A DNA stretch of 64,000 nucleotides from Luzula sylvatica. Taxonomy: Eukaryota > Streptophyta > Magnoliopsida > Poales > Juncaceae. The stretch spans positions 248,001 to 312,000 of the forward strand of contig CAMPEJ010000011.1 of NCBI GenBank assembly GCA_946800325.1, in the 5' to 3' direction. Shown in pieces: positions 1 to 64,000 of the stretch. Position numbers and translations under genes: made by a program. The notes under the pieces are model-generated. The model was not told the origin of the DNA. It saw only the letters and a list, made by a program, of their open reading frames with translations, and made no database searches. Within the stretch, counting starts at the first letter, position 1. Each line of letters begins with the position of its first letter.

Positions 1-159
1 CTCATTTGTCCAATAGGAAACTAATGACAATGGTTAAGTGTGAAAGGGTTAAGGGTTCATGTCATTTTTCACTTTGGTCCCTCATTTTTCTTGTAATTAT
101 TTCCACCATATATTTCATCATCCAATTTATTCATTGACATTCATAATCATGATATAATA
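1..159 (-). mobile_element. Probable LTR, 5' part, cut by the window edge
   Basis: On the minus strand the segment begins at 159 with 'tattatatcatg', directly after a purine tract, where an LTR should start. The canonical TG would be TA here, a single G-to-A change. It then runs through AT-rich sequence containing 'gagggaccaaagtg' (about 89-76) and 'gaacccttaaccc' (about 58-46). It holds no gene. The other LTR end (CA) and any target-site duplication lie to the left of the window. The assignment is inferred from position and style, because no second LTR copy is present for comparison. Confidence 0.5.
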
Positions 160-172
160 TTCTTCCCTCCTT
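160..172 (-). other. Candidate polypurine tract of the LTR element
   Basis: The minus strand reads aaggagggaagaa, 13 purines in a row, immediately 5' of the putative LTR start at 159. In LTR retrotransposons the polypurine tract primes plus-strand DNA synthesis and sits directly upstream of the 3' LTR, so both position and composition fit. It is short and could be chance in this AT-rich, purine-skewed stretch. Confidence 0.5.
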
Positions 173-201
173 AATAGAATTTCGTCTTCGAAATTCGTTA
201 G
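160..201 (-). pseudogene. Remnant of the 3' end of a Ty3/gypsy pol gene
   Basis: The minus strand from 201 encodes LTNFEDEILLRREE without a stop. The frame stays open past the purine tract until a stop at 129-127. The FEDEI-type ending just upstream of a purine tract is characteristic of plant Ty3/gypsy polyproteins, downstream of integrase. Only about 14 codons remain and nothing upstream is coding: the sequence passes at once into an LTR-like end and then satellite. It is a non-functional fragment. The short length limits certainty. Confidence 0.5.
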
Positions 202-218
202 CATACCATGATATAACA
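202..218 (-). repeat. LTR-start-like 17-mer at the satellite junction
   Basis: The minus strand from 218 to 202 reads tgttatatcatggtatg. The putative LTR start at 159-142 reads tattatatcatgattatg, so the two share the block 'ttatatcatg' with similar flanks. On the plus strand the shared 10-mer catgatataa lies at 149-158 and again at 207-216. The simplest reading is that 202-218 is the extreme start of the 5' LTR, with its canonical TG intact, joined by deletion to the pol 3' end. A chance 10-bp direct repeat that mediated a deletion is the alternative. Confidence 0.45.
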
Positions 219-1704
219 AAGAAAGTTTGTTTTTCGATTCAAAACAATCTGTTTATGCTTTGGGGAGTTCAAATAACGTATTTTGAGATCATTTGAATCG
301 TATCTTTTACTACATAACATTTCACCAAAATTTTAAACACTAAGAAAGTTTGTTTTTCGATTCAAAACAATCTGTTTATGCTTTGGGGAGTTCAAATAAC
401 GTATTTTGAGATCATTTGAATCGTATCTTTTACCACATAACATTTCACCAAAATTTACAAACACTAAGAAAGTTTGTTTTTCGATTCAAAACAATCTGTT
501 TATGCTTTGGGTAGTTCAAATAACGTATTTTGAGATCATTTGAATCGTATCTTTTACCACATAACATTTTACCAAAATTTACAAACACTAAGAAAGTTTG
601 TTTTTCGATTCAAAACAATTTGTTTATGCTTTGGGGAGTTCAAATAACGTATTTTGAGATCATTGGAATCGTATCTTTTACTACATAACATTTCACCAAA
701 ATTTACAAACACTACGAAAGTTTGTTTTTCGATTCAAAACAATTTGTTTATGCTTTGGGGAGTTCAAATAACATATTTTTAGATCATTCGAATCGTATCT
801 TTTACCACATAACATTTCCCCAAAATTTACAAACACTAAGAAAGTTTGTTTTTCGATTCAAAACAATCTGTTTATGCTTTGGGGAGTTCAAATAACGTAT
901 TTTGAGATCATTTGAATCGTATCTTTTACCACATAACATTTCACCAAAATTTACAAACACTAAGAAAGTTTGTTTTTCGATTCAAAACAATTTGTTTATG
1001 CTTTGGGGAGTTCAAATAACGTATTTTGGGATCATTTGAATCGTATCTTTTTCCAGATAACATTTCACCAAAATTTACAAACACTAAGACAGTTTGTTTT
1101 TCGATTCAAAACAATCTGTTTATGCTTTGGGGAGTTCAAATAACGTATTTTGAGATCATTCGAATCGTATCTTTTACTACATAGCATTTCACCAAAATTT
1201 ACAAACACTAAGAAAGTTTGTTTTTCGATTTAAAACAATCTGTTTATGCTTTCGGGAGTTCAAATAACGTATTTTGAGATCATTTGAATCGTATCTTTTA
1301 CCACATAACATTTCACCAAAATTTACAAACACTAAGAAAGTTTGTTTTTCGATTCAAAACAATCTGTTTATGCTTTGGGGAGTTCAAGTAACGTATTTTG
1401 AGATCATTTGAATCGTATATTTTACCACATAACATTTTACCAAAATTTACAAACACAAAGAAATTTTGTTTTTCGATTCAAAACAATTTGTTTATGCTTT
1501 GGGGAGTTCAAATAACGTATTTTGAGATCATTTGAATCGTATCTTTTACCACATAACATTTCACCCAAATTTACAAACACTAAGAAAGTTTGTTTTTCGA
1601 TTCAAAACAATCTGTTTATGCTTTGGGGAGTTCAAATAACGTATTTTGAGATCATTTGATTCGTATCTTTTACCACATAACATTTCACCAAAATTTACAA
1701 ACAC

Positions 1705-1828
1705 TAAGAAAGTTTGTTTTTCGATTCAAAACAATCTGTTTATGCTTTGGGGAGTTCAAATAACGTATTTTGAGATCATTTGAATCGTATCTTTTACCAC
1801 ATAACATTTCACCAAAATTTACAAACAC
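1705..1828 (+). repeat. Reference monomer matching the consensus
   Basis: This copy carries the commonest base at every variable site I tracked: 'caatctgtttatg' at 28-40, 'ggggagttcaaataacg' at 46-61, 'gagatcatttgaatcg' at 68-83, 'accacataac' at 92-101 and 'tttcacc' at 103-109. I count 36 G or C among its 124 bases. It is a convenient anchor for numbering. Recurrent variants are: 'tactac' for 'taccac'; 'gggtagttc'; 'attttacc'; 'catttttag' with 'attcgaatc'; 'tttttccatataac' followed by 'taagacag'; 'ttacgacat'; 'cattggaatc' followed by 'ctacgaaag'; and 'cttgtaccac'. Confidence 0.9.
1722..1787. repeat. Inverted repeat inside each monomer (9-bp arms, 48-bp spacer)
   Basis: In the reference monomer CGATTCAAA lies at 1722-1730 and its exact reverse complement TTTGAATCG at 1779-1787 (monomer positions 18-26 and 75-83). 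Most copies in the array keep both arms. The frequent 'attcgaatcg' variant changes one base of the right arm and creates the 8-bp palindrome ATTCGAAT. The arms could pair in a single strand or serve as a dyad for a binding protein. Neither is shown here. Confidence 0.85.
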
Positions 1829-2048
1829 TAAGAAAGTTTGTTTTTCGATTCAAAACAATTTGTTTATGCTTTGGGGAGTTCAAATAACGTATTTTGAGAT
1901 CATTTGAATCGTATCTTTTTCCATATAACTTTTCACCAAAATTTACATACACTAAGACAGTTTGTTTTTCGATTCAAAACAATCTGTTTATGCTTTGGGG
2001 AGTTCAAATAACGTATTTTGAGATCATTTGAATCGTATCTTTTACGAC

Positions 2049-4032
2049 ATAACATTTCACCAAAATTTACAAACACTAAGAAAGTTTGTTTTTCGATTCA
2101 AAACAATCTGTTTATGCTTTGGGGAGTTCAAATAACGTATTTTGAGATTATTTGAATCGTATCTTTTACTACATAACATTTCACCAAAATTTACAAACAC
2201 TAAGAAAGTTTGTTTTTCGATTCAAAACAATTTGTTTATCCTTTGGGGAGTCCAAATAACATATTTGTAGATCATTCGAATAGTTTCTTTTACCACATAA
2301 CATTTCACCAAAATTTACAAACACTGAGAAAGTTTGATTTTCGATTCAAAACAATCTGTTTATGCTTTGGGGAGTTCAAATAACATATTTTGAGATCATT
2401 TCAATCGTATCTTTTACTACATAACATTTCACCAAAATTTACAAACACTAAGAAAGTTTGATTTTCGATTCAAAACAATATGTTTATGCTTTGGGGAGTT
2501 CAAATAACGTATTTTGAGATCATTGGAATCGTATCTTTTACTACATAACATTTCACCAAAATTTACAAACACTAAGAAAGTTTGTTTTTCGATTCAAAAC
2601 AATCTGTTTATGCTTTGGGGAGTTCAAATAACTTATTTTGAGATCATTTGAATCGTATCTTTTACCACATAACATTTCACCAAACTTTACAAACACTAAG
2701 AAAGTTTGTTTTTCGATTCAAAACAATCTGTTTATGCTTTGGGGAGTTCAAATAACGTATTTTGAGATCATTTGAATCGTATCTTTTACCACATAACATT
2801 TCACCAAAATTTACAAACACTAAGAAAGTTTAATTTTCGATTCAAAACAATCTGTTTATGCTTTGGGGAGTTCAAATAACGTATTTTGAGATCATTTGAA
2901 TCGTATCTTTTACTACATAACATTTCACCAAAATTTACAAACACTAAGAAAGTTTGTTTTTCGATTCAAAATAATCTGTTTATGCTTTGGGGAGTTCAAA
3001 TAACGTATTTTGAGATCATTTGAATCGTATCTTTTACCACATAACATTTCACCAAAATTTACAAACACTGAGAAAGTTTGATTTTCGATTCAAAACAATC
3101 TGTTTATGCTTTGGGGAGTTCAAATAACGTATTTTGAGATCATTTGAATCGTATCTTTTACTACATAACATTTCACCAAAATTTACAAACACTAAGAAAG
3201 TTTGTTTTTCGATTCAAAACAATTTGTTTATGCTTTGGGGAGTTCAAATAACGTATTTTGAGATCATTTGAATCGTATCTTTTACCACATAACAGTTCAC
3301 CAAAATTTACAAACACTAAGAAAGTTTGTTTTTCGATTCAAAACAATTTGGTTATGCTTTGGGGAGTTCAAATAACATATTTTTAGATCATTCAAATCGT
3401 ATCTTTTACCACATAACATTTCACCAAAATTTACAAACACTAAGAAAGTTTGTTTTTCGATTCAAAACAATATGTTTATGCTTTGGGGAGTTCAAATAAC
3501 GTATTTTGAGATCATTTGAATCGTATCTTTTACCACATAACATTTCACCAAAATTTACAAACACTAAGAAAGTTTGTTTTTCGATTCAAAACAATCTGTT
3601 TAAGCTTTGGGGAGTTCAAATAACGTATTTTGAGATCATTTGAATCGTATCTTTTACCACATAACATTTCACCAAAATTTACAAACACTAAGAAAGTTTG
3701 TTTTTCGATTCAAAATAATCTGTTTATGCTTTGGGGAGTTCAAATAACGTATTTTGAGATCATTTGAATCGTATATTTTACCACATAACATTTCACCAAA
3801 ATTTACAAACACTAAGAAAGTTTGTTTTTCGATTCAAAACAATCTGTTTATCCTTTGGGGAGTTCAAATAACGTATTTTGAGATCATTTGAATCATATCT
3901 TTTACCACATAACATTTCACCAAAATTTACAAACACTAAGAAAGTTTGATTTTCGATTCAAAACAATCTGTTTATGCTTTGGGGAGTTCAAATAACGTAT
4001 TTTGAGATCATTTGAATCGTATCTTTTACTAC
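2049..4032 (+). repeat. 16-monomer higher-order unit, 1,984 bp, copy 1
   Basis: Diagnostic variants recur exactly 1,984 bp (16 x 124) downstream: 'gagtccaaataac' at about 2,248, 'tttaagcttt' near 3,600 and 'tttatccttt' near 3,847. It shares with copy 2 the variants 'gagattatttg', 'atttgtagatc', 'cattcaaatc' and 'tttaattttcg'. Upstream of about 2,049 the match stops ('taagacag' and 'ttacgacat' have no partner one period later). Confidence 0.93.
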
Positions 4033-6016
4033 ATAACATTTCACCAAAATTTACAAACACTAAGAAAGTTTGTTTTTCGATTCAAAACAATCTGTTTATG
4101 CTTTGGGGAGTTCAAATAACGTATTTTGAGATTATTTGAATCGTATCTTTTACTACATAACATTTCACCAAAATTTACAAACACTAAGAAAGTTTGTTTT
4201 TCGATTCAAAACAATTTGTTTATCCTTTGGGGAGTCCAAATAACATATTTGTAGATCATTCGAATAGTATCTTTTACCACATAACATTTCACCAAAATTT
4301 ACAAACACTGAGAAAGTTTGATTTTCGATTCAAAACAATCTGTTTATGCTTTGGGGAGTTCAAATAACATATTTTGAGATCATTTCAATCGTATCTTTTA
4401 CTACATAACATTTCACCAAAATTTACAAACACTAAGAAAGTTTGATTTTCGATTCAAAACAATATGTTTATGCTTTGGGGAGTTCAAATAACGTATTTTG
4501 AGATCATTGGAATCGTATCTTTTACTACATAACATTTCACCAAAATTTACAAACACTAAGAAAGTTTGTTTTTCGATTCAAAACAATCTGTTTATGCTTT
4601 GGGGAGTTCAAATAACTTATTTTGAGATCATTTGAATCGTATCTTTTACCACATAACATTTCACCAAACTTTACAAACACTAAGAAAGTTTGTTTTTCGA
4701 TTCAAAACAATCTGTTTATGCTTTGGGGAGTTCAAATAACGTATTTTGAGATCATTTGAATCGTATCTTTTACCACATAACATTTCACCAAAATTTACAA
4801 ACACTAAGAAAGTTTAATTTTCGATTCAAAACAATCTGTTTATGCTTTGGGGAGTTCAAATAACATATTTTGAGATCATTTGAATCGTATCTTTTACTAC
4901 ATAACATTTCACCAAAATTTACAAACACTAAGAAAGTTTGTTTTTCGATTCAAAACAATCTGTTTATGCTTTGGGGAGTTCAAATAACGTATTTTGAGAT
5001 CATTTGAATCGTATCTTTTACCACATAACATTTCACCAAAATTTACAAACACTGAGAAAGTTTGATTTTCGATTCAAAACAATCTGTTTATGCTTTGGGG
5101 AGTTCAAATAACGTATTTTGAGATCATTTGAATCGTATCTTTTACTACATAACATTTCACCAAAATTTACAAACACTAAGAAAGTTTGTTTTTCGATTCA
5201 AAACAATTTGTTTATGCTTTGGGGAGTTCAAATAACGTATTTTGAGATCATTTGAATCGTATCTTTTACCACATAACATTTCACCAAAATTTACAAACAC
5301 TAAGAAAGTTTGTTTTTCGATTCAAAACAATTTGGTTATGCTTTGGGGAGTTCAAATAACATATTTTTAGATCATTCAAATCGTATCTTTTACCACATAA
5401 CATTTCACCAAAATTTACAAACACTAAGAAAGTTTGTTTTTCGATTCAAAACAATATGTTTATGCTTTGGGGAGTTCAAATAACGTATTTTGAGATCATT
5501 TGAATCGTATCTTTTACCACATAACATTTCACCAAAATTTACAAACACTAAGAAAGTTTGTTTTTCGATTCAAAACAATCTGTTTAAGCTTTGGGGAGTT
5601 CAAATAACGTATTTTGAGATCATTTGAATCGTATCTTTTACCACATAACATTTCACCAAAATTTACAAACACTAAGAAAGTTTGTTTTTCGATTCAAAAT
5701 AATCTGTTTATGCTTTGGGGAGTTCAAATAACGTATTTTGAGATCATTTGAATCGTATCTTTTACCACATAACATTTCACCAAAATTTACAAACACTAAG
5801 AAAGTTTGTTTTTCGATTCAAAACAATCTGTTTATCCTTTGGGGAGTTCAAATAACGTATTTTGAGATCATTTGAATCATATCTTTTACCACATAACATT
5901 TAACCAAAATTTACAAACACTAAGAAAGTTTGATTTTCGATTCAAAACAATCTGTTTATGCTTTGGGGAGTTCAAATAACGTATTTTGAGATCATTTGAA
6001 TCGTATCTTTTACTAC
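4033..6016 (+). repeat. 16-monomer higher-order unit, 1,984 bp, copy 2
   Basis: This is a tandem copy of the preceding unit, and similarity spills on to about 6,080. By eye I found five differences: 'agtatctttt' near 4,267 (copy 1 'agtttctttt'), 'aacatattttgag' near 4,864 (copy 1 'aacgtatt'), 'aaaacaatc' near 4,945 (copy 1 'aaaataatc'), 'gtatctttt' near 5,757 (copy 1 'gtatatttt') and 'tttaacc' near 5,900 (copy 1 'tttcacc'). Identity is therefore about 99.7% if few were missed, which indicates recent duplication. Confidence 0.93.
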
Positions 6017-6190
6017 ATAACATTTCACCAAAATTTACAAACACTAAGAAAGTTTGTTTTTCGATTCAAAACAATTTGTCTATGCTTTGGGGAGTTCAAA
6101 TAACATATTTTTAGATCATTCGAATCGTATCTTTTACCACATAACATTTCACCAAAATTTACAAACACTAAGAAATTTGTTTTTCGATTC
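6017..6190 (+). repeat. Transition monomers between two higher-order domains
   Basis: About one and a half monomers that continue neither the 16-monomer unit beyond about 6,080 nor the block starting near 6.2 kb. They include 'tttgtctatg' at about 6,076, a 'catttttag/attcgaatc' monomer, and a 1-base loss in 'taagaaatttg' near 6,175. No gene. Confidence 0.7.
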
Positions 6191-8895
6191 AAAACAATCT
6201 GTTTATGCTTTGGGGAGTTCAAATAACGTATTTTGAGATCATTTGAATCGTATCTTTTACTACATCACATTGCACCAAAATTTACAAACACTAAGAAAGT
6301 TTGTTTTTCGATTCAAAACAATTTGTTTATGCTTTGGGGAGTTCAAATAACGTATTTTGAGATCATTTGAATCGTATCTTGTACCACATAACATTTCACC
6401 AAAATTACAAACACTACGAAAGTTTGTTTTTCGATTCAAAACAATCTGTTTATGCTTTGGGGAGTTCAAATAACGTATTTTGAGATCATTTGAATCGTAT
6501 CTTTTACCACATAACATTTCACCAAAATTTACAAACACTAAGAAAGTTTGTTTTTCGATTCAAAACAATCTGTTTTTTTGCTTTGGGGAGTTCAAATAAC
6601 GTATTTTGAGATCATTTGAATCGTATTTTTTACCACATAACATTTCACCAAAATTTACAAACACTAAGAAAGTTTGTTTTTCGATTCAAAACAATCTGTT
6701 TATGCTTTAGGGAGTTCAAATAACGTATTTTGAGATCATTTGAATCGTATCTTTTACCACATAACATTTCACCAAAATTTACAAACACTAAGAAAGTTTG
6801 TTTTTCGATTCAAAACAATCTGTTTATGCTTTGGGGAGTTCAAATAACGTATTTTGAGATCATTTGAATCGTATCTTTTACCACATAACATTTTACCAAA
6901 ATTTACAAACACTAAGAAAGTTTGTTTTTCGATTCAAAACAATTTGTTTATGCTTTGGGGAGTTCAAATAACATATTTTTAGATCATTCGAATCGTATCT
7001 TTTACCACATAACATTTCACCAAAATTTACAAACACTAAGAAATTTTGTTTTTCGATTCAAAACAATATGTTTATGCTTTGGGGAGTTCAAATAACGTAT
7101 TTTGAGATCATTTGAATCGTAGCTTTTACTACATAACATTTCACCAAAATTTACAAACACAAAGAAAGTTTGTTTTTCGATTCAAAACAATCTGTTTATG
7201 CTTTGGGGAGTTCAAATAACGTATTTTGAGATCATTTGATTCGTATCTTTTACCACATAACATTTCACCAAAATTTACAAACACTAAGAAAGTTTGTTTT
7301 TCGATTCAAAACAATCTGTTAAATCTTTGGGGAGTTCAAATAACGTATTTTGAGATCATTTGAATCGTATCTTTTACCACATAACATTTTACCAAAATTT
7401 ACAAACACTAAGAAAGTTTGTTTTTCGATTCAAAACAATATGTTTATGCTTTGGGGAGTTCAAATAACGTATTTTGAGATCATTTCAATCGTATCTTTTA
7501 CCACATAACATTTCACCAAAATTTACAAACACTAAGAAAGTTTGTTTTTCGATTCAAAACAATTTGTTTATGCTTTGGGGAGTTCAAATAACGTAATTTT
7601 AGATCATTCGAATCGTATCTTTTACCACATAACATTTCACCAAAATTTACAAACGCTAAGAAAGTTTGTTTTTCGATTCAAAACAATCTGTTTAAGCTTT
7701 GGGGAGTTCAAATAACGTATTTTGAGATCATTTGAATCGTATCTTTTACTACATAACATTTCACCAAAATTTACAAACACTAAGAAACTTTGTTTTTCGA
7801 TTCAGAACAATCTGTTTATGCTTTGGGGAGTTCAAATAACGTATTTTGAGATCATTTGAATCGTATCTTTTACCACATAACATTTCACCAAAATTTACAA
7901 ACACTGAGAAAGTTTGATCTTCGATTCAAAACAATATGTTTATGCTTTGGGGAGTTCAAATAACGTATTTTGAGATCATTGGAATCGTATCTTTTACTAC
8001 ATAACATTTCACCAAAATTTACAAACACTAAGAAAGTTTGTTTTTCGATTCAAAACAATTTGCTTATGCTTTGGGGAGTTCAAATAACGTATTTTGAGAT
8101 CATTCGAATCGTATCTTTTACCACATAACATTTCACCAAAATTTACAAACACTAAGAAAGTTTGTTTTTCGATTCAAAACAATCTGTTTATGCTTTGGGG
8201 AGTTCAAATAACGTATTTTGAGATCATTTGAATCGTATCTTTTACTACATAACATTTCACCAAAATTTTAAACACTATGAAAGTTTGTTTTTCGATTCAA
8301 AACAATCTGTTTATGCTTTGGGGAGTTCAAATAACGTATTTTGAGATCATTTGAATCGTATCTTTTACCACATAACATTTCACCAAAATTTACAAACACT
8401 AAGAAAGTTTGTTTTTCGATTCAAAACAATCTGTTTATGCTTTGGGTAGTTCAAATAACGTATTTTGAGATCATTTGAATCGTATCTTTTACCACATAAC
8501 ACTTTACCAAAATTTACAAACACTAAGAAAGTTTGTTTTTCGATTCAAAACAATTTGTTTATGCTTTGGGGAGTTCAAATAACGTATTTTGAGATCATTG
8601 GAATCGTATCTTTTACTACATAACATTTCACCAAAATTTACAAACACTAAGAAAGTTTGTTTTTCGATTCAAAACAATTTGTTTATGCTTTGGGGAATTC
8701 AAATAACATATTTTTAGATCATTCGAATCGTATCTTTTACCACATAACATTTCACCAAAATTTACAAACACTAAGAAAGTTTGTTTTTCGATTCAAAACA
8801 ATCTGTTTATGCTTTGGGGAGTTCAAATAACGTGTTTTGAGATCATTTGAATCGTATCTTTTACTACATAACATTTCACCAAAATTTACAAACAC

Positions 8896-9027
8896 TAAGA
8901 AAGTTTGTTTTTCGATTCAAAACAATCTGTTTATGCTGTGGGATCATTTGAATCATTTGAATCGTATTTTGAGATCATTTGAATCGTATCTTTTACCACA
9001 TAACATTTCACCAAAATTTACAAACAC
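8896..9027 (+). repeat. Chimeric 132-bp marker monomer (first of nine full copies)
   Basis: After 'tttatgctgtggg' the usual 12 bases 'agttcaaataac' are replaced by 21 bases made of 'atcatttga' units. The normal 'gtattttgagatcatttg' follows, so the monomer is 8 bp longer and carries extra copies of the right inverted-repeat arm. The identical junction recurs at 10,873-11,004, 14,102-14,233, 18,078-18,209, 18,334-18,465, 20,077-20,208, 22,933-23,064, 27,029-27,160 and 31,125-31,256, plus one short form. It is always preceded by a 'cgtgttttgag' monomer and followed by a 'taaggaag' monomer with 'aatcagtttatgctatgggg'. A single rearrangement that was then copied with its neighbours explains this. 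It is absent left of 8.8 kb and right of 31.3 kb. Confidence 0.95.
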
Positions 9028-9151
9028 TAAGGAAGTTTGTTTTTCGATTCAAAACAATCAGTTTATGCTATGGGGAGTTCAAATAACGTGTTTTGAGATC
9101 ATTTGAATCGTATCTTTTACTACATAACATTTCACCAAAATTTACAAACAC

Positions 9152-9261
9152 TAAGAAAGTTTGTTTTTCGATTCAAAACAATCTGTTTATGCTGTGGGAT
9201 CATTTGAATCATTTGAATCGTATCTTTTACCACATAACATTTCACCAAAATTTACAAACAC
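9152..9261 (+). repeat. Short 110-bp form of the chimeric monomer
   Basis: It has the same 'gctgtggg' junction and the duplicated 'atcatttga', but lacks the following 22 bases that lead into 'gagatcatttgaatcg' in the full form. The loss is bounded by the repeated word 'atcatttgaatcg', as expected from slippage or recombination between the two copies. The equivalent monomer in the duplicate block (18,334-18,465) is full length, so the loss happened after the 9.2-kb-offset duplication or in one lineage of it. Confidence 0.9.
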
Positions 9262-9479
9262 TAAGAAAGTTTGTTTTTCGATTCAAAACAATCTGTTTAT
9301 GCTTTGGGGAGTTCAAATAACGTATTTTGAGATCATTTGATTCGTATCTTTTACCACATAACATTTCACCAAAATTTACAAACACTAAGAAAGTTTGTTT
9401 TTCGATTCAAAACAATCTGTTAAATCTTTGGGGAGTTCAAATAACGTATTTTGAGATCATTTGAATCGTATCTTTTACC

Positions 9480-12450
9480 ACATAACATTTTACCAAAATT
9501 TACAAACACTAAGAAAGTTTGTTTTTCGATTCAAAACAATCTGTTTATGCTTTGGGGAGTTCAAATAACGTATTTTGAGATCATTTCAATCGTATCTTTT
9601 ACCACATAACATTTCACCAAAATTTACAAACACTAAGAAAGTTTGTTTTTCGATTCAAAACAATTTGTTTATGCTTTGGGGAGTTCAAATAACGTAATTT
9701 TAGATCATTCGAATCGTATCTTTTACCACATAACATTTCACCAAAATTTACAAACGCTAAGAAAGTTTGTTTTTCGATTCAAAACAATCTGTTTAAGCTT
9801 TGGGGAGTTCAAATAACGTATTTTGAGATCATTTGAATCGTATCTTTTACTACATAACATTTCACCAAAATTTACAAACACTAAGAAACTTTGTTTTTCG
9901 ATTCAAAACAATCTGTTTATGCTTTGGGGAGTTCAAATAACGTATTTTGAGATCATTTGAATCGTATCTTTTACCACATAACATTTCACCAAAATTTACA
10001 AACACTGAGAAAGTTTGATCTTCGATTCAAAACAATATGTTTATGCTTTGGGGAGTTCAAATAACGTATTTTGAGATCATTGGAATCGTATCTTTTACTA
10101 CATAACATTTCACCAAAATTTACAAACACTAAGAAAGTTTGTTTTTCGATTCAAAACAATTTGCTTATGCATTGGGGAGTTCAAATAACGTATTTTGAGA
10201 TCATTCGAATCGTATCTTTTACCACATAACATTTCACCAAAATTTACAAACACTAAGAAAGTTTGTTTTTCGATTCAAAACAATCTGTTTATGCTTTGGG
10301 GAGTTCAAATAACGTATTTTGAGATCATTTGAATCGTATCTTTTACTACATAACATTTCACCAAAATTTTAAACACTATGAAAGTTTGTTTTTCGATTCA
10401 AAACAATCTGTTTATGCTTTGGGGAGTTCAAATAACGTATTTTGAGATCATTTGAATCGTATCTTTTACCACATAACATTTCACCAAAATTTACAAACAC
10501 TAAGAAAGTTTGTTTTTCGATTCAAAACAATCTGTTTATACTTTGGGTAGTTCAAATAACGTATTTTGAGATCATTTGAATCGTATCTTTTACCACATAA
10601 CATTTTACCAAAATTTACAAACACTAAGAAAGTTTGTTTTTCGATTCAAAACAATTTGTTTATGCTTTGGGGAGTTCAAATAACGTATTTTGAGATCATT
10701 GGAATCGTATCTTTTACTACATAACATTTCACCAAAATTTACAAACACTAAGAAAGTTTGTTTTTCGATTCAAAACAATCTGTTTATGCTTTGGGGAGTT
10801 CAAATAACGTGTTTTGAGATCATTTGAATCGTATCTTTTACTACATAACATTTCACCAAAATTTACAAACACTAAGAAAGTTTGTTTTTCGATTCAAAAC
10901 AATCTGTTTATGCTGTGGGATCATTTGAATCATTTGAATCGTATTTTGAGATCATTTGAATCGTATCTTTTACCACATAACATTTCACCAAAATTTACAA
11001 ACACTAAGGAAGTTTGTTTTTCGATTCAAAACAATCAGTTTATGCTATGGGGAGTTCAAATAACGTATTTTGAGATCATTTGAATCGTATCATTTACCAC
11101 ATAACATTTTACCAAAATTTACAAACACTAAGAAAGTTTGTTTTTCGATTCAAAACAATTTGTTTATGCTTTGGGGAGTTCAAATAACGTATTTTGAGAT
11201 TATTTGAATCGTATCTTGTACCACATAACATTTCACCAAAATTTACAAACACTACGAAAGTTTGTTTTTCGATTCAAAACAATCTGTTTATGCTTTGGGG
11301 AGTTCAAATAACGTATTTTGAGATCATTTGAATCGTATCTTTTACCACATAACATTTCACCAAAATTTACAAACACTAAGAAAGTTTGTTTTTCGATTCA
11401 AAACAATTTGTTTATTCTTTGGGGAGTTCAAATAACGTATTTTGAGATCATTTGAATCGTATCTTTTTCCATATAACATTTCACCAAAATTTACAAACAC
11501 TAAGACAGTTTGTTTTTCGATTCAAAACAATCTGTTTATGCTTTGGGGAGTTCAAATAACGTATTTTGAGATCATTTGAATCGTATCTTTTACGACATAA
11601 CATTTCACCAAAATTTACAAACACAAAGAAAGTTTGTTTTTCGATTCAAAGCAATCTGTTTATGCTTTGGGGAGTTCAAATAACGTATTTTGAGATCATT
11701 TGAATCGTATCTTTTACTACATAACATTTCACCAAAATTTTAAACACTAAGAAAGTTTGTTTTTCGATTCAAAACAATCTGTTTATGCTTTGGGGAGTTC
11801 AAATAACGTATTTTGAGATCATTTGAATCGTATCTTTTACCACATAACATTTCACCAAAATTTACAAACACTAAGAAAGTTTGTTTTTCGATTCAAAACA
11901 ATCTGTTTATGCTTTGGGTAGTTCAAATAACGTATTTTGAGATCATTTGAATCGTATCTTTTACCACATAACATTTTACCAAAATTTACAAACACTAAGA
12001 AAGTTTGTTTTTCGATTCAAAACAATTTGTTTATGCTTTGGGGAGTTCAAATAACGTATTTTGAGATCATTTGAATCGTATCTTGTACCACATAACATTT
12101 CACCAAAATTTACAAACACTACGAAAGTTTGTTTTTCGATTCAAAACAATCTGTTTATGCTTTGGGGAGTTCAAATAACGTATTTTGAGATCATTTGAAT
12201 CGTATCTTTTACTACATCACATTGCACCAAAATTTACAAACACTAAGAAAGTTTGTTTTTCGATTCAAAACAATTTGTTTATGCTTTGGGGAGTTCAAAT
12301 AACGTATTTTGAGATCATTTGAATCGTATCTTGTACCACATAACATTTCACCAAAATTTACAAACACTACGAAAGTTTGTTTTTCGATTCAAAACAATCT
12401 GTTTATGCTTTGGGGAGTTCAAATAACGTATTTTGAGATCATTTGAATCG
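9480..12450 (+). repeat. 26-monomer unit, 3,229-bp offset, copy 1
   Basis: Markers recur 3,229 bp downstream: 'catttcaatcg' (9,582 and 12,811), 'cttatgcattgg' (10,164 and 13,393), the chimeric monomer (10,873 and 14,102), 'gtatcatttacc' (near 11,088 and 14,317) and 'tacatcacattg' (12,213 and 15,442). The length fits 26 x 124 + 8 (chimera) - 3 (three one-base-deleted monomers near 11,740, 12,482 and 13,597) = 3,229. The block overlaps the end of the 6-kb duplicated block, so the duplications are nested. Confidence 0.88.
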
Positions 12451-12708
12451 TATCTTTTACTACATAACATTTCACCAAAATTTTAAACACTATGAAAGTT
12501 TGTTTTTCGATTCAAAACAATCTGTTTATGCTTTGGGGAGTTCAAATAACGTATTTTGAGATCATTTGAATCGTATCTTGTACCACATAACATTTCACCA
12601 AAATTTACAAACACTACGAAAGTTTGTTTTTCGATTCAAAACAATTTGTTTATGCTTTGGGGAGTTCAAATAACGTATTTTGAGATCATTTGAATCGTAT
12701 CTTTTACC

Positions 12709-15679
12709 ACATAACATTTTACCAAAATTTACAAACACTAAGAAAGTTTGTTTTTCGATTCAAAACAATCTGTTTATGCTTTGGGGAGTTCAACTAACGT
12801 ATTTTGAGATCATTTCAATCGTATCTTTTACCACATAACATTTCACCAAAATTTACAAACACTAAGAAAGTTTGTTTTTCGATTCAAAACAATTTGTTTA
12901 TGCTTTGGGGAGTTCAAATAACGTAATTTTAGATCATTCGAATCGTATCTTTTACCACATAACATTTCACCAAAATTTACAAACGCTAAGAAAGTTTGTT
13001 TTTCGATTCAAAACAATCTGTTTAAGCTTTGGGGAGTTCAAATAACGTATTTTGAGATCATTTGAATCGTATCTTTTACTACATAACATTTCACCAAAAT
13101 TTACAAACACTAAGAAACTTTGTTTTTCGATTCAAAACAATCTGTTTATGCTTTGGGGAGTTCAAATAACGTATTTTGAGATCATTTGAATCGTATCTTT
13201 TACCACATAACATTTCACCAAAATTTACAAACACTGAGAAAGTTTGATCTTCGATTCAAAACAATATGTTTATGCTTTGGGGAGTTCAAATAACGTATTT
13301 TGAGATCATTGGAATCGTATCTTTTACTACACAACATTTCACCAAAATTTACAAACACTAAGAAAGTTTGTTTTTCGATTCAAAACAATTTGCTTATGCA
13401 TTGGGGAGTTCAAATAACGTATTTTGAGATCATTCGAATCGTATCTTTTACCACATAACATTTCACCAAAATTTACAAACACTAAGAAAGTTTGTTTTTC
13501 GATTCAAAACAATCTGTTTATGCTTTGGGGAGTTCAAATAACGTATTTTGAGATCATTTGAATCGTATCTTTTACTACATAACATTTCACCAAAATTTTA
13601 AACACTATGAAAGTTTGTTTTTCGATTCAAAACAATCTGTTTATGCTTTGGGGAGTTCAAATAACGTATTTTGAGATCATTTGAATCGTATCTTTTACCA
13701 CATAACATTTCACCAAAATTTACAAACACTAAGAAAGTTTGTTTTTCGATTCAAAACAATCTGTTTATGCTTTGGGTAGTTCAAATAACGTATTTTGAGA
13801 TCATTTGAATCGTATCTTTTACCACATAACATTTTACCAAAATTTACAAACACTAAGAAAGTTTGTTTTTCGATTCAAAACAATTTGTTTATGCTTTGGG
13901 GAGTTCAAATAACGTATTTTGAGATCATTGGAATCGTATCTTTTACTACATAACATTTCACCAAAATTTACAAACACTAAGAAAGTTTGTTTTTCGATTC
14001 AAAACAATCTGTTTATGCTTTGGGGAGTTCAAATAACGTGTTTTGAGATCATTTGAATCGTATCTTTTACTACATAACATTTCACCAAAATTTACAAACA
14101 CTAAGAAAGTTTGTTTTTCGATTCAAAACAATCTGTTTATGCTGTGGGATCATTTGAATCATTTGAATCGTATTTTGAGATCATTTGAATCGTATCTTTT
14201 ACCACATAACATTTCACCAAAATTTACAAACACTAAGGAAGATTGTTTTTCGATTCAAAACAATCAGTTTATGCTATGGGGAGTTCAAATAACGTATTTT
14301 GAGATCATTTGAATCGTATCATTTACCACATAACATTTTACCAAAATTTACAAACACTAAGAAAGTTTGTTTTTCGATTCAAAACAATTTGTTTATGCTT
14401 TGGGGAGTTCAAATAACGTATTTTGAGATTATTTGAATCGTATCTTGTACCACATAACATTTCACCAAAATTTACAAACACTACGAAAGTTTGTTTTTCG
14501 ATTCAAAACAATCTGTTTATGCTTTGGGGAGTTCAAATAACGTATTTTGAGATCATTTGAATCGTATCTTTTACCACATAACATTTCACCAAAATTTACA
14601 AACACTAAGAAAGTTTGTTTTTCGATTCAAAACAATTTGTTTATTCTTTGGGGAGTTCAAATAACGTATTTTGAGATCATTTGAATCGTATCTTTTTCCA
14701 TATAACATTTCACCAAAATTTACAAACACTAAGACAGTTTGTTTTTCGATTCAAAACAATCTGTTTATGCTTTGGGGAGTTCAAATAACGTATTTTGAGA
14801 TCATTTGAATCGTATCTTTTACGACATAACATTTCACCAAAATTTACAAACACAAAGAAAGTTTGTTTTTCGATTCAAAGCAATCTGTTTATGCTTTGGG
14901 GAGTTCAAATAACGTATTTTGAGATCATTTGAATCGTATCTTTTACTACATAACATTTCACCAAAATTTTAAACACTAAGAAAGTTTGTTTTTCGATTCA
15001 AAACAATCTGTTTATGCTTTGGGGAGTTCAAATAACGTATTTTGAGATCATTTGAATCGTATCTTTTACCACATAACATTTCACCAAAATTTACAAACAC
15101 TAAGAAAGTTTGTTTTTCGATTCAAAACAATCTGTTTATGCTTTGGGTAGTTCAAATAACGTATTTTGAGATCATTTGAATCGTATCTTTTACCACATAA
15201 CATTTTACCAAAATTTACAAACACTAAGAAAGTTTGTTTTTCGATTCAAAACAATTTGTTTATGCTTTGGGGAGTTCAAATAACGTATTTTGAGATCATT
15301 TGAATCGTATCTTGTACCACATAACATTTCACCAAAATTTACAAACACTACGAAAGTTTGTTTTTCGATTCAAAACAATCTGTTTATGCTTTGGGGAGTT
15401 CAAATAACGTATTTTGAGATCATTTGAATCGTATCTTTTACTACATCACATTGCACCAAAATTTACAAACACTAAGAAAGTTTGTTTTTCGATTCAAAAC
15501 AATTTGTTTATGCTTTGGGGAGTTCAAATAACGTATTTTGAGATCATTTGAATCGTATCTTGTACCACATAACATTTCACCAAAATTTACAAACACTACG
15601 AAAGTTTGTTTTTCGATTCAAAACAATCTGTTTATGCTTTGGGGAGTTCAAATAACGTATTTTGAGATCATTTGAATCG
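12709..15679 (+). repeat. 26-monomer unit, 3,229-bp offset, copy 2
   Basis: Second copy of the preceding unit. Small differences include 'caactaacg' near 12,793, 'ctacacaac' near 13,330 and 'gaagattg' at about 14,240. Its right part passes into the start of the right copy of the 6-kb block, so the 9.2-kb offset between those blocks includes this 3.2-kb duplication. Confidence 0.88.
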
Positions 15680-18600
15680 TATCTTTTACCACATAACATT
15701 TCACCAAAATTTACAAACACTAAGAAAGTTTGTTTTTCGATTCAAAACAATCTGTTTTTTTGCTTTGGGGAGTTCAAATAACGTATTTTGAGATCATTTG
15801 AATCGTATTTTTTACCACATAACATTTCACCAAAATTTACAAACACTAAGAAAGTTTGTTTTTCGATTCAAAACAATCTGTTTATGCTTTAGGGAGTTCA
15901 AATAACGTATTTTGAGATCATTTGAATCGTATCTTTTACCACATAACATTTCACCAAAATTTACAAACACTAAGAAAGTTTGTTTTTCGATTCAAAACAA
16001 TCTGTTTATGCTTTGGGGAGTTCAAATAACGTATTTTGAGATCATTTGAATCGTATCTTTTACCACATAACATTTTACCAAAATTTACAAACACTAAGAA
16101 AGTTTGTTTTTCGATTCAAAACAATTTGTTTATGCTTTGGGGAGTTCAAATAACATATTTTTAGATCATTCGAATCGTATCTTTTACCACATAACATTTC
16201 ACCAAAATTTACAAACACTAAGAAATTTTGTTTTTCGATTCAAAACAATCTGTTTATGCTTTGGGGAGTTCAAATAACGTATTTTGAGATCATTTGAATC
16301 GTAGCTTTTACTACATAACATTTCACCAAAATTTACAAACACAAAGAAAGTTTGTTTTTCGATTCAAAACAATCTGTTTATGCTTTGGGGAGTTCAAATA
16401 ACGTATTTTGAGATCATTTGATTCGTATATTTTACCACATAACATTTCACCAAAATTTACAAACACTAAGAAAGTTTGTTTTTCGATTCAAAACAATCTG
16501 TTAAATCTTTGGGGAGTTCAAATAACGTATTTTGAGATCATTTGAATCGTATCTTTTACCACATAACATTTTACCAAAATTTACAAACACTAAGAAAGTT
16601 TGTTTTTCGATTCAAAACAATCTGTTTATGCTTTGGGGAGTTCAAATAACGTATTTTGAGATCATTTCAATCGTATCTTTTACCACATAACATTTCACCA
16701 AAATTTACAAACACTAAGAAAGTTTGTTTTTCGATTCAAAACAATTTGTTTATGCTTTGGGGAGTTCAAATAACGTAATTTTAGATCATTCGAATCGTAT
16801 CTTTTACCACATAACATTTCACCAAAATTTACAAACGCTAAGAAAGTTTGTTTTTCGATTCAAAACAATCTGTTTAAGCTTTGGGGAGTTCAAATAACGT
16901 ATTTTGAGATCATTTGAATCGTATCTTTTACTACATAACATTTCACCAAAATTTACAAACACTAAGAAACTTTGTTTTTCGATTCAAAACAATCTGTTTA
17001 TGCTTTGGGGAGTTCAAATAACGTATTTTGAGATCATTTGAATCGTATCTTTTACCACATAACATTTCACCAAAATTTACAAACACTGAGAAAGTTTGAT
17101 CTTCGATTCAAAACAATATGTTTATGCTTTGGGGAGTTCAAATAACGTATTTTGAGATCATTGGAATCGTATCTTTTACTACATAACATTTCACCAAAAT
17201 TTACAAACACTAAGAAAGTTTGTTTTTCGATTCAAAACAATTTGCTTATGCTTTGGGGAGTTCAAATAACGTATTTTGAGATCATTCGAATCGTATCTTT
17301 TACCACATAACATTTCACCAAAATTTACAAACACTAAGAAAGTTTGTTTTTCGATTCAAAACAATCTGTTTATGCTTTGGGGAGTTCAAATAACGTATTT
17401 TGAGATCATTTGAATCGTATCTTTTACTACATAACATTTCACCAAAATTTTAAACACTATGAAAGTTTGTTTTTCGATTCAAAACAATCTGTTTATGCTT
17501 TGGGGAGTTCAAATAACGTATTTTGAGATCATTTGAATCGTATCTTTTACCACATAACATTTCACCAAAATTTACAAACACTAAGAAAGTTTGTTTTTCG
17601 ATTCAAAACAATCTGTTTATGCTTTGGGTAGTTCAAATAACGTATTTTGAGATCATTTGAATCGTATCTTTTACCACATAACATTTTACCAAAATTTACA
17701 AACACTAAGAAAGTTTGTTTTTCGATTCAAAACAATTTGTTTATGCTTTGGGGAGTTCAAATAACGTATTTTGAGATCATTGGAATCGTATCTTTTACTA
17801 CATAACATTTCACCAAAATTTACAAACACTAAGAAAGTTTGTTTTTCGATTCAAAACAATTTGTTTATGCTTTGGGGAATTCAAATAACATATTTTTAAA
17901 TCATTCGAATCGTATCTTTTACCACATAACATTTCACCAAAATTTACAAACACTAAGAAAGTTTGTTTTTCGATTCAAAACAATCTGTTTATGCTTTGGG
18001 GAGTTCAAATAACGTGTTTTGAGATCATTTGAATCGTATCTTTTACTACATAACATTTCACCAAAATTTACAAACACTAAGAAAGTTTGTTTTTCGATTC
18101 AAAACAATCTGTTTATGCTGTGGGATCATTTGAATCATTTGAATCGTATTTTGAGATCATTTGAATCGTATCTTTTACCACATAACATTTCACCAAAATT
18201 TACAAACACTAAGGAAGTTTGTTTTTCGATTCAAAACAATCAGTTTATGCTATGGGGAGTTCAAATAACGTGTTTTGAGATCATTTGAATCGTATCTTTT
18301 ACTACATAACATTTCACCAAAATTTACAAACACTAAGAAAGTTTGTTTTTCGATTCAAAACAATCTGTTTATGCTGTGGGATCATTTGAATCATTTGAAT
18401 CGTATTTTGAGATCATTTGAATCGTATCTTTTACCACATAACATTTCACCAAAATTTACAAACACTAAGAAAGTTTGTTTTTCGATTCAAAACAATCTGT
18501 TTATGCTTTGGGGAGTTCAAATAACGTATTTTGAGATCATTTGATTCGTATCTTTTACCACATAACATTTCACCAAAATTTACAAACACTAAGAAAGTTT

Positions 18601-21394
18601 GTTTTTCGATTCAAAACAATCTGTTAAATCTTTGGGGAGTTCAAATAACGTATTTTGAGATCATTTGAATCGTATCTTTTACCACATAACATTTTACCAA
18701 AATTTACAAACACTAAGAAAGTTTGTTTTTCGATTCAAAACAATCTGTTTATGCTTTGGGGAGTTCAAATAACGTATTTTGAGATCATTTCAATCGTATC
18801 TTTTACCACATAACATTTCACCAAAATTTACAAACACTAAGAAAGTTTGTTTTTCGATTCGAAGCAATTTGTTTATGCTTTGGGGAGTTCAAATAACGTA
18901 ATTTTAGATCATTCGAATCGTATCTTTTACCACATAACATTTCACCAAAATTTACAAACGCTAAGAAAGTTTGTTTTTCGATTCAAAACAATCTGTTTAA
19001 GCTTTGGGGAGTTCAAATAACGTATTTTGAGATCATTTGAATCGTATCTTTTACTACATAACATTTCACCAAAATTTACAAACACTAAGAAACTTTGTTT
19101 TTCGATTCAAAACAATCTGTTTATGCTTTGGGGAGTTCAAATAACGTATTTTGAGATCATTTGAATCGTATCTTTTACCACATAACATTTCACCAAAATT
19201 TACAAACACTGAGAAAGTTTGATCTTCGATTCAAAACAATATGTTTATGCTTTGGGGAGTTCAAATAACGTATTTTGAGATCATTGGAATCGTATCTTTT
19301 ACTACATAACATTTCACCAAAATTTACAAACACTAAGAAAGTTTGTTTTTCGATTCAAAACAATTTGCTTATGCTTTGGGGAGTTCAAATAACGTATTTT
19401 GAGATCATTCGAATCGTATCTTTTACCACATAACATTTCACCAAAATTTACAAACACTAAGAAAGTTTGTTTTTCGATTCAAAACAATCTGTTTATGCTT
19501 TGGGGAGTTCAAATAACGTATTTTGAGATCATTTGAATCGTATCTTTTACTACATAACATTTCACCAAAATTTTAAACACTATGAAAGTTTGTTTTTCGA
19601 TTCAAAACAATCTGTTTATGCTTTGGGGAGTTCAAATAACGTATTTTGAGATCATTTGAATCGTATCTTTTACCACATAACATTTCACCAAAATTTACAA
19701 ACACTAAGAAAGTTTGTTTTTCGATTCAAAACAATCTGTTTATGCTTTGGGTAGTTCAAATAACGTATTTTGAGATCATTTGAATCGTATCTTTTACCAC
19801 ATAACATTTTACCAAAATTTACAAACACTAAGAAAGTTTGTTTTTCGATTCAAAACAATTTGTTTATGCTTTGGGGAGTTCAAATAACGTATTTTGAGAT
19901 CATTGGAATCGTATCTTTTACTACATAACATTTCACCAAAATTTACAAACACTAAGAAAGTTTGTTTTTCGATTCAAAACAATCTGTTTATGCTTTGGGG
20001 AGTTCAAATAACGTGTTTTGAGATCATTTGAATCGTATCTTTTACTACATAACATTTCACCAAAATTTACAAACACTAAGAAAGTTTGTTTTTCTATTCA
20101 AAACAATCTGTTTATGCTGTGGGATCATTTGAATCATTTGAATCGTATTTTGAGATCATTTGAATCGTATCTTTTACCACATAACATTTCACCAAAATTT
20201 ACAAACACTAAGGAAGTTTGTTTTTCGATTCAAAACAATCAGTTTATGCTATGGGGAGTTCAAATAACGTATTTTGAGATCATTTGAATCGTATCTTTTA
20301 CCACATAACATTTTACCAAAATTTACAAACACTAAGAAAGTTTGTTTTTCGATTCAAAACAATTTGTTTATGCTTTGGGGAGTTCAAATAACGTATTTTG
20401 AGATTATTTGAATCGTATCTTGTACCACATAACATTTCACCAAAATTTACAAACACTACGAAAGTTTGTTTTTCGATTCAAAACAATCTGTTTATGCTTT
20501 GGGGAGTTCAAATAACGTATTTTGAGATCATTTGAATCGTATCTTTTACCACATAACATTTCACCAAAATTTACAAACACTAAGAAAGTTTGTTTTTCGA
20601 TTCAAAACAATTTGTTTATTCTTTGGGGAGTTCAAATAACGTATTTTGAGATCATTTGAATCGTATCTTTTTCCATATAACATTTCACCAAAATTTACAA
20701 ACACTAAGACAGTTTGTTTTTCGATTCAAAACAATCTGTTTATGCTTTGGGGAGTTCAAATAACGTATTTTGAGATCATTTGAATCGTATCTTTTACGAC
20801 ATAACATTTCACCAAAATTTACAAACACAAAGAAAGTTTGTTTTTCGATTCAAAGCAATCTGTTTATGCTTTGGGGAGTTCAAATAACGTATTTTGAGAT
20901 CATTTGAATCGTATCTTTTACTACATAACATTTCACCAAAATTTTAAACACTAAGAAAGTTTGTTTTTCGATTCAAAACAATCTGTTTATGCTTTGGGGA
21001 GTTCAAATAACGTATTTTGAGATCATTTGAATCGTATCTTTTACCACATAACATTTCACCAAAATTTACAAACACTAAGAAAGTTTGTTTTTCGATTCAA
21101 AACAATCTGTTTATGCTTTGGGTAGTTCAAATAACGTATTTTGAGATCATTTGAATCGTATCTTTTACCACATAACATTTTACCAAAATTTACAAACACT
21201 AAGAAAGTTTGTTTTTCGATTCAAAACAATTTGTTTATGCTTTGGGGAGTTCAAATAACGTATTTTGAGATCATTTGAATCGTATCTTGTACCACATAAC
21301 ATTTCACCAAAATTTACAAACACTACGAAAGTTTGTTTTTCGATTCAAAACAATCTGTTTATGCTTTGGGGAGTTCAAATAACGTATTTTGAGA
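15371..21394 (+). repeat. Long duplicated block, right copy (about 6 kb)
   Basis: This is the partner of the block at 6.2-12.2 kb, with the same rare markers in the same order. It keeps the full 132-bp form of the second chimeric monomer (18,334-18,465), where the left copy has a 22-bp shorter form. Beyond about 21,400 the two diverge. The intervening 12.2-15.4 kb is itself largely a tandem duplicate of the end of the left copy. Confidence 0.88.
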
Positions 21395-22873
21395 TCATTT
21401 GAATCGTATCTTTTACCACATAACATTTCACCAAAATTTACAAACACTAAGAAAGTTTGTTTTTCGATTCAAAACAATTTGTTTATGCTTTGGGGAGTTC
21501 AAATAACGTATTTTGAGATCATTTGAATCGTATCTTTTTCCATATAACATTTCACCAAAATTTACGAACACTAAGACAGTTTGTTTTTCGATTCAAAACA
21601 ATCTGTTTGTGCTTTGGGGAGTTCATATAACGTATTTTGAGATCATTTGAATCGTATCTTTTACGACATAACATTTCACCAAAATTTACAAACACTACGA
21701 AAGTTTGTTTTTCGATTAAAAACAATCTGTTTATGCTTTGGGGAGTTCAAATAACGTATTTTGAGATCATTTGAATCGTATCTTTTACTACATAACATTT
21801 CACCAAAATTGTAAACACTAAGAAAGTTTGTTTTTCGATTCAAAACAATCTGTTTATGCTTTGGGGAGTTCAAATAACGTATTTTGAGATAATTTGAATC
21901 GTATCTTTTACCACATAACATTTCACCAAAATTTACAAACACTAAGAAAGTTTGTTTTTCGATTCAAAACAATCTGTTTATGCTTTGGGTAGTTCAAATA
22001 AATATTTTGAGATCATTTGAATCGTATCTTTTACCATATAACATTTTACCAAAATTTACAAACACTAAGAAAGTTTGTTTTTCGATTCAAAACAATTTGT
22101 TTATGCTTTGGGGAGTTCAAATAACGTATTTTGAGATAATTTGAATCGTATCTTGTACCACATAAAATTTCACCAAAATTTACAAACACTACGAAAGTTT
22201 GTTTTTCGATTCAAAACAATCTGTTTATGCTTTGGGGAGTTCAAATAACGTATTTTGAGATCATTTGAATCGTATCTTTTACCACATAACATTTCACCAA
22301 AATTTACAAACACTAAGAAAGTTTGTTTTTCGATTCAAAACAATCTGTATATGCTTTGGAGAGTTCAAATAACGTATTTTGAGATCATTTGAATCGTATC
22401 TTTTACTACATAACATTTCACCAAAATTTTAAACACTACGAAAGTTTGTTTTTCGATTCAAAACAATCTGTTTATGCTTTGGGGAGTTCAAATAACGTAT
22501 TTTGAGATCATTTGAATCGTATCTTTTACCACATAACATTTCACCAAAATTTACAAACACTAAGAAAGTTTGTTTTTCGATTCAAAACAATCTGTTTATG
22601 CTTTGGGTAGTTCAAATAACGTATTTTGAGATCATTTGAATCGTATCTTTTACCACATAACATTTTACCAAAATTTACAAACACTAAGAAAGTTTGTTTT
22701 TCGATTCAAAACAATTTGTTTATGCTTTGGGGAGTTCAAATAACGTATTTTGAGATCATTGGAATCGTATCTTTTACTACATAACATTTCACCAAAATTT
22801 ACAAACACTAAGAAAGTTTGTTTTTCGATTCAAAACAATCTGTTTATGCTTTGGGGAGTTCAAATAACGTGTT
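20018..22873 (+). repeat. 23-monomer version of the 33-monomer unit (2,856 bp)
   Basis: From 20,018 to about 22,385 it matches 22,874 to about 25,241 at an offset of 2,856, including 'gtatatgctttggagag' (near 22,347 and 25,203), the 'gttcatataacg' monomer and the 'gattaaaaac' monomer. It then skips to sequence like 26,360-26,800. Ten monomers present in the 33-monomer unit are missing (4,096 - 2,856 = 1,240 = 10 x 124). It is either an ancestral shorter unit or a deletion derivative. Confidence 0.88.
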
Positions 22874-25800
22874 TTGAGATCATTTGAATCGTATCTTTTA
22901 CTACATAACATTTCACCAAAATTTACAAACACTAAGAAAGTTTGTTTTTCGATTCAAAACAATCTGTTTATGCTGTGGGATCATTTGAATCATTTGAATC
23001 GTATTTTGAGATCATTTGAATCGTATCTTTTACCACATAACATTTCACCAAAATTTACAAACACTAAGGAAGTTTGTTTTTCGATTCAAAACAATCAGTT
23101 TATGCTATGGGGAGTTCAAATAACGTATTTTGAGATCATTTGAATCGTATCTTTTACCACATAACATTTTACCAAAATTTACAAACACTAAGAAAGTTTG
23201 TTTTTCGATTCAAAACAATTTGTTTATGCTTTGGGGAGTTCAAATAACGTATTTTGAGATTATTTGAATCGTATCTTGTACCACATAACATTTCACCAAA
23301 ATTTACAAACACTACGAAAGTTTGTTTTTCGATTCAAAACAATCTGTTTATGCTTTGGGGAGTTCAAATAACGTATTTTGAGATCATTTGAATCGTATCT
23401 TTTACCACATAACATTTCACCAAAATTTACAAACACTAAGAAAGTTTGTTTTTCGATTCAAAACAATTTGTTTATTCTTTGGGGAGTTCAAATAACGTAT
23501 TTTGAGATCATTTGAATCGTATCTTTTTCCATATAACATTTCACCAAAATTTACAAACACTAAGACAGTTTGTTTTTCGATTCAAAACAATCTGTTTATG
23601 CTTTGGGGAGTTCAAATAACGTATTTTGAGATCATTTGAATCGTATCTTTTACGACATAACATTTCACCAAAATTTACAAACACAAAGAAAGTTTGTTTT
23701 TCGATTCAAAGCAATCTGTTTATGCTTTGGGGAGTTCAAATAACGTATTTTGAGATCATTTGAATCGTATCTTTTACTACATAACATTTCACCAAAATTT
23801 TAAACACTAAGAAAGTTTGTTTTTCGATTCAAAACAATCTGTTTATGCTTTGGGGAGTTCAAATAACGTATTTTGAGATCATTTGAATTGTATCTTTTAC
23901 CACATAACATTTCACCAAAATTTACAAACACTAAGAAAGTTTGTTTTTCGATTCAAAACAATCTGTTTATGCTTTGGGTAGTTCAAATAACGTATTTTGA
24001 GATCATTTGAATCGTATCTTTTACCACATAACATTTTACCAAAATTTACAAACACTAAGAAAGTTTGTTTTTCGATTCAAAACAATTTGTTTATGCTTTG
24101 GGGAGTTCAAATAACGTATTTTGAGATCATTTGAATCGTATCTTGTACCACATAACATTTCACCAAAATTTACAAACACTACGAAAGTTTGTTTTTCGAT
24201 TCAAAACAATCTGTTTATGCTTTGGGGAGTTCAAATAACGTATTTTGAGATCATTTGAATCGTATCTTTTACCACATAACATTTCACCAAAATTTACAAA
24301 CACTAAGAAAGTTTGTTTTTCGATTCAAAACAATTTGTTTATGCTTTGGGGAGTTCAAATAACGTATTTTGAGATCATTTGAATCGTATCTTTTTCCATA
24401 TAACATTTCACCAAAATTTACGAACACTAAGACAGTTTGTTTTTCGATTCAAAACAATCTGTTTATGCTTTGGGGAGTTCATATAACGTATTTTGAGATC
24501 ATTTGAATCGTATCTTTTACGACATAACATTTCACCAAAATTTACAAACACTACGAAAGTTTGTTTTTCGATTAAAAACAATCTGTTTATGCTTTGGGGA
24601 GTTCAAATAACGTATTTTGAGATCATTTGAATCGTATCTTTTATTACATAACATTTCACCAAAATTGTAAACACTAAGAAAGTTTGTTTTTCGATTCAAA
24701 ACAATCTGTTTATGCTTTGGGGAGTTCAAATAACGTATTTTGAGATAATTTGAATCGTATCTTTTACCACATAACATTTCACCAAAATTTACAAACACTA
24801 AGAAAGTTTGTTTTTCGATTCAAAACAATCTGTTTATGCTTTGGGTAGTTCAAATAACATATTTTGAGATCATTTGAATCGTATCTTTTACCATATAACA
24901 TTTTACCAAAATTTACAAACACTAAGAAAGTTTGTTTTTCGATTCAAAACAATTTGTTTATGCTTTGGGGAGTTCAAATAACGTATTTTGAGATAATTTG
25001 AATCGTATCTTGTACCACATAAAATTTCACCAAAATTTACAAACACTACGAAAGTTTGTTTTTCGATTCAAAACAATCTGTTTATGCTTTGGGGAGTTCA
25101 AATAACGTATTTTGAGATCATTTGAATCGTATCTTTTACCACATAACATTTCACCAAAATTTACAAACACTAAGAAAGTTTGTTTTTCGATTCAAAACAA
25201 TCTGTATATGCTTTGGAGAGTTCAAATAACGTATTTTGAGATCATTTGAATCGTATATTTTACCACATAACATTTTACCAAAATTTACAAACACTAAGAA
25301 AGTTTGTTTTTCGATTCAAAACAATTTGTGTATGCTTTGGGGAGTTCAAATAACGTATTTTGAGATCATTTGAATCGTATCTATTACCACATAACATTTC
25401 ACCCAAATTTACAAACACTAAGAAAGTTTGTTTTTCGATTCAAAACAATCTGTTTATGCTTTGGGGAGTTCAAATAACGTATTTTGAGATCATTTGAATC
25501 GTATCTTTTACTACATAACATTTCACCAAAATTTACAAACACTAAGAAAGTTTGTTTTTCGATTCAAAACAATTTGTTTATGCTTTGGGGAGTTCAAATA
25601 ACATATTTTTAGATCATTCGAATCGTATCTTTTACCACATAACATTTCACCAAAATTTACAAACACTAAGAAAGTTTGTTTTTCGATTTAAAACAATCTG
25701 TTTATGCTTTGGGGAGTTCAAATAACGTATTTTGAGATCATTTGAATCGTATCTTCTACTACATAACATTTCACCAAAATTTTAAACACTAAGAAAGTTT

Positions 25801-26969
25801 GTTTTTCGATTCAAAACAATCTGTTTATGCTTTGGGGAGTTCAAATAACGTATTTTGAGATCATTTGAATCGTATCTTTTACCACATAACATTTCACCAA
25901 AATTTACAAACACTAAGAAAGTTTGTTTTTCGATTCAAAACAATATGTTTATGCTTTGGGTAGTTCAAATAACGTATTTTGAGATCATTTGAATCGTATC
26001 TTTTACCACATAACATTTTACCAAAATTTACAAACACTAAGAAAGTTTGTTTTTCGATTCAAAACAATTTGTTTATGCTTTGGGGAGTTCAAATAACGTA
26101 TTTTGAGATCATTGGAATCGTATCTTTTACTACATAACATTTCACCAAAATTTACAAACACTAAGAAAGTTTGTTTTTCTATTCAAAACAATTTGCTTAT
26201 GCTTTGGGGAGTTCAAATAACGTATTTTGAGATCATTCGAATCGTATCTTTTACCACATAACATTTCACCAAAATTTACAAACACTAAGAAAGTTTGTTT
26301 TTCGATTAAAAACAATCTGTTTATGCTTTGGGGAGTTCAAATAACGTATTTTGAGATCATTTGAATCGTATCTTTTACTACATAACATTTCACCAAAATT
26401 TTAAACACTATGAAAGTTTGTTTTTCGATTCAAAACAATCTGTTTATGCTTTGAGGAGTTCAAATAACGTATTTTGAGATCATTTGAATCGTATCTTTTA
26501 CCACATAACATTTCACCAAACTTTACAAACACTAAGAAAGTTTGTTTTTCGATTCAAAACAATCTGTTTATGCTTTGGGTAGTTCAAATAACATATTTTG
26601 AGATCATTTGAATCGTATCTTTTACCACATAACAATTTACCAAAATTTACAAACACTAAGAAAGTTTGTTTTTCGATTCAAGACAATTTGTTGATGCTTT
26701 GGGGAGTTCAAATAACGTATTTTGAGATCATTGGAATCGTATCTTTTACTACATAACATTTCACCAAAATTTACAAACACTAAGAAAGTTTGTTTTTCGA
26801 TTCAAAACAATTTGTTTATGCTTTGGGGAATTCAAATAACATATTTTTAGATCATTCGAATCGTATCTTTTACCACATAACTTTTCACCAAAATTTACAA
26901 ACACTAAGAAAGTTTGTTTTTCGATTCAAAACAATCTGTTTATGCTTTGGGGAGTTCAAATAACGTGTT
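22874..26969 (+). repeat. 33-monomer higher-order repeat, 4,096 bp, copy 1
   Basis: The start is set at the 'ttttgagatcatttg' after 'cgtg' that precedes the chimeric monomer; the phase is arbitrary. Length = 33 x 124 + 8 (chimeric monomer at 22,933) - 4 (one-base losses near 23,796, 24,662, 25,776 and 26,396) = 4,096. Every rare variant checked recurs 4,096 bp later, including 'tcttctactac' (25,752), 'gataatttg' with 'cttgtaccac' and 'gtatatgctttggagag'. Differences from copy 2 are few (see the findings). Confidence 0.95.
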
Positions 26970-29900
26970 TTGAGATCATTTGAATCGTATCTTTTACTAC
27001 ATAACATTTCACCAAAATTTACAAACACTAAGAAAGTTTGTTTTTCGATTCAAAACAATCTGTTTATGCTGTGGGATCATTTGAATCATTTGAATCGTAT
27101 TTTGAGATCATTTGAATCGTATCTTTTACCACATAACATTTCACCAAAATTTACAAACACTAAGGAAGTTTGTTTTTCGATTCAAAACAATCAGTTTATG
27201 CTATGGGGAGTTCAAATAACGTATTTTGAGATCATTTGAATCGTATCTTTTACCACATAACATTTTACCAAAATTTACAAACACTAAGAAAGTTTGTTTT
27301 TCGATTCAAAACATTTTGTTTATGCTTTGGGGAGTTCAAATAACGTATTTTGAGATTATTTGAATCGTATCTTGTACCACATAACATTTCACCAAAATTT
27401 ACAAACTCTACGAAAGTTTGTTTTTCGATTCAAAACAATCTGTTTATGCTTTGGGGAGTTCAAATAACGTATTTTGAGATCATTTGAATCGTATCTTTTA
27501 CCACATAACATTTCACCAAAATTTACAAACACTAAGAAAGTTTGTTTTTCGATTCAAAACAATTTGTTTATTCTTTGGGGAGTTCAAATAACGTATTTTG
27601 AGATCATTTGAATCGTATCTTTTTCCATATAACATTTCACCAAAATTTACAAACACTAAGACAGTTTGTTTTTCGATTCAAAACAATCTGTTTATGCTTT
27701 GGGGAGTTCAAATAACGTATTTTGAGATCATTTGAATCGTATCTTTTACGACATAACATTTCACCAAAATTTACAAACACTAAGAAAGTTTGTTTTTCGA
27801 TTCAAAGCAATCTGTTTATGCTTTGGGGAGTTCAAATAACGTATTTTGAGATCATTTGAATCGTATCTTTTACTACATAACATTTCACCAAAATTTTAAA
27901 CACTAAGAAAGTTTGTTTTTCGATTCAAAACAATCTGTTTATGCTTTGGGGAGTTCAAATAACGTATTTTGAGATCATTTGAATCGTATCTTTTACCACA
28001 TAACATTTCACCAAAATTTACAAACACTAAGAAAGTTTGTTTTTCGATTCAAAACAATCTGTTTATGCTTTGGGTAGTTCAAATAACGTATTTTGAGATC
28101 ATTTGAATCGTATCTTTTACCACATAACATTTTACCAAAATTTACAAACACTAAGAAAGTTTGTTTTTCGATTCAAAACAATTTGTTTATGCTTTGGGGA
28201 GTTCAAATAACGTATTTTGAGATCATTTGAATCGTATCTTGTACCACATAACATTTCACCAAAATTTACAAACACTACGAAAGTTTGTTTTTCGATTCAA
28301 AACAATCTGTTTATGCTTTGGGGAGTTCAAATAACGTATTTTGAGATCATTTGAATCGTATCTTTTACCACATAACATTTCACCAAAATTTACAAACACT
28401 AAGAAAGTTTGTTTTTCGATTCAAAACAATTTGTTTATGCTTTGGGGAGTTCAAATAACGTATTTTGAGATCATTTGAATCGTATCTTTTTCCATATAAC
28501 ATTTCACCAAAATTTACGAACACTAAGACAGTTTGTTTTTCGATTCAAAACAATCTGTTTATGCTTTGGGGAGTTCATATAACGTATTTTGAGATCATTT
28601 GAATCGTATCTTTTACGACATAACATTTCACCAAAATTTACAAACACTACGAAAGTTTGTTTTTCGATTAAAAACAATCTGTTTATGCTTTGGGGAGTTC
28701 AAATAACGTATTTTGAGATCATTTGAATCGTATCTTTTATTACATAACATTTCACCAAAATTGTAAACACTAAGAAAGTTTGTTTTTCGATTCAAAACAA
28801 TCTGTTTATGCTTTGGGGAGTTCAAATAACGTATTTTGAGATAATTTGAATCGTATCTTTTACCACATAACATTTCACCAAAATTTACAAACACTAAGAA
28901 AGTTTGTTTTTCGATTCAAAACAATCTGTTTATGCTTTGGGTAGTTCAAATAACATATTTTGAGATCATTTGAATCGTATCTTTTACCATATAACATTTT
29001 ACCAAAATTTACAAACACTAAGAAAGTTTGTTTTTCGATTCAAAACAATTTGTTTATGCTTTGGGGAGTTCAAATAACGTATTTTGAGATAATTTGAATC
29101 GTATCTTGTACCACATAAAATTTCACCAAAATTTACAAACACTACGAAAGTTTGTTTTTCGATTCAAAACAATCTGTTTATGCTTTGGGGAGTTCAAATA
29201 ACGTATTTTGAGATCATTTGAATCGTATCTTTTACCACATAACATTTCACCAAAATTTACAAACACTAAGAAAGTTTGTTTTTCGATTCAAAACAATCTG
29301 TATATGCTTTGGAGAGTTCAAATAACGTATTTTGAGATCATTTGAATCGTATATTTTACCACATAACATTTTACCAAAATTTACAAACACTAAGAAAGTT
29401 TGTTTTTCGATTCAAAACAATTTGTGTATGCTTTGGGGAGTTCAAATAACGTATTTTGAGATCATTTGAATCGTATCTATTACCACATAACATTTCACCC
29501 AAATTTACAAACACTAAGAAAGTTTGTTTTTCGATTCAAAACAATCTGTTTATGCTTTGGGGAGTTGAAATAACGTATTTTGAGATCATTTGAATCGTAT
29601 CTTTTACTACATAACATTTCACCAAAATTTACAAACACTAAGAAAGTTTGTTTTTCGATTCAAAACAATTTGTTTATGCTTTGGGGAGTTCAAATAACAT
29701 ATTTTTAGATCATTCGAATCGTATCTTTTACCACATAACATTTCACCAAAATTTACAAACACTAAGAAAGTTTGTTTTTCGATTCAAAACAATCTGTTTA
29801 TGCTTTGGGGAGTTCAAATAACGTATTTTGAGATCATTTGAATCGTATCTTCTACTACATAACATTTCACCAAAATTTTAAACACTAAGAAAGTTTGTTT

Positions 29901-31065
29901 TTCGATTCAAAACAATCTGTTTATGCTTTGGGGAGTTCAAATAACGTATTTTGAGATCATTTGAATCGTATCTTTTACCACATAACATTTCACCAAAATT
30001 TACAAACACTAAGAAAGTTTGTTTTTCGATTCAAAACAATATGTTTATGCTTTGGGTAGTTCAAATAACGTATTTTGAGATCATTTGAATCGTATCTTTT
30101 ACCACATAACATTTTACCAAAATTTACAAACACTAAGAAAGTTTGTTTTTCGATTCAAAACAATTTGTTTATGCTTTGGGGAGTTCAAATAACGTATTTT
30201 GAGATCATTGGAATCGTATCTTTTACTACATAACATTTCACCAAAATTTACAAACACTAAGAAAGTTTGTTTTTCGATTCAAAACAATTTGCTTATGCTT
30301 TGGGGAGTTCAAATAACGTATTTTGAGATCATTCGAATCGTATCTTTTACCACATAACATTTCACCAAAATTTACAAACACTAAGAAAGTTTGTTTTTCG
30401 ATTAAAAACAATCTGTTTATGCTTTGGGGAGTTCAAATAACGTATTTTGAGATCATTTGAATCGTATCTTTTACTACATAACATTTCACCAAAATTTTAA
30501 ACACTATGAAAGTTTGTTTTTCGATTCAAAACAATCTGTTTATGCTTTGGGGAGTTCAAATAACGTATTTTGAGATCATTTGAATCGTATCTTTTACCAC
30601 ATAACATTTCACCAAACTTTACAAACACTAAGAAAGTTTGTTTTTCGATTCAAAACAATCTGTTTATGCTTTGGGTAGTTCAAATAACATATTTTGAGAT
30701 CATTTGAATCGTATCTTTTACCACATAACAATTTACCAAAATTTACAAACACTAAGAAAGTTTGTTTTTCGATTCAAGACAATTTGTTGATGCTTTGGGG
30801 AGTTCAAATAACGTATTTTGAGATCATTGGAATCGTATCTTTTACTACATAACATTTCACCAAAATTTACAAACACTAAGAAAGTTTGTTTTTCGATTCA
30901 AAACAATTTGTTTATGCTTTGGGGAATTCAAATAACATATTTTTAGATCATTCGAATCGTATCTTTTACCACATAACTTTTCACCAAAATTTACAAACAC
31001 TAAGAAAGTTTGTTTTTCGATTCAAAACAATCTGTTTATGCTTTGGGGAGTTCAAATAACGTGTT
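26970..31065 (+). repeat. 33-monomer higher-order repeat, 4,096 bp, copy 2
   Basis: Tandem copy of the preceding unit. I noted eight base differences by eye, for example 'acattttg' near 27,313, 'aaactctacg' at 27,407, 'cactaag' near 27,780 against 'cacaaag', 'gttgaaa' near 29,569 and 'ttgggg' near 30,550 against 'ttgagg'. That is about 99.8% identity if few were missed, far closer than neighbouring monomers are to one another. Confidence 0.95.
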
Positions 31066-33980
31066 TTGAGATCATTTGAATCGTATCTTTTACTACATAA
31101 CATTTCACCAAAATTTACAAACACTAAGAATGTTTGTTTTTCGATTCAAAACAATCTGTTTATGCTGTGGGATCATTTGAATCATTTGAATCGTATTTTG
31201 AGATCATTTGAATCGTATCTTTTACCACATAACATTTCACCAAAATTTACAAACACTAAGGAAGTTTGTTTTTCGATTCAAAACAATCAGTTTATGCTAT
31301 GGGGAGTTCAAATAACGTATTTTGAGATCATTTGAATCGTATCTTTTACCACATAACATTTTACCAAAATTTACAAACACTAAGAAAGTTTGTTTTTCGA
31401 TTCAAAACATTTTGTTTATGCTTTGGGGAGTTCAAATAACGTATTTTGAGATTATTTGAATCGTATCTTGTACCACATAACATTTCACCAAAATTTACAA
31501 ACTCTACGAAAGTTTGTTTTTCGATTCAAAACAATCTGTTTATGCTTTGGGGAGTTCAAATAACGTATTTTGAGATCATTTGAATCGTATCTTTTACCAC
31601 ATAACATTTCACCAAAATTTACAAACACTAAGAAAGTTTGTTTTTCGATTCAAAACAATTTGTTTATTCTTTGGGGAGTTCAAATAACGTATTTTGAGAT
31701 CATTTGAATCGTATCTTTTTCCATATAACATTTCACCAAAATTTACAAACACTAAGACAGTTTGTTTTTCGATTCAAAACAATCTGTTTATGCTTTGGGG
31801 AGTTCAAATAACGTATTTTGAGATCATTTGAATCGTATCTTTTACGACATAACATTTCACCAAAATTTACAAACACTAAGAAAGTTTGTTTTTCGATTCA
31901 AAGCAATCTGTTTATGCTTTGGGGAGTTCAAATAACGTATTTTGAGATCATTTGAATCGTATCTTTTACTACATAACATTTCACCAAAATTTTAAACACT
32001 AAGAAAGTTTGTTTTTCGATTCAAAACAATCTGTTTATGCTTTGGGGAGTTCAAATAACGTATTTTGAGATCATTTGAATCGTATCTTTTACCACATAAC
32101 ATTTCACCAAAATTTACAAACACTAAGAAAGTTTGTTTTTCGATTCAAAACAATCTGTTTATGCTTTGGGTAGTTCAAATAACGTATTTTGAGATCATTT
32201 GAATCGTATCTTTTACCACATAACATTTTACCAAAATTTACAAACACTAAGAAAGTTTGTTTTTCGATTCAATACAATTTGTTTATGCTTTGGGGAGTTC
32301 AAATAACGTATTTTGAGATCATTTGAATCGTATCTTGTACCACATAACATTTCACCAAAATTTACAAACACTACGAAAGTTTGTTTTTCGATTCAAAACA
32401 ATCTGTTTATGCTTTGGGGAGTTCAAATAACGTATTTTGCGATCATTTGAATCGTATCTTTTACCACATACCATTTCACCAAAATTTACAAACACTAAGA
32501 AAGTTTGTTTTTCGATTCAAAACAATTTGTTTATGCTTTGGGGAGTTCAAATAACGTATTTTGAGATCATTTGAATCGTATCTTTTTCCATATAACATTT
32601 CACCAAAATTTACGAACACTAAGACAGTTTGTTTTTCGATTCAAAACAATCTGTTTATGCTTTGGGGAGTTCATATAACGTATTTTGAGATCATTTGAAT
32701 CGTATCTTTTACGACATAACATTTCACCAAAATTTACAAACACTACGAAAGTTTGTTTTTCGATTAAAAACAATCTGTTTATGCTTTGGGGAGTTCAAAT
32801 AACGTATTTTGAGATCATTTGAATCGTATCTTTTACTACATAACATTTCACCAAAATTGTAAACACTAAGAAAGTTTGTTTTTCGATTCAAAACAATCTG
32901 TTTATGCTTTGGGGAGTTCAATTAACGTATTTTGAGATCATTTGAATCGTATCTTTTACCACATAACATTTCACCAAAATTTACAAACACTAAGAAAGTT
33001 TGTTTTCCGATTCAAAACAATCTGTTTATGCTTTGGGTAGTTCAAATAACATATTTTGAGATCATTTGAATCGTATCTTTTACCATATAACATTTTACCA
33101 AAATTTACAAACACTAAGAAAGTTTGTTTTTCGATTCAAAACAATTTGTTTATGCTTTGGGGAGTTCAAATAACGTATTTTGAGATAATTTGAATCGTAT
33201 CTTGTACCACATAAAATTTCACCAAAATTTACAAACACTACGAAAGTTTGTTTTTCGATTCAAAACAATCTGTTTATGCTTTGGGGAGTTCAAATAACGT
33301 ATTTTGAGATCATTTGAATCGTATCTTTTACCACATAACATTTCACCAAAATTTACAAACACTAAGAAAGTTTGTTTTTCGATTCAAAACAATCTGTTTA
33401 TGCTTTGGGGAGTTCAAATAACGTATTTTGAGATCATTTGAATCGTATATTTTACCACATAACATTTTACCAAAATTTACAAACACTAAGAAAGTTTGTT
33501 TTTCGATTCAAAACAATTTGTTTATGCTTTGGGGAGTTCAAATAACGTATTTTGAGATCATTTGAATCGTATCTATTACCACATAACATTTCACCCAAAT
33601 TTACAAACACTAAGAAAGTTTGTTTTTCGATTCAAAACAATCTGTTTATGCTTTGGGGAGTTCAAATAACGTATTTTGAGATCATTTGAATCGTATCTTT
33701 TACTACATAACATTTCACCAAAATTTACAAACACTAAGAAAGTTTGTTTTTCGATTCAAAACAATTTGTTTATGCTTTGGGGAGTTCAAATAACATATTT
33801 TTAGATCATTCGAATCGTATCTTTTACCACATAACATTTCACCAAAATTTACAAACACTAAGAAAGTTTGTTTTTCGATTCAAAACAATCTGTTTATGCT
33901 TTGGGGAGTTCAAATAACGTATTTTGAGATCATTTGAATCGTATCTTCTACTACATAACATTTCACCAAAATTTTAAACA
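31066..33980 (+). repeat. 33-monomer higher-order repeat, truncated copy 3
   Basis: It follows copy 2 in register up to the 'tcttctactac' and 'attttaaacac' monomers (33,944 and about 33,972), again 4,096 bp after their partners. It then leaves the pattern: one 'taccac' monomer is skipped and the sequence continues as mosaic. Private changes include 'taagaatgtttg' at about 31,130, 'caatacaatt' near 32,271, 'attttgcgatc' near 32,439 and 'gttcaattaacg' near 32,920. It holds the last chimeric monomer of the window. Confidence 0.93.
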
Positions 33981-36900
33981 CTAAGAAAGTTTGTTTTTCG
34001 ATTCAAAACAATCTGTTTATGCTTTGGGTAGTTCAAATAACGTATTTTGAGATCATTTGAATCGTATCTTTTACCACATAACATTTTACCAAAATTTACA
34101 AACACTAAGAAAGTTTGTTTTTCGATTCAAAACAATTTGTTTATGCTTTGGGGAGTTCAAATAACGTATTTTGAGATCATTGGAATCGTATCTTTTACTA
34201 CATAACATTTCACCAAAATTTACAAACACTACGAAAGTTTGTTTTTCGATTCAAAACAATTTGTTTATGCTTTGGGGAGTTCAAATAACATATTTTTAGA
34301 TCATTCGAATCGTATCTTTTACCACATAACATTTCCCCAAAATTTACAAACACTAAGAAAGTTTGTTTTTCGATTCAAAACAATCTGTTTATGCTTTGGG
34401 GAGTTCAAATAACGTATTTTGAGATCATTTGAATCGTATCTTTTACCACATAACATTTCACCAAAATTTACAAACACTAAGAAAGTTTGTTTTTCTATTC
34501 AAAACAATCTGTTTATGCTTTGGGGAGTTCAAATAACGTATTTTGAGATCATTTGAATCGTATCTTTTACCACATAACATTTCACCAAAATTTACAAACA
34601 CTAAGAAAGTTTGTTTTTCGATTCAAAACAATTTGTTTATGCTTTGGGGAGTTCAAATAACGTATTTTGGGATCATTTGAATCGTATCTTTTTCAGATAA
34701 CATTTCACCAAAATTTACAAACACTAAGAAAGTTTGTTTTTCTATTCAAAACAATCTGTTTATGCTTTGGGGAGTTCAAATAACGTATTTTGAGATCATT
34801 TGAATCGTATCTTTTACCACATAACATTTCACCAAAATTTACAAACACTAAGAAAGTTTGTTTTTCGATTCAAAACAATTTGTTTATGCTTTGGGGAGTT
34901 CAAATAACGTATTTTGGGATCATTTGAATCGTATCTTTTTCAGATAACATTTCACCAAAATTTACAAACACTAAGAAAGTTTGTTTTTCGATTTAAAACA
35001 ATCTGTTTATGCTTTCGGGAGTTCAAATAACGTATTTTGAGATCATTTGAATCGTATCTTTTACCACATAACATTTCACCAAAATTTACAAACACTAAGA
35101 AAGTTTGTTTTTCGATTCAAAACAATCTGTTTATGCTTTGGGGAGTTCAAGTAACGTATTTTGAGATCATTTGAATCGTATATTTTACCACATAACATTT
35201 TACCAAAATTTACAAACACTAAGAAATTTTGTTTTTCGATTCAAAACAATTTGTTTATGCTTTGGGGAGTTCAAATAACGTATTTTGAGATCATTTGAAT
35301 CGTATCTTTTACCACATAACATTTCACCCAAATATTCAAACACTAAGAAAGTTTGTTTTTCGATTCAAAACAATCTGTTTATGCTTTGGGGAGTTCAAAT
35401 AACGTATTTTGAGATCATTTGAATCGTATCTTTTACCACATAACATTTCACCAAAATTTACAAACACTAAGAAAGTTTGTTTTTCGATTCAAAACAATTT
35501 GTTTATGCTTTGGGGAGTTCAAATAACGTATTTTGAGATCATTTGAATCGTATCTTTTTCCATATAACATTTCACCAAAATTTACGAACACTAAGACAGT
35601 TTGTTTTTCGATTCAAAACAATCTGTTTATGCTTTGGGGAGTTCAAATAACGTATTTTGAGATCATTTGAATCGTATCTTTTACGACATAACATTTCACC
35701 AAAATTTACAAACACTACGAAAGTTTATTTTTCGATTAAAAACAATCTGTTTATGCTTTGGGGAGTTCAAATAACGTATTTTGAGATCATTTGAATCGTA
35801 TCTTTTACTACATAACATTTCACCAAAATTGTAAACACTAAGAAAGTTTGTTTTTCGATTCAAAACAATCTGTTTATGCTTTGGGGAGTTCAAATAACGT
35901 ATTTTGACATCATTTGAATCGTATCTTTTACCACATAACATTTCACCAAAATTTACAAACACTAAGAAAGTTTGTTTTTCGATTCAAAACAATCTGTTTA
36001 TGCTTTGGGTAGTTCAAATAAAATATTTTGAGATCATTTGAATCGTATCTTTTACCATATAACATTTTACCAAAATTTACAAACACTAGGAAAGTTTGTT
36101 TTTCGATTCAAAACAATTTGTTTATGCTTTGGGGAGTTCAAATAACGTATTTTGGGATCATTTGAATCGTATCTTTTTCAGATAACATTTCACCAAAATT
36201 TACAAACACTAAGAAAGTTTGTTTTTCTATTCAAAACAATCTGTTTATGCTTTGGGGAGTTCAAATAACGTATTTTGAGATCATTTGAATCGTATCTTTT
36301 ACCACATAACATTTCACCAAAATTTACAAACACTAAGAAAGTTTGTTTTTCGATTCAAAACAATTTGTTTATGCTTTGGGGAGTTCAAATAACGTATTTT
36401 GGGATCATTTGAATCGTATCTTTTTCAGATAACATTTCACCAAAATTTACAAACACTAAGAAAGTTTGTTTTTCGATTTAAAACAATCTGTTTATGCTTT
36501 CGGGAGTTCAAATAACGTATTTTGAGATCATTTGAATCGTATCTTTTACCACATAACATTTCACCAAAATTTACAAACACTAAGAAAGTTTGTTTTTCGA
36601 TTTAAAACAATCTGTTTATGCTTTGGGGAGTTCAAGTAACGTATTTTGAGATCATTTGAATCGTATATTTTACCACATAACATTTTACCAAAATTTACAA
36701 ACACTAAGAAATTTTGTTTTTCGATTCAAAACAATTTGTTTATGCTTTGGGGAGTTCAAATAACGTATTTTGAGATCATTTGAATCGTATCTTTTACCAC
36801 ATAACATTTCACCCAAATTTACAAACACTAAGAAAGTTTGTTTTTCGATTCAAAACAATCTGTTTATGCTTTGGGGAGTTCAAATAACGTATTTTGAGAT

Positions 36901-37829
36901 CATTTGAATCGTATCTTTTACCACATAACATTTCACCAAAATTTACAAACACTAAGAAAGTTTGTTTTTCGATTCAAAACAATTTGTTTATGCTTTGGGG
37001 AGTTCAAATAACGTATTTTGAGATAATTTGAATCGTATCTTGTACCACATAAAATTTCACCAAAATTTACAAACACTACGAAAGTTTGTTTTTCGATTCA
37101 AAACAATCTGTTTATGCTTTGGGGAGTTCAAATAACGTATTTTGAGATCATTTGATTCGTATCTTTTACCACATAACATTTCACCAAAATTTACAAACAC
37201 TAAGAAAGTTTGTTTTTCGATTCAAAACAATCTGTTTATGCTTTGGGGAGTTCAAATAACGTATTTTGAGATCATTTGAATCGTATATTTTACCACATAA
37301 CATTTTGCCAAAATTTACAAACACTAAGAAAGTTTGTTTTTCGATTCAAAACAATTTGTTTATGCTTTGGGGAGTTCAAATAACGTATTTTGAGATCATT
37401 TGAATCGTATCTATTACCACATAACATTTCACCCAAATTTACAAACACTAAGAAAGTTTGTTTTTCGATTCAAAACAATCTGTTTATGCTTTGGGGAGTT
37501 CAAATAACGTATTTTGAGATCATTTGAATCGTATCTTTTACTACATAACATTTCACCAAAATTTACAAACACTAAGAAAGTTTGTTTTTCGATTCAAAAC
37601 AATTTGTTTATGCTTTGGGGAGTTCAAATAACATATTTTTAGATCATTCGAATCGTATCTTTTACCACATAACATTTCACCAAAATTTACAAACACTAAG
37701 AAAGTTTGTTTTTCGATTCAAAACAATCTGTTTATGCTTTGGGGAGTTCAAATAACGTATTTTGAGATCATTTGAATCGTATCTTTTACTACATAACATT
37801 TCACCAAAATTTTAAACACTAAGAAAGTT
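33981..37829 (+). repeat. Mosaic domain with a 12-monomer (1,485-bp) duplication
   Basis: About 34,610-35,530 matches 36,095-37,015 at an offset of 1,485 bp (12 x 124 - 3). Both carry the paired 'ctttttcagataac' monomers (34,690/36,175 and 34,938/36,423), 'tttctattc', 'ctttcgggag' (35,011/36,496) and 'caagtaacg'. Between them, 35,530-36,095 resembles 32,560-33,120 of the 33-monomer unit. The part from 34.2 to 34.7 kb resembles 41.5-42.0 kb. This looks like several overlapping copying events, not one clean unit. An odd 'aaatattcaaacac' stands near 35,332. Confidence 0.8.
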
Positions 37830-40348
37830 TGTTTTTCGATTCAAAACAATCTGTTTATGCTTTGGGGAGTTCAAATAACGTATTTTGAGATCATTTGAAT
37901 CGTATCTTTTACCACATAACATTTCACCAAAATTTACAAACACTAAGAAAGTTTGTTTTTCGATTCAAAACAATCTGTTTATGCTTTGGGTAGTTCAAAT
38001 AACGTATTTTGAGATCATTTGAATCGTATCTTTTACCACATAACATTTTACCAAAATTTACAAACACTAAGAAAGTTTGTTTTTCGATTCAAAACAATTT
38101 GTTTATGCTTTGGGGAGTTCAAATAACGTATTTTGAGATCATTGGAATCGTATCTTTTACTACATAACATTTCACCAAAATTTACAAACACTACGAAAGT
38201 TTGTTTTTCGATTCAAAACAATTTGTTTATGCTTTGGGGAGTTCAAATAACATATTTTTAGATCATTCGAATCGTATCTTTTTCCACATAACATTTCACC
38301 AAAATTTACAAACACTAAGAAAGTTTGTTTTTCGATTCGAAACAATCTGTTTAAGCTTTGGGGAGTTCAAATAACGTATTTTGAGATCATTTGAATCGTA
38401 TCTTTTACTACATAACATTTCAACAAAATTTTAAACACTAAGAAAGTTTGTTTTTCGATTCAAAACAATCTGCTTATGCTTTGGGGAGTTCAAATAACGT
38501 ATTTTGAGACATTTGAATCGTATCTTTTACCACATAACATTTCACCAAAATTTACAAACACTAAGAAAGTTTGTTTTTCGATTCAAAACAATCTGTTTAT
38601 GCTTTGGGTAGTTCAAATAACGTATTTTGAGATCATTTGAATCGTATCTTTTACCACATAACATTTTACCAAAATTTACAAACACTAAGAAAGTTTGTTT
38701 TTCGATTCAAAACAATTTGTTTATGCTTTGGGGAGTTCAAATAACGTATTTTGAGATCATTTGAATCGTATCTTTTACGACATAACATTTCACGAAAATT
38801 TACAAACACTACGAAAGTTTGTTTTTCGATTAAAAACAATCTGTTTATGCTTTGGGGAGTTCAAATAACGTATTTTGAGATCATTTGAATCGTATCTTTT
38901 ACTACATAACATTTCACCAAAATTGTAAACACTAAGAAAGTTTGTTTTTCGATTCAAAACAATCTGTTTATGCTTTGGGGAGTTCAAATAACGTATTTTG
39001 AGATCATTTGAATCGTATCTTTTACCACATAACATTTCACCAAAATTTACAAACACTAAGAAAGTTTGTTTTTCGATTCAAAACAATCTGTTTATGCTTT
39101 GGGTAGTTCAAATAACATATTTTGAGATCATTTGAATCGTATCTTTTACCACATAACATTTTACCAAAATTTACAAACACTAAGAAAGTTTGTTTTTCGA
39201 TTCAAAACAATTTGTTTATGCTTTGGGGAGTTCAAATAACGTATTTTGAGATCATTGGAATCGTATCTTTTACTACATAACATTTCACCAAAATTTACAA
39301 ACACTACGAAAGTTTGTTTTTCGATTCAAAACAATTTGTTTATGCTTTGGGGAGTTCAAATAACATATTTTTAGATCATTCGAATCGTATCTTTTACCAC
39401 ATAACATTTCACCAAAATTTACAAACACTAAGAAAGTTTGTTTTTCGATTCGAAACAATCTGTTTATGCTTTGGGGAGTTCAAATAACGTATTTTGAGAT
39501 CATTTGAATCGTATCTTTTACTACATAACATTTCACCAAAATTTTAAACACTAAGAAAGTTTGTTTTTCGATTCAAAACAATCTGCTTATGCTTTGGGGA
39601 GTTCAAATAACGTATTTTGAGACATTTGAATCGTATCTTTTACCACATAACATTTCACCAAAATTTACAAACACTAAGAAAGTTTGTTTTTCGATTCAAA
39701 ACAATCTGTTTATGCTTTGGGTAGTTCAAATAACGTATTTTGAGATCATTTGAATCGTATCTTTTACCACATAACATTTTACCAAAATTTACAAACACTA
39801 AGAAAGTTTGTTTTTCGATTCAAAACAATTTGTTTATGCTTTGGGGAGTTCAAATAACGTATTTTGAGATCATTTGAATCGTATCTTTTACGACATAACA
39901 TTTCACCAAAATTTACAAACACTACGAAAGTTTGTTTTTCGATTAAAAACAATCTGTTTATGCTTTGGGGAGTTCAAATAACGTATTTTGAGATCATTTG
40001 AATCGTATCTTTTACTACATAACATTTCACCAAAATTGTAAACACTAAGAAAGTTTGTTTTTCGATTCAAAACAATCTGTTTATGCTTTGGGGAGTTCAA
40101 ATAACGTATTTTGAGATCATTTGAATCGTATCTTTTACCACATAACATTTCACCAAAATTTACAAACACTAAGAAAGTTTGTTTTTCGATTCAAAACAAT
40201 CTGTTTATGCTTTGGGTAGTTCAAATAACATATTTTGAGATCATTTGAATCGTATCTTTTACCATATAACATTTTACCAAAATTTACAAACACTAGGAAA
40301 GTTTGTTTTTCGATTCAAAACAATTTGTTTATGCTTTGGGGAGTTCAA
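37830..40348 (+). repeat. 9-monomer higher-order repeat, 1,113 bp, about 2.3 copies
   Basis: The markers 'gagacatttg' (38,506 and 39,619), 'cgattcgaaac' (near 38,333 and 39,446), 'ctgcttatg' and 'gattaaaaac' recur at 1,113 bp. Length = 9 x 124 - 3, the three losses being 'attttaaac', 'attgtaaac' and the missing base in 'gagacatttg'. Copies differ at 'tttaagctttg' (38,351), 'tttttccac' (38,281) and 'cacgaaaatt' (38,792). Confidence 0.88.
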
Positions 40349-42560
40349 ATAACGTATTTTGAGATAATTTGAATCGTATCTTGTACCACATAAAATTTCA
40401 CCAAAATTTACAAACACTACGAAAGTTTGTTTTTCGATTCAAAACAATCTGTTTATGCTTTGGGGAGTTCAAATAACGTATTTTGAGATCATTTGATTCG
40501 TATCTTTTACCACATAACATTTCACCAAAATTTACAAACACTAAGAAAGTTTGTTTTTCGATTCAAAACAATCTGTTTATGCTTTGGGGAGTTCAAATAA
40601 CGTATTTTGAGATCATTTGAATCGTATATTTTACCACATAACATTTTACCAAAATTTACAAACACTAAGAAAGTTTGTTTTTCGATTCAAAACAATTTGT
40701 TTATGCTTTGGGGAGTTCAAATAACGTATTTTGAGATCATTTGAATCGTATCTATTACCACATAACATTTCACCCAAATTTACAAACACTAAGAAAGTTT
40801 GTTTTTCGATTCAAAACAATCTGTTTATGCTTTGGGGAGTTCAAATAACGTATTTTGAGATCATTTGAATCGTATCTTTTACTACATAACATTTCACCAA
40901 AATTTACAAACACTAAGAAAGTTTGTTTTTCGATTCAAAACAATTTGTTTATGCTTTGGGGAGTTCAAATAACATATTTTTAGATCATTCGAATCGTATC
41001 TTTTACCACATAACATTTCACCAAAATTTACAAACACTAAGAAAGTTTGTTTTTCGATTCAAAACAATCTGTTTATGCTTTGGGGAGTTCAAATAACGTA
41101 TTTTGAGATCATTTGAATCGTATCTTTTACTACATAACATTTCACCAAAATTTTAAACACTAAGAAAGTTTGTTTTTCGATTCAAAACAATCTGTTTATG
41201 CTTTGGGGAGTTCAAATAACGTATTTTGAGATCATTTGAATCGTATCTTTTACCACATAACATTTCACCAAAATTTACAAACACTAAGAAAGTTTGTTTT
41301 TCGATTCAAAACAATCTGTTTATGCTTTGGGTAGTTCAAATAACGTATTTTGAGATCATTTGAATCGTATCTTTTACCACATAACATTTTACCAAAATTT
41401 ACAAACACTAAGAAAGTTTGTTTTTCGATTCAAAACAATTTGTTTATGCTTTGGGGAGTTCAAATAACGTATTTTGAGATCATTGGAATCGTATCTTTTA
41501 CTACATAACATTTCACCAAAATTTACAAACACTACGAAAGTTTGTTTTTCGATTCAAAACAATTTGTTTATGCTTTGGGGAGTTCAAATAACATATTTTT
41601 AGATCATTCGAATCGTATCTTTTACCACATAACATTTCCCCAAAATTTACAAACACTAAGAAAGTTTGTTTTTCGATTCAAAACAATCTGTTTATGCTTT
41701 GGGGAGTTCAAATAACGTATTTTGAGATCATTTGAATCGTATCTTTTACCACATAACATTTCACCAAAATTTACAAACACTAAGAAAGTTTGTTTTTCTA
41801 TTCAAAACAATCTGTTTATGCTTTGGGGAGTTCAAATAACGTATTTTGAGATCATTTGAATCGTATCTTTTACCACATAACATTTCACCAAAATTTACAA
41901 ACACTAAGAAAGTTTGTTTTTCGATTCAAAACAATTTGTTTATGCTTTGGGGAGTTCAAATAACGTATTTTGGGATCATTTGAATCGTATCTTTTTCCAG
42001 ATAACATTTCACCAAAATTTACAAACACTAAGACAGTTTGTTTTTCGATTCAAAACAATCTGTTTATGCTTTGGGGAGTTCAAATAACGTATTTTGAGAT
42101 CATTCGAATCGTATCTTTTACTACATAACATTTCACCAAAATTTACAAACACTAAGAAAGTTTGTTTTTCGATTTAAAACAATCTGTTTATGCTTTCGGG
42201 AGTTCAAATAACGTATTTTGAGATCATTTGAATCGTATCTTTTACCACATAACATTTCACCAAAATTTACAAACACTAAGAAAGTTTGTTTTTCGATTCA
42301 AAACAATCTGTTTATGCTTTGGGGAGTTCAAGTAACGTATTTTGAGATCATTTGAATCGTATATTTTACCACATAACATTTTACCAAAATTTACAAACAC
42401 TAAGAAATTTTGTTTTTCGATTCAAAACAATTTGTTTATGCTTTGGGGAGTTCAAATAACGTATTTTGAGATCATTTGAATCGTATCTTCTACCACATAA
42501 CATTTCACCCAAATTTACAAACACTAAGAAAGTTTGTTTTTCGATTCAAAACAATCTGTT
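40349..42560 (+). repeat. Mosaic domain repeating 37-38 kb and the left edge of the array
   Basis: About 40,310-41,610 matches 36,970-38,270 at an offset of 3,341 bp, sharing 'gataatttg', 'ataaaatttc', 'catttgattcg' and 'gtatctattacc'. About 41,470-42,520 matches 660-1,560 near the left edge, first at an offset of 40,820 and then, after one extra 'tttctattc' monomer, at 40,944. No gene. Confidence 0.82.
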
Positions 42561-45500
42561 TATGCTTTGGGGAGTTCAAATAACGTATTTTGAGATCATT
42601 TGATTCGTATCTTTTACCACATAACATTTCACCAAAATTTACAAACACTAAGAAAGTTTGTTTTTCGATTCAAAACAATCTGTTTATGCTTTGGGGAGTT
42701 CAAATAACGTATTTTGAGATCATTTGAATCGTATCTTTTACCACATAACATTTCACCAAAATTTACAAACACTAAGAAAGTTTGTTTTTCGATTCAAAAC
42801 AATCTGTTTATGCTTTGGGTAGTTCAAATAACGTATTTTGAGATCATTTGAATCGTATCTTTTACCACATAACATTTTACCAAAATTTACAAACACTAAG
42901 AAAGTTTGTTTTTCGATTCAAAACAATTTGTTTATGCTTTGGGGAGTTCAAATAACGTATTTTGAGATCATTGGAATCGTATCTTTTACTACATAACATT
43001 TCACCAAAATTTACAAACACTACGAAAGTTTGTTTTTCGATTCAAAACAATTTGTTTATGCTTTGGGGAGTTCAAATAACATATTTTTAGATCATTCGAA
43101 TCGTATCTTTTACCACATAACATTTCCCCAAAATTTACAAACACTAAGAAAGTTTGTTTTTCGATTCAAAACAATCTGTTTATGCTTTGGGGAGTTCAAA
43201 TAACGTATTTTGAGATCATTTGAATCGTATCTTTTACCACATAACATTTCACCAAAATTTACAAACACTAAGAAAGTTTGTTTTTCGATTCAAAACAATC
43301 TGTTTATGCTTTGGGGAGTTCAAATAACGTATTTTGAGATCATTTGAATCGTATCTTTTACCACATAACATTTTACCAAAATTTACAAACACTAAGAAAG
43401 TTTGTTTTTCGATTCAAAACAATTTGTTTATGCTTTGGGGAGTTCAAATAACGTATTTTGAGATCATTGGAATCGTATCTTTTACTACATAACATTTCAC
43501 CAAAATTTACAAACACTACGAAAGTTTGTTTTTCGATTCAAAACAATTTGTTTATGCTTTGGGGAGTTCAAATAACCTATTTTTAGATCATTCGAATCGT
43601 ATCTTTTACCACATAACATTTCACCAAAATTTACAAACACTAAGAAAGTTTGTTTTTCGATTCCAAACAATTTGTTTATGCTTTGGGGAGTTCAAATAAC
43701 GTATTTTGAGATCATTTGAATCGTATCTTTTTCCATGTAACATTTCACCAAAATTTACAAACACTAAGACAGTTTGTTTTTCGATTCAAAACAATCTGTT
43801 TATGCTTTGGGGAGTTCAAATAACGTATTTTGAGATCATTTGAATCGTATCTTTTACCACATAACATTTTACCAAAATTTACAAACACTAAGAAAGTTTG
43901 TTTTTCGATTCAAAACAATTTGTTTATGCTTTGGGGAGTTCAAATAACGTATTTTGAGATCATTTGAATCGTATCTTTTTCCATATAACATTTCACCAAA
44001 ATTTACAAACACTAAGACAGTTTGTTTTTCGATTCAAAACAATCTGTTTATGCTTTGGGGAGTTCAAATAACGTATTTTGAGATCATTTGAATTGTATCT
44101 TTTACGACATAACATTTCACCAAAATTTACAAACACTAAGAAAGTTTGTTTTTCGATTCAAAACAATCTGTTTATGCTTTGGGGAGTTCAAATAACGTAT
44201 TTTGAGATCATTTGAATCGTATCTTTTACCACATAACATTTCACCAAAATTTACAAACACTAAGAAAGTTTGTTTTTCGATTCAAAACAATTTGTTTATG
44301 CTTTGGGGAGTTCAAATAACATATTTTTAGATCATTCGAATCGTATCTTTTACCACATAACATTTCACCAAAATTTACAAACACTAAGAAAGTTTGTTTT
44401 TCGATTCAAAACAATCTGTTTATGCTTTGGGGAGTTCAAATAACGTATTTTGAGATCATTTGAATCGTATCTTTTACTACATAACATTTCACCAAAATTT
44501 TAAACACTAAGATAGTTTGTTTTTCGATTCAAAACAATCTGTTTATGCTTTGGGGAGTTCAAATAACGTATTTTGAGATCATTTGAATCGTATCTTTTAC
44601 CACATAACATTTCACCAAAATTTACCAACACTAAGAAAGTTTGTTTTTCGATTCAAAACAATCTGTTTATGCTTTGGGTAGTTCAAATAACCTATTTTGA
44701 GATCATTTGAATCGTATCTTTTACCACATAACATTTTACCAAAATTTACAAACACTAAGAAAGTTTGTTTTTCGATTCAAAACAATTTGTTTATGCTTTG
44801 GGGAGTTCAAATAACGTATTTTGAGATCATTTGAATCGTATCTTTTACCACATAACATTTCACCCAAATTTACAAACACTAAGAAAGTTTGTTTTTCGAT
44901 TCAAAACAATCTGTTTATGCTTTGGGGAGTTCAAATAACGTATTTTGAGATCATTTGAATCGTATCTTTTACTACATAACATTTCACCAAAATTTACAAA
45001 CACTAAGAAAGTTTGTTTTTCGATCCAAAACAATTTGTTTATGCTTTGGGGAGTTAAAATAACATATTTTTAGATCATTCGAATCGTATCTTTTTCCACA
45101 TAACATTTCACCAAAATTTACAAACAATAAGAAAGTTTGTTTTTCGATTCAAAACAATCTGTTTATGCTTTGGGGAGTTCAAATAACGTATTTTGAGATC
45201 ATTTGAATCGTATCTTTTACCACATAACATTTTACCAAAATTTACAAACACTAAGAAAGTTTGTTTTTCGATTCAAAACAATCTGTTTATGCTTTGGGGA
45301 GTTCAAATAACGTATTTTGAGATCATTGGAATCGTATCTTTTACTACATAACATTTCACCAAAATTTACAAACACTACGAAAGTTTGTTTTTCGATTCAA
45401 AACAATTTGTTTATGCTTTGGGGAGTTCAAATAACCTATTTTTAGATCATTCGAATCGTATCTTTTACCACATAACATTTCACCAAAATTTACAAACACT

Positions 45501-45680
45501 AAGAAAGTTTGTTTTTCGATTCAAAACAATTTGTTTATGCTTTGGGGAGTTCAAATAACGTATTTTGAGATCATTTGAATCGTATCTTTTTCCATATAAC
45601 ATTTCACCAAAATTTACAAACACTAAGACAGTTTGTTTTTCGATTCAAAACAATCTGTTTATGCTTTGGGGAGTTCAAAT
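42561..45680 (+). repeat. Mosaic domain with 12- and 15-monomer offsets
   Basis: The stretch from 'gggtagttc' (42,817) to 'tttcccc' (about 43,126) repeats 41.3-41.6 kb at 1,488 bp (12 x 124). 'aataacctat' at 43,571 recurs at 45,430, an offset of 1,859 (15 x 124 - 1). New variants that dominate to the right first appear here: 'gaattgtatc' with 'ttacgacat' (44,092), 'taagatag' (44,509), 'ttaccaacac' (44,624), 'cgatccaaaac' (45,021) and 'aaacaataag' (45,123). Confidence 0.8.
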
Positions 45681-48158
45681 AACGTTTTTTGAGATCATTT
45701 GAATCGTATCTTTTACCACATAACATTTTACCAAAATTTACAAACACTAAGAAAGTTTGTTTTTCGATCCAAAACAATTTGTTTATGCTTTGGGGAGTTC
45801 AAATAACGTATTTTGAGATCATTTGAATCGTATCTTTTTCCATATAACATTTCACCAAAATTTACAAACACTAAGACAGTTTGTTTTTCGATTCAAAACA
45901 ATCTGTTTATGCTTTGGGGAGTTCAAATAACGTATTTTGAGATCATTTGAATTGTATCTTTTACGACATAACATTTCACCAAAATTTACAAACACTAAGA
46001 AAGTTTGTTTTTCGATTCAAAACAATCTGTTTATGCTTTGGGGAGTTCAAATAACGTATTTTGAGATCATTTGAATCGTATCTTTTACCACATAACATTT
46101 CACCAAAATTTACAAACACTAAGAAAGTTTGTTTTTCGATTCAAAACAATTTGTTTATGCTTTGGGGAGTTCAAACAACATATTTTTAGATCATTCGAAT
46201 CGTATCTTTTACCACATAACATTTCACCAAAATTTACAAACACTAAGAAAGTTTGTTTTTCGATTCAAAACAATCTGTTTATGCTTTGGGGAGTTCAAAT
46301 AACGTATTTTGAGATCATTTGAATCGTATCTTTTACTACATAACATTTCACCAAAATTTTAAACACTAAGTTAGTTTGTTTTTCGATTCAAAACAATCTG
46401 TTTATGCTTTGGGGAGTTCAAATAACGTATTTTGAGATCATTTGAATCGTATCTTTTACCACATAACATTTCACCAAAATTTACCAACACTAAGAAAGTT
46501 TGTTTTTCGATTCAAAACAATCTGTTTATGCTTTGGGTAGTTCAAATAACGTATTTTGAGATCATTTGAATCGTATCTTTTACCACATAACATTTTACCA
46601 AAATTTACAAACACTAAAAAAGTTTGTTTTTCGATTCAAAACAATCTGTTTATGCTTTGGGGAGTTCAAATAACGTATTTTGAGATCATTTGAATCGTAT
46701 CTTTTACCACATAACATTTCACCCAAATTTACAAACACTAAGAAAGTTTGTTTTTCGATTGAAAACAATCTGTTTATGCTTTGGGGAGTTCAAATAACAT
46801 ATTTTTAGATCATTCGAATCGTATCTTTTACCACATAACATTTCACCAAAATTTACAAACACTAAGAAAGTTTGTTTTTCGATTCAAAACAATCTGTTTA
46901 TGCTTTGGGGAGTTCAAATAACGTATTTTGAGATCATTTGAATCGTATCTTTTACTACATAACATTTCACCAAAATTTTAAACACTAAGATAGTTTGTTT
47001 TTCGATTCAAAACAATCTGTTTATGCTTTGGGGAGTTCAAATAACGTATTTTGAGATCATTTGAATCGTATCTTTTACCACATAACATTTCACCAAAATT
47101 TACCAACACTAAGAAAGTTTGTTTTTCGATTCAAAACAATCTGTTTATGCTTTGGGTAGTTCAAATAACGTATTTTGAGATCAATTGAATCGTATCTTTT
47201 ACCACATAACATTTTACCAAAATTTACAAACACTAAGAAAGTTTGTTTTTCGATTCAAAACAATTTGTTTATGCTTTGGGGAGTTCAAATAACGTATTTT
47301 GAGATCATTTGAATCGTATCTTTTACCACATAACATTTCACCCAAATTTACAAACACTAAGAAAGTTTGTTTTTCGATTCAAAACAATCTGTTTATGCTT
47401 TGGGGAGTTCAAATAACGTATTTTGAGATCATTTGAATCGTATCTTTTACTACATAACATTTCACCAAAATTTACAAACACTAAGAAAGTTTGTTTTTCG
47501 ATCCAAACCAATTTGTTTATGCTTTGGGGAGTTAAAATAACTTATTTTTAGATCATTCGAATCGTATCTTTTTCCACATAACATTTCACCAAAATTTACA
47601 AACAATAAGAAAGTTTGTTTTTCGATTCAAAACAATCTGTTTATGCTTTGGGGAGTTCAAATAACGTATTTTGAGATCATTTGAATCGTATCTTTTACCA
47701 CATAACATTTTACCAAAATTTACAAACACTAAGAAAGTTTGTTTTTCGATTCAAAACAATCTGTTTATGCTTTGGGGAGTTCAAATAACGTATTTTGAGA
47801 TCATTGGAATCGTATTTTTTACTACATAACATTTCACCAAAATTTACAAACACTACGAAAGTTTGTTTTTCGATTCAAAACAATTTGTTTATGCTTTGGG
47901 GAGTTCAAATAACCTATTTTTAGATCATTCGAATCGTATCTTTTACCACATAACATTTCACCAAAATTTACAAACACTAAGAAAGTTTGTTTTTCGATTC
48001 AAAACAATTTGTTTATGCTTTGGGGAGTTCAAATAACGTATTTTGAGATCATTTGAATCGTATCTTTTTCCATATAACATTTCACCAAAATTTACAAACA
48101 CTAAGACAGTTTGTTTTTCGATTCAAAACAATCTGTTTATGCTTTGGGGAGTTCAAAT
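45681..48158 (+). repeat. 20-monomer unit (2,478 bp)
   Basis: Bounded by the rare 'aacgttttttgag' at 45,681 and 48,159; length 20 x 124 - 2. It contains two 'ttaccaacac' monomers (near 46,484 and 47,102), 'taagttag' (near 46,368), 'gttcaaacaac' (near 46,171) and 'taaaaaag' (near 46,615). Confidence 0.85.
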
Positions 48159-50266
48159 AACGTTTTTTGAGATCATTTGAATCGTATCTTTTACCACATA
48201 ACATTTTACCAAAATTTACAAACACTAAGAAAGTTTGTTTTTCGATCCAAAACAATTTGTTTATGCTTTGGGGAGTTCAAATAACGTATTTTGAGATCAT
48301 TTGAATCGTATCTTTTTCCATATAACATTTCACCAAAATTTACAAACACTAAGACAGTTTGTTTTTCGATTCAAAACAATCTGTTTGTGCTTTGGGGAGT
48401 TCAAATAACGTATTTTGAGATCATTTGAATTGTATCTTTTACGACATAACATTTCACCAAAATTTACAAACACTAAGAAAGTTTGTTTTTCGATTCAAAA
48501 CAATCTGTTTATGCTTTGGGGAGTTCAAATAACGTATTTTGAGATCATTTGAATCGTATCTTTTACCACATAACATTTCACCAAAATTTACAAACACTAA
48601 GAAAGTTTGTTTTTCGATTCAAAACAATTTGTTTATGCTTTGGGGAGTTCAAATAACATATTTTTAGATCATTCGAATCGTATCTTTTACCACATAACAT
48701 TTCACCAAAATTTACAAACACTAAGAAAGTTTGTTTTTCGATTCAAAACAATCTGTTTATGCTTTGGGGAGTTCAAATAACGTATTTTGAGATCATTTGA
48801 ATCGTATCTTTTACTACATAACATTTCACCAAAATTTACAAACACTAAGAAAGTTTGTTTTTCGATTCAAAACAATCTGTTTATGCTTTGGGGAGTTCAA
48901 ATAACATATTTTTAGATCATTCGAATCGTATCTTTTACCACATAACATTTCACCAAAATTTACAAACACTAAGAAAGTTTGTTTTTCGATTCAAAACAAT
49001 CTGTTTATGCTTTGGGGAGTTCAAATAACGTATTTTGAGATCATTTGAATAGTATCTTTTACCACATAACATTTCACCAAAATTTACAAACACTAAGATA
49101 GTTTGTTTTTCGATTCAAAACAATCTGTTTATGCTTTGGGGAGTTCAAATAACGTATTTTGAGATCATTTGAATCGTATCTTTTACCACATAACATTTCA
49201 CCAAAATTTACCAACACTAAGAAAGTTTGTTTTTCGATTCAAAACAATCTGTTTATGCTTTGGGTAGTTCAAATAACTTATTTTGATATCATTTGAATCG
49301 TATCTTTTACCACATAACATTTTACCAAAATTTACAAACACTAAGAAAGTTTGTTTTTCGATTCAAAACAATCTGTTTATGCTTTGGGGAGTTCAAATAA
49401 CGTATTTTGAGATCATTTGAATCGTATCTTTTACCACATAACATTTCACCCAAATTTACAAACACTAAGAAAGTTTGTTTTTCGATTCAAAACAATCTGT
49501 TTATGCTTTGGGGAGTTCAAATAACGTATTTTGAGATCATTTGAATCGTATCTTTTACCACATAACATTTCACCCAAATTTACAAACACTAAGAAAGTTT
49601 GTTTTTCGATTCAAAACAATCTGTTTATGCTTTGGGGAGTTCAAATAACGTATTTTGAGATCATTTGAATCGTATCTTTTACTACATAACATTTCACCAA
49701 AATTTACAAACACTAAGAAAGTTTGTTTTTCGATTCAAAACAATCTGTTTATGCTTTGGGGAGTTCAAATAACATATTTTTAGATCATTCGAATCGTATC
49801 TTTTTCCACATAACATTTCACCAAAATTTACAAATAATAAGAAAGTTTGTTTTTCGATTGAAAACAATCTGTTTATGCTTTGGGGAGTTCAAATAACGTA
49901 TTTTGAGATCATTTGAATCGTATCTTTTACCACATAACATTTTACCAAAATTTACAAACACTAAGAAAGTTTGTTTTTCGATTCAAAACAATCTGTTTAT
50001 GCTTTGGGAAGTTCAAATAACGTATTTTGAGATCATTGGAATCGTATCTTTTACTACATAACATTTCACCAAAATTTACAAACACTACGAAAGTTTGTTT
50101 TTCGATTCAAAACAATTTGTTTATGCTTTGGGGAGTTCAAATAACGTATTTTGAGATCATTTGAATCGTATCTTTTTCCATATAACATTTCACCAAAATT
50201 TACAAACACTAAGACAGTTTGTTTTTCGATTCAAAACAATCTGTTTATGCTTTGGGGAGTTCAAAT
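48159..50266 (+). repeat. 17-monomer unit (2,108 bp)
   Basis: Exactly 17 x 124 between 'aacgttttttgag' markers. The markers 'gaatagtatc' (49,048), 'ttgatatcatt' (49,284), 'caaataataag' (49,831) and 'gggaagttc' (near 50,007) each recur 2,108 bp later in the next unit. It lacks the 'aataacctat' monomer present in both flanking units. Confidence 0.88.
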
Positions 50267-52498
50267 AACGTTTTTTGAGATCATTTGAATCGTATCTTTT
50301 ACCACATAACATTTTACCAAAATTTACAAACACTAAGAAAGTTTGTTTTTCGATCCAAAACAATTTGTTTATGCTTTGGGGAGTTCAAATAACGTATTTT
50401 GAGATCATTTGAATCGTATCTTTTTCCATATAACATTTCACCAAAATTTACAAACACTAAGACAGTTTGTTTTTCGATTCAAAACAATCTGTTTATGCTT
50501 TGGGGAGTTCAAATAACGTATTTTGAGATCATTTGAATTGTATCTTTTACGACATAACATTTCACCAAAATTTACAAACACTAAGAAAGTTTGTTTTTCG
50601 ATTCAAAACAATCTGTTTATGCTTTGGGGAGTTCAAATAACGTATTTTGAGATCATTTGAATCGTATCTTTTACCACATAACATTTCACCAAAATTTACA
50701 AACACTAAGAAAGTTTGTTTTTCGATTCAAAACAATTTGTTTATGCTTTGGGGAGTTCAAATAACATATTTTTAGATCATTCGAATCGTATCTTTTACCA
50801 CATAACATTTCACCAAAATTTACAAACACTAAGAAAGTTTGTTTTTCGATTCAAAACAATCTGTTTATGCTTTGGGGAGTTCAAATAACGTATTTTGAGA
50901 TCATTTGAATCGTATCTTTTACTACATAACATTTCACCAAAATTTACAAACACTAAGAAAGTTTGTTTTTCGATTCAAAACAATCTGTTTATGCTTTGGG
51001 GAGTTCAAATAACATATTTTTAGATCATTCGAATCGTATCTTTTACCACATAACATTTCACCAAAATTTACAAACACTAAGAAAGTTTGTTTTTCGATTA
51101 AAAACAATCTGTTTATGCTTTGGGGAGTTCAAATAACGTATTTTGAGATCATTTGAATAGTATCTTTTACCACATAACATTTCACCAAAATATACAAACA
51201 CTAAGATAGTTTGTTTTTCGATTCAAAACAATCTGTTTATGCTTTGGGGAGTTCAAATAACGTATTTTGAGATCATTTGAATCGTATCTTTTACCACATA
51301 ACATTTCACCAAAATTTACCAACACTAAGAAAGTTTGTTTTTCGATTCAAAACAATCTGTTTATGCTTTGGGTAGTTCAAATAACTTATTTTGATATCAT
51401 TTGAATCGTATCTTTTACCACATAACATTTTACCAAAATTTACAAACACTAAGAAAGTTTGTTTTTCGATTCAAAACAATCTGTTTATGCTTTGGGGAGT
51501 TCAAATAACGTATTTTGAGATCATTTGAATCGTATCTTTTACCACATAACATTTCACCCAAATTTACAAACACTAAGAAAGTTTGTTTTTCGATTCAAAA
51601 CAATCTGTTTATGCTTTGGGGAGTTCAAATAACGTATTTTGAGATCATTTGAATCGTATCTTTTACCACATAACATTTCACCCAAATTTACAAACACTAA
51701 GAAAGTTTGTTTTTCGATTCAAAACAATCTGTTTATGCTTTGGGGAGTTCAAATAACGTATTTTGAGATCATTTGAATCGTATCTTTTACTACATAACAT
51801 TTCACCAAAATTTACAAACACTAAGAAAGTTTGTTTTTCGATTCAAAACAATCTGTTTATGCTTTGGGGAGTTCAAATAACATATTTTTAGATCATTCGA
51901 ATCGTATCTTTTTCCACATAACATTTCACCAAAATTTACAAATAATAAGAAAGTTTGTTTTTCGATTCAAAACAATCTGTTTATGCTTTGGGGAGTTCAA
52001 ATAACGTATTTTGAGATCATTTGAATCGTATCTTTTACCACATAACATTTTACCAAAATTTACAAACACTAAGAAAGTTTGTTTTTCGATTCAAAACAAT
52101 CTGTTTATGCTTTGGGAAGTTCAAATAATGTATTTTGAGATCATTGGAATCGTATCTTTTACTACATAACATTTCACCAAAATTTACAAACACTACGAAA
52201 GTTTGTTTTTCGATTCAAAACAATTTGTTTATGCTTTGGGGAGTTCAAATAACCTATTTTTAGATCATTCGAATCGTATCTTTTACCACATAACATTTCA
52301 CCAAAATTTACAAACACTAAGAAAGTTTGTTTTTCGATTCAAAACAATTTGTTTATGCTTTGGGGAGTTCAAATAACGTATTTTGAGATCATTTGAATCG
52401 TTTCTTTTTCCATATAACATTTCACCAAAATTTACAAACACTAAGACAGTTTGTTTTTCGATTCAAAACAATCTGTTTATGCTTTGGGGAGTTCAAAT
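50267..52498 (+). repeat. 18-monomer unit (2,232 bp)
   Basis: The same order of variants as the 17-monomer unit plus one 'aataacctat' monomer (52,248), giving 18 x 124 = 2,232. Private differences include 'cgattaaaaac' (near 51,097), 'aaatatacaaac' (near 51,190), 'aataatgtatt' (near 52,126) and 'cgtttcttttt' (52,399). Confidence 0.88.
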
Positions 52499-53209
52499 AA
52501 CGTTTTTTGAGATCATTTGAATCGTATCTTTTACCACATAACATTTTACCAAAATTTACAAACACTAAGAAAGTTTGTTTTTCGATCCAAAACAATTTGT
52601 TTATGCTTTGGGGAGTTCAAATAACGTATTTTGAGATCATTTGAATCGTATCTTTTTCCATATAACATTTCACCAAAATTTACAAACACTAAGACAGTTT
52701 GTTTTTCGATTCAAAACAATCTGTTTATGCTTTGGGGAGTTCAAATAACGTATTTTGAGATCATTTGAATTGTATCTTTTACGACATAACATTTCACCAA
52801 AATTTACAAACACTAAGAAAGTTTGTTTTTCGATTCAAAACAATCTGTTTATGCTTTGGGGAGTTCAAATAACGTATTTTGAGATCATTTGAATCGTATC
52901 TTTTACCACATAACATTTCACCAAAATTTACAAACACTAAGAAAGTTTGTTTTTCGATTCAAAACAATTTGTTTATGCTTTGGGGAGTTCAAATAACATA
53001 TTTTTAGATCATTCGAATCGTATCTTTTACCACATAACATTTAACCAAAATTTACAAACACTAAGAAAGTTTGTTTTTCGATTCAAAACAATCTGTTTAT
53101 GCTTTGGGGAGTTCAAATAACGTATTTTGAGATCATTTGAATCGTATCTTTTACTACATAACATTTCACCAAAATTTTAAACACTAAGATAGTTTGTTTT
53201 TCGATTCAA
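52499..53209 (+). repeat. Start of a further unit, then transition
   Basis: It follows the 18-monomer unit in order ('aacgttttttgag', 'cgatccaaaac', 'tttttccatat', 'gaattgtatc') for about five monomers. It then departs with 'tttaacc' (53,041) and an 'attttaaacactaagatag' monomer (53,174). No gene. Confidence 0.75.
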
Positions 53210-54942
53210 AACAATCTGTTTATGCTTTGGGGAGTTCAAATAACATATTTTGAGATCATTTGAATCGTATCTTTTACCACATAACATTTCACCAAAATTT
53301 ACCAACACTAAGAAAGTTTGTTTTTCGATTCAAAACAATCTGTTTATGCTTTGGGTAGTTCAAATAACGTATTTTGAGATCATTTGAATCGTATCTTTTA
53401 CCACATAACATTTTACCAAAATTTACAAACACTAAGAAAGTTTGTTTTTCGATTCAAAACAATCTGTTTATGCTTTGGGGAGTTCAAATAACGTATTTTG
53501 AGATCATTTGAATCGTATCTTTTACCACATAACATTTCACCCAAATTTACAAACACTAAGAAAGTTTGTTTTTCGATTCAAAACAATCTGTTTATGCTTT
53601 GGGGAGTTCAAATAACGTATTTTGAGATCATTTGAATCGTATCTTTTACTACATAACATTTCACCAAAATTTACAAACACTAAGAAAGTTTGTTTTTCGA
53701 TCCAAAACAATTTGTTTATGCTTTGGGGAGTTCAAATAACATATTTTTAGATCATTCGAATCGTATCTTTTTCCACATAACATTTCACCAAAATTTACAA
53801 ACAATAAGAAAGTTTGTTTTTCGATTCAAAACAATCTGTTTATGCTTTGGGGAGTTCAAATAACGTATTTTGAGATCATTTGAATCGTATCTTTTACTAC
53901 ATAACATTTCACCAAAATTTTAAACACTAAGATAGTTTTTTTTTCGATTCAAAACAATCTGTTTATGCTTTGGGGAGTTCAAATAACGTATTTTGAGATC
54001 ATTTGAATCGTATCTTTTACCACATAACATTTCACCAAAATTTACAAACACTAAGAAAGTTTGTTTTTCGATTCAAAACAATTTGTTTATGCTTTGCGGA
54101 GTTCAAATAACGTATTTTGAGAACATTTGAATCGTATCTTTTACCACATAACATTTTACCAAAATTTACAAACACTAAGAAAGTTTGTTTTTCGATTCAA
54201 AACAATTTGTTTATGCTTTGGGGAGTTCAAATAACGTATTTTGAGATCATTTGAATCGTATCTTTTACCACATAACATTTCACCCAAATTTACAAACACT
54301 AAGAAAGTTTGTTTTTCGATTCAAAACAATCTGTTTATGCTTTGGGGAGTTCAAATAACGTATTTTGAGATCATTTGAATCGTATCTTTTACTACATAAC
54401 ATTTCACGCAAATTTTAAACACTAAGATAGTTTGTTTTTCGATTCAAAACAATCTGTTTATGCTTTGGGGAGTTCAAATAACGTATTTTGAGATCATTTG
54501 AATCGTATCTTTTACCACATAACATTTCACCAAAATTTACAAACACTAAGAAAGTTTGTTTTTCGATTCAAAACAATCTGTTTATGCTTTGGGGAGTTCA
54601 AATAACGTATTTTGAGATCATTTGAATCGTATCTTTTACTACATAACATTTCACGCAAATTTTAAACACTAAGATAGTTTGTTTTTCGATTCAAAACAAT
54701 CTGTTTATGCTTTGGGGAGTTCAAATAACGTATTTTGAGGTCATTTGAATCGTATCTTTTTCCATATAACATTTCACCAAAATTTACAAACACTAAGACA
54801 GTTTGTTTTTCGATTCAAAACAATCTGTTTATGCTTTGGGGAGTTCAAATAACGTATTTTGAGATCATTTGAATTGTATCTTTTACGACATAACATTTAA
54901 CCAAAATTTACAAACACTAAGAAAGTTTGTTTTTCGATTCAA
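53210..54942 (+). repeat. 14-monomer unit, 1,733 bp, copy 1
   Basis: The markers 'ttaccaacac' (53,299/55,032), 'cgatccaaaac' (53,698/55,431), 'gctttgcgga' (54,091/55,824), the doubled 'cacgcaaattttaaac' monomers (54,406 and 54,653) and 'gggtgttc' (near 54,964/56,697) recur at 1,733 bp = 14 x 124 - 3. A T8 run in 'tagttttttttcg' near 53,936 is private to this copy. Confidence 0.88.
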
Positions 54943-56680
54943 AACAATCTGTTTATGCTTTGGGGTGTTCAAATAACGTATTTTGAGATCATTTGAATCG
55001 TATCTTTTACCACATAACATTTCACCAAAATTTACCAACACTAAGAAAGTTTGTTTTTCGATTCAAAACAATCTGTTTATGCTTTGGGTAGTTCAAATAA
55101 CGTATTTTGAGATCATTTGAATCGTATCTTTTACCACATAACATTTTACCAAAATTTACAAACACTAAGAAAGTTTGTTTTTCGATTCAAAACAATCTGT
55201 TTATGCTTTGGGGAGTTCAAATAACGTATTTTGAGATCATTTGAATCGTATCTTTTACCACATAACATTTCACCCAAATTTACAAACACTAAGAAAGTTT
55301 GTTTTTCGATTCAAAACAATCTGTTTATGCTTTGGGGAGTTCAAATAACGTATTTTGAGATCATTTGAATCGTATCTTTTACTACATAACATTTCACCAA
55401 AATTTACAAACACTAAGAAAGTTTGTTTTTCGATCCAAAACAATTTGTTTATGCTTTGGGGAGTTCAAATAACATATTTTTAGATCATTCGAATCGTATC
55501 TTTTTCCACATAACATTTCACCAAAATTTACAAACAATAAGAAAGTTTGTTTTTCGATTCAAAACAATCTGTTTATGCTTTGGGGAGTTCAAATAACGTA
55601 TTTTGAGATCATTTGAATCGTATCTTTTACTACATAACATTTCACCAAAATTTTAAACACTAAGATAGTTTGTTTTTCGATTCAAAACAATCTGTTTATG
55701 CTTTGGGGAGTTCAAATAACGTATTTTGAGATCATTTGAATCGTATCTTTTACCACATAACATTTCACCAAAATTTACAAACACTAAGAAAGTTTGTTTT
55801 TCGATTCAAAACAATTTGTTTATGCTTTGCGGAGTTCAAATAACGTATTTTGAGAACATTTGAATCGTATCTTTTACCACATAACATTTTACCAAAATTT
55901 ACAAACACTAAGAAAGTTTGTTTTTCGATTCAAAACAATTTGTTTATGCTTTGGGGAGTTCAAATAACGTATTTTGAGATCATTTGAATCGTATCTTTTA
56001 CCACATAACATTTCACCCAAATTTACAAACACTAAGAAAGTTTGTTTTTCGATTCAAAACAATCTGTTTATGCTTTGGGGAGTTCAAATAACGTATTTTG
56101 AGATCATTTGAATCGTATCTTTTACTACATAACATTTCACGCAAATTTTAAACACTAAGATAGTTTGTTTTTCGATTCAAAACAATCTGTTTATGCTTTG
56201 GGGAGTTCAAATAACGTATTTTGAGATCATTTGAATCGTATCTTTTACCACATAACATTTCACCAAAATTTACAAACACTAAGAAAGTTTGTTTTTCGAT
56301 TCAAAACAATCTGTTTATGCTTTGGGGAGTTCAAATAACGTATTTTGAGATCATTTGAATCGTATCTTTTACTACATAACATTTCACGCAAATTTTAAAC
56401 ACTAAGATAGTTTGTTTTTCGATTCAAAACAATCTGTTTATGCTTTGGGGAGTTCAAATAACGTATTTTGAGGTCATTTGAATCGTATCTTTTTCCATAT
56501 AACATTTCACCAAAATTTACAAACACTAAGACAGTTTGTTTTTCGATTCAAAACAATCTGTTTATGCTTTGGGGAGTTCAAATAACGTATTTTGAGATCA
56601 TTTGAATTGTATCTTTTACGACATAACATTTAACCAAAATTTACAAACACTAAGAAAGTTTGTTTTTCGATTCAAAACAA
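54943..56680 (+). repeat. 14-monomer unit, 1,733 bp, copy 2
   Basis: Second tandem copy, including the pair of 'cacgcaaattttaaac' monomers (near 56,139 and 56,386) and 'gaggtcatttg' (near 56,470). Similarity ends near 56,760, where copy 1 continues into 'ttaccaacac' and this copy does not. Confidence 0.88.
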
Positions 56681-59600
56681 TCTGTTTATGCTTTGGGGTG
56701 TTCAAATAACGTATTTTGAGATCATTTGAATCGTATCTTTTACCACATAACATTTCACCAAAATTTACAAACACTAAGAAAGTTTGTTTTTCGATTCAAA
56801 ACAATTTGTTTATGCTTTGGGGAGTTCAAATAACATATTTTTAGATCATTCGAATCGTATCTTTTACCACATAACATTTCACCAAAATTTACAAACACTA
56901 AGAAAGTTTGTTTTTCGATTCAAAACAATCTGTTTATGCTTTGGGGAGTTCAAATAACGTATTTTGAGATCATTTGAATCGTATCTTTTACCACATAACA
57001 TTTCACCAAAATTTACCAACACTAAGAAAGTTTGTTTTTAGATTCAAAACAATCTGTTTATGCTTTGGGTAGTTCAAATAACGTATTTTGAGATCATTTG
57101 AATCGTATCTTTTACCACATAACATTTTACCAAAATTTACAAACACTAAGAAAGTTTGTTTTTCGATTCAAAACAATTTGTTTATGCTTTGGGGAGTTCA
57201 AATAACGTATTTTGAGATCATTTGAATCGTATCTTTTACCACATAACATTTCACCCAAATTTACAAACACTAAGATAGTTTGTTTTTCGATTCAAAACAA
57301 TCTGTTTATGCTTGGGGGAGTTCAAATAACGTATTTTGAGATCATTTGAATCGTATCTTTTACCACATAACATTTCACCAAAATTTACAAACACTAAGAA
57401 AGTTTGTTTTTCGATTCAAAACAATCTGTTTATGCTTTGGGGAGTTCAAATAACGTATTTTGAGATCATTTGAATCGTATCTTTTACTACATAACATTTC
57501 ACGCAAATTTTAAACACTAAGATAGTTTGTTTTTCGATTCAAAACAATCTGTTTATGCTTTGGGGAGTTCAAATAACGTATTTTGAGATCATTTGAATCG
57601 TATCTTTTTCCATATAACATTTCACCAAAATTTACAAACACTAAGACAGTTTGTTTTTCGATTCAAAACAATCTGTTCATGCTTTGGGGAGTTCAAATAA
57701 CGTATTTTGAGATCATTTGAATTGTATCTTTTACGACATAACATTTCACCAAAATTTACAAACACTAAGAAAGTTTGTTTTTCGATTCAAAACAATCTGT
57801 TTATGCTTTGGGGTGTTCAAATAACGTATTTTGAGATCATTTGAATCGTATCTTTTACCACATAACATTTCACCAAAATTTACAAACACTACGAAAGTTT
57901 GTTTTTCGATTCAAAACAATTTGTTTATGCTTTGGGGAGTTCAAATAACATATTTTTAGATCATTCGAATCGTATCTTTTACCACATAACATTTCACCAA
58001 AATTTACAAACACTAAGAAAGTTTGTTTTTCGATTCAAAACAATCTGTTTATGCTTTGGGGAGTTCAAATAACGTATTTTGAGATCATTTGAATCGTATC
58101 TTTTACCACATAACATTTCACCAAAATTTACCAACACTAAGAAAGTTTGTTTTTCGATTCAAAACAATCTGTTTATGCTTTGGGTAGTTCAAATAACGTA
58201 TTTTGAGATCATTTGAATCGTATCTTTTACCACATAACATTTTACCAAAATTTACAAACACTAAGAAAGTTTGTTTTTCGATTCAAAACAATTTGTTTAT
58301 GCTTTGGGGAGTTCAAATAACGTATTTTGAGATCATTTGAATCGTATCTTTTACCACATAACATTTCACCCAAATTTACAAACACTAAGAAAGTTTGTTT
58401 TTCGATTCAAAACAATCTGCTTATGCTTTGGGGAGTTCAAATAACGTATTTTGAGATCATTTGAATCGTATCTTTTACTACATAACATTTCACCAAAATT
58501 TACAAACACTAAGAAAGTTTGTTTTTCGATCCAAAACAATTTGTTTATGCTTTGGGGAGTTCAAATAACATATTTTTAGATCATTCGAATCGTATCTTTT
58601 ACCACATAACATTTCACCAAAATTTACAAACACTAAGAAAGTTTGTTTTTCGATTCAAAACAATCTGTTTATGCTTTGGGGAGTTCAAATAACGTATTTT
58701 GAGATCATTTGAATCGTATCTTTTACCACATAACATTTTACCAAAATTTACAAACACTAAGAAAGTTTGTTTTTCGATTCAAAACAATTTGTTTATGCTT
58801 TGGGGAGTTCAAATAACGTATTTTGAGATCATTGGAATCGTATCTTTTACTACATAACATTTCACCAAAATTTACAAACACTACGAAAGTTTGTTTTTCG
58901 ATTCAAAACAATTTATTTATGCTTTGGGGAGTTCAAATAACCTATTTTTAGATCATTCGAATCGTATCTTTTACCACATAACATTTCACCAAAATTTACA
59001 AACACTAAGAAAGTTTGTTTTTCGATTCAAAACAATTTGTTTATGCTTTGGGGAGTTCAAATAACGTATTTTGAGATCATTTGAATCGTATCTTTTTCCA
59101 TATAACATTTCACCAAAATTTACAAACACTAAGACAGTTTGTTTTTCGATTCAAAACAATCTGTTTATGCTTTGGGGAGTTCAAATAACGTATTTTGAGA
59201 TCATTTGAATCGTATCTTTTACCACATAACATTTTACCAAAATTTACAAACACTAAGAAAGTTTGTTTTTCGATTCAAAACAATTTGTTTATGCTTTGGG
59301 GAGTTCAAATAACGTATTTTGAGATCATTTGAATCGTATATTTTTCCATATAACATTTCACCAAAATTTACAAACACTAAGACAGTTTGTTTTTCGATTC
59401 AAAACAATCTGTTTATGCTTTGGGGAGTTCAAATAACGTATTTTGAGATCATTTGAATTGTATCTTTTACGACATAACATTTCACCAAAATTTACAAACA
59501 CTAAGAAAGTTTGTTTTTCGTTCAAAACAATCTGTTTATGCTTTGGGGAGTTCAAATAACGTATTTTGAGATCATTTGAATCGTATCTTTTACCACATAA

Positions 59601-60679
59601 CATTTCACCAAAATTTACAAACACTAAGAAAGTTTGTTTTTCGATTCAAAACAATTTGTTTATGCTTTGGGGAGTTCAAATAACGTATTTTTAGATCATT
59701 CGAATCGTATCTTTTACCACATAACATTTCACCAAAATTTACAAACACTAAGAAAGTTTGTTTTTCGATTCAAAACAATCTGTTTATGCTTTGGGGAGTT
59801 CAAATAACGTATTTTGAGATCATTTGAATCGTATCTTTTACTACATAACATTTCACCCAAATTTTAAACACTAAGATAGTTTGTTTTTCGATTCAAAACA
59901 ATCTGTTTATGCTTTGGGGAGTTCAAATAACGTATTTTGAGATCATTTGAATCGTATCTTTTACCACATAACATTTCACCAAAATTTACCAACACTAAGA
60001 AAGTTTGTTTTTCGATTCAAAACAATCTGTTTATGCTTTGGGTAGTTCAAATAACGTATTTTGAGATCATTTGAATCGTATCTTTTACCACATAACATTT
60101 TACCAAAATTTACAAACACTAAGAAAGTTTGTTTTTCGATTCAAAACAATTTGTTTATGCTTTGGGGAGTTCAAATAACGTATTTTGAGATCATTGGAAT
60201 CGTATCTTTTACTACAAAACATTTCACCAAAATTTACAAACACTACGAAAGTTTGTTTTTCAATTCAAAACAATTTGTTTATGCTTTGGGGAGTTCAAAT
60301 AACATATTTTTAGATCATTCGAATCGTATATTTTACCACATAACATTTCACCAAAATTTACAAACACTAATAAAGTTTGTTTTTCGATTCAAAACAATCT
60401 GTTTATGCTTTGGGGAGTTCAAATAACGTATTTTGAGATCATTTGAATCGTATCTTTTACTACATAACATTTCACCAAAATTTTCAACACTAAGATAGTT
60501 TGTTTTTCGATTCAAAACAATCTGTTTATGCTTTGGGGAGTTCAAATAACGTATTTTGAGATCATTTGAATCGTATCTTTTACCACATAACATTTCACCA
60601 AAATTTACCAACACTAAGAAAGTTTGTTTTTCGATTCAAAACAATCTGTTTATGCTTTGGGTAGTTCAAATAACGTATT
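56681..60679 (+). repeat. Mosaic domain, no single period
   Basis: About 32 monomers reusing variants from 43-56 kb in several orders: 'cacgcaaattttaaac' (57,501), 'aataacctat' (58,936), 'gaattgtatc/ttacgacat' (57,720 and 59,457) and 'ttaccaacac' (57,014, 58,129, 59,987 and 60,606). Private oddities are 'tgcttgggggag' (57,310), 'caatttatttatg' (58,910) and 'tttcgttcaaaac' with one base missing (59,517). A 'tttttcaattc' monomer (60,259) and an 'actaataaag' monomer (60,365) recur near 62.9 and 63.4 kb. No gene. Confidence 0.8.
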
Positions 60680-62427
60680 TTGAGATCATTTGAATCGTAT
60701 CTTTTACCACATAACATTTTACCAAAATTTACAAACACTAAGAAAGTTTGTTTTTCGATTCAAAACAATCTGTTTATGCTTTGGGGAGTTCAAATAACGT
60801 ATTTTGAGATCATTTGAATCGTATCTTTTACCACATAACATTTCACCCAAATTTACAAACACTAAGAAAGTTTGTTTTTCGATTCAAAACAATCTGTTTA
60901 TGCTTTGGGGAGTTCAAATAACGTATTTTGAGATCATTTGAATCATATCTTTTACTACATAACATTTCACCAAAATTTACAAACACTAAGAAAGTTTGTT
61001 TTTCGATCCAAAACAATTTGTTTATGCTTTGGGGAGTTCAAATAACATATTTTTAGATCATTCGAATCGTATCTTTTTCCACATAACATTTCACCAAAAT
61101 TTACAAACAATAAGAAAGTTTGTTTTTCGATTCAAAACAATCTGTTTATGCTTTGGGGAGTTAAAATAACTTATTTTGAGATCATTTGAATCGTATCTTT
61201 TACTACATAACATTTCACCAAAATTTTAAACACTAAGATAGTTTGTTTTTCGATTCAAAACAATCTGTTTATGCTTTGGGGAGTTCAAATAACGTATTTT
61301 GAGATCATTTGAATCGTATCTTTTACCACATAACATTTCACCAAAATTTACAAACACTAAGAAAGTTTGTTTTTCGATTCAAAACAATTTGTTTATGCTT
61401 TGCGGAGTTCAAATAACGTATTTTGAGAACATTTGAATCGTATCTTTTACCACATAACATTTTACCAAAATTTACAAACACTAAGAAAGTTTGTTTTTCG
61501 ATTCAAAACAATTTGTTTATGCTTTGGGGAGTTCAAATAACGTATTTTGAGATCATTTGAATCGTATCTTTTACCACATAACATTTTACCAAAATTTACA
61601 AACACTAAGAAAGTTTGTTTTTCGATTCAAAACAATCTGTTTATGCTTTGGGGAGTTCAAATAACGTATTTTGAGATCATTTGAATCGTATCTTTTACCA
61701 CATAACATTTCACCCAAATTTACAAACACTAAGAAAGTTTGTTTTTCGATTCAAAACAATCTGTTTATGCTTTGGGGAGTTCAAATAACGTATTTTGAGA
61801 TCATTTGAATCGTATCTTTTACTACATAACATTTCACCAAAATTTACAAACACTAAGAAAGTTTGTTTTTCGATCCAAAACAATTTGTTTATGCTTTGGG
61901 GAGTTCAAATAACATATTTTTAGATCATTCGAATCGTATCTTTTTCCACATAACATTTCACCAAAATTTACAAACAATAAGAAAGTTTGTTTTTCGATTC
62001 AAAACAATCTGTTTATGCTTTGGGGAGTTAAAATAACTTATTTTGAGATCATTTGAATCGTATCTTTTACTACATAACATTTCACCAAAATTTTAAACAC
62101 TAAGATAGTTTGTTTTTCGATTCAAAACAATCTGTTTATGCTTTGGGGAGTTCAAATAACGTATTTTGAGATCATTTGAATCGTATCTTTTACCACATAA
62201 CATTTCACCAAAATTTACAAACACTAAGAAAGTTTGTTTTTCGATTCAAAACAATTTGTTTATGCTTTGCGGAGTTCAAATAACGTATTTTGAGAACATT
62301 TGAATCGTATCTTTTACCACATAACATTTTACCAAAATTTACAAACACTAAGAAAGTTTGTTTTTCGATTCAAAACAATTTGTTTATGCTTTGGGGAGTT
62401 CAAATAACGTATTTTGAGATCATTTGA
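60680..62427 (+). repeat. 7-monomer tandem duplication, 867 bp, two copies
   Basis: 'cgatccaaaac' (61,004 and 61,871), 'aaacaataag', 'gttaaaataactta' and 'gctttgcgga' (61,397 and 62,264) recur at 867 bp = 7 x 124 - 1, the lost base being in the 'attttaaac' monomer. The match begins near 60,680 and ends near 61,560 in the first copy. Confidence 0.86.
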
Positions 62428-62589
62428 ATCGTATCTTTTACCACATAACATTTCACCCAAATTTACAAACACTAAGAAAGTTTGTTTTTCGATTCAAAAC
62501 AATCTGTTTATGCTTTGGGGAGTTCAAATAACGTATTTTGAGATCATTTGAATCGTATCTTTTACTACATAACATTTCACCAAAATTTA

Positions 62590-63590
62590 CAAACACTAAG
62601 AAAGTTTGTTTTTCGATCCAAAACAATTTGTTTATGCTTTGGGGGGTTCAAATAACATATTTTTAGATCATTCGAATCGTATCTTTTACCACATAACATT
62701 TCACCAAAATTTACAAACACTAAGAAAGTTTGTTTTTCGATTCAAAACAATTTGTTTATGCTTTGGGGAGTTCAAATAACGTATTTTGAGATCATTGGAA
62801 TCGTATCTTTTACTACAAAACATTTCACCAAAATTTACAAACACTACGAAAGTTTGTTTTTCAATTCAAAACAATTTGTTTATGCTTTGGGGAGTTCAAA
62901 TAACATATTTTTAGATCATTCGAATCGTATATTTTACCACATAACATTTCACCAAAATTTACAAACACTAATAAAGTTTGTTTTTCGATTCAAAACAATC
63001 TGTTTATGCTTTGGGGAGTTCAAATAACGTATTTTGAGATCATTTGAATCGTATCTTTTACTACATAACATTTCACCAAAATTTTCAACACTAAGAAAGT
63101 TTGTTTTTCGATCCAAAACAATTTGTTTATGCTTTGGGGGGTTCAAATAACATATTTTTAGATCATTCGAATCGTATCTTTTACCACATAACATTTTACC
63201 AAAATTTACAAACACTAAGAAAGTTTGTTTTTCGATTCAAAACAATTTGTTTATGCTTTGGGGAGTTCAAATAACGTATTTTGAGATCATTGGAATCGTA
63301 TCTTTTACTACAAAACATTTCACCAAAATTTACAAACACTACGAAAGTTTGTTTTTCAATTCAAAACAATTTGTTTATGCTTTGGGGAGTTCAAATAACA
63401 TATTTTTAGATCATTCGAATCGTATATTTTACCACATAACATTTCACCAAAATTTACAAACACTAATAAAGTTTGTTTTTCGATTCAAAACAATCTGTTT
63501 ATGCTTTGGGGAGTTCAAATAACGTATTTTGAGATCATTTGAATCGTATCTTTTACTACATAACATTTCACCAAAATTTTCAACACTAAG
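62590..63590 (+). repeat. 4-monomer tandem duplication, 495 bp, two copies
   Basis: 'cgatccaaaac' followed by 'ggggggttc' (62,614 and 63,109), 'tactacaaaac', 'tttttcaattc' (C at 62,862 and 63,357), 'gtatattttacc' and 'actaataaag' recur at 495 bp = 4 x 124 - 1. The lost base lies in 'attttcaacac'. This is the shortest clear higher-order period in the window. Confidence 0.9.
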
Positions 63591-64000
63591 ATAGTTTGTT
63601 TTTCGATTCAAAACAATCTGTTTATGCTTTGGGGAGTTCAAATAACGTATTTTGAGATCATTTGAATCGTATCTTTTACCACATAACATTTCACCAAAAT
63701 TTACCAACACTAAGAAAGTTTGTTTTTCGATTCAAAACAATCTGTTTATGCTTTGGGTAGTTCAAATAACGTATTTTGAGATCATTTGAATCGTATCTTT
63801 TACCACATAACATTTTACCAAAATTTACAAACACTAAGAAAGTTTGTTTTTCGATTCAAAACAATCTGTTTATGCTTTGGGGAGTTCAAATAACGTATTT
63901 TGAGATCATTTGAATCGTATCTTTTACCACATAACATTTCACCCAAATTTACAAACACTAAGAAAGTTTGTTTTTCGATTCAAAACAATCTGTTTATGCT
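63591..64000 (+). repeat. Right-edge monomers, array continues
   Basis: From about 63,217 to the end the sequence matches 60,121-60,904 at an offset of 3,096 bp (25 x 124 - 4), including the 'ttaccaacac', 'gggtagttc...attttacc' and 'tcacccaaat' monomers in the same order. The last base is in mid-monomer, so the array is cut by the window and not ended. Confidence 0.85.

Follow-up and report, generated by a model that had tools for sequence, protein, structure and literature searches.

A 33-monomer satellite block in Luzula sylvatica is one of many differing local duplications rather than a fixed higher-order unit

In humans, higher-order units are the main organization of large satellite arrays. 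The alpha satellite of the human Y chromosome has a unit of 34 monomers (PMC8997354), and variable higher-order blocks are known from several plants: CEN178 of Arabidopsis, Papaver, Brachypodium, Palv156 of poplar and FabTR-2 of Lathyrus (PMC10199239, PMC11406182, PMC10910784, PMC12046899, PMC7004042). According to these plant papers, block lengths in Papaver and Brachypodium follow a negative exponential. Luzula sylvatica is a holocentric plant whose main satellite, the holocentromeric Lusy1, has a 124-bp monomer; its arrays make up 77 Mb of a 468-Mb assembly (25.10% of the genome in the repeat annotation), and CENH3 binds 247 of the 704 arrays, or 47 of the 77 Mb (PMC11538461). The term "higher-order" has 0 occurrences in the main text of that paper.

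The window analyzed here, 64,000 nucleotides of the unplaced scaffold C17, contains 514 monomers (197 distinct) of a satellite that shares its 124-bp monomer and its species with Lusy1, a likeness that covers monomer length and species. Compared with Lusy1, the window holds a sister form, subfamily B, whose identity to the A form found on chromosome 1 is 88.7%. The array is interrupted by an LTR retroelement and runs on past the window along C17. The main features are collected in Table 1.

Table 1 Features of the window (positions from its first nucleotide)
Feature	Position	Strand	Details
LTR retroelement end	1..218	.	8,376-bp element, scaffold 239,843-248,218, TSD AAGAA
124-bp satellite array, type B, unbroken, one orientation	218..64000	+	TRF period 124, 514 copies
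16-monomer (1,984-bp) tandem duplication	2077..6044	+	99.70%
74-monomer-shift duplication	6292..21323	+	6,292-12,119 vs 15,473-21,323, 47 monomers, 99.50%
26-monomer (3,229-bp) shift	9510..15596	+	23 monomers, 99.86%
Upstream 22-monomer block	19581..22313	+	matches 22,437-25,170 at 2,856-bp (23-monomer) shift, 99.78% identity
Unit copy 1	22787..26882	+	cut phase arbitrary
132-bp marker monomer of the unit	22933..23064	+	more copies at 27,029 and 31,125
Unit copy 2	26883..30978	+	8/4,096 sites differ from copy 1
Unit copy 3, partial, 3,050 bp	30979..34028	+	12/2,963 sites differ from copy 2
Paralogous empty site of the LTR retroelement	40644..41438	+	795 bp over joined flanks, ungapped, 1 mismatch
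17-monomer (2,108-bp) tandem duplication	47978..52193	+	99.72%
14-monomer (1,733-bp) tandem duplication	53309..56774	+	99.88%

The first-pass annotation of this DNA had placed a 4,096-bp repetition, with two full copies and a partial third, at 22,874-33,980. Base-by-base comparison at a shift of 4,096 bp bears out the repetition nearly to the base and confirms its location, but the true extent is slightly wider: 22,787-34,028, or 11,242 bp in 2.74 tandem, near-identical copies, with 20 mismatches in 7,146 positions (22,787-29,932 against 26,883-34,028). The edges were judged by eye from the list of mismatches, which turn dense past both ends. The unit comprises 33 monomers (28 of 124 bp, four of 123 bp and one of 132 bp), in agreement with the sum first proposed (33 x 124 + 8 - 4), and the eight differences originally counted between the two full copies are exactly eight. 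The comparison of copies 2 and 3 spans 26,970-29,932 against +4,096, and copies 1 and 3 differ at 16 of 3,050 positions; five changes are private to copy 1, one to copy 2 and 11 to copy 3, an inequality that fits two rounds of copying. Neighboring monomers were said to differ more than monomers one unit apart, and indeed the mean difference within the block is 5.88 per 124 at lag 1, against 0.36 at lag 33 and 0.68 at lag 66. The suggested monomer tree (FastTree, 91 monomers) points the same way, the nearest tip being 33 or 66 monomers away for 87 of the 91 and adjacent for none. The longest run of near-identical monomers (at most one difference) at a single lag reaches 40, at lag 33, against a maximum of 5 when the monomer order was shuffled (40 shuffles). 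Six other 132-bp marker monomers lie in the window, at 8,896, 10,873, 14,102, 18,078, 18,334 and 20,077. The upstream 22-monomer block is a truncated relative of the unit, their match stopping at 22,313, and about 44 kb upstream on C17 the 33-monomer spacing recurs over 1,847 bp with 21 mismatches (98.9%). Since this second occurrence is more diverged, the 33-monomer step was probably re-amplified.

The 33-mer is surrounded by other duplications. In all, 162 of the 376 kb of C17 were covered, that is, the window and ten 10-kb stretches (two overlapping by 2 kb), which all carry this satellite apart from one retroelement and the initial 2.7 kb of C17. Counting near-identical block pairs of at least eight monomers within 80 monomers of each other, 936 of the 1,210 monomers in these 162 kb belong to such pairs, although the stretch at the left end of C17 has none (0/58). 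Besides those of Table 1, the duplications on C17 include 5,457 bp at 99.93%, 3,221 bp at 99.93% and 9,181 bp at 99.49%, and further ones of 3,224, 4,712 and 2,480 bp; the regions 203-240 kb and 250-290 kb are similar piecewise, at shifts of about 30-55 kb. Shifts are by whole monomers, the duplications overlap and differ in divergence, and no period dominates the sequence covered. Joins keep phase, odd-length monomers being scarce (12 of 514 fall outside 123-124 bp: nine of 132 bp, two of 126 bp and one of 110 bp), and it is on this scarcity that the argument leans, as detection at the monomer level returns whole monomers only. A hidden older base period was considered and rejected: once recent runs on C17 are masked, none of the lags between 1 and 80 is very conspicuous, and the lowest means, at lags 7 and 14 (4.98 and 4.99), are only slightly below the baseline of 5.20, a weak hint of a decayed 7-monomer unit of about 867 bp. 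Block copying is seen in each of the two satellite forms sampled: type A, in one 20-kb stretch of chromosome 1, has a 60-monomer shift over 74 monomer pairs (19 differences), and a type B block of chromosome 2 has a 29-monomer shift over 27 pairs (three differences).

Formally, the 33-mer is a higher-order repeat, as its units resemble each other more closely than do the monomers within a unit. The TRASH rule, which is given as at least three consecutive monomer pairs with a variant score up to 5 (PMC10199239), recovers it with 57 successive pairs at lag 33 and 19 differences altogether. Likewise, the rule of AniAnn's asks that the k-mer interval peak for n monomers be no less than two times the mean of its neighbors (PMC12873891); at 33 monomers the peak ratio is 9.3 (k=6, own re-implementation), and ratios of at least 2 are also reached in the same window at 7, 9, 12, 14, 23 and 26 monomers. 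The block might thus be read as a canonical higher-order repeat in the style of human alpha satellite, in which one 33-monomer unit is homogenized array-wide and the window lies at its edge, a reading that also gains from the occurrence of the spacing at two places on C17. Nevertheless, there are just 2.74 copies, the remaining stretches of C17 give other shifts (44, 26, 74, 38 and 20 monomers) or none, and the longest self-matches in 10 kb each of C7, C13, C8 and chromosome 2 lie at 27, 37, 37 (just eight monomers long in C8) and 29 monomers. A stable array-wide 33-mer was rejected on account of these different shifts, and the canonical reading is very improbable. The array is better described as a patchwork of recent local duplications than by one fixed unit; the name "higher-order repeat" that the block was first given holds in the formal sense but does not designate the single unit of the array. 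The resemblance to the human Y unit is one of monomer number and of units far more alike than their monomers, whereas the human units differ from this 33-mer, with its 2.74 copies in 11 kb and other shifts around it. C8 was also considered as another location of the unit, and rejected. It carries two marker monomers 4,097 bp apart, but the shift is of 13 monomers only, which implies other sequence between the markers, and the longest run in common with the window is of 12 monomers (98.7%).

Two other explanations concern how the copies came about. The figure 4,096 is itself suspicious (4,096 = 2^12), and the window lies on an unplaced scaffold of the round size of 376,000, presumably cut in curation, so that a false tandem duplication, a haplotype copy or a 4,096-byte block error might be suspected. 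Yet the 33 in-phase monomers account fully for the figure, many other shifts are not powers of two, the pair 44 kb upstream is more diverged, and the copies differ by 8, 12 and 16 substitutions in an assembly with a reported QV of 59.9 (PMC11380069). As far as the sequence allows, these substitutions and this QV answer the worry about an assembly duplication, and an artefact appears very unlikely as the source of the 33-mer. Alternatively, an excised 33-monomer circle could have been copied by rolling circle and reinserted, without exchange within the array. This would yield tandem multi-copy blocks of identical phase, and circular DNA from plant satellites is on record (PMC2543021). Still, the copies are unequally diverged, and the truncated relative is found immediately upstream, shifted by 23 monomers, a situation that stepwise local copying fits better than a single insertion; a circular origin seems highly unlikely.

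The most probable reading (about 0.86) is that blocks of several kilobases keep being copied, through homology, in a large 124-bp array of Lusy1 type, and that the 33-mer is one of the products. A break or a stalled fork would arise within the array, and its repair would use an out-of-register template on either the sister or the same chromatid, perhaps by unequal exchange or break-induced replication, so that each repair would lengthen the tandem by complete monomers. Repetition at varied sites and with varied step sizes (shifts of 9 to 74 monomers are seen) would result in a patchwork, in which the 33-monomer step would have been taken at least twice to give the 2.74 copies. The repair pathway, the ages of the blocks and the present or past centromeric chromatin state of the array are points that we infer. 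The blocks of other plants are likewise local and variable in length, and those of FabTR-2 vary in pattern between individual arrays as they do in Luzula. The early remark that long units are less often described in plants is correct insofar as no unit of about 33 monomers is named in the available text of the plant satellite literature examined, but variable blocks are known in several plants. Luzula differs from these in its holocentric host, its 124-bp monomer and the long-block tail of its run lengths (five runs of at least 20 monomers against 0.8 expected under an exponential, in 74 kb and by our own strict criterion, not the published one). As this tail is heavier than exponential, a simple memoryless model fails to describe the copying.

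Subfamily B, which unlike A has a 9-bp inverted repeat, is located on unplaced scaffolds and in one block of about 2.1-2.4 Mb on chromosome 2. At 71 chromosome points on C1-C6, chosen independently of hits, the A form is found 11 times, near the share of 77 Mb in 468 Mb reported for Lusy1 (PMC11538461), and the B form 0 times. Genome-wide counts cover a B 34-mer and a 37-base core of the marker monomer only. The former has 75,169 matches, 36 of them on C1 among the matches listed, and the latter has 129 exact matches, none on C1-C6 among the matches listed (100 of 129); the statements on C1 and on C1-C6 rest on matches that are seemingly listed in contig order. The remaining 29 of the 129 are expected on contigs from C19 onward. 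The marker monomer is common to at least six unplaced scaffolds, and three unplaced B scaffolds (C13, C14 and C18) have no marker among the matches listed. C10 and C11, both of exactly 1,165,000 bp, were suspected to be mutual reverse copies, but their 1-kb ends do not match. Fragments of the satellite searched by letters in published papers gave no match, and a 31-base satellite pattern had 0 matches in viral contigs. Tentatively, and with more doubt than confidence, B may be a distinct young subfamily of the holocentromeric satellite, gathered in few large blocks where the A form is dispersed. The blocks could make up a chromosome-restricted, fast-recombining compartment, corresponding either to oversized centromere units or to the Lusy1 group of high similarity that ChIP data are reported to mark as "nonfunctional".

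The 33-monomer block is genuine, yet it belongs to a series of many differing local duplications and is not a fixed higher-order unit; it mainly illustrates the continual self-rewriting of a centromere-type satellite. The case for long higher-order units is usually built on monocentric centromeres, chiefly human ones. Here, a holocentric plant shows comparable block copying in its satellite, with readable step sizes and relative divergence, which makes Luzula useful for asking if satellite recombination depends on one large centromere. The split between A and B and the common marker also offer sequence tags by which unplaced scaffolds could be assigned and the published CENH3 data re-examined for each subfamily.

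From base 218 onwards the window is a head-to-tail array, on one strand, of a satellite with a 124-bp monomer. The 514 monomers cut from it include 197 distinct sequences and differ from the consensus at about 4 positions each on average. The 4,096-bp repeat that the first-pass annotation had proposed is real, and each unit is made up of 33 monomers: 28 of 124 bp, four of 123 bp and one of 132 bp (hereafter the marker monomer). Copies 1 and 2 differ at 8 of 4,096 positions, the very number given in that annotation, copies 2 and 3 at 12 of 2,963, and copies 1 and 3 at 16 of 3,050. Monomers one unit apart are, as it had also claimed, closer to each other than neighbours are (a mean of 0.36 differing bases at a lag of 33 monomers versus 5.88 at a lag of one), and in a FastTree phylogeny the nearest relative lies 33 or 66 monomers away for 87 of the 91 monomers and is adjacent for none. 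The longest near-identical run spans 40 monomers, versus never more than five in 40 shuffles of monomer order. A 110-bp monomer at window 9,152-9,261 resembles the marker monomer less 22 bp between internal direct repeats.

Coordinates of the satellite blocks and of the retroelement (C17, the scaffold that holds the window at 248,001-312,000; C2, chromosome 2)
Feature	Position	Extent	Remarks
33-monomer block	window 22,787-34,028	2.74 copies	shift 4,096 bp
Truncated relative of the 33-monomer unit	window 19,581-22,313		shift 23 monomers
LTR retroelement	C17:239,843-248,218 (window 1-218 is its end)	8,376 bp	TSD AAGAA; interrupts the array
B-type block	C2:30.06-32.2+ Mb	~2.1-2.4 Mb	same orientation at all points sampled

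The array in the window shows not a single unit but many different ones. Other tandem or nearby duplications within it have shifts of 74, 26, 23, 16, 17, 14, 20 and 9 monomers, and in the sampled parts of C17 more monomers are matched at a shift of 26 monomers than at any other, 33 included. If block pairs are counted that are at least 8 monomers long and lie no more than 80 monomers apart, duplicated blocks take in 936 of the 1,210 sampled C17 monomers, and 0 of 58 in the leftmost stretch. On a larger scale, C17:203-240 kb and 250-290 kb are similar piece by piece, at shifts of about 30-55 kb. Among the pairs of more than 30 monomers in the sampled parts, the least diverged are a 44-monomer pair (5,457 bp, 99.93%) and a 26-monomer pair (3,221 bp, 99.93%), which, being less diverged, are presumably younger than the 33-monomer unit. 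The 33-monomer spacing is seen once more in sampled C17, 44 kb upstream of the block (1,847 bp, 98.9%). As 45 monomers of that region also match copies 2-3, the 33-monomer step probably predates the present copies and was later re-amplified. Elsewhere, the longest self-matches of 10-kb stretches have shifts of 38 monomers at C17:101 kb, 29 on chromosome 2, 27 on scaffold C7, and 37 on both C13 and C8, the match on C8 being just 8 monomers long; C17:220-230 kb has no internal self-match of at least 8 monomers. The best-scored places for a 401-bp piece of the 33-monomer unit, with 40 of 600 candidates scored, are on C7, C11, C13 and C17. At C7:745,191-760,722 the spacing of marker monomers switches back and forth between 3,602 and ~2,362 bp, a 5,965-bp period in 2.6 copies that, as read only from the pattern list, is another long local unit.

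Duplications add whole numbers of monomers and odd-length monomers are scarce in the window (12 of 514, of three kinds), so that the joins seem to fall between aligned monomers, as would be expected of homologous out-of-register repair and not of end joining. According to models reviewed in PMC8997354, unequal exchange and break-induced replication both give such joins, and either may have acted here. The private changes of the three copies (5, 1 and 11, respectively) fit two copying rounds, and the truncated relative probably represents a further round with a different step. Long near-identical runs are commoner than an exponential distribution predicts, which counts against a simple copying model.

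The LTRs of the retroelement are ~2.54 kb long and 99.96% identical to each other. The stretch that contains all but its last 218 bp has two stop-to-stop frames of at least 120 aa (129 and 130 aa), neither of which matches Pfam above the cut-off; the element is thus probably young and non-autonomous. In the window, the top five matches to its empty site are all ungapped.

The consensus of the window (type B) is 88.7% identical to that of a chromosome 1 array (type A), where one stretch has a shift of 60 monomers. Type B has a 9-bp inverted repeat (CGATTCAAA / TTTGAATCG) but type A does not. Inverted 8-bp arms within 60 bp occur at 23.7/kb in B versus 3.4/kb in shuffled letters, and at 1.2/kb in one stretch of A versus 4.2/kb. 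The genome searched comprises 445,347,901 bp in 37 contigs: chromosomes C1-C6 (77.24, 74.93, 74.53, 72.90, 70.50 and 60.55 Mb), unplaced nuclear contigs C7-C35, and two others of 633,356 and 201,321 bp. At 71 400-bp points on C1-C6, chosen independently of matches in four sets (20, 18, 13 and 20), A was found in 11 (one just partly satellite) and B in none. The first 200-400 bp of the 29 unplaced contigs are B in 14, A in two and neither in 13; C17, among the latter, becomes B at 2.7 kb, and C17:1-2,700 is non-satellite sequence adjoining the left end of the array. A 34-mer specific to B is matched exactly at 75,169 places genome-wide (just 36 on chromosome 1, by list order) and is exact in 373 of 515 window units, from which B may, as a rough inference, total ~13 Mb. 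One isolated match apart, the sole B array among the matches listed on chromosome 1 is mid-chromosome (C1:38,638,578-38,651,877, ~13 kb), and in the pattern list it repeats about every 2.48 kb (20 monomers).

On chromosome 2, B was found at all ten targeted places sampled from 30.07 to 32.20 Mb, continuity between points being assumed, and at none of 29.90 Mb, 30.05 Mb and ten places from 32.50 to 35.60 Mb. The best-stretch identity to the window consensus is 91% at the left edge and increases to 95-97% further in. Genome-wide, there are 129 exact matches to a 37-base core of the marker monomer. The 100 listed are on C7 (34), C8 (38), C10 (1), C11 (4), C17 (11) and C19 (12), and none is on C1-C6 or on the B-type C13, C14 and C18. 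Going by these listed matches, there is a history common to at least six of the unplaced scaffolds but absent from the chromosome 2 block. The distribution of the listed matches suggests a single block or chromosome as the source of those six. The starts of C7, C12 and C15 carry a short C-rich minisatellite (AGATTTTTAAC then runs of C).

Lusy1, a 124-bp satellite, is described in PMC11538461 as the main holocentromere repeat of Luzula sylvatica; by species, monomer length and abundance, the window satellite is probably Lusy1. The chromosome 2 block is more than ten times as long as the mean CENH3-bound Lusy1 array given there (189 kb). The same paper links CENH3-bound arrays to more dyad symmetry and includes a highly similar group among the unbound ones; B may belong to either kind. 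The term 'higher-order' is absent from its main text, and the AniAnn's preprint, where it deals with these subjects, treats higher-order repeats for primates and Luzula just for satellite detection, so that higher-order blocks in Lusy1 look unreported in the texts searched. Variable higher-order blocks are described in other plant satellites (PMC11406182, PMC10910784, PMC12046899, PMC7004042). The blocks described here are thus a new case, but of a phenomenon already known in plant satellites.
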